From Ariolimax columbianus (Eukaryota > Mollusca > Gastropoda > Stylommatophora > Arionidae), in assembly GCA_036924085.1 (NCBI GenBank), contig JAVGWX010000012.1:34302119-34366118 (forward strand): a stretch of DNA of 64,000 bases, in the 5' to 3' direction. Positions 1 through 64,000 of the stretch are shown in pieces. The position numbers were made by a program, and so were the translations under genes. Position 1 is the stretch's first letter. The number at the start of each line of letters is the position of its first letter. The notes below the pieces were generated by a model. The model was not told where the DNA came from and ran no database searches. It was given only the letters and a program-made list of their open reading frames with translations.

Positions 1-165
1 CCCGGGGAAGCAAAGCCTTAGAAAATGCAGGAGAAAGCAGGCCCTTACATGAAATGCATACTGATGTTGGATGCACTGGGCCGACAGGTGCAAAATAAAA
101 ACCACAGTGCAATGCACACCGCCTTGGGGATTAGAGAAATCAGGCGAAGGCAAAAAAAAAAACAC
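1..165 (+). repeat. SINE family A, 3' part (cut by window edge)
   Basis: Bases 1-165 match the body of the tRNA-derived SINE found complete at 1416-1663 and 59176-59426, in the opposite orientation to both. The shared core (GATGTTGGATGCACTGGGCC) is near 63-82, and a poly-A tail follows at about 151-162. The tRNA-like head would lie left of the window. Confidence 0.8.
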
Positions 166-254
166 ACAAAACTCTGGAGCATGTCCTGACTAGGGATTGA
201 AATGGATTCCTTTGGTGCAAAAAACAAATGCTCTAACTGCTCTGCCAATCAGCT

Positions 255-930
255 GTTAGGATAACTTACATGTAACCAATAGCAACTTTGCATAACTGGT
301 CGCAATTTTTGGTAATTGGTACTCATTTTTGGTAAGCTGTTCACTTGTAATACTTGGAATCCTGGTATTCAAACAGGCATGTTATTGTCTGTTGCCATGT
401 AGCCGAAGGCTTCGGCTATATGTAATAGGTATTTTGAAAAAAACTTTCTGCGGCTTACTAGGACTGGGGAAAGGTACAAATAACTTTGGTAGATTTTTAA
501 GTAGAATATCTTAATTTTGCCCGGGCAGCGGCCGTTAAGCCAACTCTTTTCGATTTCTAACTGCCAAGGTATTTTTAACGTGCTCTGAACACGGGAGTCT
601 GATCTCACTACCCAGAGATCAGAGAAATTTTTACCAGAAGATCTTTGTGAAAAATCTCGGTCTTCACCGTGATTCGAACCCGCGACCTCTGCACTCAAGA
701 TTGACACCTTACCTCGAGACAACTGAGCCCCTTGTACATAATTTGGGTAATTGGTACACACTTTAGGTAACCTTTACACATTTTTTATAACCGGTACACA
801 TTTTTAGTAACTAGTACACAATTTTTCATAACCGACACACATTTTTTGGTAACCAGTACACATTTTTGACAACTGTTACAAATTTTGGGTAAGTAGTACA
901 CATATTTGGTGATGAGTACAAGTTGATATA
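255..930. repeat. Degenerate ~23-bp tandem repeat split by a SINE
   Basis: Diverged units of the type GGTAACCAGTACACATTTTT run at 255-350 and resume at 736-930. The SINE at about 370-735 sits between the halves, so the array is older than the SINE. Confidence 0.7.
370..735 (-). repeat. tRNA-derived SINE family B
   Basis: The minus strand begins near 735 with a tRNA-like head: a box-A-like TTGTCTCGAGG and a box-B-like GGTTCGAATCAC (about 670-683). A body with CCGGGCAG and AACTGCCAAGG follows. A second copy of the whole lies at about 18200-18505. No clean target duplication was found. Confidence 0.78.
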
Positions 931-982
931 GGACTATATTCTCAGTTCAGTAGTGGCAGCTCTCAGGATAAAATAGACTTAC

Positions 983-1075
983 CTTAGACTTGCCAAGTCT
1001 TTCAGAGCCAGCCAAGTCCACAAAATTCAGCTTGGATACCGTGTACCTGGCATTGGATTGTGTCCTTGATCGAGA
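983..1075 (-). CDS. KIF9: KIF9-like coding exon 6 (switch II)
   Basis: The exon is 93 nt, phase 0 at both ends, with acceptor TCTCTAAG and donor TCTAAG|GTAAGT. It encodes SRSRTQSNARYTVSKLNFVD followed by LAGSERLGKSK. DLAGSE is the switch II motif. The acceptor is AAG rather than CAG or TAG, but it alone keeps the frame and family spacing. I find no next exon between base 1 and 982, so intron 6 runs off the left edge. Confidence 0.88.
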
Positions 1076-4000
1076 CTTAGAGAACGAACATAAAATAAAT
1101 TATTATTCTTTGTAAGGATCGATAAAAACATATACAAGGTGTGATAAATAAACATTCAAATTGGCATCATAATTGTGAAATCGCGGAATTCAGCTAAAAG
1201 TTGCTCGGCATAGATTGACCTCTGAACCTAATATGCATATATCCTGAGTGATATCTGCCTTGTTTGTCTGGATTGTTTGAGGTAGTGTTTTGTCTTTACG
1301 TGTGTGAACTGCATTGTCGTGGTAGAAAAATGTACATACGATTTTGTTAAAACCATGACAAAACAAGCAAAGACACATACTTAAAGTTAGAGAGAGTCTA
1401 CAGGCAGGATTATATTTTTTTTTTTGCATTCACATTATTTCTTCAATCCCCCAAGGTGGTGTGCGTTGCACTGTGGTTTTTATTTTGCGCCTGTTGGCCC
1501 AGTGCATCCAACTTCAGCATGCATTTTATGTAAGGGTCTGCTTCCTCCTGCATTTTCTAAGGGTTTGCTTACCCGGGGTAATGGCCGGTGCTGTGAGGGA
1601 GATCGAACCCAGCACCTTCGGATTGTGAGCCGTGCCACTTCACCACTAGGCAGAACCGTCCTGAGGATTATATGAGTCGTATACAAGTTTATGTGTTGTT
1701 GTGAAAAATGGCCATGAAGGCATTGATAGTGATGAAAGATCTGGGAGGCCTGCAACCAGCAATGTCAGGACAATGCTGAGTTTTTTTTTCTATCAGAAGG
1801 GAATTGTGCATCATGAATATGCTCCATCAGACCAGGCAACCAACAAGCAATCCTGTCAAGTTTTGCAGCATTTGAGGTAAGCACTTTGTCACAAGAAAGC
1901 AGCAGTGCATGAGGGTGAAGAATGACAAGACATCATTATAATGTGACTGCACATGCATCAAACTTGTGCAGCAGTTTCTTGTTTAGCACCCCTTTCCACG
2001 GGCGCGCTAACCACTCCATAGACTTTCTGTAACTTTAAGTATGTGTCTTTACATGTTTTTGCAAGTTTTTGATAAAATATAATGAAAGTTTGATGAGCAA
2101 TTTTTCCACCATGACACAGCGATAAATGTGGTTCACACATGTAAGAACAAAGCACTATTGCAGATAAACCAGACAAGCAGTGCAGACAAGACTCAGGCTA
2201 CATGCACATTAGGTTCAGAGGTCAACGTGTGCCTAGCAACTACTGCTGTATTCTGTGCTTTCCGGAACTATGATTCGAATCCAGATACATTTTGTTGAGT
2301 ACCAAGCATTGTTGAGTACCCAGCATTGTTGAGTAACTCAGTATAGGTAAGGCTCAGAGACCCCACCGGAACAGCAGCAAAATCCACATTATAGCCACAA
2401 GACCTTCATCAGGTGCAAAAAAAGAAAATGAAAACATCTAATAATTCACAAAATAAGCAATGGCAGTGGATATGCCAACCAATACAGACGTGAAACTGCA
2501 GCCATATTCACCAGACAGCAGGCAGGAATGTGTGAAGCACGGCATGCTTTGCAATGGTCTGACTGCATCTATTGTTCATTGATTTGTTTTACATCAAGGA
2601 GTCATTCTATTCACTTGTCCCCTTTGGTTGCTAATCATATTGTTCAATCATCCAGTCAATCCATCCATCAAAGAATTAAATTCATTCATTCATTTCATCC
2701 AACCATCCATCCACAAAGTAAATCCATCCATCTAAAAATAAACAAAATATCCATCAACAAAATAATAAATTCATCTATCCATTCAACAAACAAAATGTTA
2801 GTCCTTCCATCTACTTCATTCACAAAATTACATCCATCCATTTTTTTAAAACTATTGAAAACAAAATGTTTATTTATTCCATGTAACCATTCATCCAAAT
2901 AATGTATTTTATCCGTCCATTCAATCAAAAAAATGTGATCCATCCATCCATTCCATCAAGCCAACCATCTACAAAATGAAATCCATCTATCTAACTAGCC
3001 ATTATCAAAATGTAATTCATTCATCCATTCCAACTAAAAAAGTACATCCATTCCATTTAAAAAGTCATCCACAAAATTATGTCCATTTCAACAATTCTTT
3101 TTTTTTTACGGTTGACAAAGACGATTTCGGTTTCTGTAGCACTTTGTTTTGTATGAGAAAGCTACTGATGTTAGTAATAATCAAGTGGTACCTGGCATTC
3201 AAACCCTTCTGTTCTATGTAAATGGAGAATCTTCGAACTTCCTAACCACCCTTGGCAGAAACAAGAATTCTTGTGGTCCCCCTTGGAGACATGGTTTGGG
3301 AAGATTTTACTTTATTTCCTCATGTTTTTGCCTATCGAGGTGGTTTGTCCAGTGTTGTAATGACATACCATTGCTCAATGATCATAAAAGGAATGTGTTC
3401 GTACATTGGAATTCACAAACTGGCTCATTATGTGGTGTGCTAGATCATATAAGGAATGTGTTCGTACATTGGAATTCACAAACTGGCTCATTACGGGGTG
3501 TGCTAGATCATATAAGGAATGGGTTCGTACATTGGAATTCACAAACTGGCTCATTATGTGGTGTGCTAGATCATATAAGGAATGTGTTCGTACATTGGAA
3601 TTCACAAACTGGCTCATTATGGGGTGTGCTAGATCATTTAAGGAATGTGTTCGTACATTGGAATTCACAAACTGGCTCATTATGTGGTGTGCTAGATCAT
3701 ATAAGGAATGTGTTCGTACATTGGAATTCACAAACTGGCTCATTACGTGGTGTGCTAGACCATATAAGGAATGTGTTCGTACATTGGAATTCACAAACTG
3801 GCTCATTATGTGGTGTGCTAATTGTTCTGAACATTAAATCTGCTGTTGTTGTTTGCGAATGCCCACAATGAGCAGGTTTACTCTTTTGTGCTCCCTGAAA
3901 AGGACGTTAAGTGGTGGGTTGCAGTAGCTTTTCTCATGTCTTGAGCATGCTGATTAAGGTGGACCAGGGTCCTTCAGGCGGTTGTGCTATGCTTAGCTTC

Positions 4001-7000
4001 AACTGCATGTTGTTCACTACTAAGAGAATCATGTCGATCCCTCACCTTGTTAGATAGGCTGCCATGTAAACAGTCCGTTTCCAGAGAGGACTGCTGGGAA
4101 GTAAAGTTGAGGGTCTTGGCCAGTATATTTTGCCTGACCCTGACTAACATGTCGGATCAGTATATTTTGCCTGACCAGACGTTAGTCTTCCTCCCTGAAC
4201 ATTAAATTTAATCTTACCCAACACTCCACATCATAAATTCAAGCTGGCGTCAAGGTCATTAAATTCTATAGATGATTGTGACCTCGTCAACTACACTTGC
4301 CTAGTTGACAGTTGAACTAGAAATGTATATAGACGAACCACTTTCATGGAGATGTCGTGCAGAGTACCCTGTTCCTGCTTTATTATTAGTGCAGTTTCTA
4401 TACTTACCAGTCGACAAGAGGGTAAATTAGGCAGAGTGAGCAGTGCTGCAGTCGAACAAAAGCAGCGAAACCCTACTCAAGCCTGCCCGCTGATCAGAAC
4501 AGTGATGACCAATACAAACCCCAGAACCAATAGCTCAGACCCCTATGGCACCAGCATAATCGCACAATGGTGACTTCAGTGGGCATGAACAATCAAATCA
4601 TTCACTGGTCACTTTGTGACATGAGTATGTGACTGGAGACAGGGTTGGGGCTCACACAAGATTAACCTAGTTGAGGAACGGGTCATTTATGACTTTTGTC
4701 CGGGCAGTAGATAACAGCCTGATCTCTTCAATTATAAACTAACACAGTTCTTGTTACATACACAGCCATTATATGGGATCTCTGAGTTTATCATCCTTCT
4801 CCTTTAGGACTGGGCACACAATCTCACCTTCCTTGAGACCAGGGGTCGCTTGAAACAAGTCGTATTTGTAGTTCCACTGCTTTGTGCTTACAAGCGCCTT
4901 GCCTTTCTGCCCCTATTTCACATCTCAAAGGCATTTCTTCTCTTCTCCAGTTGTTTATTCATGTTTCTACACTATATATTAAAGATGAGTAAGTATACAT
5001 AACATCTGATCACACTAATTTTTAATTTGCGAGTGACTTGTTTGGAAATCATTATATCACTCCTGTTGCTGAAAACAGATTTGTGAGTGACATGTTTGGG
5101 TGTCAATATTTTACTCACATTGGTGAAAACAATTTGGCCATCACTATTCTCTTCTTTGTTTCCTTTCCTTGTGTTAACTGGGCCAAAAGTGGGAGCTAAG
5201 AATAATAAACCTGTAACCTGCCAAGCATCTTAAAAGACATGATCAAGAAGACCTGTCTATCCCATCCTGCACAAACTACATGCCACAAAAACTTAAACAT
5301 ATTTGGTCAGGTCAACTACAAGTAAAAATAAATATCAACTATCCAAGATAGGAAAGCTACATGGCCTAGGAGTGAAGTGTCCATTTCCCAATCCCAATGC
5401 ACCCGGTTTGAATCACTCTCGTATCCAGTTTGGCAGACTTGGGTTTTTTCCCACCTCTGTGTACGAAAAGTAATGGCAACCTGCGCACTTGTCAAGAAAC
5501 TTTTAACAGCCAAATTGGTTGGCGATTATAAGAAGCGTCGTTCTGCAAAGGACATGGTACTTGCTTTTCCCTCTGTCGAGAGTTAATTGCATGACCTACA
5601 GAACATCATCCACCCAAGTGTTATCTGGGATGAACATAATAGGAGTACTATCACATTCCAATCATGTCATAAAAGGAGACTAAAGAGGGGTGTGATTGGG
5701 GTTGACAACCTCATCATGTTAAACAAAATAAAAATTGCCATTATAATCAGTCACTGCAATACAGACTTCCTGTAAAGTGGGCCGGCCGCAGTTAATACTT
5801 TTGCTTGACATTTGACTAAGAAGATGAATAACTATAAACGTTTGGAAATCGGCCTAATTTTAATAAAAGGCCAGCTGCAGTGGTTGCTTATGCTTCGCAT
5901 TAGAGCAATAAAAGGGGAATGAATGAACAGAACATCATTGGGTATCTGGGCAGCTGACATTAATTTCATCCATGGCTTGATAAATACATAAAAAGGTTAG
6001 GAAGACATGGTTAGAGCTAAAACAGGTGGTAATGGATATGAGGACTTGGTGGATATTCTTTGGAGACCTGAGCTTAACAAGGAGCTGAAAGATTTCGATT
6101 GATGAAAGATTCAATCAGATATGAAAGCTAATGCATGCTTTGTCAGTCAACACACAAAGATCCAACACAAGAATAGAGGTAAAGAGACTGGTTAACTTAC
6201 TTCAAGATAAACTGTGAGTATGCAGTGAGATCTGGAGGACTGCTTGTTGAGTTGGTGAGCAGCAATTGAACGATTGGTTTCTCCCTGTAAATAAAGTAAA
6301 CATCAATTTAGAAGTCAAAGATAATAAACATATACAGAAGCCAAAGACAACTGAAAATTATAGAGAAGATAACAGCAGACATACACATGATGGCATAGAC
6401 AGCAAAAATATATAAAGAAGTAAAAGACAGTAGACATGTGCAGTGAAGACAAACATGACAGACACATATAGAGATGCCAAAGACAATATTTATATATCAC
6501 GACAACAAAGTCGTTTAAAAAAAATAATTTTTGTTTGCACATTTATATATCACGACAACAAAGTCGTTTAAAAAAAATAATTTTTGTTTGCATATTTATA
6601 TATATAGGTTGTTGTTGTTGTTGAATGCTCACAATGAGTAGGATTACTCTTTTGTGCACCCTGAAAAGGATGTTAAGTGGTAGGTTGCAATATATTTCCT
6701 AACATCCTGAGCGTGCTGATTGCTGATGAAGGTCGACGGGTCTTCTAGGTAGTTGTGCTATGCTTGGCTTCATCTCTGTGTCGCTCACTACTATGGGGAT
6801 CATGTCAATCCCTCATCTCATTAGTCAGGCTGCCATGGAAATGGGCTGTCAAGGTGAGGGTCTTGGTCAGTATATTTTGCCTGACCTTGACTAACGTGTC
6901 TGATCACTATATTTTCCTGACTAGACATTAGTCTTCCTCCCCTATATATATATATATAGGTAAAGGTCAGTTCCATTGCAACAATTGCCATCGGGGATAA

Positions 7001-10000
7001 AGATAACTCTTCATGTACTAAGCCACAGCCTATGTAAGGTTGGTGGTAAGTTCCCTTCCTTGCTGTTTTTAACCTTCCAAACTCATACATCAGGTAACCT
7101 GGGTCACCTGGAGGAGCGGTCATACCAGGCATGAACCAAAGCCCAGTATTTTTTTCTGTCGGACTGTGAACTCAAACCTTGACACACTGTAATCCGAGTT
7201 TAGTAAGCCAGCTCACTATCAACCAGGATAAACGCTGCACTTATGTATATATCTGTTTCTAAAGTAACTTACAGTTGCCCATGTTTTTCTATTGTAATTG
7301 TTTATCACGTTTTGCTTCAAGTTCTGGAAAATTGTCATGGGAACCTATGATATGTTAAAACTAGTTTACGGGGACCAGAACAGGAACCATTCAAGTTGTT
7401 ATGAATGGCGTAAGAGATTTAAAGATGATGATTCATGTTTGGGATGACCCATAACATCATCAGACAATGCTCATGTTGCCCAGGTCAATTCCAATAGTCA
7501 TCTGAGAGTTCAAGAAATAGTGGAAGAATGACACAGCTTCATGGTATCATGCCATGACATTCTAATAGAGAAACATCTAGAGGAATTGGCCGGAATTGTT
7601 GAGAAACAAATCATGGTTCCTCAAACATGACTACACAGTCCACACATCACTGTCTGTCTGGCAATGATAAATGTGCTTCCCCAGCCATCCTACTTATTCC
7701 CATACTGAAATCCAGCTTGAAAGGATGATGATTTAAGAATATTTCAGAAATTTAGGGAAATTATAGACTCACCTACGTATGATTCCCAAAAGTGCTTACA
7801 AATGAAGATAGCATATATATATATAAAACGTCTGGTCTGGCAAAACATATTGATTGGACGATATTAGTTAGGGTTACGCGAAATAAACTGACCAAAATCC
7901 TCACCCCACTTCTCCCTTGAAACAGGCTGTTTCGTGACAGTCTGACTAAAGAGGTGGGGGATCTACATGATCCCCATAGTAGTGAATAACACACAGATGA
8001 AGCTAAGCATAGCACACACAACTGCTTGGAAGATCCCGGTTCATCTTCATCTGCCTGCTCAGGATGTGAGGAAAGCTACCACAACCTGTCACTTAACGCC
8101 CTTTCCAGAGTGCACAATAGTGTAAACTTACTGATTGTGGATACTCAATAACAACAGCTTCAATATCAGGAAGTATTTAAATAGTAGGATCAAAGCCAAC
8201 TTTTGTATATGGTGTACATCAGAGTGTACCCAGAAAAAAAGCAATTTATATATTTATAATTTATTGAACATGGCTAGTCAATTTAGGTGTGACCTCTGAA
8301 TGAATAAATACTATTGTTAAATATTGATTATATATTGCTCGTGAAATCATGTGATCTCTCAAATATGAAGCCTGTCAAGCCTTGTCCTTCAAACTTACTT
8401 CAAACAAAAGATTTAAGGCTTGCTCTTCATTCTGAGCCAAGTGGCAGGACAAGCCCTTAACATAGACTCCATCTTGGTTCTCCGTTACCACCATGGGATC
8501 ATGAGTAGGGTGTCGCTCCTTGCTGTTGTTCGTAGATATTTCAGGCAGTGTCCCCAACAAGTCAAACATGCCTTCATTGTAGATTTCCATGTACGACACC
8601 CTGTTCAATTAAAAACATTTTAATCATGAATGACTGTTTATTTATGTGATGCACAGAAATAAATCAAAACCTTTTCAGGTCTCTGTGGAGTACAGGTCTT
8701 CAACAAATACACTCCAAGCTCCTGCCACTCCCCACCCCACCCCGAGCCATCTATCCCAAGCCCTCTTGTCATGAGGCATCTGGTCCAACTCCCTGTGGAG
8801 TACAGGTCTTCAACAAATACACTCCAAGCCCCCCTGCCCTGAATCATCTGTTGCAGCTCTCTCTAATCTTTTCATGTTTCCTTTATATTTGCCTCAAGCT
8901 CCATTTTCCATGTGTGCAATGAGATCTGTATACAGTGAATCTCACTCTGTGCTAGAACGCTTGGAATAAATACTAGAAACGGTCATTTGATGTGATCTGG
9001 TAAAATGTGATCATTTGAATATTTATATTCTTTGTTGTACACTCTTCATTTTAGGAGTCTGATATATGTTGTACTAGGTGATACAAAGGTAAGAGTGGCC
9101 TTCGTCTTGGAACTTTAACATGATAAAAATGCATCCATGCTATAGATCTTCAACTCAAATGTGGTTGCTCCTTCTATATGAGTGGAAACATGGCAGATGA
9201 CCAAGCTCAATATATAGAGATTACAGGGTATTATCAAGAAATCCCTGAGTAAGAGTCTAGACTTGCAGTGATTTGACAGTGTTACAGACAAAGGCTTATG
9301 GGAAAGAACAGGGCAAAGACTGGTGGAACAGGAAGTCTCAGGAAGCAGATGGAACTGGATAGGTTCAAGCGAGTGATTTGCCATGGTCTATGTGCATGAC
9401 AAGGACAAGAATAGCCCCACTGACCCACAGAGAGCATGTCGTAAGAGGTGACTAACTGTGTGACATGGCATAACAGTGGTCATGGTTAGGGGGTTTGTTA
9501 AGAGCAGCATAGATGGCGCCTAATAGGCTGCGGGTTTACTTTGCTCTAGTGTTTGAGTCTATTAAGATGGATTCACACATCAGTTAAACACCCTCCATAG
9601 TGGAATAATAAGTCTAGCCCACTAAGCAGGAAATTCTCCTCCTGTCTACATCGAGCTCACACTAGAGATGGGACCTGCAAACAGGCTTATGCCCATGAGA
9701 AGTACATGTCAACTAAGACTAAGACTGGATAGGTCACACACTGTGAAAATTCGAAGCCAACATAACCAGGCAATCTCTGGAATGGAACCTACCTGCAGGT
9801 AAAAAGAGACAAAGGAAGGCCAAAGAATACACGGAAGAGAGATCTTGAGAGGTTGATACAAGAAAAACAGGTAGAAACTAGAAAGAACTGAACAAAATAG
9901 AACCGGACAGTCTGCTTGAAGAGGGCTGATATATGGTGTATGCACCCCACTAGCTGCAAAGATAAAATTGACAGCTTAGCTACGATATCTGCACCTTACA

Positions 10001-13000
10001 GTCTGGCACATCCACTTTAGACAAGTCATTTTAGCTGGGTAACTCGTCTTAGATTTGTGACTGTTCCCAGTCAACATGCAAGAAAGAATGTGTTTTGAAG
10101 TCAGAGTTTCTTGATTCCTTAATGAAATGGCCTGTGAGCTGCATCTCTCTGTTTTGGTTCTAGAGTACATGAGACTTGCACATTGCCCCTTCTTATGCTA
10201 ATAGGAACAGTTCTGTTGTGAGAAGGCCAGGTGTTTGACTTCTGCTATCAGAGGCCATGTGCTGCTCATACCTTCTTCTTATGTCCTCACTTTCTACTGC
10301 TGGGAATGTGTAGGGCCTTCTGCGCATACTTGCAACTGAGTGTGCAGACAAACACCTGTTGTACTTTCATTCAGGCCACTTCTGGGTAAGAATTTTGTTA
10401 TCCTTAAAATTGTTTGCCTGGACAGTGGACCAACAGAATGCTCTTTTTAATTTTAAACTGCCAAGAACTCTTTTATGTGCACAGCATGCACACAAGACTT
10501 TTGAGTTTTTCATCCATTTCCGATAGAACTAGGTCCCCAATCTCACCTCCATTGAGATCAAGGGATGTTTGAAACCTGAGGGATTCGAATACCCTCTCTT
10601 TTGCACTTTTCTTCATTCATTTTGTGATATACGAGAGCTGAACATCTCAACTACAATGAACACATAAACACACTACTCCTCCCTCCAAAAACAATAGCAT
10701 GCTTAGACGACCAGGACTCCTCACATTGAATAATCAGGTCCATGACCATGTCTGATGCGTCGTCCCAGATGGCCTGCAGTTCTGTTAGGGAGGTGGTGAT
10801 CTGTTTTAGCTAGGTGTTGTGAGGGTAGCTCTGGGGATGTCCCTCGCCCTCCCAGCCAGCCAGAGCATCTTGTGGTTTGGGACTTAATGGTAGAGACAGG
10901 TGATCAATCATAGAGGCAATGTCTGCAAGTTGAATACACTGAGCTACTTCATTGTTGAAAATTAGTTCATACCAGTGGATCATGAGGATGCACCTCTGGT
11001 TGCACAGGTGTAAGGCCTCAAGACACTGTCAGTCCCACTGTAGTAGTGCCCAGGTCTCGGAGCCGTACAGGAGGATTGGGATGCTGCAGGAGGAGTATAT
11101 ACAGCCTACGCTTGGACCAGACTCAGCGAAGTGAGTGCATAGGTGCAGCCGCCAGGCCCATTCCACAGGTGATGTCATGATTGCTGCATGTGCCAGAGAA
11201 CTGCTTACTGCCAAAGTGGATGAAATGATCAGTGGCTGCAATACGGTTGTCATTCACTGTGATGCTCAACGAAGACTGGCCCTTGATAGGATATTAGATT
11301 TTCATCTTCGTCCAGGAGATGTGCAAGCCTAGGTGGGTAGTCTACAGATCTAGTGCCTCAATGGGGCCTACCAGGGCCTGAGAACCATGGTGCCTTATAA
11401 GAATTTAATTAGAAACGATAACTCATCTTCAATTCCACTCCTCGCTATGACAACATTCAGAACAGAAATCTAGATATGCAAAAATATATAAACTGGTCTT
11501 CCATACAGATCAACATTACCTCACTGCGATGCTGTACTCAAGCTTATCTTCAATCTGTTTAAAAAGCTGAGAGATAGCTCTGGGGATAACACCACGATGG
11601 CGATAGCTCTCAGTTGCCCCAGTCATTGTAAATGTTTTCCCAGCTCCTGTTTGTCCATAGCACATCAGAGTTCCTGTAAACATTCATTACTAAATTGATT
11701 CATCTAAACCATCCTAGACCGCACAGGCAGGATGTGATCTGCGGTGACATTTTATATTGCCTGTATCCGATGTAAACAATTTATTTCAAATACTGTGTAC
11801 TGTAATTGTGTGTTGAATTTTTAAAAATATAAATTATTTTGTTATTTAAACAAATTATTATTTGTGTATATTTTCATTATATACGGCCACATAAAAAAAA
11901 AAAAAAATCCTGAGCTGTGCCAAGGTTTTGTACCCATGTCTCCTTGATTAAGAAGCCCATATTTAAACTATTTGACAATATGTTCCTCATATATTTCAAA
12001 TATTGTATAATTGTGTGTAAAATATATGGAAAAATTACTGTTGGTTAGTTTGGTTGGTTAGTTTGGTTGGTTGGTTGAATGGTTGGTGGGTTAGTTATTT
12101 AATTAATTATTTAGTTAGTTTCCTTATGCCATTAAGCATTCTGGGGAGATTAAGTCGTCTGGTATGGGCCAAGTAAGTTGCATCTGACACTGTGAGCCCA
12201 TGATGTTACAAGATCAGTCTAATGTTATTTATCCACCTGCTAGGCAGCCTCCGTTTTGCCCTGTAGTCAGACCTTCTAGCGATATTACTGTTCTACGTGT
12301 ATAAATTTGAAATTAGAAGAAAACAATTAGTTTAATTGTAATTTTGTATATATTTACATACAGTTGATAGGGGTCACTACAGCAGAAAGGAAGACGCTTG
12401 TGTCTCCAGAAATGAATGAATTAAAATGCAAAACTGCGGGTTTTGAATACATGGGGTAAGTTTTTAGCATCCCCTATTCACAAGGGAGGTGAAACCAGTG
12501 TCTAGTCCTATTGGAGATAAACGATAAAACTTGGAGGCCCAGTATAGAAACTGTGCACATAAAAGAACCATTGGCAGTTGAAAATTGATAAGTGTAGGTT
12601 GTTAGCTATTGTCTGGGAAAAGTTCTAAAAGAAATGTAATTCCTAACCAATATGCAATCTACTTTCCCTCAGTATGCAGCAGGAAGTACAAAATTACAAC
12701 AACAAAAATGAACTTACTAGGGATAATCTTCAGCTACCTGGCAGCAGGCATACATATGCCTGATTGACTACCAGGATTCTAAGAATCCCAAGTACAAAGG
12801 ATGGTCATTAAGTAACACAAATTTTATGAATAACTTTTTACAAGAGTACAAACCAGATATTTTTTCTGTCTTATTTTTATATGTGGTCCTTCCTACCTGG
12901 CAACACTCTTGGTCCACCGTTCCACTAGCTTGTGGAAGCCTTCTAAAAAAATGCTTTTGGTGTGGCCTTTAACCAATTTTTCACCGCCTGCATTACCTAG

Positions 13001-16000
13001 TCAGCTGTCTTGGGACCCATCTGCCCCACACTTCTCTACAACCGAGGTCATCGTGGACAATTTTGTGCAAAGCACCGTGTCACATGTTAAAATCTACCGC
13101 TATTTCAATAATGTTGACTCGTCTGTTTCAATGTGTCAGTTGCCAAGCTTGCTGGTCTCCCCGTTTCATCAATGAAGTTTATTCTTCCGTTTTGAAATCT
13201 TTCTACCCATTCATACATTCTTCCCTGACTCAAACAACTGTCTCCATACTAAACCTTCCTTCTTCTGTATATTTCAGAAAGTTTCAAACCCTCTAACCAC
13301 AAAAAACTAAATATGTCTCGTTGTTTTTCCACAATGCATGTCGACATTGAGGTGGTCATATTGAATGCTATATTGTGCATGCTGCTCAATCGTCATGACC
13401 TCTATATGGGATATATGATTGAAAACGTTACCGTTGGGGAACTGTTTGGCTCAAGTGACCATCAAATCATCCGTTGGGATCTTATTGCAGGGAAAGAAGT
13501 AAACATAAACACGCGAACATACGACTACTCTAAGACAGATGTTAAGAGGATGAAAGAGGCAGCGAACCACATAATCTGGAAAGATATTATTGTAGGAACA
13601 GATGTTGAACAGGAGTGGGAAAGTTTTAAAACAGTTCTAGAAACGCTAAAAGAGGAATGTGTTCCATGTAGGGAGGTAAACCCCAAGCGTAAAAAGTGGA
13701 TAACTAGATTTGTAGTGAAATGTAGAAGAGCAAAAAATAAAGCATGGCAAAAATATATAGAGGCAGGTAAATCAAAAGAAACATATGTAAAATATTTGGA
13801 CAAGCAGAACATATCTCAGAAAGCGAATAAAACAGCAAAAATAGACTTTGAAAAAAAACTTGCTCAGAGGATCAAGACTGACAGTAAAAGCTTCTTTTCT
13901 TATGTTAGAAATAAACAAAGAACGAAAGACAAAGTAGGCCCTCTCATAGACAGTACAGGGAAAATAATAAGTGAGAATAGGGAGGCTGCTAATCTGCTTA
14001 ATCAGTACTTTGGCACAGTCTTCACAAAGGAGGACTGCTCCGAGATCCCAGAGCCTATAGATATTTTTCAAAGAGACATGGATACAGCGGGATTAAGATC
14101 AATCTGTATTACAGAGGAAATGGTTTTTAAAAAATTGGAGGGGTTGAAAGTGAATAAATGTCCAGGTCAAGATGGTATTCACCCAAAATTGCTGTATGAA
14201 ATTAGAAACCAACTAGCAAAACCATTGGCTATATTATGTTCTCAATCACTTACAAAAGGGATTGTTCCACGGGATTGGAAAGATGCAGGAGTGATCCCCT
14301 TATTCAAAAAAGGCAAAAAATCAGATCCGGCAAATTATAGACCGGTGAGTTTAACGAGCATAGTCTGTAAATTGTTAGAGTCAATAATCAAAGAAAACAT
14401 TGTAATGCATTTAGAAAAATTTAATCTAATTAGAAATAGTCAGCATGGGTTTACTAGAGGGAGATCATGCTTAACAAATCTATTAGAATTCATGGAGGAG
14501 GTTACTAAAATCATAGATAAAGGGGAGCCAGTGGATGTTATTTATCTAGACTTTGCAAAGGCCTTTGATAGAGTACGTCATCAAAGATTATTTCGAAAGT
14601 TAAAATCACATGGAATAGGTGGCGAAGTTGCCAAATCGATTGAAAATTGGTTAACAGGAAGAAGGCAGAGGGTGGGCATAAATAAGGAGTACTCTGAGTG
14701 GAGTGAAGTGAAAAGTGGTGTGCCACAGGGCTCGGTTTTGGGACCAATTTTGTTCTTGATATATATAAATGATTTGGACATTGATATGAGATCCATGATT
14801 GCAAAATTTGCTGATGACACAAAACTATGCAGTAGTGTCTCATCTAAAGCGGAAGTGGATATATTGATGTCGGATTTAGATAAAATTCGAGAATGGTCTG
14901 TAAGCTGGCAAATGGAGTTTAATGTAGATAAATGTACAGTCATCCACATGGGTAGATCCAATATGGAACATAAATACAGAATGGGAGAAAACAATATTAG
15001 AAAGATAGATAAGGAAAGGGACCTAGGGGTTATAATAGATCATTCAGGAAAGGTGAGTGAGCAAGTTAAGGTAGCAGTGAAAAAGGCAAATGCAATGTTA
15101 GGTATGATAAAAAGAAATATTAAACATAGGAGCAAGGAAGTGATCGTCAAACTGTATAAAGCTTTAGTTAGACCTAGATTGGAGTACTGTGTACAGGTGT
15201 GGAGTCCTTATCATAGAGGGGACATAAACATGCTAGAAAGAATACAAAAAAGAGCGACAAAGATGATAGTTGGATTCCAGAATTACAGTTATGAGGAACG
15301 ACTCAGAAAAACAGGCCTACAGTGTCTCGAAGAGAGAAGAATTCATGGTGACTTAATACAGGTTTATAAGATGATCAGAGGAATCGATAAATTAGACTAT
15401 AACAAGTTTTTTAAAATACAGCCACCTACAATAACACGAGGGCATAGCTACAAGCTGATTAAAGAGAGGTCCAGGTTAGATATAGGAAATATTTTTTTAG
15501 TCAGAGAGTGGTGTCTGCTTGGAATGCATTGCCAGGGGAGGTGGTGGAGGCAGGGACAGTTAATGTGTTTAAGAATAAACTGGATGCGCATAGATTTTAG
15601 AGCAAGGTGATGTAAATGTAACTGGTTGTATACAGACCCTGCAGGGTCTTCTAAACCAGTATAAAGACGTTAAGTTAAGTTAAGATATTGGTATAGTTTG
15701 TGTCCTAAAATAAGATTTTCTGTTTTATCTACTCTGCCATACATTTTGTAATAAAATTCCTATTACTTAACGACTGTCCCTCACATGTAGCTGTTGTAAT
15801 TTATAAACTTTTTTATTTGTTAAGGTTTATGGAAATTGTATCTTAATCTTGATGACCCGTTCCTTGGTGTAGCTGTTGTAATTTATAAGCTTTTTTATTT
15901 GTTAAGGTTTATGGAAATTGTATCTTAATCTTGATGATCCGTTCCGCGGTGTAGCTGTTGTAATTTATAAGCTTTTTTATTTGTTAAGGTTTATGGAAAT

Positions 16001-19000
16001 GGTATCTTAATCTTGATGACCCGTTCCTTGGTGTAGCTGTTGTAATTTATAAGTTTTTTTATTTGTTAAGGTTTATGGAAATTGTATCTTAATCTTGATG
16101 ATCCGTTCCGCGGTGTAGCTGTTGTAATTTATAAGCTTTTTTATTTGTTAACGTTTATGGAAATTGTATCTTAATCTTGATGACCCGTTCCTTGGTGTAG
16201 CTGATGTAATTTATAAGCTTTTTTATTTGTTAAGGTTTATGGAAATGGTATCTTAATCTTGATGACCCGTTCCTTGGTGTAGCTGTGGAACGTAACTCTG
16301 TTCCAGATTACCCTGTCTTGGGTCATGGAAGTCCTGTGGATAGCAAGCACTCCTCCAAAGGCATCTTGGAATCTGACCAATGCATTGGAGATCTTCCGCG
16401 CTGTCTCTTTTTGCCTTGGGTTGTAACAGATTGGTGTTGCTGTGCTCCATCAACCATCGTTTCATCGCAACATAAGACCTGCCCATCTATGATTTGTGTT
16501 GTTTGCATAGATTACTGCATCATTCACCAAGGACAATTTTATATGTCAGAATTGTGGAGATTTTGCATACGTTGGTTGTGAAGAGTGATTCCAACCAAGC
16601 GTATCTCAAGAAAGAGAAAGTTCTGGGTTACTCTCAGTTTGTCCTTCAGTGATTTTGTGAGTGTCAATTTCAGCACAATAATACATCGCAGCTATATACA
16701 TTCAACATTTCTTTAGTAGTGTTTCCTAAAATAGATTGACAAAGTCTTGTGTGGCTAGCAGAATAAAAAAGGTTGGCCTGTCTGCTGTGAACACTTGTTT
16801 TATCCAGTAACAACAATGCATATTAAAACTTTCTGTTACTTTTGTGCACAAGCCTCTTTCTTGGCATAAACATTAGTTTTCTTAGCTGCCTACAGGATTC
16901 TAAACAGTCTTATCTAACTTTTCTTCTTCTTAAGTCATTAGTCAGATAATGGCGAAGCAGCCGGTGACAACAAGCCTGATGGTGCCTTGAAGGCAGAAAC
17001 AAACACCCTCCACTTCACTCAATCTGCATCTTTCATACTGTGTCCCAGCTCTGATTCATGACTTTTGGCCTCTATGGTTCTTCATCAAGTTGTCTTAGAT
17101 TGGCCTCTCTTTCATCTTCCCTCTGGGGTCTATACTATGATGATTTTGGGGATAGTATCACATTCTCTTCTTGTGGCATGGCAGATCCAATTCCAGTGTC
17201 AACTGATTATGATGGTGTGCATGTCCCTCTCAACTGTACTGTGTTTGGGTAGCAGCTTGCCACTTTGGTAGTAAAACCTAAGTTGTAAAATGTGAGTGAG
17301 AGTTGTAAAAGATAGGGGGAGGGAGGGAACACCATCCCTTTGTTGTGCTTAGGGTAGCAAGTGCAATTAATCCAGCCATGGTAGACGACATCAGTAAGCC
17401 CCACAATTCAACAGTGTCCATACCCTTCAACATTTACTGACAAAGACTCAGCACTTGTGGGTCTGCCAGGAGTGCAGTGATGGTGATTCTGTCTAACCTA
17501 ATATAACATGTTCCAACAGGAGTTCTAGACTACTACTACAGCTGACCTGTTTTCAGAAAATTAATCCCAAATTATTTATGTATTTATGAAGTGGTGGTTT
17601 TTATTGTATACTGCTCTACATGATGATATTTGAAGCCCTATACCTTAGTTGCCTCATACACGATAAAAAATGCAACACAATGAATGAGTTGACAGCATCC
17701 AGCAACTCATTACTGGCTGCTTGCGTCAGTGCCAGTGAGCCAGAGCTGACCAAGCTATATTCCACCTCTAAATGCAGTCCTGGAAACAGGCTGCACTAGT
17801 GTAGTCTAACTAAGTGAATATGGATTACAGTGAAGAGGCAAACCCAGTACCCAAAAAAGCCAGTTGAAACCAGATGTGTTGGGTCAAAAGGCACAGATAT
17901 CGCAGCCTTGCTGTAAACTATGACACAACGTCCCAACATTCTTTTCAGAACAAATGCAGAAGAAGAAAGAAATGAGATATTATGACAAGTAGTTTAAAGC
18001 TGTGATTATCTTCCTGTTGATTATGTGGCCTTGGTGCCAACAGAAAAGACAACATAAGCAAGGCATACGATGCAAATAACAACACAAATAGAAAATAGGA
18101 GTGGTCAAAACTGTCTTCATTTAGTTTAGTTTAGTCGAAGAATCAACATCATTGCACGCAGTTTAACTCATAAGTGCTCTGGTCTTCTCCATATTTTTAG
18201 AGAATCTCAGCACAATGCATGAACTCTGTAGCACCGGTAAGGATCCCGTAATAGATTGGGTAGATTTTCAACATAATTTTTGAATTTTTCCCGGCAGCAG
18301 CTGTTAAGCCTACTCTTTTCGATTTCCAACTGCTGAGGGTTTTTAACGTGTGTGGCACTGCGCACCGACGTCTGATCTCCACTACCCAAAGATCCGGGAA
18401 AATACCGGAAAGACCATGTGGAAAAATCCCAGTCTCCACCGTGATTTGAACCCGCTGCCTCCAGCACACAAGGTCGATGTCTTACCACAAGACCACTCAG
18501 TTCCCTTTAACCTTTAAAGCTGTCTTCAACATGAAACAATTAGTGATATTAAATAAGTGGTATGTAGCCTATACTAGTGAGTCATCCCAGGACCCCTTAC
18601 TGTGGAGTAAGAAATGGGCCACTGCACCTCCACGAAAGTTATAAAAAATGATTAAAGAGAGTTATGCATGAAACTCAAATGAATTGCTACAGAAACCACT
18701 GCTGTAAAATGCTTTTACTAAATCTTTCAACAGTGTTGTGGCCAAATACTCCAGCTGGAGTGAAACAGAGACAAGTAGAAGAGGACAGAATGTTTGTACT
18801 ATGGTGCAGTAACATGGACAATAAACAAATGGAAGAGAGAATTTATATATATTTATAAAAGGAGGCACATTCTCAAAGAAACAAAAGAAAAAATACGGAT
18901 GTCTTGAAAATTAAGGGTAATAACAGAATTAATGTACAAAATCAGAGTCAGATGGCTAAAGGATTTTTGGTCACATGAAAAGTCATAATCTTTGCTGAGA

Positions 19001-20822
19001 ACCACTTTGGAAGGAAAAGTAAAGTGCACAAATGCAAGAGAAAACCAACAGGGATAAGTGGAAGGATAACATTAAGAGAAGGACAAACAAAATTCTTTCC
19101 AATTGTAGCATGAAGGCAATAGACAGATTACTTTTAGGAATCCACAGTAGGTGACCTTCAATGTCAAGATGGCGAAAGATCTGATCTGAAACATTAAGAC
19201 AATAAAGTATACGTACCATTGTATCCATCTATAGAAGAACTCACTATGTCAGCGGCTAATGTTTTGTAGACAACTTCCTGGTCAACATTGTAAAAGATTC
19301 CATCCAGTTTAAATGACCAGTCAACAATCTGATTGTTGACAATTCCCATTTTGGGATCTCTTCGGGTGTGAATGCTGACACTCTGAAGAGATTCGGGGAG
19401 TACAAAATAACATATAGTGGTACTAAATTTAACAATTATTTTGTAGTATGATTAGAAGCAACTAATTATCTTCTTCTTCTTCTGTGTTCTTCCTTAAAAG
19501 GATGTCATGATATTGTATTGTAGTTTATAATGAGCCTGCAACATCTGCACTTTTCAGTCCGACACATCCAGTTTTTGCTCACCATTTTGGGGCACATAGA
19601 TTGTCTTCCCACTGTGATCCCTATTCACTTAGCCATACTACACTAGTGCAGTCAGTGTCTCAACGTGGAGACAGAATAGGGCGACATTCTACAAAGGACA
19701 TGGTACATGATGATGTGTGCCCTGAAAAGGGTGTTAGGTGGTGGGTTGCAGTAGTTTTTCCTCACATCTCAAGCATGCTGATGAAGGTGGACCTGGGTCC
19801 TCCAAGCTGCTATGCAATGCTTGGCTTCATCTTTTTAACGCTTAGTACTATGGAGATCACATTGATCAACATATTGTTAGCCAGATTTCCTTGAAAACAG
19901 CCTGTCTTCAAAAGAACACTAAATGGAAGAGAAGTGTGGTCTTGGTCAGTATGTTGTGTCTGACCCTTATGTAATGTCTTGGTCAGTATTTTGTGCTTGA
20001 CCAGACTAGCATCTCAGTTCTCCTCAAGAGTGCGTATGGATCTGCTGCCCTGGTCATGCTTAAGTTCACAGCAATGAAAGAGCTGCTACTGTCACTTCAG
20101 CAGCAACATGCACCATAATTAGGGACATTAAATTATACTAGAAATCAATCAACGACCGCCTGTTAGATATAATACCACAATCAATGACAATCAACACACC
20201 ACAGGTTGCAGGTTTGATATACAATATCATATTGAATATGGGACCAACAGAGAAGTGGGGTAAAAAGTAAGAGTGTTTCTGTTCTGAAGCGTTGACCACT
20301 GCACACTGGGCATACCCAGAGGTGCTCATTTTCCCTCATAAAATGGTGAAAAGTGTGGATGGTTCACTGTACGGCCTGTAGCTCCTTGATTGAACACACC
20401 CCACCTACTGCATCCTCTCAGGCGCCCTACTTCTCTTATTTGATGTCGCAGTTCTGTAACCTGTGTATTGTTGATTGGCAGAGTAGAATAGGAGCGACTA
20501 CTAATTAAGTAAGTAATTATAAGTCGTCTTTTAATAGCACGTATTCATCAGTATTATTACTTTATTATTACATTATTAATAACAAAATAAAGTGTTGTAT
20601 TATAAAACACTAAAAATAGAATAAATCTATTTATTTCTATTATTATTATTATAATAACTTAATTAAACTTCTAAACTATAAATTAAAATATCTATAGCTC
20701 AAAATTGTGAAAAGATCACTTGCCTTTCTGTCTCCTAGGATCTCAATGTTTTCATTGGCAAAGTTAGCTGTAGGTCTAAAACGACCCCATACACAAACTT
20801 TCCTATTTCTGCTGGCCATTTT
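983..20822 (-). CDS. KIF9: Kinesin-9 family motor protein (KIF9-like), 5' part of gene, six coding exons
   Basis: Joining minus-strand segments 20819-20724, 19382-19217, 11673-11520, 8600-8399, 6284-6201 and 1075-983 gives 795 nt, or 265 codons without a stop. The product starts MASRNRKVCVWGRFRPTANF and runs through a kinesin motor domain: P-loop GQTGAGKT (residues 94-101), switch I NKQSSRSH (219-226) and switch II DLAGSE (254-259). The order and spacing of WSFKLDG, SYMEIYNE and GLSCHL follow the kinesin-9 motor as I know it (KIF9 rather than KIF6). Family members are microtubule plus-end motors of motile cilia, acting at the axonemal central pair. Stalk and tail exons would lie left of base 1. 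The start is chosen because a splice acceptor sits 3 nt before this ATG and its context is AAAATGG. All introns show AG acceptors and GT donors except the first coding intron (GC). The protein is partial because the window ends. Confidence 0.9.
1180..2262. mobile_element. Inverted-repeat DNA transposon relic (mariner-like) with nested SINE
   Basis: About 180 bp at 1180-1360 recurs inverted at 2070-2262; the shared line is TTGACCTCTGAACCTAAT. Between them, plus-strand fragments read HEGIDSDERSGRPATS (about 1715-1760) and KGIVHHEYAPSDQATN (about 1800-1850), then NATAHASN. These recall mariner-type transposase segments, with stops and frameshifts. A SINE A copy lies inside. Neither clean TIR ends nor a TA duplication could be fixed. 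Confidence 0.55.
1416..1663 (-). repeat. SINE family A, complete, with target-site duplication
   Basis: The minus-strand head has a box-A-like TGCCTAGTGGTGAAG and a box-B-like GGGTTCGATCTCC (about 1605-1655). The core TGAAGTTGGATGCACTGGGC and a poly-T (plus strand) tail follow. AGGATTATAT flanks it at 1406-1415 and 1664-1673. It resembles a LINE-mobilised, tRNA-derived SINE. Confidence 0.88.
2262..2600. other. Intron stretch without recognised elements
   Basis: This is KIF9-like intron sequence. It includes a small triplication of GTTGAGTACCAAGCATT at about 2294-2340. I see no gene or mobile element in the rest. Confidence 0.5.
2600..3085. repeat. Degenerate ATCC-type simple repeat
   Basis: Imperfect CATCCATCCATT units mixed with CAAAAT spacers run through the interval. 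It looks like a decayed (ATCC)n microsatellite in the intron. Open frames here reflect low complexity. Confidence 0.7.
3385..3825 (+). repeat. 63-bp tandem array, 7 units
   Basis: Seven near-identical units begin AGGAATGTGTTCGTACATTG and end GCTAGATCATATA. Because 63 is divisible by 3, several frames stay open by chance over the whole array, including one of about 240 codons. I do not regard these as genes. Confidence 0.92.
3840..4205 (+). repeat. Dispersed repeat family D, copy 1
   Basis: It begins with a short GTTGTTGTT run, then GTGCTCCCTGAAAAGGACGT, and ends with two CAGTATATTTTGCCTGACC blocks and GACGTTAGTCTTCCTCCC. At least five other long copies and two fragments lie in the window. 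The (TTG)n/(CAA)n end suggests a SINE-like element with a simple-repeat tail on the reverse strand. Confidence 0.8.
4680..4870 (-). repeat. SINE B-related relic
   Basis: GTCCGGGCAGTAG..., GGACTGGGCACACAATCTCA and CCTTGAGACCAGGGGTCGCT parallel a copy at about 10420-10600 and, inverted, 12440-12630. The CCGGGCAG line and the AACTGCCAAG block (in the sister copy) tie it to SINE B. Confidence 0.5.
4880..5340. other. Intron stretch, nothing recognised
   Basis: KIF9-like intron 5. There is a weak local repeat, GTGACTTGTTTGG / GTGACATGTTTGG, at about 5030-5100. I see nothing else. Confidence 0.5.
5345..5590 (+). repeat. tRNA-derived SINE family E
   Basis: The plus-strand head is CATGGCCTAGGAGTGAAGTG (box A-like) and, 40 bp on, GGTTTGAATCACTC (box B-like). 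The body GTAATGGCAACCTGCGCACT recurs without the head at about 34185-34275. It ends near GCAAAGGACATGG. Confidence 0.65.
5590..6180. other. Intron stretch, nothing recognised
   Basis: KIF9-like intron 5 close to exon 5. Low-complexity AT-rich text, with no coding or repeat signature I can name. Confidence 0.4.
6201..6284 (-). CDS. KIF9: KIF9-like coding exon 5 (switch I)
   Basis: The exon is 84 nt, phase 0 at both ends, between a TTTACAG acceptor and a CTTGAA|GTAAGT donor. It encodes GETNRSIAAHQLNKQSSRSH and then CILTVYLE. SSRSH is the invariant switch I motif of kinesins. Confidence 0.92.
6480..6600. repeat. Direct duplication of ~55 bp
   Basis: TATCACGACAACAAAGTCGT and the following AT-rich stretch occur twice in tandem (about 6488-6545 and 6546-6600). 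Each copy carries the short palindrome ACGACNACAAAGTCGT. Confidence 0.85.
6601..6945 (+). repeat. Dispersed repeat family D, copy 2
   Basis: It starts with (TTG)n, then AATGCTCACAATGAGTAGG and CCTGAAAAGGATGTTAAGTG, and ends ACATTAGTCTTCCTCCCC. It shows the same order of blocks as the copy at 3840, including two CAGTATATTTT units. Confidence 0.85.
7330..7740 (+). pseudogene. Mariner-like transposase relic, internally deleted
   Basis: Plus-strand fragments in shifting frames read YEWRKRFKDDDSCLG (about 7402-7446), a GRPS-like stretch, then VQEIVEE, CHDILIEKHLE, and later LPQPSYLFP joined to LKSSLKG. In intact mariners a D,D34D core of over 150 residues lies between the helix-turn-helix part and the final LPQPPYSPDLAP region. 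Here most of it is missing, and stops are present. No function is expected. Confidence 0.65.
7826..8160 (-). repeat. Dispersed repeat family D, copy 3
   Basis: This is the reverse complement of the family D order. It starts with ACGTCTGGTCTGGCAAAACA and ends with TGCACAATAGTGTAAACTTA and an AACAACAGC run. It lies wholly in KIF9-like intron 4. Confidence 0.85.
8399..8600 (-). CDS. KIF9: KIF9-like coding exon 4 (SYMEIYNE segment)
   Basis: The acceptor is TTGAACAG and the donor TTTGAA|GTAAGT; the exon is 202 nt. It encodes VSYMEIYNEGMFDLLGTLP, then a polar loop of about 17 residues rich in N, S, H and K, then ENQDGVYVKGLSCHL and LLFE. The loop is longer than in the vertebrate protein as I remember it. 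SYxEIYNE is the conserved helix before switch I. Confidence 0.92.
8670..8830. repeat. Direct repeat pair
   Basis: CTGTGGAGTACAGGTCTTCA and the next 17 bases occur at about 8692-8728 and 8791-8827, separated by about 60 bp. Confidence 0.85.
8850..9390. other. Intron stretch, nothing recognised
   Basis: KIF9-like intron 3. No motif, repeat or coding signature that I can support. Confidence 0.4.
9390..9720. repeat. Unnamed ~330-bp dispersed repeat, copy 1
   Basis: It matches 61740-62090 nearly end to end. Shared blocks are TGACAAGNACAAGAATAGC, AGAGCATGTC, GAGCAGCATAGATGGCGCCT, TTAAGATGGATTC and CTAAGCAGGAAAT. No frame is open and no tRNA-like boxes are visible, so the element class is unknown. 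Confidence 0.75.
9745..9965 (+). pseudogene. LINE 3' relic (GKKRQRKAKE-type C terminus)
   Basis: Plus-strand text reads SLEWNLPAGKKRQRKAKEYT and then, after a break, LNKIEPDSLLEEG. This resembles the basic tail WNPxGKRKRGRPxxTWRRDL that ends many RTE-like LINE ORF2 proteins. Only the C-terminal end is left. Confidence 0.5.
10415..10610 (-). repeat. SINE B-related relic, second copy
   Basis: AACTGCCAAGAACTCTTTTA and CCCCAATCTCACCTCCATTG match the relic near 4690-4870 and the inverted one at 12440-12630. GGGATTCGAATACC near 10578 may be a decayed box B. Confidence 0.5.
10695..11400 (-). pseudogene. LINE ORF2 C-terminal relic (same family as 23.7-24.95 kb)
   Basis: Throughout its length it parallels 23678-24500, including CCGTACAGGAGNATGGG, CTTCGTCCAGGANATGTGCA and TACCAGGGCCTGAGAA. 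The minus strand reads PILLYGSETWALLQWD, the typical post-RT motif of a non-LTR element, and upstream fragments of the RT thumb. Stops and indels are many. It sits in KIF9-like intron 3, antisense to nothing but the intron. Confidence 0.75.
11520..11673 (-). CDS. KIF9: KIF9-like coding exon 3 with the ATP-binding P-loop
   Basis: The acceptor is TTTACAG and the donor GTGAG|GTAATG; the exon is 154 nt. Its phase-1 start completes the glycine of DGYN-G. It then encodes TLMCYGQTGAGKTFTMTG, the kinesin nucleotide-binding loop, and RHRGVIPRAISQLF. The codon for the last arginine is split with exon 4. Confidence 0.92.
11700..12040. other. AT-rich intron, nothing recognised
   Basis: KIF9-like intron 2, AT-rich, with a poly-A run near 11893-11907. 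I see no element. Confidence 0.4.
12040..12125. repeat. (GGTT)n-like microsatellite
   Basis: Imperfect GGTTGGTTAGTTTGGTT units, fading into TTAGTTAATT. Confidence 0.85.
12440..12630 (+). repeat. SINE B-related relic, inverted copy
   Basis: The reverse complement contains AACTGCCAATGGTTCTTTTA and TGTGCACAGTTTCTATACTG, matching the relic at 10415-10610. The left half holds GCATCCCCTATTCACAAGGG. Confidence 0.5.
12790..13290 (-). pseudogene. Mariner-like transposase relic, internally deleted
   Basis: Minus-strand frames give, in order, FQNGRINFIDETGRPASLAT (about 13200-13140), then in other frames HGALHKIVHDDLGCREVWGR and WVPRQLT, then directly VKGHTKS and HKLVERWTK near 12920. Mariner transposases carry about 200 residues, including the DDD catalytic core, between VPRQLT and the C-terminal LVERW motif. 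That segment is absent. The relic abuts the LINE that starts near 13.4 kb. Confidence 0.7.
13313..15610 (+). pseudogene. LINE ORF2 (endonuclease end plus reverse transcriptase), truncated and frameshifted
   Basis: A 765-codon frame. Only the last motif of the EEP endonuclease is left (SDHQII, about residues 46-51). Then come a basic linker and a full reverse transcriptase: VNKCPGQDGIHPKLL, DWKDAGVIPLFKKG, YRPVSLTS, QHGFTRGRSCLTN, YLDFAKAFDRV, SGVPQGSVLGPILFLIYIND and catalytic FADD (residues 499-502, bases 14807-14818). The thumb ends LGVIIDHSGKVSEQ, PRLEYCVQVWSPY and CLEERRIHGDLIQVYKM. The last 35 codons leave the family frame after the seven-T run near 15491-15498. The +1-shifted frame carries the usual SQRVV-AWNALP ending. 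The N-terminal residues 1-35 are probably not LINE. The RT reads intact, but with no endonuclease it cannot move itself. Confidence 0.85.
13380..15685 (+). mobile_element. CR1/L2-group LINE, 5'-truncated, copy 1
   Basis: This insertion starts inside the endonuclease domain and runs to a 3' tail with the module TCTTCTAAACCAGTATAAAG and a TTAAGTTAAGTTAAGA end. The 5' edge is blurred (somewhere at 13310-13430), where it meets a mariner relic. The same tail recurs at five other places. It lies in KIF9-like intron 2 on the strand opposite to the gene. Confidence 0.85.
15786..16277 (+). repeat. 82-bp tandem array, 6 units
   Basis: Units begin at 15786, 15868, 15950, 16032, 16114 and 16196 with TGTAGCTGTTGTAATTTATA. 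Unit ends alternate between GACCCGTTCCTTGG and GATCCGTTCCGCGG for units 1-5, so the array may have grown as 164-bp dimers. It starts about 100 bp after the LINE tail. Confidence 0.93.
16285..17680. other. Intron stretch, nothing firmly recognised
   Basis: KIF9-like intron 2. Several short open frames exist on both strands, but none shows a known domain, and codon use looks random. I see no repeat with another copy in the window. Confidence 0.45.
17690..17985 (+). repeat. Dispersed repeat family C (SINE-like), diverged copy
   Basis: It carries CCCAGTACCCAAAAAAGCC, the core GTGTTGGGTCAAAAGGCACA and ACAACGTCCCAACATTCTTT. These parallel family C copies at 42365-42695, 45660-46093 and 49019-49353. 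Its first half retains GAGCCAGAGCTGACC, the VNTR part of the family. Confidence 0.65.
18200..18505 (-). repeat. tRNA-derived SINE family B, second copy
   Basis: The minus-strand head is GAGTGGTCTTGTGGTAAGAC with box-B-like GGGTTCAAATCACGG. The body CCGGCAGCAGCTGTTAAGCC and AACTGCTGAGGGTTTTTAAC parallels 370-735. Confidence 0.78.
18720..19150 (+). pseudogene. LINE ORF2 C-terminal relic
   Basis: In broken frames the plus strand reads a GHMKSHN-like motif, KCKRKPTGISG and SNCSMKAIDRLLL. GHVxRHN...GKxxGxRxxGRxxxxW is the usual end of RTE/CR1-like LINE proteins. Several stops are present. It ends about 65 bp before KIF9-like coding exon 2, on the other strand. Confidence 0.45.
19217..19382 (-). 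CDS. KIF9: KIF9-like coding exon 2 (residues 33-87)
   Basis: The exon follows a CTCTTCAG acceptor and ends AATG|GTACGT in phase 1. It is 166 nt long. It encodes SVSIHTRRDPKMG followed by IVNNQIVDWSFKLDG and ends DGYN. The VNN-Q-DWSFKLDG stretch is typical of kinesin-9 motors. Confidence 0.9.
19545..19610 (-). repeat. Isolated SINE core-domain relic
   Basis: ACATCTGCACTTTTCAGTCC and GACACATCCAG match the central domain shared by SINE families A and C, but no head or tail is recognisable. Confidence 0.4.
19700..20030 (+). repeat. Dispersed repeat family D, copy 4
   Basis: It has GTGTGCCCTGAAAAGGGTGT, TGGTGGGTTGCAGTAG and two CAGTATNTTGTG units ending near TTCTCCTCAAGAG. It lies in the first KIF9-like coding intron. 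Confidence 0.8.
20030..20720. other. AT-rich intron, nothing recognised
   Basis: First coding intron of the KIF9-like gene. TTATTA-rich text lies at 20560-20690. No element supported. Confidence 0.4.
20724..20822 (-). CDS. KIF9: KIF9-like coding exon 1 (residues 1-32)
   Basis: The exon opens after a TAGTTTCAG acceptor, with AAA then ATG at 20819-20817. It encodes the N-terminal beta strand (KVCVWGRFRPT) and ends ...GDRK in phase 0. The only donor that keeps the frame is AAAG|GCAAGT, a GC-type donor with otherwise perfect consensus. It joins to SVSIH in the next exon, matching the family's spacing here. Confidence 0.88.
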
Positions 20823-21155
20823 CTGAAACTAGATAACTCAGGTATAGTAGAGAGTTTTGTTCATGCATTCACCATTTAACTAACTAGCGGACATATTGTA
20901 TTTCCGTTGTCAAGTTGAATACGCATGTCTAGTGACCCGAAACGTGAAATCTGTTTCCTAATATCTATACCAAATTATCTCGGTCCAGACGTTAACGTTT
21001 TTTTCACGCCGATTACTAAGTTGATAATACAGTAATATAGATAAGTATAAATCATACATCCTTGCCCATATTATACATGTAATAGAAACCTACGTAACTA
21101 TCAAAAGACTTTCGGTTAGGAAAAATACAAATAGAACAATTAAATCATAACTTAC

Positions 21156-21220
21156 CTTTCTGCTATCTTGTGCCGTGAAGCGACGTGGGAAAATTACTTT
21201 GCCTCCCTTGGACCATTTGT
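21156..21220 (-). other. Probable 5'UTR exon of the KIF9-like gene
   Basis: On the minus strand there is a strong donor, AGAAAG|GTAAGTT, at 21156/21155, with no coding counterpart downstream of it. The first coding exon begins with an acceptor only 3 nt before its ATG, so an upstream noncoding exon must exist, and this donor lies 333 nt away. The upper boundary (transcription start) is a guess. No TATA box is evident. Confidence 0.45.
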
Positions 21221-21707
21221 TTTGCAGCAGTTGATCATGCTATTGTAGGATTCCTGCGAAATCATCTATCCATCTGCCTAGTGGTCTGCGCATGCCTTTG
21301 TCGTAAAACCTTCTGTTGTAAGCGTGAAGTATTAATTAACCAGGTTGCATTCTCATTAGATGTCATATCCATTTTATCTTCTGCCTGGCAGAAGGTGCTT
21401 TATAATATAATTTGCGATGCTCGATCTAAAGTTTGAGAAAACGCCCATGAAAACAGCCAAGGGGTGGATTTGAGTCAGGCACTACTCAGAACAAAGCTTG
21501 CCATCTAAAATGACCAACTGGCGGCTACTGGTGCTTGCCGTCTATGTCAGATTAATCTAAACCTGTGTCACTCCATCCGCAAACTGGAACGTGTTGGAAG
21601 CCAAAACAAGTGACAGGTGCCATGTGTTGTTCTCATTGCGAAAGGAAAATCTTCAAAACGCATTTTCAATTACCCTGCACGTGCACTGCAAAGTCCAGGA
21701 CAACGTT

Positions 21708-21985
21708 CTGCAAGTTCTGGGTCAGTATATCAGACACTGGTCTGCAAGTTCTGGGTCAGTATATCAGACACTGGTCTGCAAGTTCTGGGTCAGTATATCA
21801 GACACTGGTCTGCAAGTTCTGGGTCAGTATATCAGACACTGGTCTGCAAGTTCTGGATCAGTATATCAGACACTGTCCTGCAAGTTTTGGGTCAGTATAT
21901 CAGACATTGGTCTGCAAGTTCTGGGTCAGTATATCAGACACTGGTCTGCAAGTTCTGGGTCAGTATATCAGACACTGGTCTGCAA
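21708..21985 (+). repeat. 34-bp tandem array, ~8 units
   Basis: The unit is TTCTGGGTCAGTATATCAGA plus CACTGGTCTGCAAG. Since 34 is not divisible by 3, each frame cycles through the unit, and all three plus frames happen to be open (136-168 codons). The upstream text reads as random, so I do not call a gene. Confidence 0.92.
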
Positions 21986-22019
21986 GAGCCTCCTTCGTCC
22001 AGCCACTCTAGTGAAACGA

Positions 22020-23670
22020 ACCAGTAGAACAAGAATGGATACAACCGGGGGTGGCAGCAGAAGATTACTGAAAAGTCTGGAAACAACTATCTGTTAGAGA
22101 TTGTTAGGTTGGATAGAGCAAAAGGAGAGAAAAATATGTAGCAACCAACTGCTTCAAAATTTTAGTCGGGGAATCGAAGAACGAGGAGTGGGAGGAACTG
22201 GTGAAGGTCATGACAACACTCTCTGGTACGTGCATCGAAGGAGGCATGGGAAGATTACAAAACAGCCTGTCTTCGATATGAAAGACTCTACACGCACAAC
22301 ACTGAAGACAGATGAAGAGACAGGTCATGGGGTTTTTAAGCGATATGTTGCTTAGGCAGAACAAGGTGATAGAAGTGCCCTTCAGGGTATTCTGAAATAT
22401 ATTTCTGACACGACTATCAGGAATTTTTCCTATAGAGACCTTATAACTGAGGTTTCTGTGGAACATTCTCTTCGCAACAGCAAGAGCGATGCCCTGGGTT
22501 CTGGTGTAGTACAGTATTGCCACACAAAGCAGCTGGAAACAGCATTGATTTAAAATAGGTGGAGGATTTTACCATCAGCATTATGAATACATCAGGGCCT
22601 GAGGTCTGACTCCACAGCTACATTCGTCCACTTTCTAAACATGGCGACTTCACGATGCTAAGTAGCTATTTAAGTATCCTCTTTCAGAATGCCTGTGTTA
22701 AATTACTCGAAAAACTATTGGCCAGAAAAGGCATGCCCCTATGTAGAGAATGAGCACATCTTAACTGGCAACCTGTGTAGTTATAAGTTGCTTATGCCGT
22801 GACATGTATGAGTTTCCAGTTCAAACAAAAACAGTCGCTGGTGATTTTGTTTGTTTCTAGACGATCCATATAACCTTGTGGACTAAGGGATCTTGATGTG
22901 TTATTTGAGCGAAAATGGAACCAATCCATGGCTGATTAACTGGTAAGTAGCTGCCATGGGGGGAAAGAACAACTGCACTCCGTTTTAGATAATGTACAAC
23001 GGGGTCTAATCCAATTTGTCTGGAAGGGCGTCAACGTTTCACGATTGTATCTGTAATGTTCAACGATTAACAATGACCAACATTCAACCTACAGGGACAG
23101 AACGAACGCTGACGTTTGCAGATGTCACCCTCACACACACGGCTGGCTCGGATAGACGCGATGGTCAACAATATGCAGCGATGCAAACAGGACCCAGCAG
23201 TACTCAACGGTAGCTGCAAATCAAGAGCAACGTCTGCTTTTCATTCTATACAGTCTGTTGGTTATGCAAATCTTTACACTGCCCAGGTCACCGTGTGAAA
23301 GGGTGGAACGTATTCATAATTAAGGAGCCACGACTGATTCTTGGTTGTAACTGGGATTCCCCCATTGTGATAATGAGATGCATACTCGGTCTTCTATTTG
23401 TAAATCTAGAAATGCACTCGCGCAGGCTACATTCTGCATTCGAGTAACAAGTCAAAAGACATCCACTACATATTAACATGGTATATATAAAAGAATCCAA
23501 AATCAATAGATGGAGGTCATGAATGATACAGGCAGAGTCAACGATTGTTAAGGTAACCAAGGTAGAGACCAGAACTAATAGGACAAATGGATTCCCAATG
23601 GATATAAAATAAGAAATTGTATGACTAAAAAGCAGACGTCGAGGTTAAACAACTACAATACAATTCAACA
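22020..23670. other. Intergenic stretch, nothing recognised
   Basis: Unique-looking sequence. Short open frames on both strands lack domains and splice context. I find no second copy in the window and no RNA gene. Confidence 0.45.
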
Positions 23671-23677
23671 ATAGTAC

Positions 23678-24156
23678 GCTTAGGCGACCAGGCCTGTCGC
23701 ATCGAATGACTATGTCCATGACCACGACTGATGGCCGCGTCCCAGTTCTGTTGGGGAGGTGGCGATCTGTTTTAGCCAAGTGTTGAGAGGGCGGCCCCGA
23801 TGATGTCTCCAGGATGAGCACGGCTTTTTCCCGTAACTCGCCCCCACAACCTGTCGGAGCCTTTCGTGGGCTGTGACTTGCCGGGAAAGGCGAGCAACGT
23901 GACCGAAGAGGGAGAGACGACGGCGATCAATCGTTGAGACAATTCCTGCAAGCTGAGTACGTCGAACAACTTCACTGTTGGAAACCATGTCTTGCTAGAC
24001 GATCCCGAGGATGCGCTTCTGGTTGTGCAGGTCGAAGGCAGCAAGACGCTGCCGGTCCTGCTGTAGTAGTGTCCAGGTGGAAGGCCTCAAGACGCTGCCG
24101 GTCCTGCTGTAGTAGTGTCCAGGACTCAGAGCCGTACAGGAGAATGGGGACAATGC

Positions 24157-24200
<44 letters not shown>

Positions 24201-24960
24201 ATACGAAGCCTGGTCTCCAGGGAGAGCCTTCGCTGGGACCAGACTCTGCAGAGCGAGTGCATGGAGAATCCGCTAAGCTCATCATACGGGTGATGTCGTG
24301 GCTGCTGCGTGCGTCATAGGACTGTCTACTGCCGAGGTATACGAAGCTTGCAACAGTGTTGTCGTTAACAGTGACGCTCAGTGCTGAGGGGCCCCTGCTG
24401 AGGTATTGGATTTTCGTCTTCGTCCAGGAAATGTGCAAGCTTAGGTAGATAGTCGATCGATCCAGTGTCTTTATGGGGCATACCAGGGCCTGAGAATCGT
24501 AGTCCAGTGTGACGATGTGATCAGCGTAGACGAGATAGGTTACCCGGGAGTCGCCGACGAGGATCCTTGGGTTGTGTGCAGAAGAATGTGTGAAGATCCA
24601 GTCCACGGAGCAGCAGAAAAGTGCGGTGGCGAGGACGCAGCCCTGTCGGACACCAGATGATGTGGAGAACTCCTCTGAGAAATCCTGCTCGAGCCGAATT
24701 TTAGCGCTGGTGTGACTGTGAAGCTTCTCAATTAGGGTCAGCAGGGCGCCTGGGATACCCCCGCATTGTAAGGCCTTCCACATGGCGTGTCTGTTTCACA
24801 GACTAAAAGACAGCCCGCAGTTTTGTGAGGAGGTTGATGGCGAGAGTGGCGTCAATGGTGGAGCCAGAAGCTGTGAGCCCTGACCGTTGGGGGCGACGAT
24901 GCCTCATAAAAAGGGGCTGCAGTCTAGAGAGGAGCACATGTTCGAAGACCTTGCCGGGAA
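23678..24960 (-). pseudogene. Non-LTR retrotransposon ORF2 relic (RT plus C terminus)
   Basis: Reading the minus strand from 24960: LSVPGKVFEHVLLSRLQPLF, SGVRQGCVLATALF, then YLVYADHI where the catalytic YADD should be, LYGSESWTLLQQDRQRLEAF, VVRRTQLAGI, LFGHVARLS and RGRPLNTWLKQ. The second catalytic aspartate is His, and stops, a 46-bp tandem duplication (about 24031-24123) and an (AAGT)n run break the frame. I cannot place the clade with certainty (RTE- or CR1-related). A sister relic is at 10695-11400. Confidence 0.82.
24156..24200. repeat. (AAGT)n microsatellite inside LINE relic
   Basis: About 11 perfect AAGT units interrupt the reverse-transcriptase relic just after its duplicated block. 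In the minus frame they read as (LLTY)n. Confidence 0.95.
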
Positions 24961-25384
24961 CGGACAACTGAAAAGTCATAACACTTGAGATAAATATGCT
25001 GCCTTGTGGATCTTATGTAGCTGTACTGGGCGGTGAGAAATCTATCTAGTTAAGACTTCTCTGTTTTAATGAGAGATAATATTGTTTCTATGGGGAACGG
25101 GACATGTAGGACACACAGCCTCTAGTATGGTAATGTTGGTTGCGGCATCAGCTTAGGCTATGAGGTAGTTGAGACCTCTTTTATGGCTTCGACAACTGTT
25201 TCTGTCTTTCTTCAGAATATACAAAAGGGATGGCTATGACAAGAGTGGATAGCGGACATGAGGACTCGAACCTACGGGATCTCGTATCGATCTTCTGTCT
25301 AGGTCATGCTTGTTTTCAAAATTGAAAGGGCTAACAACAATGCCTTAAAGACAACCAAAGTGGGACATTGGAAATGGGTAATGG

Positions 25385-25622
25385 TAACATTTTTAAGTTA
25401 GTTTATGTGAGTCGTTGATTATTACATTGGCTAATCAGTTTATATGGGTTGTTGATTATAATTTCTGCCAGTCAGTTTATGTGGGTCGTTGATTATCACA
25501 CCAGCCTGTCAATTTATGTGGGTCGTTGATTATCACATTGGCAAGTCAATGTATGTGGGTTGTTGATTATAAGATCGGCAAGTCAGCTTATGTGGATCGA
25601 AGATTATCACATTAGCCAGTTT
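25385..25622 (+). repeat. ~37-bp degenerate tandem repeat, 5-6 units
   Basis: Units are of the form CAGTTTATGTGGGTCGTTGA followed by TTATCACATTGGCAAGT, with point changes. The array runs directly into an inverted family D copy. Confidence 0.85.
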
Positions 25623-25985
25623 GGTCAGGCAAAATATATTGATCAGACATGTTAGGGTCAGGCAAAATATATTGATCAGACATGTTAGTCAGGGTCAGGC
25701 AAAATATATTGGCCAAGACCGTCACCTCGTCTTCCATTCAGTCTTTCCTGGAAACGTGATGTTTATATGGCAGCTTGGCTAACAAGGTGAGGAATGGACG
25801 TGATTCCCGTAGTAGTGAGCGACACGGAGATGAAGCCAAGCAAAGCACAACCGTCTGGATGACCACGATCCACCTTCATCAGCACGTTCGGGATGTTAGG
25901 AAAGCTACAACAAAACGAAACTCAACGTCCTTTTCAGGGCGCACAATAGGGAAAATCTACTCACTGTGTAAATTATGATTGTTCT
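25622..25985 (-). repeat. Dispersed repeat family D, copy 5
   Basis: Reverse order of family D blocks. Three GGTCAGGCAAAATATATTG units come first, then TCACCTCGTC, GTAGTAGTGAGCGACACGGA and CCTTTTCAGGGCGCACAATA. Confidence 0.85.
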
Positions 25986-26480
25986 AGTAGCCTGCTGGTT
26001 GTATATACTTCTTGTTCATCCTCTCGTGCGTCTTTCATTGCTTGACACATGGCTCATTTCAAAGTTCTGCAGTCTGTGGAATGCCTGATCCTAGATTCAA
26101 ACCTTTACCCATAACGACATGCAACTTAACATAATTGGATTGTTATGGATTTTCTTGTCTGAAATGCTTGCACCTGTTATACTGCCACTCCCACCCCCTC
26201 TCCTCTTCTTTGTATCCACAACTCGTGTGCCATCCTATATAGTTTGTGTATTTCTTTTCCAAGAATATGTTACTTCCAAATTTAAAAAAAATGTTTGACA
26301 TTTCAGAAACAACGCACACCGAGTTATTTCACTCTTTACGTATTTTCTGAGGTGGCAGGTTACAGTGGCTTCTCTTATATCATTACCAAATAAAGCTGCC
26401 TTGTAGGCTTCTGACTGTAGTGCAATGTTAAGCTTCTCAGTAGGTTCACAACCTACGGGACCTCAGCGTTGCTCCCCACC
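25985..26480. other. Intergenic stretch, nothing recognised
   Basis: No gene, repeat or motif that I can name. Confidence 0.4.
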
Positions 26481-26724
26481 TCGTTGACTAGAGGTTTTCA
26501 AAGTTTTTTAATCCGCGGCTCCCTTGACCTGTTCATAAATTACCGCGGCTCATCTCTATACTATATATAAGCAATTGTACCCACAATAAATATTAATGAC
26601 TTCTGAATTTGCGTATTTTACACCTGATACCAATTGTGATGGGCAAATAAGTTAAGTTTCGTACACAAAATTTATAAGACTATTTTTAAAATGAAAAACT
26701 AAATTAATTGAATTAACTGACAGT

Positions 26725-28800
26725 TTCATGACACCTTATACTAGTTCCAGTTTGATGGCACCTTATACTAGTCCCAGTTTGATGGCACCTTATACTAGTC
26801 CCAGTTTGATGCCACCTTATACTAGTCACAGTTTGATGACACATTATACTAATCCCAGTTTGATGACACCTTATACTAGCCACAGCTTAATTACACCTTA
26901 TACTAGTCCCAGTTTGATGACACCTCATACTAATCCCAGTTTGATGACACCTTATACTAGTCTCAGTTTGATGACACCTTATACTAGTCACAGTTTGATG
27001 ACACCTTATACTAGTCACAGTTTGATGACACCTTAAACTAGTAACAGTTTGATGACACCTTATACTAGTCCCAGTTTGATCACACCTTATACTAGTCCCA
27101 GTTTGATCACACCTTATACTAGTCCCAATTCTATGACACCTTATAGTAGTCCCAGTTAGATGACACCTTATACTAGTCCCAGTTTGATCAGACCTTATAC
27201 TAGTCCCAATTTGATCACACCTTATACTAGTCCCAGTTTGATCACACCTTATACTAGTCCCAGTTTGATCAGACCTTATACTAGTCCCAATTTGATCACA
27301 CCTTATACTAGTCCCAGTTTGATCACACCTTATACTAGTCACAATTCTATGACACCTTATAGTAGTCCCAGTTAGATGACACCTTATACTAGTCCCAATT
27401 TGATCACACCTTATACTAGTCCCAGTTTGATCACACCTTATACTAGTCACAATTCTATGACACCTTATAGTAGTCCCAGTTAGATGACACCTTATACTAG
27501 TCCCAGTTTGATCACACCTTATACTAGTCCCAGTTTGATCACACCTTATACTAGTCACAATTCTATGACACCTTATAGTAGTCCCAGTTAGATGACACCT
27601 TATACTAGTCCCAATTTGATCACACCTTATACTAGTCCCAGTTTGATCACACCTTATACTAGTCACAATTCTATGACACCTTATAGTAGTCCCAGTTAGA
27701 TGACACCTTATACTAGTCCCAGTTTGATCACACCTTATACTAGTCCCAGTTTGATCACACCTTATACTAGTCACAATTCTATGACACCTTATAGTAGTCC
27801 CAGTTAGATGACACCTTATACTAGTCCCAGTTTGATCACACCTTACACTAGTCCCAGTTTGATCACACCTTATACTAGTCACAATTCTATGACACCTTAT
27901 AGTAGTCCCAGTTAGATGACACCTTATACTAGTCCCAGTTTGATCACACCTTATACTAGTCCCAGTTTGATCACACCTTATACTAGTCACAATTCTATGA
28001 CACCTTATAGTAGTCCCAGTTAGATGACACCTTATACTAGTCCCAATTTGATCACACCTTATACTAGTCCCAGTTTGATCACACCTTATACTAGTCACAA
28101 TTCTATGACACCTTATAGTAGTCCCAGTTAGATGACACCTTATACTAGTCCCAGTTTGATCACACCTTATACTAGTCCCAGTTTGATCACACCTTATACT
28201 AGTCACAATTCTATGATACCTTATAGTAGTCCCAGTTAGATGACACCTTATACTAGTCCCAATTTGATCACACCTTATACTAGTCCCAGTTTGATCACAC
28301 CTTATACTAGTCACAATTCTATGACACCTTATAGTAGTCCCAGTTAGATGACACCTTATACTAGTCCCAATTTGATCACACCTTATACTAGTCCCAGTTT
28401 GATCACACCTTATACTAGTCACAATTCTATGACACCTTATTGTAGTCCCAGTTTGATCACACCTTATATTGGTCCCAGTTTGATCACACCTTATACTAGT
28501 CCCAGTTTGATCACACCTTATATTGGTCCCAGTTTGATCACACCTTATAGTAGTCCCAGTTTGATCACACCTTATACTAGTCACAATTCTATGACACCTT
28601 ATAGTAGTCCCAGTTTGATCACACCTTATATTGGTCCCAGTTTGATCACACCTTATACTAGTCCCAGTTTGATCACACCTTATATTGGTCCCAGTTTGAT
28701 CACACCTTATATTGGTCCCAGTTTGATCACACCTTATATTGGTCCCAGTTTGATCACACCTTATATTGGTCCCAGTTTGATCACACCTTATACTAGTCAC
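26725..28800. repeat. 27-bp satellite array (~77 units) with 108-bp higher-order period
   Basis: The unit is CCTTATACTAGTCCCAGTTT plus GATCACA. From about 27100 on, four unit variants repeat in fixed order (a 108-bp period, about a dozen times): ...CCCAGTTAGATGACA, ...CCCAGTTTGATCACA (twice), ...CACAATTCTATGACA. The minus strand is open for 637 codons (TSIRCDQTG-type nonapeptides), but that frame starts with GTG, not ATG. The plus frame is broken by TAG in each higher-order unit. Confidence 0.95.
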
Positions 28801-28977
28801 AAAGTCAGTGAGAAAGATGAGCTTGCTTCTTCATCATCAGTTCTTCAAATCTGGGCACAAATGTGGAAATTGCGATTCGAACCGCAAACATGTCGCCCAA
28901 AGAATATCTATATTTATTGTTGGATCTTGGCCACGGCCATCTAGATAATATTATTCTATATAATTATAGATCTAGAT

Positions 28978-29165
<188 letters not shown>

Positions 29166-29449
29166 ATGATTCTAGACGGCCGCGACTTGGCTCATAATAT
29201 CGAGCCTAATACTTTTCCCAAGTACCGCCACGCCATTAGCCGAGAAACTCGACGCACCTTGGAGCCACAACACACAGATTGAAAACCTCTAGACTAAGGT
29301 GTTGTAAACATAGTTTACAGGTGCACGATGTGGCCGAACGATGTGGTCTTGCGTCTTGGTCAGTAGTATGTTTCATCGGACCTTGCCACTAGAAACCTGA
29401 TTAGTTTGTTGTTTTCTGCCCACTCCCACCATTGAATGAAGTGAGGGGG

Positions 29450-29533
29450 AGGGACGGTTGGTTGGTTTCTAATGCCCGCAATGGGTTGGTAACCCTTTTG
29501 TGCTCCCTAAAAAGGACGTAAATGAAACTGGTT
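29450..29533 (+). repeat. Family D head fused to CR1/L2-group tail (insertion target)
   Basis: ATGCCCGCAATGGG and GTGCTCCCTAAAAAGGACGT are family D head sequence. AAATGAAACTGGTTGTATAC after it is the start of the CR1/L2-group LINE tail, which resumes at 33874 beyond the large LINE insertion. Confidence 0.8.
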
Positions 29534-29545
29534 GTATACTGACTC

Positions 29546-29759
29546 GGATCGCCGCAAGACGAGCTACTGCGAAAGCATTTGTCAAGAATGTTTTCATTAA
29601 TCAAGAACGAAAGTCAGAGGCGCGAAGACGATCAGATTCCGTCGTAGTTCTGACCATAAACGATGCCGACTAGCGATCCGCAGGAGTTGCTTCGATGACT
29701 CTGCGGGCAGCTTCCGGGAAACCAAAGTGTTTGGGTTCCGGGGGAAGTATGGTTGCAAA

Positions 29760-29792
<33 letters not shown>

Positions 29793-29832
29793 TCCAGGAG
29801 TGGAGCCTGCGGCTTAATTTGACTCAACACGG
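29546..29832 (+). rRNA. 18S rRNA fragment (partial, inside a LINE)
   Basis: From GGATCGCCGCAAGACGAGCT to TTTGACTCAACACGG the text follows the eukaryotic small-subunit rRNA core as I know it: GAAAGCATTTGTCAAGAATG, CGTCGTAGTTCTGACCATAA, CAGCTTCCGGGAAACC, GGGGGAAGTATGGTTGCAAA and AAGGAATTGACGGAAGGGCA. It is sense, 287 bp, from the middle-to-3' third of 18S, with a few differences. It is not a functional rRNA gene. It begins exactly at the LINE insertion boundary. Confidence 0.93.
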
Positions 29833-30146
29833 CCAACACTGAAATGACTGACATGCCGAGACCACTTTTCTGGGGTCTAATATGGAACTGGTGCTGGATT
29901 TAGACCCTCAGAAATCTGGGGTTATGCCCCCTGTGGCTCGGTTGGTCTGCATCCAGTGTTTGAAAAAGGAATTGACGGAAGAGCACTATCAGGAGTGGAG
30001 CCTGTGGCTTAATTTGACTCAAGACGCAAACAATGTAGAACGACTGACAAATCGAGAGCACTTTCGTTGGGTCTAATATGGAACGGGTGCTGGAATTAGA
30101 CCCTCGAAAATCTGGGGCTACCCTCTAAGTAACTTGATTGTCTCGC

Positions 30147-30182
<36 letters not shown>

Positions 30183-30480
30183 ACCTGCGGCTTAATTTGA
30201 CTGAACACGCCAATACTGTAGAACGACTGACGAATCGAGAGCACTACCGTTGGGTCTAATAATGAACGTACGCTGGTATTAGACTCACGGAAGACAAGTC
30301 AGCTCTCTAACACTCTAATGAAAGAATGCTACGGAAATCGTGTTTAACCCCGCAGAAACCGCAGATTTCAAATACCTGGTCATTGACAAACAAAAGCCCT
30401 CAATAAATTCGTCTAGCCAAATAGTGAACGGTTGCTGGAAATAGACCATCTGAAGACAGGTCAGTTTTACCCTACTAATG
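29770..30480 (+). repeat. ~185-bp tandem monomers carrying decayed 18S segments
   Basis: AAAGGAATTGACGG starts at 29770, 29965 and 30148 (spacing 195 and 183). Each is followed by CAGGAGTGGA-CCTG-GGCTTA and then GACTGAC-AATCGAGAGCAC and GTCTAATATGGAACGG. The last part resembles the next 18S stretch (GATTGACAGATTGAGAGC). A fourth, partial monomer (GTGAACGGTTGCTGG) is at about 30424. Confidence 0.85.
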
Positions 30481-31400
30481 ACAGGGCGTTGCTACGGAAA
30501 ACCAGCTCATATCGAGAGGAGCCGCAGACACTTTGGTTCACGTATCAGGCCGATAAGCCAATGGCGCGAGGCTACCATGTGGGGGATTACGGCCGAACCC
30601 ATGTAAGCCGCAATCCCGCCCAAAATCTCAGCACCACTGCAATAGGAGGCTCCTACATGTTTGGGACCTGGGGCTCGCGCCCCAGCCCTATCCGGTAGAG
30701 CCGCAGAAAGAGGTCTCTGCCGCCCGCCGATCAAAGCGGGCGGGCAGCTGCCTGATACTCACCTAATACGGCGATGGGGTGCGAAACCACCAACATAAGA
30801 CTTAGTTCCTGGTCGGGGTGTCGAAAACAGTAGAGCAGCCACCTCACTGTGAACTGTCGAGACTCAACCAATGACCATGAGATCTGTCCGCACACTAGGC
30901 GAACAACATCTCTGTGACATTACCAGGCTTGTCCCCTGGTTAAATGCACTTATGCCTCGATACCTACCTCTGTACGCTACCAGCCATATAGCTAGCTTGC
31001 TGGACGCAGAAGAGATGCAGACCAGCGAACATTGCACATCTGCCCCACTGTGTCAACATCCCAGGTGGCGGGGAATGCTAGGCGTACCATCTCTGCATAG
31101 AAGCCAAGAAATTAAAGGGAGAAAGAGATACCCCACTCACATGCAAATGCTACGTTTCTGGCAGGACGTGACGATCCTGGGGTACAGACACACTGGACTG
31201 CCTCTCTTCCGGGTAAACCAGTCCATATCATATATCATCTCACATATTATCATCGCACCCTATAGACACGAGTAGTGAAGACTCGATAGTCTGGTAAGAC
31301 AACTTCCATAAGAGAGACAACTCTGATCATAAACAACTGCTGCCTTGCAGATAGGCTGGGGACAGCCAAAGACTAAGAAGGGCATCCCTACAGAAACGCC
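30480..31400 (+). other. LINE 5' leader with GC-rich hairpins; no ORF1 recognised
   Basis: Inside the LINE insertion. GGGGCTCGCGCCCC (about 30670-30683) and CCGCCCGC...GCGGGCGG (about 30721-30744) can fold as stems. One open frame of 134 codons (30871-31275) shows no coiled coil, RRM or zinc knuckle. I take the stretch as untranslated leader or a collapsed ORF1. Confidence 0.5.
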
Positions 31401-31412
31401 TGTTGAAATCGG

Positions 31413-33101
31413 ATGGACGGGGCCGCAAGCCTAACAAAACAGTTCAACGTAAATCGCAGCATGATGACAGTACAACCGATCATAAAAACGCATGGCGCTC
31501 ATCCTGCGGAGTCCCGCCAGGCAGCGATAGTGCCGGGCCTCACGCCTCGAAGGGGCCCACCCTTGACTACTGGTGGTCACCCACCGATGTGTCGTGGAGT
31601 CAAGGCACATGGCTATGGGGCAACTTTTATTGACCAAAAACTCAAGACCCTCAAAATACTACAGTGGAATGCGGAGGGAGTCATTAACAAAAGACTTTCC
31701 CAAACACATCACCTGCATGAAAGTAAGATTGACGTGGCATGTATCCAGGAAACGCACCTCAACAATAATCATAAATTCCCAATCAGAGGATACCAGACCT
31801 TCCGTCTCGATAGAGAAGGCCACAAATGAGGGGTCCTGATACTGACCAGAAACTGCATACAGAGTAGCGCGGTATCTGTCAGTCACACCGGACAAGCAGA
31901 AATTGTAGGAGTTGACATAATGGTTCAAGAGACGAAGCTCCGCATTTTCAATCTGTACGGACCACCAAATAGAGACCTATCGCTCTCGAGTATGGAGGTC
32001 AGAGACTCCAACTGCATAGTAGTTGGAGATTTCAACAGCTACTCGGAGAGATGGGGATACTCTGACACAGACAGCAGAGGTGACGAAGTGGAAGATTGGG
32101 AGATAGATACAAATCTCTCCCTAATCAATAGGCCGGAGGATAGCCCTAGCTATTCAAGTACATGGCATACCACCTCGACTCCAGATTTGGCCTTCTCCAC
32201 ACAGGACATACACCATAAAATGGGCCGCCAGGTGCTAAACCAACTGGCAGGTAGCGACCACAGGCCGATCAAGCTAGACATCGATATGGAAGTAGGCCCA
32301 CAGGAAACAAAACCGCTCCCACGTTGGAATTACAAACGAGCCGACTGGGACAGATTTGCAATCCTGACAGATGGGCTGTGTGAAACCATCAACACACGAA
32401 ACAAGAAAATGAAGCCCATGGTGGAAAGCCTAAGCAAGGCAATAATGCAAGCCGCCACTGAAACCATCCCAAGAGGAGCTAGGAAAAACTATAAGCCCTA
32501 CTGGAATGATGAGTTGCAGAAAGCGGAAGATGCAGCAACAAATGCTAGGAACATGGCAGAGCGAGAACAATCTATTGAGGCAAACATCGCCCTCAAAGCC
32601 GCCACGGCGAAATACAAATACACTCTCAAGCAAACAGCAAGAGAAAGCTGGAAAACCAAAACGGAAAGCCTAAACCTGGACAAAGATGGGAACAAGCTAT
32701 GGAAGCTAGTCAGAGCCATGAACGACGAAACCCCGTCAAACAAACAAATTACCATCAAGCAGGGCGAAAACTTGCTCACAGGTAAGAAAGCCGAAAATGC
32801 TTTTGTCGATCACTATGCCAGAGCAAACCACATCGAGGTCCCTGCAGATAAGCATACAGACATTAGCGAAGAGCTAAAGGGGCACGACAATATCAATACG
32901 GCACCTGAAGAGCACATGCTGGCCAAATTAACAATGAGCGAAATGGAAGAGGCTATGAGAACATTAAAGAAAAGGAAATCTCCCGGAAAAGACGGGATAG
33001 CAAACGAAATGCTGATGGGGCTGGGCCAAACAGCGAAGAGGAAACTGCTATCTGTCCTGAACCAAAGCTGGAAAAGAACGGAGGGGCAGGAGCATTCCTG
33101 A
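31413..33101 (+). pseudogene. Nimbus/I-like LINE ORF2: endonuclease and linker, one nonsense codon, RT lost
   Basis: A single frame reads through the EEP endonuclease: LQWNAEG, VACIQETHL, VVGDFNSYSERWG and GSDHRPIKLD, giving the N, E, D-x-N and SDH catalytic signatures. A TGA at 31827-31829 breaks it, and the same frame continues on both sides. A charged linker follows (WRNAMAEREQS-like helices; RKSPGKDGIANEML starts the RT fingers). After LLSVLNQSWK the text jumps into RNase H sequence (NGGAGAFLN) in another frame, so RT motifs 1-7 are missing. The frame ends at 33101. Confidence 0.88.
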
Positions 33102-33835
33102 ACCTACCAAATGGAAGACAAATATCACTGTCATTCGCTACTGGTAAGTACACAAGCAATTTCAGAGCGGAGGCAGAGGCACTGAGGGCGGCAGTGGAAG
33201 AAATGGTGACACACAATGAAAATGAAAGCCATATAGTCCTGCTTACAGATGCTCTCGCCGTAGTCACAGCGCTAAAAAGCCAGAAAAACACTGAGCTTAA
33301 TGACTTAAGAGCAGCACTCTGCTAACTGTGCCAGCAGTCCGCACCAAAAAGGGTAGTGGTACAGTGGGTCCCATCACACTGCAACATCCAAGGCAACGAG
33401 GAGGCAGACAGACTGGCAAAAGAAGGTGCAAGACTACCACAAACAGATACCAGTATGACGTACGAAGAGTCAAAACGGCTTATCAAAGCCAGATACATGA
33501 CCAAATGGGAAACCGAACATACTGGTTACACCAAAAACGATGCCTATTACCAGTTGAACCGAAGAGAGCAGGTCGTTGTCTTCAGACTTCGCACTGGCCA
33601 CAATAGACTGAGGTACCACCTATTCAACAAATTGAAGATAGGTGGTACCGACGAATGCCCGTGCGGTACTGGCAAAATGGCCGCTGAACATCTGCTGCAG
33701 AACTGCCCGACATACCAGGATCAGAGAGAGCAGATGTGGCCATCACCAGTGGAACTGCAAGACAAGCTGTATGGCAGTGGCGACAGCCTCAGGATGACCG
33801 CCGCATTTTTCGAAAAAATAATGGTTACTGTCTGA
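33078..33835 (+). pseudogene. Nimbus/I-like LINE ORF2: RNase H and C-terminal zinc motif
   Basis: Parallel to 56025-56785. From the junction at about 33078 it holds the RNase H C-terminal part (FRAEAEALRAAVEEM, LLTDAL, VQWVPSHCNIQGNEEADRLA) and the end region FRLRTGHNRLRYHLFNKLKI with CPCGTGK-8 residues-C. The first RNase H aspartate (TDG) is deleted. A TAA at 33322-33324 replaces a lysine codon seen in the sister copy. The final stop is TGA at 33833-33835, then the GAA-rich tail. Confidence 0.88.
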
Positions 33836-33873
33836 CTGCGTACGAAGAAGAAGAAAGAAGAAGTATACTGACT

Positions 33874-33910
33874 CTGTGGAGTCTTCTAAACCAGTATAAA
33901 GTTTCAGTTA
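33874..33910 (+). repeat. CR1/L2-group tail, right half after LINE insertion
   Basis: CTGTGGAGTCTTCTAAACCA and GTATAAAG complete the tail whose left half ends at 29544. Confidence 0.9.
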
Positions 33911-34690
33911 AATCTAATCCTACGGCAGACATTGTCGCCATTGATGCAGCAGCTTCAACGGAAGGTGCCAGTTATTTCAGAGGTAGAATATCCAATTCCC
34001 AAATTTGCCACATTGCTTAGCTCTCTAAGTCTGGTACCCATTTACAGCATCACCAACTAGAGCGTTTTGATAATTTTTAAATATTTACTTAGTTTTTAAA
34101 CAGGTTGTGTTGTGCGGTTGTTTGTTGGGTCTTACGGCCTAGACTTCAGCACCCATTTAGAAAATGATTTGACTTTTCCTATGATGTAATGGCAACCTAC
34201 TGTACTGCACACTTGGCAAAAAACTTATAACAGCCAAATAAGTTGTAAGAAGCTACGTGTTGTAAAAGGACATGGGACTACTATGATCACTCTGCTCAGT
34301 TTAAACATGTGCATGTTTGGGTTGTCAGTAATGGGGGGCACAAAAGGAGCATTCAGGTAGTTTGCAGTTAATACATCATATCTAGCGCCTCCAGGAAACG
34401 AATTTTAAGTCGGCTAATCCTTTTAGTGCTGTAGGACTAGCAAAAACATCAAGGATCATACAACAGCGCTCTCGTGGATTTCAACTAACATCGAATTACT
34501 CTCAACGCAAGCCCTAGACCAACCGATAATCTGTCAACATTTTCAGGAAACATGCAATGTTGAGGGGAAATGACAATGCAATCCACGTGGCTGAACAATT
34601 GAAACATATCTGACTTGGTGTCTATGGTACAGGGGGAGGCAAGTAAGTAAGTCAGCTATGTCACTAATCATTTCCCAACGCAGCGCCATG
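33910..34690. other. Intergenic stretch with a SINE E body fragment
   Basis: About 34185-34275 (GTAATGGCAACCTACTGTAC, AAAACTTATAACAGCCAAAT, AAAAGGACATGG) matches the body of the SINE at 5345-5590 but lacks its tRNA-like head. The remainder shows nothing I recognise. Confidence 0.5.
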
Positions 34691-34694
34691 AGAC

Positions 34695-34900
34695 CGATAA
34701 TCAAACCCTGACCCTTTCCGAAAGATTCAAACACGTTAAGTTTAAAAATAATAATACATTCGTCCCTCGTTGTCCATAAGGACCACCAACATCATCCCGT
34801 GTCATTCTGCATCCTTGAGTATGCGAGTGTGCCTGTGACTGATTAAAGCCAACGCGAGCGTCGAATGTTCTATGACACGACTGACAGTCATTATCCACTG
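34695..34900 (-). pseudogene. LINE C2H2 C-terminal relic
   Basis: The minus strand reads CQSCHRTFDARVGFNQSQAH and then DDVGGPYGQRG. The same order (CPICSRCFRARIGLFSHMRT, then a DDVGGPHRQRW-like end) occurs at 48430-48830. It is the zinc-finger tail of a LINE ORF2; only this end remains. Confidence 0.6.
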
Positions 34901-35940
34901 TTACGACTGTTATTCCTTCTGCTCTAGATTTCCTGATTGCGGGTTAATCCTAGGCTGCCTGAATACAGAGACCCTCGGTTTTTTTTTCTCGTTAAAGGTT
35001 TGCCTCTGTATTCTACTAGCGGAGGCACGGCTCTTTTCACCCCGGACCATAGTCTTTTGGGCGATATCAGGACGTATTAACGAGTGCTTGTATGCGTGTG
35101 TGCGACTGTTTGTACTTATGTTAGTGTTTCAGTGGATCGTAAGAATTTGTGCCCAAATCTGATAGTCGCTCACTGCAACGACGTTTTTGACAAGACATTT
35201 CCAAGTTGAACGATTTTGAGCCAGGTTTTCCCAGGCGTTAATTAATGTATATTTGACAGCACTTAATAAAAACCGTTTTTCTTCTCGAAAGGCTCATTAC
35301 TTTTACATTATTGGTTCATGTGTGGTCAATAGGTTGTGGAAGTTGAGCCCCGTAGATTATAGATATCTAAAGGCTTTTCTTTAAACGCTGTTCAGTGAAT
35401 CATGAAAGGCCTATAGAGGTTTGGCGAGTTATCGTGATCGAATACAAATATCTTTTATTTAAAGGGAAAAAAAACAACAACAAAGTTGACATTTGTGGAC
35501 ATAGAATAAGCTAGCAGCCATGTATATCAGAATTAATATAGACGACATTTTCAATTAATACTTTGTTTGCCTGTGTTTTTTTAAAGACATTTTTCTATTC
35601 AACATTGTCCATATGTTTTAATGTTCCATTAAAAAATTATCTCACATGGATGGAAAGCGCATAAACAAATATTATGGTTGCTGTTATTTCTTTCTCACAC
35701 CAACCGGAGTAGAGGACCACCACAACAGTTGGTCTCTACAAAGACCGCGCAGAAGTACTTTGGTGTGATTTTGAAGTGGTGGTTTATGTAACAATTTGTT
35801 TTATGCGTTGAACCAGGGTTGCCAGAAGAACACTTTGAAACGCGAGCAAACAATTTGTTTAAAGGTGCCAGAAAAATGCAAAACTTGTTAAAATACTTGT
35901 TTCTTAACAATCTATTTATTTACTTTATCGCGGTAATATT
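34900..35940. other. Intergenic stretch, nothing recognised
   Basis: AT-rich, with no domain, repeat copy or RNA gene that I can name. Poly-A near 35466-35473. Confidence 0.4.
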
Positions 35941-35949
35941 CATATAGAC

Positions 35950-36890
35950 ATAAGATTGGTTCGCAGTACAAAATGGAGTAAGACAGGGATGTCTCCTTTC
36001 ACCTTATCTATATAACATCTATGCGGAATGTACGAGGAGAAATAATAGAGAAGACGAGAACATTGAAAGTTTAGATACATTTACGATTGGAGGGTACGAG
36101 ATTCCAGAGTTACAATGCGCAGGCGACCCAGTGATACTATCAAGAAGTGCAGAAGGGCTAGAGCAGCTAATTTCAGCTGTAAATCGACACAGTAAAGATC
36201 AAAACTTGTTTATACACATAAACAAAGCAAAGATAATGACCGCCGACAAAACACAATGTCAACATAAATTTACAGTAGGTGGTGAAGAAATAGATCAGGT
36301 CACGCATTTTGAATATCTGGGCTCCAGAATTGACAAGAATGGCAACTGCTCGAAAGAAATCAGAAGACAAATAGCCATGGCAATGCAGAGACTGAACAGC
36401 CTGAAGAAATTTTGGTAGAGCACCAACAAAACGACAAAAGTAAGTCTAAAGCGCCTATGTTTTTCCTGTGACAGCTTATGGCTGCGAATCACGGACGATT
36501 ACCAAAACTTCTGGACAAAGAATCGAATCCTTCGAGTCAAAATGTTACAGAAAGATCCTCAGTGCCCTGGACACAGAAAAAGACAAATGTAGACATTCAG
36601 CAAGAGTTGAGCATAGAGGAGAACTGGTTTATCAATTCTATTGTGGCCAGAAAAGATAAATACTTTTGTCACATCAAGAGATACAACGGTCTCGAGAGAA
36701 CAGTAATGGAAGGTATAGTGCCAGGCAAAAGAAACAGAGGTAGACCAACAAGACAATAGCACCAAGATATCCAGGAATGCCTGGGTATGACTGTGGCGGA
36801 GGATGGAGTTTTGGCAAGGGAAAGAGCTTCTTTCAGACAGACTGTGATGGGCGCGACGTTCTATAAAGGACATGCTACATGATGATGAAT
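35950..36890 (+). pseudogene. Non-LTR retrotransposon RT/C-terminal relic
   Basis: The plus strand reads VQNGVRQGCLLSPYLYNIYA, then QCAGDPVILS at the catalytic site (normally ADD), INKAKIMT, HFEYLGSRIDKNGNCSKEI, and in shifted frames AYGCESRTITKTSGQRIESF, SIVARKDKYFCHIKRYNGLE and PGKRNRGRPTRQ. At least four frame breaks. It ends TTCTATAAAGGACATGCTAC with an ATGATGA tail. It resembles the relic at 44.2-45.4 kb. Confidence 0.8.
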
Positions 36891-36902
36891 ATTCATAGTT
36901 GT

Positions 36903-37475
36903 ATTCCATACCATCACTCAATGACCATATTAACATTGGATTCGTGCATCAGAGCTCGCAAATTTGCTCATTCCGCAGCGTTGCTAGTTATTTTGAACGC
37001 TAATTTCCATTCTGTCCAACGGTCAAAATTGTGCGTTCAAGTTTGTTTGATTTCAACGCCATTCGCTGCTGTAGGCTGCTGTGGCCTCGCCAAGTATGCT
37101 CACCTTGATGTCAATAGCACTATTACTTTTCTATACACATCACACTTTGATGGGAATATCATGCAGAATACGCTGTTCTGGATTCCTCATTCATCTGCGC
37201 ACTTACCCAAATGAAGTGCCAACTTTCACGTATACGGTGGTTGGTAGTGGTAGATGGATCGGTGCAGCAGTCAGACATATATAGTGAAACCAACGACACT
37301 GTTTAAGCCTGACACGCTGATCCGGAAAGAGATTACATATGCCAACCCCAGAGCCAATAACTCAGGTCTCTCCAGCGCCAGGATGATTGTGAAGTGGCCA
37401 CATCGGAAAGGGGAAGGGGGGGCAGAGGTGGTTGACCATTCCCATCGAGCACTAGTCACTTTGTGTCGAAACTAC
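36903..37475 (+). repeat. Mosaic dispersed element, copy 2 (unexpanded)
   Basis: It shares ordered blocks with 3361-4640 but has only one copy of the 63-bp-like unit (ACATTGGATTCGTGCATCAG...) and no family D insertion. It reaches the tail module at 37488. Confidence 0.6.
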
Positions 37476-37487
37476 CCGACTGGAATG

Positions 37488-37553
37488 AGAAACTGGTTGT
37501 CTACAAACTCTGCAAGGTCTTCTAAACCAGTATGTTATGTTAAGTTAAGAATA
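37488..37553 (+). repeat. CR1/L2-group LINE tail fragment
   Basis: GAAACTGGTTGTCTACAAAC, TCTTCTAAACCAGTAT and TTAAGTTAAGA without any ORF2 sequence before it. The tail is attached here to the mosaic element. Confidence 0.8.
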
Positions 37554-37559
37554 CCTGGA

Positions 37560-38550
37560 GTTGGCCCGGCTAGCCACCAGTGAATTTTCGCATTCCAAAA
37601 AATGAAACAACAAAGGACCTCAACGGACATGTGGCCAGTAAAGTCAAAAGAAACATGGAATGACAACATCGTCGTCAAAGCTGACACACGACAGAAATCT
37701 ACACCTTCCCGCGACATCTATCTATAGAAGGGGATAGCAGATTATGATGATGAATATTTATAGACACACAACCTTTATACAAATAGGCTATTATTAACAT
37801 CAATAGTAATATTAGTTACGATTGTACTTACGACTAGGCTGTTATACGAAGTCTTAATTTCTTTGACGACATATAAATAGGCGAAAATAATACTTAACGC
37901 TTAACACATACTCCGTAAAGCGATATATTGGCTTCAAAATGTTTGTACAATGCTGTAGAGCTGCTGTAAAGGCTTGAACCCTTGTCATACTCACACACAC
38001 GTTTCTCCATACCAAGAACGCCTAAATTTATAACATACATGCCAGTTGTGCTTTGAAATAATAAATATATTTAGTGGCCCAAAGTATTCCGGAGTTAACG
38101 AGTTAAAAAAGTAGTCTTAATGCCTACGTAAAATATAAATATGAAAGCAGGTTGTGAGTTTCCTAAGAAGGAAATCACAATATGTTTTTTTAGAAAATAA
38201 TACTGAGCAGATATAATTAAAATTAAATATACAATCGATTTATAATTGTTTATTCCCGCACAAGTATTTCGGACAGGAAGTTAGAAGGTCACAGATATAA
38301 AACTGCTAAACTAATGCCATAGTCTGAATAGGATTACTTTCAGTAGAGCTCAGCTAGGTTCACGTGCCATCTCTACAGCGAAGATCGACTGCAACGGATC
38401 TCCCACGGCCTCTATTTCAGGCATTGTTCTGCTTTAATCTGTTCATCTCTTGATGTTATCCACCCATTAATATCGTTGTTTACCTCTGGCACGTGTGCTC
38501 TTCACCTTTCAGCATTGTTTTAAGCCAGGAGAAGAGTTTTGTATGTGACC
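37560..38550. other. Intergenic AT-rich stretch, nothing recognised
   Basis: No open frame with a domain, no repeat copy elsewhere in the window. Confidence 0.4.
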
Positions 38551-38556
38551 GAATAG

Positions 38557-41432
38557 CATACATTACACACATTACACCAATCCCATCTACTACACACATT
38601 ACACATATTACACTAATTACATCTACTACACACATGACACATATTACACCAATCCCATCTACTACATACATTACACCTATTACACCAATTACATCTACTA
38701 CACACATTACACATATTACACCAATCCCATCTACTACACGCATTACATATATTATACACATTACACATATTACACACATTACACATATTACACACATTAC
38801 ACCTATTACACACATTACACATATAATACATATTACACATACCATACTTATTACACACATTACACCTACTACACCTATTACACATATCAACATATCATAC
38901 ATATTACCCACATTACACCTATTACATACATTACATCAATTACATATATCATACACATTACACCTATTACACACATTATACCTATTTCACATATCATACA
39001 TATTACACCTATTATACATATCATACTTCTTACACACATTACACCTACTACACACATTACACCTACTACACACATTACACCTATTACATACATTACACCT
39101 ATTACATATATCATACATATTACACCTATTACACACACTACACCTATTACACACATAATACTTATTACACACTACACCTACTACACACATTACACCTATT
39201 ACACACATTACACATATTACACCTATTACACACTACACCTATTACACACATAATACGTATTACACACTACACCTACTACACACATTACACACTACACCTA
39301 CTACACACATTACACCTATTACACACATTACACATATTACACATATAAACATATTATACATATTACACACATTACACCTATTACACATATCATACACATT
39401 ACACATATCACAAACAATGCACCTATGACCCACTTTCCTATTACACACATTACACTTATTTCACACATTATCATTATTACACATTATATATATATATATT
39501 ACACCCACTACACATATAACATACATTCCTATTACACACATTACATTTATTACAAACATGGGTACCCGTATTACACACATTACACCTATTATACTCATTA
39601 CACACATTACATCTATTACACACTGTGCACATATTAAACACATTGCACACATTACTCATATTACACACATTAAACACATTACACATATTACACATATCAT
39701 ACACATTACACACATTTCATATATTACACACTGTGCATATTGTACACACATTGCACACATTACACTTAATTACACACATTAAACATATTACACATATTAC
39801 GCACATTACACATATCATACATATTACACACATTACACATATCATACATATTACACACATTACATCTATTACACGCATTACCTCTATTACACTTATTACA
39901 CCTTTTACACACATTACACCAATTACACATTACACATATTACACACATTGCACATATTACACACATTACACATATTACTGTGATTACACATATCACATCT
40001 ATTACACCAATCCCACCTATTACACCAATCACACACATTCACCCATCACACACATTCACCCATCACACACATTCACCCATCACACACATTCACCCATCAC
40101 ACATATCCCAACTATTACACCCATCACACACATTCACCCATCACACATTTCCCAACTATTACACCCATCACACACATTCACCCATCACACACATTCACCC
40201 ATCACACACATTCACCCATCACACACATTCACCCATCACACACATTCACCCATCACACACATTCACCCATCACACACATTCACCCATCACACATATCCCA
40301 ACTATTACACCCATCACACACATTCACCCATAACACACATTCACCCATCACACACATTCACCCATCACACCTATCCCAACTATTACACCCATCACACACA
40401 TTCACCCATCACACACATTCACCCATCACACACATTCACCCATCACACCTATCCCAACTATTACACCCATCACACACATTCACCCATCACACACATTCAC
40501 CCATCACACACATTCACCCATCACACACATTCACCCATCACACATATCCCAACTATTACACCCATCACACACATTCACCCATCACACACATTCACCCATC
40601 ACACACATTCACCCATCACACACATTCACCCATCACACCTATCCCAACTATTACACCCATCACACACATTCACCCATCACACACATTCACCCATCACACA
40701 CATTCACCCATCACACACATTCACCCATCACACCTATCCCAACTATTACACCCATCACACACATTCACCCATCACACACATTCACCCATCACACACATTC
40801 ACCCATCACACCTATCCCAACTATTACACCCATCACACACATTCACCCATCACACACATTCACCCATCACACCTATCCCAACTATTACACCCATCACACA
40901 CATTCACCCATCACACACATTCACCCATCACACACATTCACCCATCACACACATTCACCCATCACACCTATCCCAACTATTACACCCATCACACACATTC
41001 ACCCATCACACACATTCACCCATCACACACATTCACCCATCACACCTATCCCAACTATTACACCCATCACACACATTCACCCATCACACACATTCACCCA
41101 TCACACACATTCACCCATCACACACATTCACCCATCACACACATTCACCCATCACACACATTCACCCATCACACCTATCCCAACTATTACACCCATCACA
41201 CACATTCACCCATCACACACATTCACCCATCACACACATTCACCCATCACACACATTCACCCATCACACACATTCACCCATCACACACATTCACCCATCA
41301 CACCCATCACACACATTCACCCATCACACACATTCACCCATCACACACATTCACCCATCACACACATTCACCCATCACACACATTCACCCATCACACCTA
41401 TCCCAACTATTACACCCATCAAATATATTACA
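38557..41432. repeat. Large minisatellite: TTACACA-type units grading into a 17-bp unit with higher-order structure
   Basis: The left part (38557-40020) is a loose mix of ATTACACA/ATTACACCT 9-12 bp units. From about 40030 a clean 17-bp unit (CATTCACCCATCACACA) repeats, with CCTATCCCAACTATTACACC blocks inserted every 3-7 units. The plus strand is open for 604 codons (39625-41439), and other frames are long too. The peptide is pure T/H/I/P/S repeat, so I read it as a satellite artefact. Confidence 0.95.
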
Positions 41433-41619
41433 TACATGACACATATCTTGCATATATATTGTGCAAGGTGCTAGTACCCTCATTATTGAACACTTTTGCC
41501 AAGTGTTCACTTAATTTATTTTAAGTGCCTATATTTCATACCTTATCAGTATTCGATAACAAGTCAAGAAATGTTTGCATTTATTGCTTACACCTGTAGT
41601 TTCTCGAAACAAGCCAGGC

Positions 41620-42064
41620 CAAAAGAAGGTGCAAGACTACCATAAACAGATACTAGTATGACGTACGAAGAGTCAAAACGGCTTATCAAAGCCAGATACA
41701 TGACCAAATGGGAAACCGAACATACTGGTTACACCAAAAACGATGCCTATTACCAGTTGAACCGAAGAGAGCAGGTCGTTGTCTTCAGACTTCGCACTGG
41801 CCACAATAGACTGAGGTACCACCTATTCAACAAATTGAAGATAGGTGGTACCGACGAATGCCCGTGCGGTACTGGTAAAATGGCCGCTGAACATCTGCTG
41901 CAGAACTGCCCGACATACGAGGATCAGAGAGAGCAGATGTGGCCATCACCAGTGGAACTGCAAGACAAGCTGTATGGCAGTGGCGACAGCCTCAGGATGA
42001 CCGCCGCTTTTTTCGAAAAAATAATGGTTACTGTCTGACTGCGTACGAAGAAGAAGAAGAAGAA
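41620..42064 (+). mobile_element. Nimbus/I-like LINE, short 5'-truncated insertion with TSD
   Basis: GAAACAAGCCAGGC flanks it at 41606-41619 and 42065-42078. The insert carries only the last ~125 codons of ORF2 (TYEESKRLIKARYM, FRLRTGHNRLRYHLFNKLKI, CPCGTGKMAAEHLLQNC) open to its TGA, then (GAA)n. It is nearly identical to the matching parts at 33.4-33.8 and 56.4-56.8 kb, so it is young. Confidence 0.93.
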
Positions 42065-42310
42065 GAAACAAGCCAGGCAACTTAATACTTGTTTTGTGTA
42101 AAGTTTGATTGCAGTTTTGAATGTCTGTGATTTACGATTTAGAAATCGAGATAACTGAACGGTGATGAGAGTTATTCCGTGTTCGTTCCCCGTGCAATTA
42201 TGCGACAGTTTGAAGATTATACGTTACTTGGTTTGAATGCATGGCGTAATTAAAAGCGCATGGTAAGGTTACATTGAAGACACGCTGCTAGTGGGTTGTT
42301 CAGTTTCTGT

Positions 42311-42364
42311 TTTCTTCTTCTTCTTCTTCTACTGCTTTTTATTTTCTTCTTCTTCTTCTTCGTC
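42311..42364. repeat. (CTT)n microsatellite
   Basis: Two TTCTTCTTC runs separated by CTACTGCTTTTTATT. Confidence 0.9.
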
Positions 42365-42695
42365 GTCGTTCGTTTTTAAATTCCCGCTACCAAGTCCTGA
42401 AAAGGACTCTGCAAGAAGCATGATGTAGTCCAAAGAACAGAATGTGTTGTGTCGAAGTTTACAGCTTGAATGCGATATTTGCACCTGTCGGTCCGACACA
42501 TCCGACTTCAGCAGGCATTTTTGGGTACCGGGTAAGTCTTCCCTCTTCGATCCCTTCTCCTTAGCCAGTCAGCTCTGTTGCAGCACGTTATCAGGGATCA
42601 TTGCATAGATGTGTAGAACGGCCCTGGCGCTAACTGGTCAGCTTTGGGTCATTGACCGCTGCAACCCATGTGCTGCTCAACATATTGATCTCATT
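42365..42695 (-). repeat. Dispersed repeat family C, copy
   Basis: It runs from CCCGCTACCAAGTCCTGAAA through GCACCTGTCGGTCCGACACA to AACCCATGTGCTGCTCA, parallel to 45660-46093 but with a single VNTR unit. Orientation is given by the SINE A-like core. Confidence 0.82.
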
Positions 42696-42867
42696 TGATT
42701 TTATGTATTTTGTATGGAGAAAATAGCACGAACAATATATGTTATAAATGTCACAAATTACCCACCCCTTCGTTAAAAAATCATAACAAAACCAACATGA
42801 TATCGTGCTATTCCTACATTTGGACCTCTTTACATGAAGCCTGCTACCGATCATTTTTAGCGACGTT

Positions 42868-42892
42868 TCATTTTCTTCTTCTTCTGTTTCTT

Positions 42893-42923
<31 letters not shown>

Positions 42924-43130
42924 TTCTTCTTCTTCTTCTTCTTCTGTTTCTGTTTCTTCTTTTTTCTTCTCCTCCTCCTCCTCCTCCTCCTCCTCCTTCT
43001 TCTTCTTCTCCTCCTCCTTCTCCTCCTTCTTCTTCTTCTTCTTCTTCTTCTTCTTCTTCTTCTTCTCCTTCTTCTTCTCCTTCTTCTTCTTCTCCCTCGT
43101 CCTCTTTTCTTTCTTCTTCTTCTTCGTTCA
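42868..43130. repeat. Polypyrimidine tract, (CTT)n/(CTC)n
   Basis: About 260 bp almost without purines on the plus strand. Long L- or S-rich frames here are artefacts. A mirror-type tract such as this can form triplex DNA. Confidence 0.95.
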
Positions 43131-43194
43131 GAAATGGACGTTGTATTTCAATTCATTTTTGACACCAGGTTCATTTTTCTGCAGCGATCCACAT

Positions 43195-43760
43195 TCTCTT
43201 GTTGAATTGTTGTTGTTGTTGTTGTTGTTGTTGTTATTGAAGGAATGTCCATAATGAGAATATTTACCCTTTTGTACGCCCTGAAAAGGACGTTTAGTGG
43301 CGGTCTGTTGTAGCTTTCCTCACATCCCGAGCGTGCTTATGAAGGTGGACCGGAGTTTCTACTCCTACTACCTCCCTCACTATTATGGGGGTCACGTCGA
43401 TCCATCCCCTCGTTAGCCAAGAAAACATCTCATTTACACGAAGGATTACGGGATGTGAAGGTGAGGGTTTTGGTCAGTATATTTTGTCGGACTCTAACTA
43501 ACATGTCTGATCAGAATATTTTGTTGGACTCTAACTAACATGTCTGATCAGTATATTTTGCCTGACTAACTAACATGTCTGATCAGTATATTTTGCCTGA
43601 CTCTAACATGTCTGATCAGTATATTTTTCCTGACTCTAACTAACATGTCTGATACATATATTTTGCTTGACTCTAACTAACATGTCTGATCAATATATTT
43701 TGCCTGACTCTAACATGTCTGATCAGTATATTTTGCATGACCAGACGTTAGTTTTCCATG
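43195..43760 (+). repeat. Dispersed repeat family D, copy 6, with expanded 3' unit
   Basis: It starts with (TTG)n and GCCCTGAAAAGGACGTTTAG. Where other copies have two CAGTATATTTTGCCTGAC blocks, this one has about eight (43470-43745; units of about 30-38 bp with TAACATGTCTGAT). It ends CAGACGTTAGTTTTCC. Confidence 0.88.
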
Positions 43761-43990
43761 GTTCGCTGACCCTGATGGAAGCACCCAATTATGGTTCACT
43801 GACCTTGATGCAAGCACCCAGTTATGGTTCGCTGACCCTGATGCAAGCACCCAGTTATGGTTCGCTGACCCTGATGCAAGCACCCAGTTATGGTTCGCTG
43901 ACCCTGATGCAAGCACCCAGTTATGGTTCACTGACCCTGATGCAAGCACCCAGTTATGGTTCGCTGACCCTGATGCAAGCTGTCAGCTAA
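43757..43990 (+). repeat. 33-bp tandem array, ~7 units
   Basis: The unit is TATGGTTCGCTGACCCTGAT plus GCAAGCACCCAGT. It follows family D directly. It is related to the 33-bp unit inside family C at 45955-46055 (TATGGGTCGCTGACCCTGAC). Confidence 0.92.
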
Positions 43991-44204
43991 AAGTCGCTGA
44001 TCACTGTCAGCTCATTCACTGTGCTGCATCTTCGGCGTCTTTAAAAAGCAATGGTTTATCATTGTGAGACTGCTATCTTTTTGCACAACATTATTTAATC
44101 GTCTTTCACGACAAGTTCTGAAGGATGCAGTGACATTATTCATTTCAATTTGTGAGGGTGTTGTTGGTATAACTGATATAAATACACAACTATTTATTGG
44201 TAGT

Positions 44205-45440
44205 TCAGGACAAGCATCGAAAAGAAAGAAAGTTCACAAGTTGACATACACATACACGGAGAAAATCTGGATCAAGTGTCAAACTATTTATACCTTGGTC
44301 GGCTTATAACGGATGATGGCACGTGCGAAAGTGAGATCATTAAGAGAGTTACAATAGCGAATAATACATTTAGCAGCATGATACATTCCCTTCTGTCCAA
44401 TACATTTAGCAGCATGATACATTTGCTTCTTTCCAATACATTTAGCAGCATGATACATTCCCTTCTGTCCAATACATTTAGCAGCATGATACATTCCCTT
44501 CTGTCCAATACATTTAGCAGCATGATACATTTGCTTCTTTCCAATACATTTAGCAGCATGATACATTTCCTTCTGTCCAATACATTTAGCAGCATGATAC
44601 ATTTGCTTCTTTCCAATACATTTAGCAGCATGATACATTCCCTTCTGTCCAATACATTTAGCAGCATGATACATTCCCTTCTGTCCAATACATTTAGCAG
44701 CATGATACATTTGCTTCTTTCCAATACATTTAGCAGCATGATACATTTCCTTCTGTCCAATACATTTAGCAGCATGATACATTTGCTTCTTTCCAATACA
44801 TTTAGCAGGATGATACATTCCCTTCTGTCCAATACATTTAGCAGCATGATACATTCCCTTCTGTCCAATACATTTAGCAGCATGATACATTTGCTTCTTT
44901 CCAATACATTTAGCAGCATGATACATTCCCTTCTGTCCAATATATTTAGCAGCATGATACATTCCGTTCTCCGTACGACATCCTGCTACTTGCAAAGCCA
45001 TTTTCAGAGATTGGTAACGGGAGATGGAGAACGAACAAAGAAGAAGAAGTATTGAGTAGAAACTTGGATCACGACAGAGACAATTAAGAAATGTATTGAA
45101 GCCTTTGAAATATGGGTCTTCAGAAAACTTGGACAAGTTTCAAGAAAACATAAGAAAATAAATAGGTAGATCCCGGAACACTCAAGGTGGAGAAGACGTT
45201 TCTAAAGGAAATAAAAAGCAGATAAACAAAATATTGTAGTCATGCCGAGACATGGAAGTCTGCTGAAAATTATATTGGAAGTAAGAGTGGAGGGCAAGAG
45301 AGCCAGAGAGCGACAGAGGTACGGTACATATACCACTAAGATGAGTATATAGACCTGCGACGGGCAGAGACAGCTGAAGATCAATTACCGTTAACGTTCG
45401 CTGCGAAGATGGCACTTGATGATGATGACGATGATGACAA
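44205..45440 (+). pseudogene. LINE RT relic interrupted by a 36-bp array
   Basis: Before the array the plus strand reads LDQVSNYLYLGRLITDDGTC and ESEIIKRVTIA, a standard RT-thumb motif. After the array it continues, in broken frames, with ITTETIKKCIEAFEIWVFRK, NIVVMPRHGSLLKIILE and GKRARERQRY, the expected downstream order. It ends in a GATGATGATGAC tail near 45440. Stops are frequent. Confidence 0.75.
44362..44965 (+). repeat. 36-bp tandem array, 17 units, with 180-bp higher-order period
   Basis: The unit is AATACATTTAGCAGCATGAT plus ACATTCCCTTCTGTCC. Three variants (CCCTTCTGT, GCTTCTTT, TCCTTCTGT) follow a five-unit order: in the NTFSSMIHxLLS peptide, x = S,L,S,S,L,F,L,S,S,L,F,L,S,S,L,S. 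Frames are open on both strands because 36 is a multiple of 3. Confidence 0.95.
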
Positions 45441-45584
45441 GCAAGCGACAGAAATATTGTCTCCAGGTCTTGTGAGAAGAGCAGATTGATAGCATGATCC
45501 GATTCAGCTAAATTTAGAGATGATCTGTTTGGTCAAGAGAAACGCGTGACAGATCGCCATAATTATGAGAAATATACTTGAATA

Positions 45585-45657
45585 TTTAACTTAACTTAAC
45601 TTTACGTTTTTTATGAGGAATTAGAAGACTCGTCAGTCTGTAGACAACCAGTTACAA
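45585..45657 (-). repeat. CR1/L2-group LINE tail fragment
   Basis: The reverse strand gives ACTGGTTGTCTACAGACTGA, GAGTCTTCTAAT and TAAAGTTAAGTTAAG. Confidence 0.75.
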
Positions 45658-45659
45658 TA

Positions 45660-46093
45660 TTTGGCTTGGCTTGGCTTGGCTTGGCTTCGTTCATTCTAAA
45701 TCTCCCGCTACCAAGCCCTAAAAGGGCTTAAGTAGCAGAATATAGTCCAGAAAACGGAATGCGTTGTGTCGTAGGTTACAGTTTCACTGCGATATTTGCA
45801 CCTTTTGGTTCAACACATCCGACTTCAGCAAGCATTTTTTGAGTACGGGTTAGCATTTCTTCTTCGATCTCTTCTCCTTAGCCAGTCTGCTTTGCTGTTA
45901 TCCAGGATCACCGCGTGGAGGTGTAGAAGGGTCTTGGCAGCTCTGTTTCGCTGGCCCTGACGCTAACAGTCAGCTATGGGTCGCTGACCCTGACGCTAGC
46001 AGTCAGCTATGGGTCGCTGACCCTGACGCTAGCAGTCAGCTATGGGTCACTGACCACTGCAGCTCATGCGCTGCTCATCACCTTGATCCCAGT
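45660..46093 (-). repeat. Dispersed repeat family C, longest copy, with 33-bp VNTR
   Basis: The plus strand begins with four GGCTT units (the (AAGCC)n tail of the sense strand). It then has CCCGCTACCAAGCCCTAAAA, the core TTTGCACCTTTTGGTTCAAC and ACATCCGACTTCAGCAAGC, and at the far end about three 33-bp units (GCTATGGGTCGCTGACCCTG). It looks like a SINE with an internal VNTR. I see no clear tRNA boxes. Confidence 0.85.
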
Positions 46094-46361
46094 TACAATA
46101 TTTGATTTTACAATATTCAAATATTTAAAATATTTGATGAGTAAACTTTCACTTTTAAATATTTGTAAGCGTATAAGTCTTTCGCTGATGAATTTTGTTG
46201 TGCCTACTAAGAACTATCATTCACAATAATAAATAGTACTTCAAGCTGCATTAACCAATTCCAATTAATTTAATGCTGCAGCAAAGGTTAGGGAACTTAT
46301 TCATGGAAGGACGGTTTAAACAAAAAATTCAGCCTCAAGTTGAGCTCATAAATATTTTTTT

Positions 46362-46515
46362 TAATGGTTGACTTTTGTCAATAACTGGAAATTGTGTGCT
46401 TGAACCAAATAATTATCTGAAATGGTTGACTTTCGTCAATAACTGGAAATTGTGTGCTTTAACCAAGTAATTATCTGAAATGGTTGACTTTCGTCCATAA
46501 CTGGAAATTGTGTGC
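46362..46515. repeat. ~58-bp tandem repeat, 2.5 units
   Basis: AATGGTTGACTTTCGTCAAT and AACTGGAAATTGTGTGCTT repeat with small changes. Confidence 0.88.
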
Positions 46516-46604
46516 GAAATCATGTGTTCAGTTGTGGCAATAGTATTGGGAGTCTGCAAATATCACACTATTTTGGAAGTATAACACAACCGAAGGAAAG
46601 CTTG

Positions 46605-46695
46605 AGGTTAGGGTTAGGGTTAGGGTTTGGGTTAGGGTTAGGGTTAGGTTTAGGGTTACGGTTAGGGTTTGGGTTAGGGTTAGGGTTAGGGTTAT
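46605..46695 (+). repeat. Interstitial telomeric repeat, (TTAGGG)n
   Basis: About 15 units of GGTTAG/GGTTTG with few variants (TTTGGG, TTACGG). TTAGGG is the telomere repeat of most metazoans. The right edge touches the broken 3' side of a reversed LINE fragment. Confidence 0.95.
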
Positions 46696-46697
46696 GG

Positions 46698-47530
46698 TAT
46701 TTGATGGTGTTTCGTCATTCATGGCTCTGGCTAACTTCCATAGTTTGTTCCCTTCTTTATCTAAATTGAGGCTTTCTGTTTTATTTTTCCAGCTGTCTCT
46801 TGTTATTTGGTTTAGTGTTCTTTTGTATTTCGCCGTGATAGACTTGAGGGCGATATTTGCCTCCATAGATTGTTCTCTCTCTGCCATGTTCCTTGCATTT
46901 GAGACTTCGTCTTCCGCTTTCTGCAATTCATCATTCCAATATGGCTTGTAGTTTTTCCTTGCCCCTCTTGGGATGGTTTCGGTGGCTGCTTGCATTATTG
47001 CTTTGCTTAGGCTTTCCACCATAGGTTTCATATTGTTATTCCGTGTGTTGATGGTTTCACATAGCCGATCTGTCAGAATTGCAAATCTGTCCCAGTCTGC
47101 TCGTTTATAGTTCCAACGTGGGAGAGCTTTTGTTTCCTGTGGGCCTACTTCCATATCAATTTCTGGAGTAGAGGTGGTATGCCATGTTCTAGAATAGAAG
47201 ATAGGGCTGTCCTCCGGCCTATTGAAAAGATAGAGATTTGTGTCTATCTCCCAGTCTTCCACTTCATCACCTCTGTTGTCTGTGTCCGAATATCCCCCAT
47301 CTCTCTGAGTGGCTGTTGAAGTCTCCAACTACTAGGCAGCTGGAGTCCTTGATTTCCATACTCGAGAGCGACATGTCTTTGTTGGGTGGGCCATACAGAT
47401 CTTCGTTTCTTGTGTCATTATTTCGAGTCCTACAATTTCTGCTTGTCCAGTGTGATTGACAGCTACCGCGCTACTCGGTATGCATTTACATGTCAGTATC
47501 AGAACCCTTCCTTTGTCAAGACTGTAACAT
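46698..47530 (-). pseudogene. Nimbus/I-like LINE ORF2 fragment, truncated at both ends
   Basis: The minus strand from 47530 reads VLILTCKCIPSSAVAVNHTG (endonuclease), then after breaks GYSDTDNRGDEVEDWEIDTN, ALPRWNYKRADWDRFAILTD, ARKNYKPYWNDELQKAED and WKLARAMNDETPSN. Compared with 31.8-32.75 kb it lacks about 33 residues including GSDHRP, so the endonuclease is dead. It stops at the telomeric repeat. It is more diverged than the other nimbus copies. Confidence 0.88.
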
Positions 47531-47679
47531 GCTAAAGCAACTGCGTTGTGAATACTGACCCACGGAGACGAACCCACACATACACACTTTTGTGAGAGTC
47601 TTAAAGAACACCCCACCACAGTAGACTTTGTCCATAGAACTGGCCTTTACGTGAAGACTTAATGCAATTGTCGGTGAGC

Positions 47680-47945
47680 TAGCAAAAGAAGGAAAACAAG
47701 AAGAAAAGGAAGAAGAAGTAAAGAATGAAGAAGAAAATAGAGAAGAAAAAGTAGAAGAAGAAGAAGAAGAAGAAGAAGAAAAAGAAGAAGAAGAACAGAA
47801 AGAAGAAGAAAAAGAAAAGAAGAAGAAGAGAAAGAAAAAATAATAAGAGAAGACGAAGAAAAAATAAAGATGACGAAAAAGAAGAGAAAGAAGAAGAAGA
47901 AGAAGAAGAAGAAGAAGAGAAAGAAAAAGAAAATAAACATGAGTA
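47680..47945. repeat. Polypurine tract, (GAA)n-rich
   Basis: About 260 bp almost without pyrimidines on the plus strand. It is the reverse in kind of 42868-43130. Confidence 0.95.
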
Positions 47946-48260
47946 AATAGTACTACCTGATATTGCCCGAAGAAGAATTGAATGTTTAAATGAAGTATAT
48001 CGTTAAACAGCAACTAATCTGATTGGCAAACATCCGGCCAGTCTCTAACCCTGATCTATGGGTGAGAGAGCTGGAGTGTGTACGCCAAACACGCCAGGAG
48101 GTTGAATCACTTCTACATGACACATACTCCAAATTGGCTACAAGACCACATCACAAATAACCATACACTTTTCATTACTACTACACTATTCATACACTTT
48201 TGTAGAAAGTTAAAGTGAGATAGACTGGCCAAGTTTCTCGAATGTCAAGTGAAAGGTTCC
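47945..48260. other. Intergenic stretch, nothing recognised
   Basis: No repeat or gene supported. Confidence 0.4.
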
Positions 48261-48264
48261 AAAA

Positions 48265-48835
48265 GAAACTTCTGTTTAGCGAGCTTAGCGCAGTAAGGCG
48301 ATCGCGTGGAAGTCAATACAAGCGATTCAGTGAATCCTGGCAGTAAATCGTTTAGCCTGAAAAAGGCGAGGCCAAAAAGAGCCTTGCATGCAGTTAGCGA
48401 GGGTCGACGGGCGATCAGATGGAAGTATAGATAATAGCTGTCCATCGTTGTCGATGAGGACCGCCGACATCATCCTTGTCACAGATTTCCCTTTTGGGTG
48501 TGGGTGCGCATGTGGCTGAACAGGCCAATGCGAGCACGAAAACATCTGCTACATATCGGGCACACGAGGTTTGTAGAAGGGGATGGTGTTCCCGCTGCTC
48601 GGTATTTCCGCGTCTCGCGTCTGTTCTGGGCTTTCACAACACGGTCATCTTCACCAGCAGCTACACCCGATTTGACTGCGCTTCTCCAGTCAGATCTGTT
48701 TTTCGCAAGATATTCCCAGTTGTCGATGTCTATCTGGCAACTTTTTAGTGAGTCCTTCAGACCGTCTTTAAAACGTTTCTTTGGGCGCACTCTCTCGCGC
48801 CATCCCTCTCTCAGCTCGCCGTAGAGAAGCAGATG
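48265..48835 (-). pseudogene. LINE ORF2 C-terminal fragment with C2H2 finger
   Basis: The minus strand is open from 48790: RPKKRFKDGLKDSLKSCQID, NRSDWRSAVKSGV, TNLVCPICSRCFRARIGLFS and HMRTHTQKGN. This K/R-rich plus C-x2-C-x12-H-x3-H tail ends a well-known group of LINE ORF2 proteins. Sequence before REGWRER (about 48830) is missing, so it is a 5'-truncated copy. A relic of the same end is at 34695-34900. Confidence 0.8.
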
Positions 48836-49018
48836 GAAGTATAGAGTAGTGGGAAAACCAGCACCAGCTGGTGTTGGCTTAATCTGTCATGCACGCATCC
48901 GCCCACAGACTTAAGGGCGCAGTATGACACATGATGATGTTGGTTTTTCTCATCGACGGCGATAGGCCCATTATTATTGTCATGATCATATTTCTTAAAA
49001 AATCAAGTAAATACCGGA

Positions 49019-49353
49019 TCAAGATGATGAGCAGCGCATGAGCTGCAGCGATCAGCGAGCCATAGCTGACTGATAGCGTAAGGGCTAGCGAACCGGATCT
49101 GCCAAGGTCGGTCTACACGTCCGCGCAGTATTCTAGAAAACAGGCTGCAACAGAGCAGACTGGCTAAGGAGAAGGGATCGAAGAAGGAATGCTAACCCAG
49201 TACTCAAAAAAAGCTTTCTGAAGTCGGATGTGTTGGACCGAAAGGTGCAAATAACGACATAACCCATTCCATTCTCTGGACTGCGATCTGCTACTTAGGC
49301 CCGTGTCAGGGTTTGGTAGCGGGAGATGGAGAACAAACGAAGCCAAGCCAAGA
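49019..49353 (+). repeat. Dispersed repeat family C, copy
   Basis: From GAGCAGCGCATGAGCTGCAG through AAGTCGGATGTGTTGGACCG to an AGCCAAGCCAAG tail. Single VNTR unit. Opposite orientation to the copy at 45660-46093. Confidence 0.85.
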
Positions 49354-49750
49354 TAAGTAAATACATTTAATATTCATCAGTTCATTGGCGTCTCAGTCAC
49401 TGATCATCATGCGCCTGGCGCCCTGGCGAAGTTTGCCCAGCTCTGTCTCCCGTATTTCAACACAGTCTGCTATGGCTGCAAACGCCGGTACGTGAGTGGC
49501 AGTCCTTGTCGCAGATCGTACAATGGGGCTGAGGAGGCTGACTTGCCGGAGTGTTCCCCGATCTTTTCAGTCGTGCCCATTTCTCTGGATCCAGATGGCC
49601 TCTATAAGCGTCGGCAACTACTGTGCACCTCCCTACTGACTGTCTGCAATCGACTCAATCCTGAGATTTCGGCTTGGATGTCGCATGACGTCATGTCCAT
49701 CTTGTATACGTCCTTGAATCGCGGTGTGGGGTAGTCGATTCCTTCAGCTG
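49353..49750. other. Intergenic stretch, nothing recognised
   Basis: An 80-codon frame at 49492-49734 has no domain and no sister copy here. Confidence 0.4.
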
Positions 49751-49751
49751 C

Positions 49752-51712
49752 AGTGATCAGTTGTCCAAAAAAGATATCCTATAACAGCCTTTACAATGTA
49801 TGTAAATATACACTCTCGAGCATACGACAACTCTAAGACAGATGTACAGAAGATGAAAGATACAGACAGCCACATAAACTGGAAAGATATTGTCAGAGGT
49901 ACAGACATTGAACAAGAGGGAGAGTGTTTCAAAACACTTTTAGAACAACTAAAAGTCGAATATGTTCCATGTATGGAGGTAAACACCAATCATGAAAAGT
50001 GGATTACTAGATTTGTAGCTAAATGTAAAAGAGCTTAAAATAAAGTATATAAAGGCAAGTAAATGAAAAGAAATATATTTAAAATATTTGGACAAGCAAA
50101 ACATAACTCAGAAAGTAAATAAAGCAGCAAAAATAGACTTCGAAAAAAACTTACTAATAGGATCAAGACTGATGGTAAAAGCTTCTTTTCTAATGTTAGA
50201 AATAAACAAAGACCTAAAGACAAGGTAGGCTTTCCCATAGACAGTACAATGACAATACGCAGAGAAAATAGGGAGATAGCTAATCTAATAAATCAATATT
50301 TTGGCACAGTCTACACAAAAGAAGACTCCTCCAAGATACCAGAGCCTATACATATTTTTAAATGTCAAATGGATATAGTGCGATTAAAATCATTCTGTAT
50401 TACGGAGGAAATGGTTCTAAAAAGATTGGAAGGATTAAAAGTTGATAAATGTACAGATCAAGATGGTATCCATTCATCAATGCTATTTGAAGTATAGAGT
50501 AACTAGTAAAACCATTGACTATATTATTTTCTCAATCACTTGCAAAATGGATTGTTCCAAGAGATTGGAAAGATGCAGGAGTGATTCCCTTATTCAAAAG
50601 AGGAAAAAAATCAGATCCAGCTAATTAAGTAAGTTTAACGAGCATAGTCTGTAAATTGTTAGAGTCAATAATGAAAGAAAACATTGTAATGCATCTAGAC
50701 AGGTTAAATCTAATCAGAAATATTCAGCATGGGTTTACTAGAGGGAGATCGTGTTTAACAAATCTATTGGAGTGCATGGAGGTGATTACTAAAATCATAG
50801 ATAAGGGAGAACCAGTGGATGTTATTTATCTAGATTTTACACTTTACAAAGGCTTTTGATATAGTACCTCATCAAAGATTATTTAAAAAGTTCAAATCAC
50901 ATGGGATAGATGGGCAGGTTGCCGAATGGATTGAAAGTTGGTTAACGGCATAAATAAGGAGTACTCTGAGTGGTGTGAAGTAAAAAATGGAACAAAATTA
51001 CAGAATGGGCGAGAACACTACTAGAATGATAGATAACGAAAGGGACATAGGGGTAATAATAAAGCATACAGGTAAGGTGAGTGAGCAAGTCCAGGTAGCA
51101 GTGAATAAGTCAAATGCAACAATAGGTATGATAAAAAAAAGAAATATTAAACATAGGAGTAATGAGGTGATTGACAAACTGTATAAAGCATTAGTTAGAC
51201 CTAGATCGGAGTACTGTGTACAGGTGTAGAGTCTTTATCGTAGAAAAGATATAAATATGCTGGAAAGGATACAAAGAAGAGCGACAAAACTGATAGTGGG
51301 ATTCTAGAATTACAGTTACGAGGAAAGACTCAGAAAAACCGGCCGTTAGTGTCTAGAAAAGAGAAGAATTAAACGTGACTTAATCTAAGTTGATAAGATA
51401 ATCACAGGAAAAGTTCAATTAGACTATAACAAGTTTTTTAAAAATACAACCACCAACGAGAACAAGAGGGCACAGATTCAAATTAACTAACGAAAGGTCC
51501 AAATTGGACACAGGACATTTTTTTTTATTCAGACAGTGGTGAATGCTTGGAATTCTTTGCCCCAGGAAATAGTGGAGGCAGAGACAGTTAATGCATTTAA
51601 GAATAAATAGGATGTACACAGTTATTAGAGCAGGGTAATGCAAATGGGACTGGTTGTCTACAGACTCTGATGAGTTTTCTAAACCAATATAAAAACGTTA
51701 TGTTAAGTAAAG
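49752..51712 (+). pseudogene. CR1/L2-group LINE, decayed copy 2, RT core deleted
   Basis: Collinear with 13.45-15.69 kb: the shared text includes the TAGAAATAAACAAAGACC-like linker, CAGCATGGGTTTACTAGAGG, GATGTTATTTATCTAGA and TTAGTTAGACCTAGATNGGA. About 250 bp that in copy 1 hold VPQGSVLGP and FADD are missing (junction near 50980). Many stops (for example 50486, 50627, 51229) and indels. The tail TTTTCTAAACCAATATAAAA is present at 51646-51712. Confidence 0.9.
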
Positions 51713-51889
51713 TTATGCCGTGTCTGTTAGATTACTCAGTAAGTTTTTTGATTGTGCTAACTTTTTATTTCACATCTTCACAGTGTTCAATGTGCGATCC
51801 TTTGTAATTCCAAGGTACTTAAGTGTATCTTTATGTTTAAGTTTATGCCCCTGCCAACTAATCTTTCAAACTCTCAAGGCTATTCTTAC

Positions 51890-51995
51890 ATCCTGTTGCA
51901 GCCCGCCACTTAACGTCTTTTACAGGACGCACAAAAAATTAATCTTACATATTATGGGCATTCTACAACAACAATAAATACAACAACAATAACAA
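51890..51995 (-). repeat. Family D head fragment with (CAA)n tail
   Basis: The reverse strand gives TTGTTGTTATTG, AGAATGCCCATAATATG, then GTGCGTCCTGTAAAAGACGT and AAGTGGCGGGC. Only about 100 bp of the family is present. Confidence 0.75.
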
Positions 51996-52375
51996 CAACA
52001 TGCTGTTATGGATTTTGAAGTCAGGATATCGGCTATTTCATTCTTATAAACTATGCAGGAGGAATAATTTCAAGAAATGCTATCTAGGCATAGATAAAGT
52101 CACACACTAACTCTAACCATTTTCATAAAGCTGTAGAAACTTATTCACATTTCTAATCGTGTTTACTTACTCTCAACACTGTCAAATGATATTCTCATTA
52201 ATAACTAAACCTGTACGTCGCTAAGTGTCATTGAAGGAAATGTGGCGACTACGGGAGTTGGCCACCCCACCTCATAAAAAGCTGAGGCCTAGTACAGTGA
52301 AGTCTCTAACACTTCAACCTCGACATCAATGATTTCGAAAGGATTAACTTTTCCTTTTCATGTTAAAATCATTTA
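51995..52375. other. Intergenic stretch, nothing recognised
   Basis: No gene, RNA or repeat supported. Confidence 0.4.
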
Positions 52376-52379
52376 CATC

Positions 52380-52555
52380 GAATACCAGTACAAAAGAAAG
52401 AAAAAGATAGAACAGATCCAAATTGATACAGGCCTATCAGTCTACTGAGCTGTGTAGGTAAACTGATGGAGCGTATGATAAACATCAGACTGATGTGGCA
52501 CCTGGAAGAAAAACACATATTAATTCCACAGAAAGCAGGATTTAGACAACACAGA
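52380..52555 (+). pseudogene. Older nimbus/I-like RT fragment
   Basis: ATACCAGTACAAAAGAAAG, GGCCTATCAGTCTACTGAGC and GAAAGCAGGATTTAGACAAC match the start of the RT in the copy at 54.57-54.75 kb but with more changes. It abuts a younger copy of the same segment at 52556. Confidence 0.85.
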
Positions 52556-53553
52556 TAAAACAGATCCAAATGGATACAGGCCCATAAGCCTACTGAGCTG
52601 TGTCGGCAAGCTGATGGAACGGATGATAAACACCAGACTGATGTGGCATCTGGAAGAAAAACGAATACTAATTCCACAGCAAGCCGGCTTTAGACAGCCC
52701 AGATCCACTGAGGACCAGGTCATCCTCATAGCCCAGGAGATAGAAGATGCCTACCAGGCACAGAAACACACAGTAGCTGTTTGGGTGGATCTGGAAAAGG
52801 CATTTGACAAAGTCTGGAAGGATGGACTTAGAGTCAAGCTAAGAAGAAGTGATGTCTGTGGGAAGATGTACAAGTGGATCAACCACTACCTCAAACAAAG
52901 AACGGCCAGAGTCCAAGTACAAGGGCAGATGAGCAAAAAGGTGACACTCGAACAGGGAGTACCCCAAGGGGGAGTTTTGTCACCCACACTCTTCCTGGTA
53001 TATATAAACGATATTACAGAGAATATACCAAGAAGAGTCCATAGCTCAATGTTTGCAGACGATCTGGCTATGTGGACCTCTGAAAAGAATCTCACCATAG
53101 CAAGAAATCGGATGCAGACGGCCCTAACATCGCTGGAAAAGTGGGCGAACTCATGGCTGGTCAAAATAAACGAGGAGAAAACCACGTGCACAATATTCTC
53201 GCTCTCATTAAAACCCCAAAGTACCAATTAAGTCTAAATGGCAAAATCCTGCAGCCAAACGACAACCCAACCTATCTGGGAGTCACATTTGATCGGCGCA
53301 TGACATGGAAAAGTCAGATCGAGAGAAACCGAATGAAAGCCAGAGAAAGAATGGCAATCATGAGGAAACTTGCTGGCACAAGCTGGGGAGCAGACGAAGG
53401 CATACTAAAGAAACTGTACACTGGAAGAGTGAGACCAGTTCTCGAGTATGGCATTGCGGCATGGACAACAGCAGCGAAGGCGAACTTCGATAAAGTTAAC
53501 AAACTTCAAAACCAAGCCATGAGAATTATAACAGGTGGCATGAAGTCAACGCC
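52556..53553 (+). pseudogene. Nimbus/I-like RT fragment, truncated on both sides
   Basis: Nearly identical to 54604-55606. It holds the RT from YRPISLLSCVGKLMERM through LEKAFDKVW, GVPQGGVLSPTLFLVYIND and FADDLAMW to NQAMRIITGGMKSTP. One small deletion near 53229 shifts the frame (QSTN stop). It ends abruptly where the 55-bp satellite resumes. Loss of the 3' end is not expected from target-primed reverse transcription, so this is a rearranged or duplicated piece. Confidence 0.9.
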
Positions 53554-54543
53554 AACATGTGGATAGCAAGATACTGTGTAGAAGATTAAAGCTTGGTGTC
53601 AGTCTGTTAATATGTTGATAGTGAGAAACTATGTAGGACATTAAAGCTCTGCTTTAGACTGCTAACAAGCTTGCGGTTGGTGTGCTAACATGTGAATAGT
53701 AAAATATCATGTAGAAGATTAAATATTGGTGTCAACCTGCTAATATGTTGATATTGAGATACTATGTAGGACACCAAAGCTTGGCGTTAGACTGCTAACA
53801 AGCTTGCGGTTGGTGTGCTAACATGTGAATAGTAAAATATCATGTAGAAGATTAAAGCTTGGTGTCAATATGCTAATATGTTGATAGTGAGATACTATGT
53901 AGGACATCAAAGCTCTGCATTAGACTGCTAACAAGCTTGCTGTTGGTGTTATAACATGTGAATTATAAAATATCATGTAGAAGATTAAAACTTGGTGTCA
54001 ATCTGCTAATATGTTGATAGTGAGATACTATGTAGGACATAAAAGCTGAGTGTTTGTCTACTAACATGTGGATAGTAAGATATTTTCAAGACAGTTAATC
54101 TCCAAGTTGGTTTGCATCTGTTGATTTGTAAATAGTAAGACCTTATGTAAGAGATTAAAGCTCAGTATCTGACTCCTAACATGTGGATAGTAAGATAGTA
54201 AGTACACCATTCAATCTTAATGTCTATCTGTTAATATGTAGATAAAGAGATAATATGTAGGACATTAAAACTCCATTTTAGTCCTCTAGCGTGCACAAAT
54301 TCTTTATTTCTCTTTGCGTTTAGGATCCTTAGGTCATGTTATATCTGCAAGCCAGTAATCATGATGCAGTCCATAATCTTCACCAGGACATAGTGGCAGC
54401 ACCATAGCTTTTTCCTCAGCTCTGCATCCTTTGGTATCTCATTTCACTAAAACAAGGTGAAAGTAAAATGCTATGTAGAACACACATTTTGGTGTTGGTC
54501 TGTTAATTTATGGATTGTAGGTACTACGTAAGACTGTAAAATT
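53554..54543. repeat. Degenerate 55-bp satellite, left block
   Basis: Consensus by eye: ACATGTGGATAGTAAGATAC, TATGTAGGACATTAAAGCTC, AGTGTTGGTCTGTTA (55 bp). Units here carry many substitutions and small indels, and some share a longer AAGCTTGCGGTTGGTGTGCT variant. Confidence 0.9.
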
Positions 54544-54555
54544 ACATGGCGGTCT

Positions 54556-56809
54556 CCAGGCATGGAAAGATGCAATACTGGTACCAGTACCAAAAACAGG
54601 GAAGGACAAAACAGATCCAAATGGATACAGGCCCATAAGCCTACTGAGCTGTGTTGGCAAGCTGATGGAACGGATGATAAACACCAGACTGATGTGGCAT
54701 CTGGAAGAAAAACGAATACTAATTCCACAGCAAGCCGGCTTTAGACAGCACAGATCCACTGAGGACCAGGTCATCCTCATAGCCCAGGAGATAGAAGATG
54801 CCTACCAGGCACAGAAACACACAGTAGCTGTTTGGGTGGATCTGGAAAAGGCATTTGACAAAGTCTGGAAGGATGGACTTAGAGTCAAGCTAAGAAGAAG
54901 TGATGTCTGTGGGAAGATGTACAAGTGGATCAACCACTACCTCAAACAAAGAACGGCCAGAGTCCAAATACAAGGGCAGATGAGCAAAAAGGTGACACTC
55001 GAGCAGGGAGTACCCCAAGGGGGAGTATTGTCACCCACACTCTTCCTGGTATATATAAACGATATTACAGAGAATATACCAAGAAGAGTCCATAGCTCAA
55101 TGTTTGCAGACGATCTGGCTATGTGGACCTCTGAAAAGAATCTCACCATAGCAAGAAATCGGATGCAGACGGCCCTAACATCGCTGGAAGAGTGGGCAAA
55201 CTCATGGCTGGTCAAAATAAACGAGGAGAAAACCACGTGCACAATATTCTCGCTCTCATTAAAACCCCAAAGTACCAAGTTAAGTCTGAATGGCAAAATC
55301 CTGCAGCCAAACGACAACCCAACCTATCTGGGAGTCACATTTGATCGGCGCATGACGTGGAAAAGTCAGATTGAGAGAAACCGAATGAAAGCCAGAGAAA
55401 GAATGGCGATCATGAGAAAACTTGCTGGCACAAGCTGGGGAGCAGACGAAGGCATACTAAAGAAACTGTACACTGGAAGAGTGAGACCAGTTCTCGAGTA
55501 TGGCATCGCGGCATGGACAACCGCAGCGAAGGCGAACTTCGATAAAGTTAACAAACTTCAAAACCAAGCCATGAGAATTATAACAGGTGGCATGAAGTCA
55601 ACGCCAATTGTAGAACTCGAAAAGATTACAAAATTGCAATCCATGACCGATAGAAGAGACTGCAGAGCCCAGCTGCAGTCAGAGAAACTCCGAAGACTGA
55701 CGGACCATCCAATGTACCAGAGACTAAACAATTTGGGAAATGGGAAACTAAAGCGGAGAAACTTTGCAGAAATAGCCAAAGCAAAGATGCACGAAGATCC
55801 CATAAACGCACTAAAAACACCAAAACCCATCACTACTGTACGAAAACCTACTTGGCGGCAGGATATATTTCCAGAGGTGGTAGAAAATATACCAGATATT
55901 GCAAACAAAAACTGCCAGAGTGAAAAAGAAAGGAGAGACACTACCCTAAGCTTCATAACGAAAAGCTACCCAAGCATGGACTGGACCCATGCATACACCG
56001 ACGGTTCTGTAACAAACACTACACAGAACGGAGGGGCAGGAGCATTCCTGAACCTACCAAATGGCAGAAAAATAACACTGTCATTCGCTACTGGTAAGTA
56101 CACAAGCAATTTCAGAGCGGAGGCAGAGGCACTGAGGGCGGCAGTGGAAGAAATGGTAACACACAGTGAAAATAAGAGCCATATAGTCCTGCTGACAGAT
56201 GCTCTCGAAGTAGTCACAGCGCTAAAAAGCCAGAAAAACACTGAGCTTAATGACTTAAGAGCAGCACTCTGCAAACTGTGCCAGCAGTCCGCACCAAAAA
56301 GGGTAGTGGTACAGTGGGTTCCGTCACACTGCAACATCCAAGGCAACGAGGAGGCAGACAGACTGGCAAAAGAAGGTGCAAGGCTACCACAAACAGATAC
56401 CAATATGACGTACGAAGAGTCAAAACGGCTTATCAAAGCCAGATACATGGCCAAATGGGAAACCGAACATACTGGTTACACCAAAAACGATGCCTATTAC
56501 CAGTTGAACCGAAGAGAGCAGGTCGTTGTCTTCAGACTTCGCACTGGCCACAACAGACTGAGGTACAACCTATTCAACAAATTGAAGATAGGGTGTACCG
56601 ACGAATGCCCGTGCGGTACTGGTAAAATGACCACTGAACATCTGCTGCAGAACTGCCCGACATACGAGGATCAGAGAGAGCAGATGTGGCCATTGCCAGT
56701 GGAACTGCAAGACAAGCTCTATGGTAGTGGCGAGAGTCTCAGGATGACCGCCGCTTTTTTCGAGAAAATAATGGTTACTGTCTGAATGTGTACGCAGAAG
56801 AAGAAGAAG
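54556..56809 (+). mobile_element. Nimbus/I-like LINE, 5'-truncated, uninterrupted, 12-bp TSD
   Basis: ACATGGCGGTCT flanks it at 54544-54555 and 56810-56821. It is inserted within the 55-bp satellite. The insert runs from inside RT motif 0 to a GAAGAAGAAGAAG tail, and its coding frame has no break, which suggests a recent event. Confidence 0.95.
54665..56785 (+). CDS. LINE ORF2 fragment: reverse transcriptase, RNase H and C-terminal zinc motif (nimbus/I superfamily)
   Basis: A 706-codon frame from the first ATG; it is also open upstream to the insertion edge (QAWKDAILVPVPK, YRPISLLS), so the ATG is internal to the original protein. RT motifs: AGFRQHRSTEDQ, WVDLEKAFDKVW, QGVPQGGVLSPTLFLVYIND and catalytic FADD (residues 147-150, bases 55103-55114). 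RNase H: TDGS (Asp446), FRAEAEAL, LLTDALEV, WVPSHCNIQGNEEADRLA, giving the D-E-D-D set. It ends with RLRTGHNRLRYNLFNKLKIG and CPCG-7-H-4-C. RT plus RNase H in one ORF2 is the mark of the I superfamily. Nothing suggests host function; the 5' truncation removes promoter, ORF1 and endonuclease. Confidence 0.92.
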   Translation: MERMINTRLMWHLEEKRILIPQQAGFRQHRSTEDQVILIAQEIEDAYQAQKHTVAVWVDLEKAFDKVWKDGLRVKLRRSDVCGKMYKWINHYLKQRTARVQIQGQMSKKVTLEQGVPQGGVLSPTLFLVYINDITENIPRRVHSSMFADDLAMWTSEKNLTIARNRMQTALTSLEEWANSWLVKINEEKTTCTIFSLSLKPQSTKLSLNGKILQPNDNPTYLGVTFDRRMTWKSQIERNRMKARERMAIMRKLAGTSWGADEGILKKLYTGRVRPVLEYGIAAWTTAAKANFDKVNKLQNQAMRIITGGMKSTPIVELEKITKLQSMTDRRDCRAQLQSEKLRRLTDHPMYQRLNNLGNGKLKRRNFAEIAKAKMHEDPINALKTPKPITTVRKPTWRQDIFPEVVENIPDIANKNCQSEKERRDTTLSFITKSYPSMDWTHAYTDGSVTNTTQNGGAGAFLNLPNGRKITLSFATGKYTSNFRAEAEALRAAVEEMVTHSENKSHIVLLTDALEVVTALKSQKNTELNDLRAALCKLCQQSAPKRVVVQWVPSHCNIQGNEEADRLAKEGARLPQTDTNMTYEESKRLIKARYMAKWETEHTGYTKNDAYYQLNRREQVVVFRLRTGHNRLRYNLFNKLKIGCTDECPCGTGKMTTEHLLQNCPTYEDQREQMWPLPVELQDKLYGSGESLRMTAAFFEKIMVTV

Positions 56810-59175
56810 ACATGGCGGTCTACATCTGTTGCCATGTGGATAGTAAAGTAATATGTAAGGTATCCAATCTTAGTATTGGTCAGTTATCAAATGGATTGTA
56901 AGATAATATTTAGGGTATAAAATCTTGGTGCTGGTCTGTTAATATGTGGAGGGTAAGATAATATGTAGGGTATCAAATCTCGGTTCTGGTCTGTTAACAT
57001 GTGAATGGTAAGATAATATTTAGGGTAGCAAATCTTTGTGCTGGTCTGTTAACATGTGGGTGGTAAGATAATATGTAGGGTATCAAAGCTTGGTGCTGGT
57101 CTGTCGACATGTGGATGGTAAGATAGTATGTATAACAGTAAAGCTAAGTGTTCTTCTGGCATGGGGATTCAAAGATAAAATGTAGGGCATTAAAGCACAG
57201 TGTGGATCTATTAACATGTGATTAGTAGTATAATATGTACAACATTAACGGACATGGTCAGTTTGTTGAGAGGTGGAAAGTAAGATACTATGTGGGACAG
57301 TAGAGTTTGTTATAGGTCTACTTCTTTTGTCCTGTGAATATCAAGATAATATAAAGGACATTGAACCACGGTGTCATTCTGTTTGCACTGTGATAGTCAG
57401 ATAAAATAATTAAGTCTATTGCATCTCTTTTTTTGGGGAAAGGAAGATACTTTTATTTTGGCGATAAAGCTCAGTGTGGGTTTGTTAATGTATTGATAGT
57501 AAACATTTATTTAGAACATTACAGCTCGTTGTTGGTCTATTGACATGGGGACAGCAGGATGCTGTTTAGGACATTTATTCTTGGTGTCTGTTTGTTAACA
57601 AATGGAAGGTAACACACTGTATAGTACAGAAAAGCTCAGTGTTGGTCTATTAATACATGTGAACTGTAAGATATTGTGTAGGACACGTGTTCTCAGTGTT
57701 GGTCTGTTAATACATGTGAACTGTAAGATATTGTGTAGGACACGTGTTCTCTGTGTTGGTCTGTAAACATGATGATTAGTAAGATATTATGTATGACATT
57801 ACAGCTCAGAGTTGAGGTTTTATCAAGGGGAAAGATAATATATACAACTTTACATCTTGGTTGTTATGCGTTAACATTTGAATATTAAGAAAATATGTAG
57901 GACATGAAAGCTCACTGTTCGTTTGCTAACAAGTGGATAGTACAATACTATGAGGTAAAGTAATGCTAGCTGTCATTCTGTTAACACATGGATAGTAAGA
58001 TACTATGTAGGACATTACTGCTCTGTGTTGGTATTTTGACCTGGGGATAGTAAGATACTATAAAGGACATTACAGATCGGTGTTGGTCTGTTAACAAGCG
58101 GAGAGTAAGATACTATGTATGACATTACTGCTCAGTTTTGGTCTGTTTACCTGGGGGAAAAATATACTATGTAGGACATCTATTCATGAGGTTGGTCTGT
58201 TTTCATGTGGATAGTGAGAAAATATATACAACACTATTTCTCAGTTGATGTATATTAACATGTGGATATTAAGAAAATAAGTAGGACATGAAAGTTCACT
58301 GTCTGTGTGTTAAGAAGTGGATAGTTTGATGTTATGTAGAAAAGTGAAGCTTGCTTTCATTCTGTTATAACATGTGGATAGTAAAACAATAGGTAGGACA
58401 TTAAAGATTTGTGTCAGACTGCTATCTTTGGGACAGAAAGATAAAAAGTAGGTCATTTAAGCTCTGTGTTAGTATGTTAACTTCTGGACAGTAAGATTAC
58501 ATGGTTTGTAAACATGCAAACAGTTTAATGCTACATAGGACAATAAAACTCAGTGTCTGTCTGCTAACAGTTGTATAGATAGATACTATGTACGTCATCT
58601 ATGCCAAAAGCTCGGTTTTCGGCTATTGACATGCAAATTAGTAATGTACTATGTAGGACATTACAGCTTGTTGTCGGCCTGCTAAGATAGGGATAGTATG
58701 ATACTTTACAGGACAATTATCTTGGTGTCCATCTGTAAATATACAGACAGTAAGATACTACATAGGACCTTAAAGCTCAGTGTTAGCCTTTATCTTTTGT
58801 CATGCTGATACTAAGATACTATGTAGGAGATTAAAAATCAGAGTTGGTCTGTTAAAGTGGCGTCAGTGAGATACTTTATAGGACCGTCAAGCTCAGTTTA
58901 GATCTGTTAAAGTGGGGTCAGTAAGATATTATGTAGGGCACTAATGCTTTTAGGTAGGTTTCTTAACATGGGGATTGTAAGATGCTATGCAGGACAGTAA
59001 AATTAGGTGACTGTTCGTGTATGTTACTGTTGGAATACTCAGATAGTATGCTAATATGTAGACAGTAAGATGCTATGTATCGCATTAAATCTCAGAATCG
59101 GTTGGTTATATGAGGACATTAAGATAATATATAGGACACTGAAGCTTAGTGTAATTCTGTTGACATGGTGACAGT

Positions 59176-59426
59176 TTTTTTGGTGGTTTTTTTTGAGTTC
59201 GCATTATTTCTCTAATCCCCAAGGTGGTGTACATTGTACTTTGGTTTTTATTTTGCGCCTGTCGGCCAAGTGCATCCAACTTCAGCATGCATTTTATGTA
59301 AGGGTCTGCTTCCTCTTGCATTTTCTAAGGATTCGCTTCCCTGGGGTAACGGCGCTGTGATGGGGATTGAGCCCAGCACCTTTGGGTTTTGAGCCGTGCC
59401 ACTTAACCACTAGACCATACCATCCT
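59176..59426 (-). repeat. SINE family A, complete, inserted in satellite with 12-bp TSD
   Basis: CATGGTGACAGT at 59164-59175 and 59427-59438. The minus-strand head has TGGTCTAGTGGTTAAGTGGC (box A-like) and a GTGCTGGGCTCAATC region (box B-like). The plus-strand left end is a poly-T run. Confidence 0.93.
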
Positions 59427-59702
59427 CATGGTGACAGTAAGATAATATGTAGGATATTAGCGAATAGTATCGGTCTGTTAACATTTAGATAGTAAGATTT
59501 TATGTAGTACATTACAGCTTGATATTAGGTCTGCTAACATTTAGAAAGAAAGATTTTATATTAGGACATTACAGCTTGGTGTTGGTCTGTTGACATGGAG
59601 ACTGTAAAATGCTATGAATGACATTAAAACATGTGGATAGTACAATATCATGTAGGATAGCAAAGCTCAGAGTCGGGCTGATGACATGGGTACAGTAAGA
59701 TA

Positions 59703-59758
59703 TCTTCTTCGAAGTACGCTATCAGACATCAACGTGAATTTGTTGAAGAAGAAGAAGA
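59703..59758 (-). mobile_element. 56-bp nimbus-like 3'-end insertion
   Basis: Satellite text AGTAAGATA occurs on both sides (59694-59702, 59759-59767). The reverse strand reads GTTGATGTCTGATAGCGTAC and then TTCGAAGAAG, like the LINE 3' ends at 33826-33862 and 61375-61415. It is probably an extremely 5'-truncated insertion. A GAA run on the opposite end leaves the orientation open. Confidence 0.55.
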
Positions 59759-60984
59759 AGTAAGATAGTGTGTAGGACATTAAAACTTACTGTCAGTTTG
59801 TCAACAAGTGGATAGTAAGATATTATTTTTAACAGTAAAGCATGGTGTCTGCCTGTTAACATGTGGATAGTAAGATATTATGTACGGCATTCAAGCTCTG
59901 TGTTGGCCAGTTGACTTGTGAATAGTAAGATACTCTGTAGGACATTCAAGCTATGTGTTTGCCTTTTGACATGTGGATAGTAAAATACTCTGTAGTATAT
60001 TCAAGCTCTGTGTTGGCTTGTTGACATGTGGATAGTAAGATACTCTGTAGGACATTCAAGCTCTATGTTGGCCTGTTAACATGTGGATAGTAAGATACTC
60101 TGTAGGACATTAAAGCTCTATGTTGGCCTGTTAACATGGGGTTAGTAAGATACTCTGTAGGACATTCAAGCTCTGTGTTGGCCTGTTAACATGTGGATAG
60201 TAAGATACTCTGTAGTACATTAAACCTCTGTCTTGGCCTGTTGACATGTGATTAGTAAGATACTCTGTTAGACATTCAAGCTCTGTGTTGGCCTGTTAAA
60301 ATAATGGCAGTAAGAAACTATGTAGGACATCAATGTTTTGGGTAAGTCTAACATCTGGATAGTGGATACTGTGCTTTGCATTCAATCTAGAGTTGGTTTG
60401 TTAATATATGGATTGTAAGATCCTGTGTAAGACATTAAAGCTCTCTGTCAGTCTGATGCCATTAGATTTGTACAATACTTTGAAGAATAATAAAACTTGT
60501 TATTGGTCTGTTAATATATAGATAGCAAATTACAATGTAGGACTGTAAAGTTTCGAGTCAGTGAACATCTGTTTATTGGGGATAGTGCGATACTTTGTAG
60601 GACAATACCGTTTATTGTCTGTATGTTAATATTCATATAGTAAGGTATTATATAAAAGACTGTTACCATGTGCTTAGGTAGATACTGTGTAGGACATCAA
60701 AATTTAATGCTGGTATGATAGTCTGTGGATAGTAAGATACTATATATAGGACATTAAAACTTGATGTAGCATAGTAAGATACTAGCTAGGACTGTAATGC
60801 CTAGGGTCAGTTTGTTAACATGCGGATAGTAAGATACTATTTCAGACATTAATGCATAGTGTCGGTCTGTACATTATATAAATTGCTGAGCTATTATAGT
60901 AGTAAAACTGGGAGAGTTCAAAACATAGTTCCCTCATGTTCCAGTCTCTCTCTTATCGCCTGTGGAGTATAAAAAATAGATAGG

Positions 60985-61415
60985 AATGGTTAAAATACCG
61001 CTATGGAACAAAATCAAGAACCTAACCTACATTAGATACAGAAATTACATACAATGAGACTAAAGCATTCATCAGGGCAACGTACAGTGCAAAATGGGAA
61101 AAACGACACCCTGGCCACATAGATGATCATTCTCCGGCTACGCACAGGTCACAAAATTCTGAGATGTCATCTGTATAACAAGTTCAAGATTGGTACTACA
61201 GACCTTCGTGCCTGTGGCACAGCCCCCATGAAGGCTGAACATATTTTGCAGTCATGTCCACAGAATACCGACAAAAGAAGTAGCATTTGGCAACAGTTAG
61301 TGTCCTTTCACGAGAAGCTGTACGGAAGCGTAGAGAGCCTTGAGTCGACTGATGACTTCGTTAGAGTCATTGAAGTTGATGTCTGAACACGAACGAAAAA
61401 GATGAAGAAGAAATG
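60985..61415 (+). pseudogene. Diverged nimbus/I-like LINE 3' end (second subfamily)
   Basis: From 61123 the plus strand reads MIILRLRTGHKILRCHLYNK, FKIGTTDLRACGTAPMKAEH, ILQSC and FHEKLYGSVESLESTDDFV to a TGA, then GAAAAAGATGAAGAAG. The order equals the nimbus C terminus (RLRTGH, NKLKIG, C-CG, H-LQNC, DKLYGSG) but many residues differ; the first zinc cysteine is Arg. It is 5'-truncated. Confidence 0.85.
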
Positions 61416-61479
61416 AACCAGTCGAAGCTTCCCGTTGGATCCACTACTAGGGAATTGCATGTTTACTTTGTGATTCGCA

Positions 61480-61635
61480 TTATTCGTTTATAGGTTAAAT
61501 GATATTGCGAGCTTAATATCTGAGTAGCAAAATGCCCCTTTGTCGCCATGTGCAACATTCTTTTATAGGTCTATCGATATTGCGAGCTTAATATCTGAGT
61601 AGCAACATATCCCTTTGTCGATATGTGCATTCACA
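61480..61635. repeat. Direct duplication of ~77 bp
   Basis: GATATTGCGAGCTTAATATC and TGAGTAGCAA-AT-CCCCTTTG occur twice in tandem. Confidence 0.9.
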
Positions 61636-61739
61636 AGCAAAAACAACTAGTATTCTCTGTATAAGCAACATATGTCCTCTAGCCCACTGTATGGGCGGCG
61701 TACTACAGTAAACCTCCCGAATGATTCTGGATCTTTGGG

Positions 61740-62090
61740 TATGGCAATGACAAGAATAGCACCACTGCCCTACATAGAGCATGTCATAAGAGGCAACTAA
61801 CTGTGTGACATGGCACAACACCGGCCATGCTTAGTTGGTTTATTTAGAGCAGCATAGATGGCGCCTAACAGACTGCGGGTCAAGTTGGTCTAGTGTTTGA
61901 GTCTTTTAAGATGGATTCGCAGATCTATTAACCAAACTTCTTGGCACTTTTCTTAACACCGCGGAGTAATAAGCTGCTCCAACTAACACGCTAAGCAGGA
62001 AATCCTCATCACTCCTTTATCCAGCTCACACCACAGCTGGGACCTCCACATGGTCATCTTCCCTTGTAGAATTACAGGTCTACTAAGACT
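61740..62090. repeat. Unnamed ~340-bp dispersed repeat, copy 2
   Basis: Partner of 9390-9720 with the same block order. About 40 bp (ACCAAACTTCTTGGCACTTT...) in this copy are absent from the other. Confidence 0.75.
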
Positions 62091-62384
62091 ACGATTAAAG
62101 TAAACACAGAATCTTACACATAATATTTCTTTTGTTGCAGATTCTGCACTTTACACTATACGAAATACAAGACCTCACCACTAATGGAGTCTCCCGCGGA
62201 ACACCTGGCTGAGACATTTCGATTCTACTCCCTCTTCCTCCACGCTGCCCGAGACTCATCAACCGTTGCCGTGGACGATCAACACGAAAGACAATGGTTG
62301 AGTATGAGGATTACCTGACTTGACTTAAAACACAAGGCAACGATTCTAGCTGGCCATCTTTCTTCTATGCACATCCCCAATGAC

Positions 62385-62560
62385 ATCAGAACACATTTTG
62401 CAGTCCTGCCCATCGTATACCGACAAGAAGTAGCAATTGGTAACAACCAGTGTCCTTCCACGAGTAGCTGTACAGAAGTTCTCGGATTCTAAAGTCAACT
62501 GCTGCCTTCGTTAGAGTAATTGAATTCGAGGTCTGAAGACGAACAAGGAAGATCTCTTTT
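62385..62560 (+). pseudogene. Relic of the second nimbus-like subfamily
   Basis: CATTTTGCAGTCCTGCCCAT, ACCGACAAGAAGTAGCAATT, CAACCAGTGTCCTTCCACGA and GAGGTCTGAAGACGAACAAG parallel 61237-61410, but with shifts in frame. Confidence 0.75.
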
Positions 62561-62748
62561 CTTGACATTTTTCGCGCCAGCCGAAGCACATCAGTACAAG
62601 TACAGTCAACCTCCATTACGATGACTTCAGCAAAAAGCTTTGCATGATCTTGCAGTAGGAGTTTATGTAAAAGTTTATGCATAACTATCTTTAGTCACGC
62701 CTTTAATACATGCATGGAGTTCAATCATTCAAATCAGAACAAAAAGGC

Positions 62749-62995
62749 ATAGCTTCAAATTAAATAAAGAAAGGTCAAGATTGGATATTTGGAAATATTT
62801 ATTTAGTCAGAGAGGGGTGAATGCTTGGAATGCATTTCCACAGGAAATGATGGAAGCAGGGGCAGTTGATGCATTTAAGAATAAATTGGATGCGCATAGC
62901 TTATTGAGCAAGGAAATGTAAATGAAACTGGTTGCGTACAGACCCTGCAGAGTCTTCTAAACCAGTATAAAGACGTTAAGTCAAGTTAAATTAAG
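62749..62995 (+). repeat. CR1/L2-group LINE 3' end, 5'-truncated
   Basis: The ORF2 end (FSQRGVNAWNAF-like reading near 62800-62840, then EMMEAGAVDAFKNKLDAH) and the tail AACTGGTTGCGTACAGACCC, TCTTCTAAACCAGTATAAAG and TTAAGTCAAGTTAAATTAAG. No earlier LINE sequence. In this copy the SQR motif is in frame with what precedes it. Confidence 0.88.
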
Positions 62996-62999
62996 ATCA

Positions 63000-63632
63000 C
63001 TCATCTCTTTTTGTTGAAGCACAGGTCCAGCATTGTATTTTACTTACCATAACCAGCTTTTAGGAAAGACATTTTTTTAGTTATGTGCAGTACGGTAGCG
63101 ATAATTTGTACATTTGGAGATTGCCACATCCATGGACAACTCTTAGTCCTCGCGTTCAACATGCAATGAATGTTTTGGCCACTCAGGAGAAATACATACA
63201 TCGCTCAACTTAAGATTGTTTGCCCTTGACCTACTGTGACAGTATTTTGTGGCGGTTATATTCTACCATTCTCAGTAAGGGACCCCGGATACACTATGGG
63301 AGGTCATGTTATTGATAGATTTGAAACAAGCAGCGATAACGATAGAAAAGATATGAATTTGAATTGCACGTGTTAAGCTTTTATAGAAGTGTTCATACGT
63401 GGTTGCGAAGTTTCGATGGCTCACAAACAAAACATGTCTGTGTTCAGATTCCTGATCTGACAGGGTCGTACACCTATTAAATTTCGTGCTGAATATGGTT
63501 TAACCAGGCTGTAAAGTGCAAAACACAGAACAATATACTGCCTCTTAGGAACCACGATAAACGAGGCAAACAAAAAAGAAATATAGCTTTTTAGTGTTTT
63601 CTCCAGTATCGCATTCTGTTTTTTTATTATAT
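63000..63632. other. Intergenic stretch, nothing recognised
   Basis: No gene, RNA or repeat supported. Confidence 0.4.
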
Positions 63633-63735
63633 GGCTTGCTGGCTTAGGGTCGTTCGTTCTCAATTTTGCACCACCAAGCCCTGATATGGCTTAAGTAGCA
63701 GAATGTTGTCCAGAGAACGGAATGCAAATGTGCTG
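63633..63735 (-). repeat. Family C tail-end fragment
   Basis: GGCTTGCTGGCTTAGGGTCG, CACCAAGCCCTGATATGGCT and GTAGCAGAATGTTGTCCAGA match the tail end of family C. Bases after 63735 to the window end show nothing I recognise. Confidence 0.75.
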
Positions 63736-64000
63736 ATCGGTGTGGACCGCACAGAACACGGCCAGGCAGTTGAGCATCCGTGGTCGGCCACTGCACCCGA
63801 GATCATATCCAGTCGTCCTGACTTGTCTTGCCACTGGTTAAAGTTGGACTCGAGCGAGAGAGTGTGGTCGACAAACTGCGCAACCCTTTCTCACTTAAAA
63901 GAACTTCATCACGCAAGTCATTCTCTTTTCATGTATTTAGTACTAACACAGTCGAGTCCTGTGACGACGGGCGAGCAGAGAGCGTAGGTCCGCTGACAAG

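Follow-up and report, generated by a model that had tools for sequence, protein, structure and literature searches.

In the window, the whole 64,000-nucleotide stretch of Ariolimax columbianus DNA analysed here, the sequence GTATACTGACTC stands at positions 29534-29545 and again at 33863-33874, with 12 of 12 bases equal, marking a target-site duplication. The perfect 12-bp duplication described by a sequence-only reading of this DNA was thus borne out, and the element end given there fell one base short. At the base directly after the 5' duplication copy begins 18S rRNA in sense orientation, as that reading had also claimed for 287 bp: positions 29546-29832 correspond to 18S nt 954-1240 and align to the assembly's own rDNA with two differences (285/287 identical), a BLAST search against host rDNA returned 98.97% over 290 nt, and Rfam recognized SSU rRNA in this part (139 bits, E 9e-38). 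Additionally, Rfam placed LSU rRNA at 30483-30885 (75 bits, E 1e-15), two further 63-nt 18S pieces lie inside a tandem array (29964-30026 and 30147-30209), and near 33072-33076 the element has lost about 1.48 kb internally, including much of the reverse transcriptase. The window insertion very probably belongs to a LINE family with a host-rRNA 5' leader, as a copy shortened at its 5' end and by this internal deletion; its parts are as follows.

29534..29545, + strand: target-site duplication, 5' copy (GTATACTGACTC)
29546..29832, + strand: 18S rRNA nt 954-1240, probably the 5'-truncated rest of the family's spacer and 18S leader (285/287 against host rDNA)
3' end of 29546..29832, + strand: family junction, ...CAACACGG joined to CCAACAC (5,768 times genome-wide)
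29833..29963, + strand: tail of leader repeat 1
29964..30026, + strand: 18S-derived 63-nt segment, repeat 2 (92% to host 18S over 62 nt)
30147..30209, + strand: 18S-derived 63-nt segment, repeat 3 (97% to host 18S)
30483..30885, + strand: decayed 28S rRNA 3' end within the leader (Rfam LSU model 3005-3399)
30886..31412, + strand: remainder of leader, including most of a small ORF (30871-31275) without Pfam match
31413..33101, + strand: ORF2 remains, endonuclease region in broken frame (ORFs 31413-31829 and 31920-33101; most of the reverse transcriptase deleted, about 1.48 kb)
33072..33835, + strand: ORF2 3' part, RNase H and C-terminal region, overlapping the preceding ORF2 part at the deletion boundary
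33844..33862, + strand: (GAA)n tail
33863..33874, + strand: target-site duplication, 3' copy (GTATACTGACTC)

The coding part in the window gives an Exo_endo_phos_2 endonuclease match above the Pfam cut-off and an RNase H match of 23.1 bits, under the cut-off of 25.8; in another copy, L031, Exo_endo_phos, RVT_1 and RNase_H all exceed their cut-offs. Window and L031 together therefore hold the APE-type endonuclease, reverse transcriptase (RT) and RNase H of ORF2. Judged by this domain order, the family appears to be an I/Nimb-like endonuclease-RT-RNase H (EN-RT-RNase H) LINE, in agreement with the nimbus/I-like ORF2 named in the sequence-only reading. Ahead of ORF2, where an I/Nimb-like LINE would have an ORF1 with zinc knuckles, lie ORFs of 131-134 aa without Pfam match, in copies that are damaged. 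Database matches to the RT numbered 1,110, and the organism-named ones among the 120 listed were gastropod proteins without a family name. At the gathering threshold, no Rfam ribozyme, such as the self-cleaving one at the 5' end of R2, was found in the window, L031 or L032.

The junction of 18S and leader occurs 5,768 times in the 2.29-Gb genome (at most one mismatch), compared with none for a reversed control, which rules out a chimeric assembly or chance. A search with the leader gave 6,729 first-look candidates, and all 40 scored places, which include the window itself, hold the leader. In 31 of the 40 it aligned from its first base, and in two the alignment began no earlier than query base 272, which leaves 16 nt of 18S. 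The copies are truncated at their 5' ends at many different points, LINE 3' ends carry GAA tails, and target-site duplications agree at 12 of 12 bases in all four copies read at both ends; these duplications and the copy number are direct observations, and the family displays the duplication, variable 5' truncation and 3' repeat tail that are hallmarks of target-primed reverse transcription.

Longer copies extend the window's leader upstream through 18S nt 1 and a further 635 nt of 5' external transcribed spacer, and begin at one base, rDNA +1, directly 3' of TGTATATT in the rDNA. In L031 and L032, spacer and 18S are collinear with the rDNA from +1 at 97.7-97.9% identity, and both copies cover the same LSU model range as the window's 28S piece (3005-3399). 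Both the single-base 5' end and the part order were read directly from copies, the full leader running from +1 through 635 nt of spacer, 18S nt 1-1240, a tandem array that holds two older pieces of 18S, and a decayed 28S 3' end into the LINE. The leader is larger than the sequence-only reading had proposed, with its spacer from +1, 18S nt 1-1240, 18S repeats and 28S remnant. The terminal 21-mer of the leader occurs 3,243 times, whereas a string spanning promoter and start occurs 125 times (at most two mismatches); among 100 listed occurrences of the latter, 98 lie in small contigs, mostly with a period of about 12.3 kb, and two on chromosome-size contigs. Immediately 5' of the first 20 listed starts, all on contig C1, the sequence was unrelated in 20 of 20 cases. 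Pairing the first listed starts with exact junction matches, on C1 only and up to 50.68 Mb, placed a junction within 2.3 kb downstream of 41 of 71 starts, mostly at about 1.85 kb, and 30 of the 71 had no exact junction in range. From the copies' 5' ends and a TATA-like neighbour, rDNA +1 would be the putative start of the pre-rRNA.

Two spacer types were distinguished. A window-type spacer 20-mer occurs 349 times genome-wide versus 1,865 times for the rDNA type (arrays included); of 15 copies selected for their likeness to the leader in the window, 11 carry it, and it occurs at 5 of 100 listed starts. Spacer alleles specific to the subfamily go along with the LINE body, so that inheritance within the window's subfamily is observed directly. 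Between window-type and rDNA-type copies the body shows 22 near-fixed differences in 578 columns; between window-type copies and rDNA units the spacer shows 8 in 635 (seven substitutions, one of them readable in only four copies, and one deletion) and the 18S none in 1,240, the body figure comparing LINE with LINE and the spacer figure LINE with rDNA. Substitutions shared by at least 3 of 15 copies were absent from the 1,240 nt of 18S and present at 11 sites in the 635 nt of spacer; across 17 copies, no informative site fell in 18S and 46 fell elsewhere. No 18S stretch deviates, variable regions included. Within the leader, the inner 18S repeats are 84-98% identical to the host and the outer 18S 99%, and the 28S piece reaches no more than 75-81 bits, its decay being judged against the Rfam model alone. 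These comparisons suggest that the rRNA part (spacer and 18S) is either younger than the LINE body or constrained. The lack of fixed 18S changes would also be expected if the 18S part were under purifying selection. As to the two spacer types, two rDNA variants, one absent from the 28 array units sampled, are an alternative to renewal in place. Spacer-body linkage within the window subfamily is weak and non-significant (mean r2 0.106 versus 0.069 shuffled, with 17 of 300 shuffles as high), which fits with mixing. Members of the rDNA-type majority may have captured their spacer and 18S afresh at each insertion.

A second kind of 18S join recurs in the family. In a survey that read 37 of 40 listed places (285 candidates) with a query ending 2 nt before nt 1396, so that breaks upstream of the query end could not show, the 18S broke at nt 1396-1397 in 20 of the 37 sites. 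The 40 places are spread over chromosome-size contigs. The partner sequence mapped to the element in 18 of these 20 by short-sequence match, at no fewer than eight positions (+1, 1665, 1853, 1857, about 2012, 2370, 2790 and 2945-2946). In L084 and L095, the two such copies read at both ends, a single duplication encloses 18S and LINE; other copies thus directly display an extra 18S piece and LINE inside one duplication. L041 has the order 18S fragment, spacer/18S, LINE leader. Recurrent ends at ATTTGACTC were seen in L091, L093, L095 and L138. That the RT stops at the hypermodified base in helix 31 of 18S was considered as their cause and rejected, as that base, by the numbering taken for it, lies on the wrong side of ATTTGACTC. 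The five copies joining 18S nt 1396 to +1 (L041, L084, L088, L089 and L090) carry the rDNA-type spacer at covered sites and differ in this from the 15 window-like copies, a contrast that arises because copies were chosen by likeness to the window; it was rejected as proof of a switch onto pre-rRNA, the rDNA type being the commoner genome-wide (1,865 versus 349).

The sequence-only reading had offered two sources for the 18S piece: an RT that jumped from LINE RNA onto 18S rRNA as it finished synthesizing this very insertion, or 18S sequence as the family's own 5' region. Joins of the first kind do exist in the family at 18S nt 1396, and near-identity of the window's 18S to the host (285/287) would agree with such a jump; however, longer copies continue the leader upstream, and a one-off chimera is ruled out for the window copy because its junction is shared by 5,768 sites, which leaves such a jump here extremely improbable. 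The family-borne leader is the better supported reading, given the shared junction and the spacer alleles that travel with the LINE body. An RT jump onto 18S rRNA, although not this copy's source of 18S, probably gave rise to the leader. Equally improbable is site-specific insertion into 18S genes, as seen in the LINEs R7 and R8. This would explain upstream 18S and the breaking of 18S at nt 1396 in many alternative copies, but duplications enclose the 18S (L084, L095), the 40 places listed in the breakpoint survey are dispersed, the sequence 3' of the four LINE ends that were read contained no rDNA or 18S, and with the 20 unrelated 5' flanks no fixed rDNA site of the R1/R2/R8 kind is apparent.

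Two further explanations carry more weight. A LINE residing in an rDNA unit could have been co-transcribed from the rDNA promoter, the chimera from +1 spreading and internal deletions shaping the leader. The copies' 5' end at rDNA +1 agrees with this, as do the two of 100 listed occurrences on chromosome-size contigs that keep promoter and start, one of which (L043) continues with spacer, 18S, 28S piece and LINE leader. One captured transcript should nevertheless yield evenly aged rRNA parts, unlike the decayed 28S (75-81 bits against the Rfam model), 84-98% inner and 99% outer 18S, and the 18S-LINE joins at many positions require template switching anyway; we regard read-through as unlikely. 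Somewhat less unlikely, yet still doubtful, is that selection, for example for a promoter, a translation aid or a nucleolar address, keeps the 18S part host-identical in place of renewal. The lack of shared substitutions and informative sites in 18S, compared with 11 in the spacer and 46 elsewhere, is what it would predict. The spacer, which has no known reason for constraint, has also diverged less than the body (8/635 versus 22/578), and the conformity of the 18S extends to its variable regions; both argue against it.

Template switching, as a recurring event, is the most likely origin of the leader. The LINE RT would leave LINE RNA for rRNA or pre-rRNA and copy the acceptor to its 5' end, producing a leader, and the resulting 18S/LINE fusions would then amplify as families. 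Because the leader contains 18S fragments homologous to pre-rRNA, spacer and 18S may have been renewed after the subfamily bodies diverged. Taken as one explanation, an rRNA-leader LINE family with template-switch origin, amplification and renewal is held with good confidence. A bolder joint reading is tentative and rather less probable than not to be right in full: the lineage may live by renewing its leader from pre-rRNA, with kept 18S fragments guiding the RT to copy to the putative Pol I start, successive subfamilies gaining fresh spacer and 18S, and transcripts starting at the rRNA precursor's base, perhaps via an internal promoter or rDNA-borne source copies.

Several known systems invite comparison. 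R2 and R1 are rDNA LINEs tied to rRNA transcription, and template jumping has been described for them; unlike these, the slug insertions are dispersed, their coding part is EN-RT-RNase H, window, L031 and L032 lack an Rfam ribozyme match, and the rRNA belongs to the element instead of serving as its insertion site. SINEs, short elements that do not code for protein, contrast with the slug leader, which precedes a LINE coding its own enzymes. The domain order of Nimbus is presumably of the same kind as that of the slug LINE. Nimbus (BgI) is a Biomphalaria LINE of the I superfamily, set beside the slug LINE by description, and the excerpted account carries no mention of an rRNA leader (PMC11203168). 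In excerpts of Law & Burns (2026; PMC13174262), LINE-1 chimeric insertions with U6, 5S, 28S and other RNAs are attributed to proposed template switching or RNA ligation, the 28S being mostly sense with a recurrent rRNA start point, and 5S- and 28S-derived SINEs are noted, which likewise hold rRNA sequence inside a mobile family. As in those chimeras, an RNA is fused 5' of a LINE within one insertion; unlike the 28S/LINE-1 cases there (18 loci, no family), the slug fusion serves as leader to a family thousands of copies strong and takes in pre-rRNA spacer from +1. A tripartite chimeric pseudogene of Magnaporthe, ascribed to double template jumps in LINE reverse transcription, resembles L041, although in the excerpted description it is no LINE family's leader (PMC2104539).

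The findings bear on how LINEs gain new 5' UTRs without intermediates, an exchange by RNA fusions on which Law & Burns speculate in the same excerpts (PMC13174262), and the case illustrates how self-copying elements can swap the part ahead of their genes. One genome appears to display stages of this process, from scattered single fusions through a small fused family (97 copies) to a very large family, with rRNA layers of different age within its LINE leaders. The element ends place the putative Pol I start at single-base resolution and raise the question of how transcription of a LINE beginning at +1 proceeds without the rDNA promoter. For barcoding and rDNA counts, dispersed 18S in such genomes may be LINE. 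Searches with 5.8S and with 28S each led to dispersed, rearranged leaders as well (four loci of each inspected).

The sequence-only reading had described a LINE insertion headed by 18S rRNA, tailed by GAA and framed by a target-site duplication, and this structure was borne out: GTATACTGACTC is perfectly repeated (12 bp, 12/12 bases identical) on either side of a 4.3-kb stretch with 18S rRNA at its start and a GAA tail at its end. Alignment of the leading piece to the species' own 18S in the assembly's rDNA matched it to 18S nt 954-1240 with 2 differences (285/287 identical), in agreement with the earlier assignment. The recognized parts of the window copy are:

29534-29545, first copy of the duplication
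29546-29832, 18S piece, with an Rfam SSU match
30483-30885, Rfam LSU match
33863-33874, second copy of the duplication

Additionally, repeat analysis found two further 63-nt 18S segments in this copy. Its LINE part has a match to endonuclease and one to RNase H that stays below threshold, and because ~1.48 kb of the reverse transcriptase (RT) region is missing relative to L031, another copy in the assembly, the window copy cannot be active. Among 120 listed of 1,110 RT relatives, those bearing organism names were gastropod proteins (Nucella, Pomacea, Batillaria, Littorina, Elysia).

A search with 29546-31400 against the 2.29-Gb assembly holding the window returned 6,729 candidates, 40 of which (window included) were scored; 31 of these 40 aligned from the first base of the query and 2 only from base 272, with identities of 93-97% in the 39 matches other than the window. 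The junction between 18S nt 1240 and the remaining leader occurs 5,768 times genome-wide (30-mer, <=1 mismatch) vs. 0 occurrences of the reversed 30-mer used as a control; therefore, the 18S belongs to the element. Of the two origins originally offered, a one-off jump or an 18S 5' region carried by the family itself, the junction count bears out the latter, and an rRNA leader owned by the LINE family is well supported. The original observation is thus confirmed and extended. Searches of the open-licence literature found no description of a LINE family whose leader is rRNA. The nearest case among the papers found is the set of 18 28S rRNA/LINE-1 chimeras, mostly sense and with a recurrent start, of Law & Burns 2026 (PMC13174262), who speculate that such fusions swap LINE 5' UTRs.

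In other copies the 18S extends upstream of the position equivalent to 29546, showing that the window copy is truncated. Four longer copies (L031-L034) have one 5' end in common, which in L031 adjoins a 12-bp duplication. L031 and L032 are collinear with positions 9856-11730 of the host rDNA reference (contig C222, 18S scored 1,738 bits) at 97.7-97.9% identity, a stretch comprising 635 nt of 5' external transcribed spacer and 18S nt 1-1240. In the rDNA, the base before the element's first base is the end of ...CCCGGAATGTATATT. From the copies' 5' ends and this TATA-like neighbour, we infer that the element begins at rDNA +1, a putative Pol I start. The element's terminal 21-mer occurs 3,243 times genome-wide, and the promoter plus start string 125 times (<=2 mismatches). 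Among 100 such promoter plus start places listed, 98 fall in small contigs, where most are ~12.3 kb apart; the other 2 are in chromosome-size contigs (L043 at C12:62836862, and C10:58993495). At L043, rDNA promoter, spacer, 18S and a 28S core piece lead into the LINE leader. On contig C1, flanks were unrelated at all of the first 20 starts listed; at 41 of the 71 starts listed there (up to 50.68 Mb) the exact family junction follows within 2.3 kb, mostly at ~1.85 kb, and at 30 no exact junction was found within that distance.

A survey with a 69-nt query from the 18S past the family junction gave 285 candidates; 40 of these were listed as places, and 37 of the 40 were read (L039-L041, L080-L099, L132-L145). 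The 18S ends at nt 1396 in 20 of these; at L041, L083 and L142 the break is nt 1396 or 1397, the next base being G. The partner starts at element +1 at 6 of the 20 sites, and elsewhere at 1665, 1853, 1857 (3 sites), ~2012, 2370, 2790, 2945 and 2946; the partners of L136 and L140 match the element near 2057 after a short gap, that of L081 matches weakly, and that of L083 gave no match when mapped on the element. Among the other 17 places read, 8 break at nt 1637-1645 and L139 at 1395, while in the remainder the 18S continues further or breaks near nt 1410-1423. The join of nt 1396 to +1 occurs 17 times genome-wide (<=2 mismatches). The duplication check took in L084 and L095, leaving out L041, L097 and L099; in both, read at both ends, one duplication (12/12 bases) surrounds the 18S piece together with the LINE. 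Because the acceptor point is fixed and the donor points are variable, the nt-1396 breaks fit jumps onto an 18S fragment or a favoured site. Deletions arising from a single ancestor would not have one edge in common this often. Template switching is the likely origin of the leader. Past the LINE 3' end, the flanks read in four copies contain no rDNA. Separately, four cDNA or switch ends (L091, L093, L095, L138) fall at one 18S base, ATTTGACTC (18S nt 1225).

The rRNA parts seem to be older inward from the 5' end, judging from their divergence: the outermost spacer and 18S are near the host sequence (mean 18S difference 0.88%, 15 copies), the inner 18S repeats of the copies seen match host 18S at 84-98% identity, and the 28S 3' piece reaches just 75-81 bits, with the Rfam model as the reference. 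Other leaders contain an almost full 18S (L040), 18S plus the first internal spacer (L047), 5.8S (L035-L038) or a 28S core piece (L042-L045). Another recurrent junction, found 97 times (<=2 mismatches), joins 18S nt 1645 to the 18S repeat. In L004, the 18S skips from ~nt 37 to nt 1019, a further internal deletion or switch.

Two spacer allele classes, window-type and rDNA-type, were distinguished. The spacer alleles of window-like copies are absent from all array units readable per site (21 to 27). A window-type 20-mer is present in 11/15 window-like copies vs. 5 of the 100 starts listed, of which 40 carry the rDNA-type 20-mer and 55 neither type exactly; genome-wide counts are 349 for the window type vs. 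1,865 for the rDNA-type, the latter including rDNA arrays. Spacer type thus goes with body type. Bodies of 5 rDNA-type and 15 window-like copies show 22 near-fixed differences in 578 columns, whereas window-like copies and rDNA units, under a similar criterion, show 8/635 in the spacer and 0/1,240 in the 18S. None of 46 informative sites across 17 distinct copies is in the 18S, and copy-to-copy 18S difference (1.59%) is about twice the copy-to-host value, a star centred on the host sequence. Joint unconstrained descent of leader and body should give three equal densities, so either the bodies had already split when the rRNA part was renewed, or the 18S is constrained. The low near-fixed density in the spacer favours renewal, which is plausible. 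Four of the 5 rDNA-type bodies differ mutually at just 3-5 of ~573 sites, a recent burst; the fifth (L149) has 23-24 differences, yet its spacer type is identical to theirs.

Further repeats in the window are:

26721-28798, large minisatellite of 27/108-bp period, with the 27-mer present 77 times, a short way upstream of the LINE insertion
38560-41446, C-rich minisatellite ACATTACAC/CACCCATC, GC skew -0.6 to -0.7
41620-42067, 52383-53555 and 54556-56810, stretches of the same LINE, 86-98% identical to L031, 5'-truncated or broken
46606-46698, interstitial GGTTAG array (15.5 copies), similar to the telomere repeat
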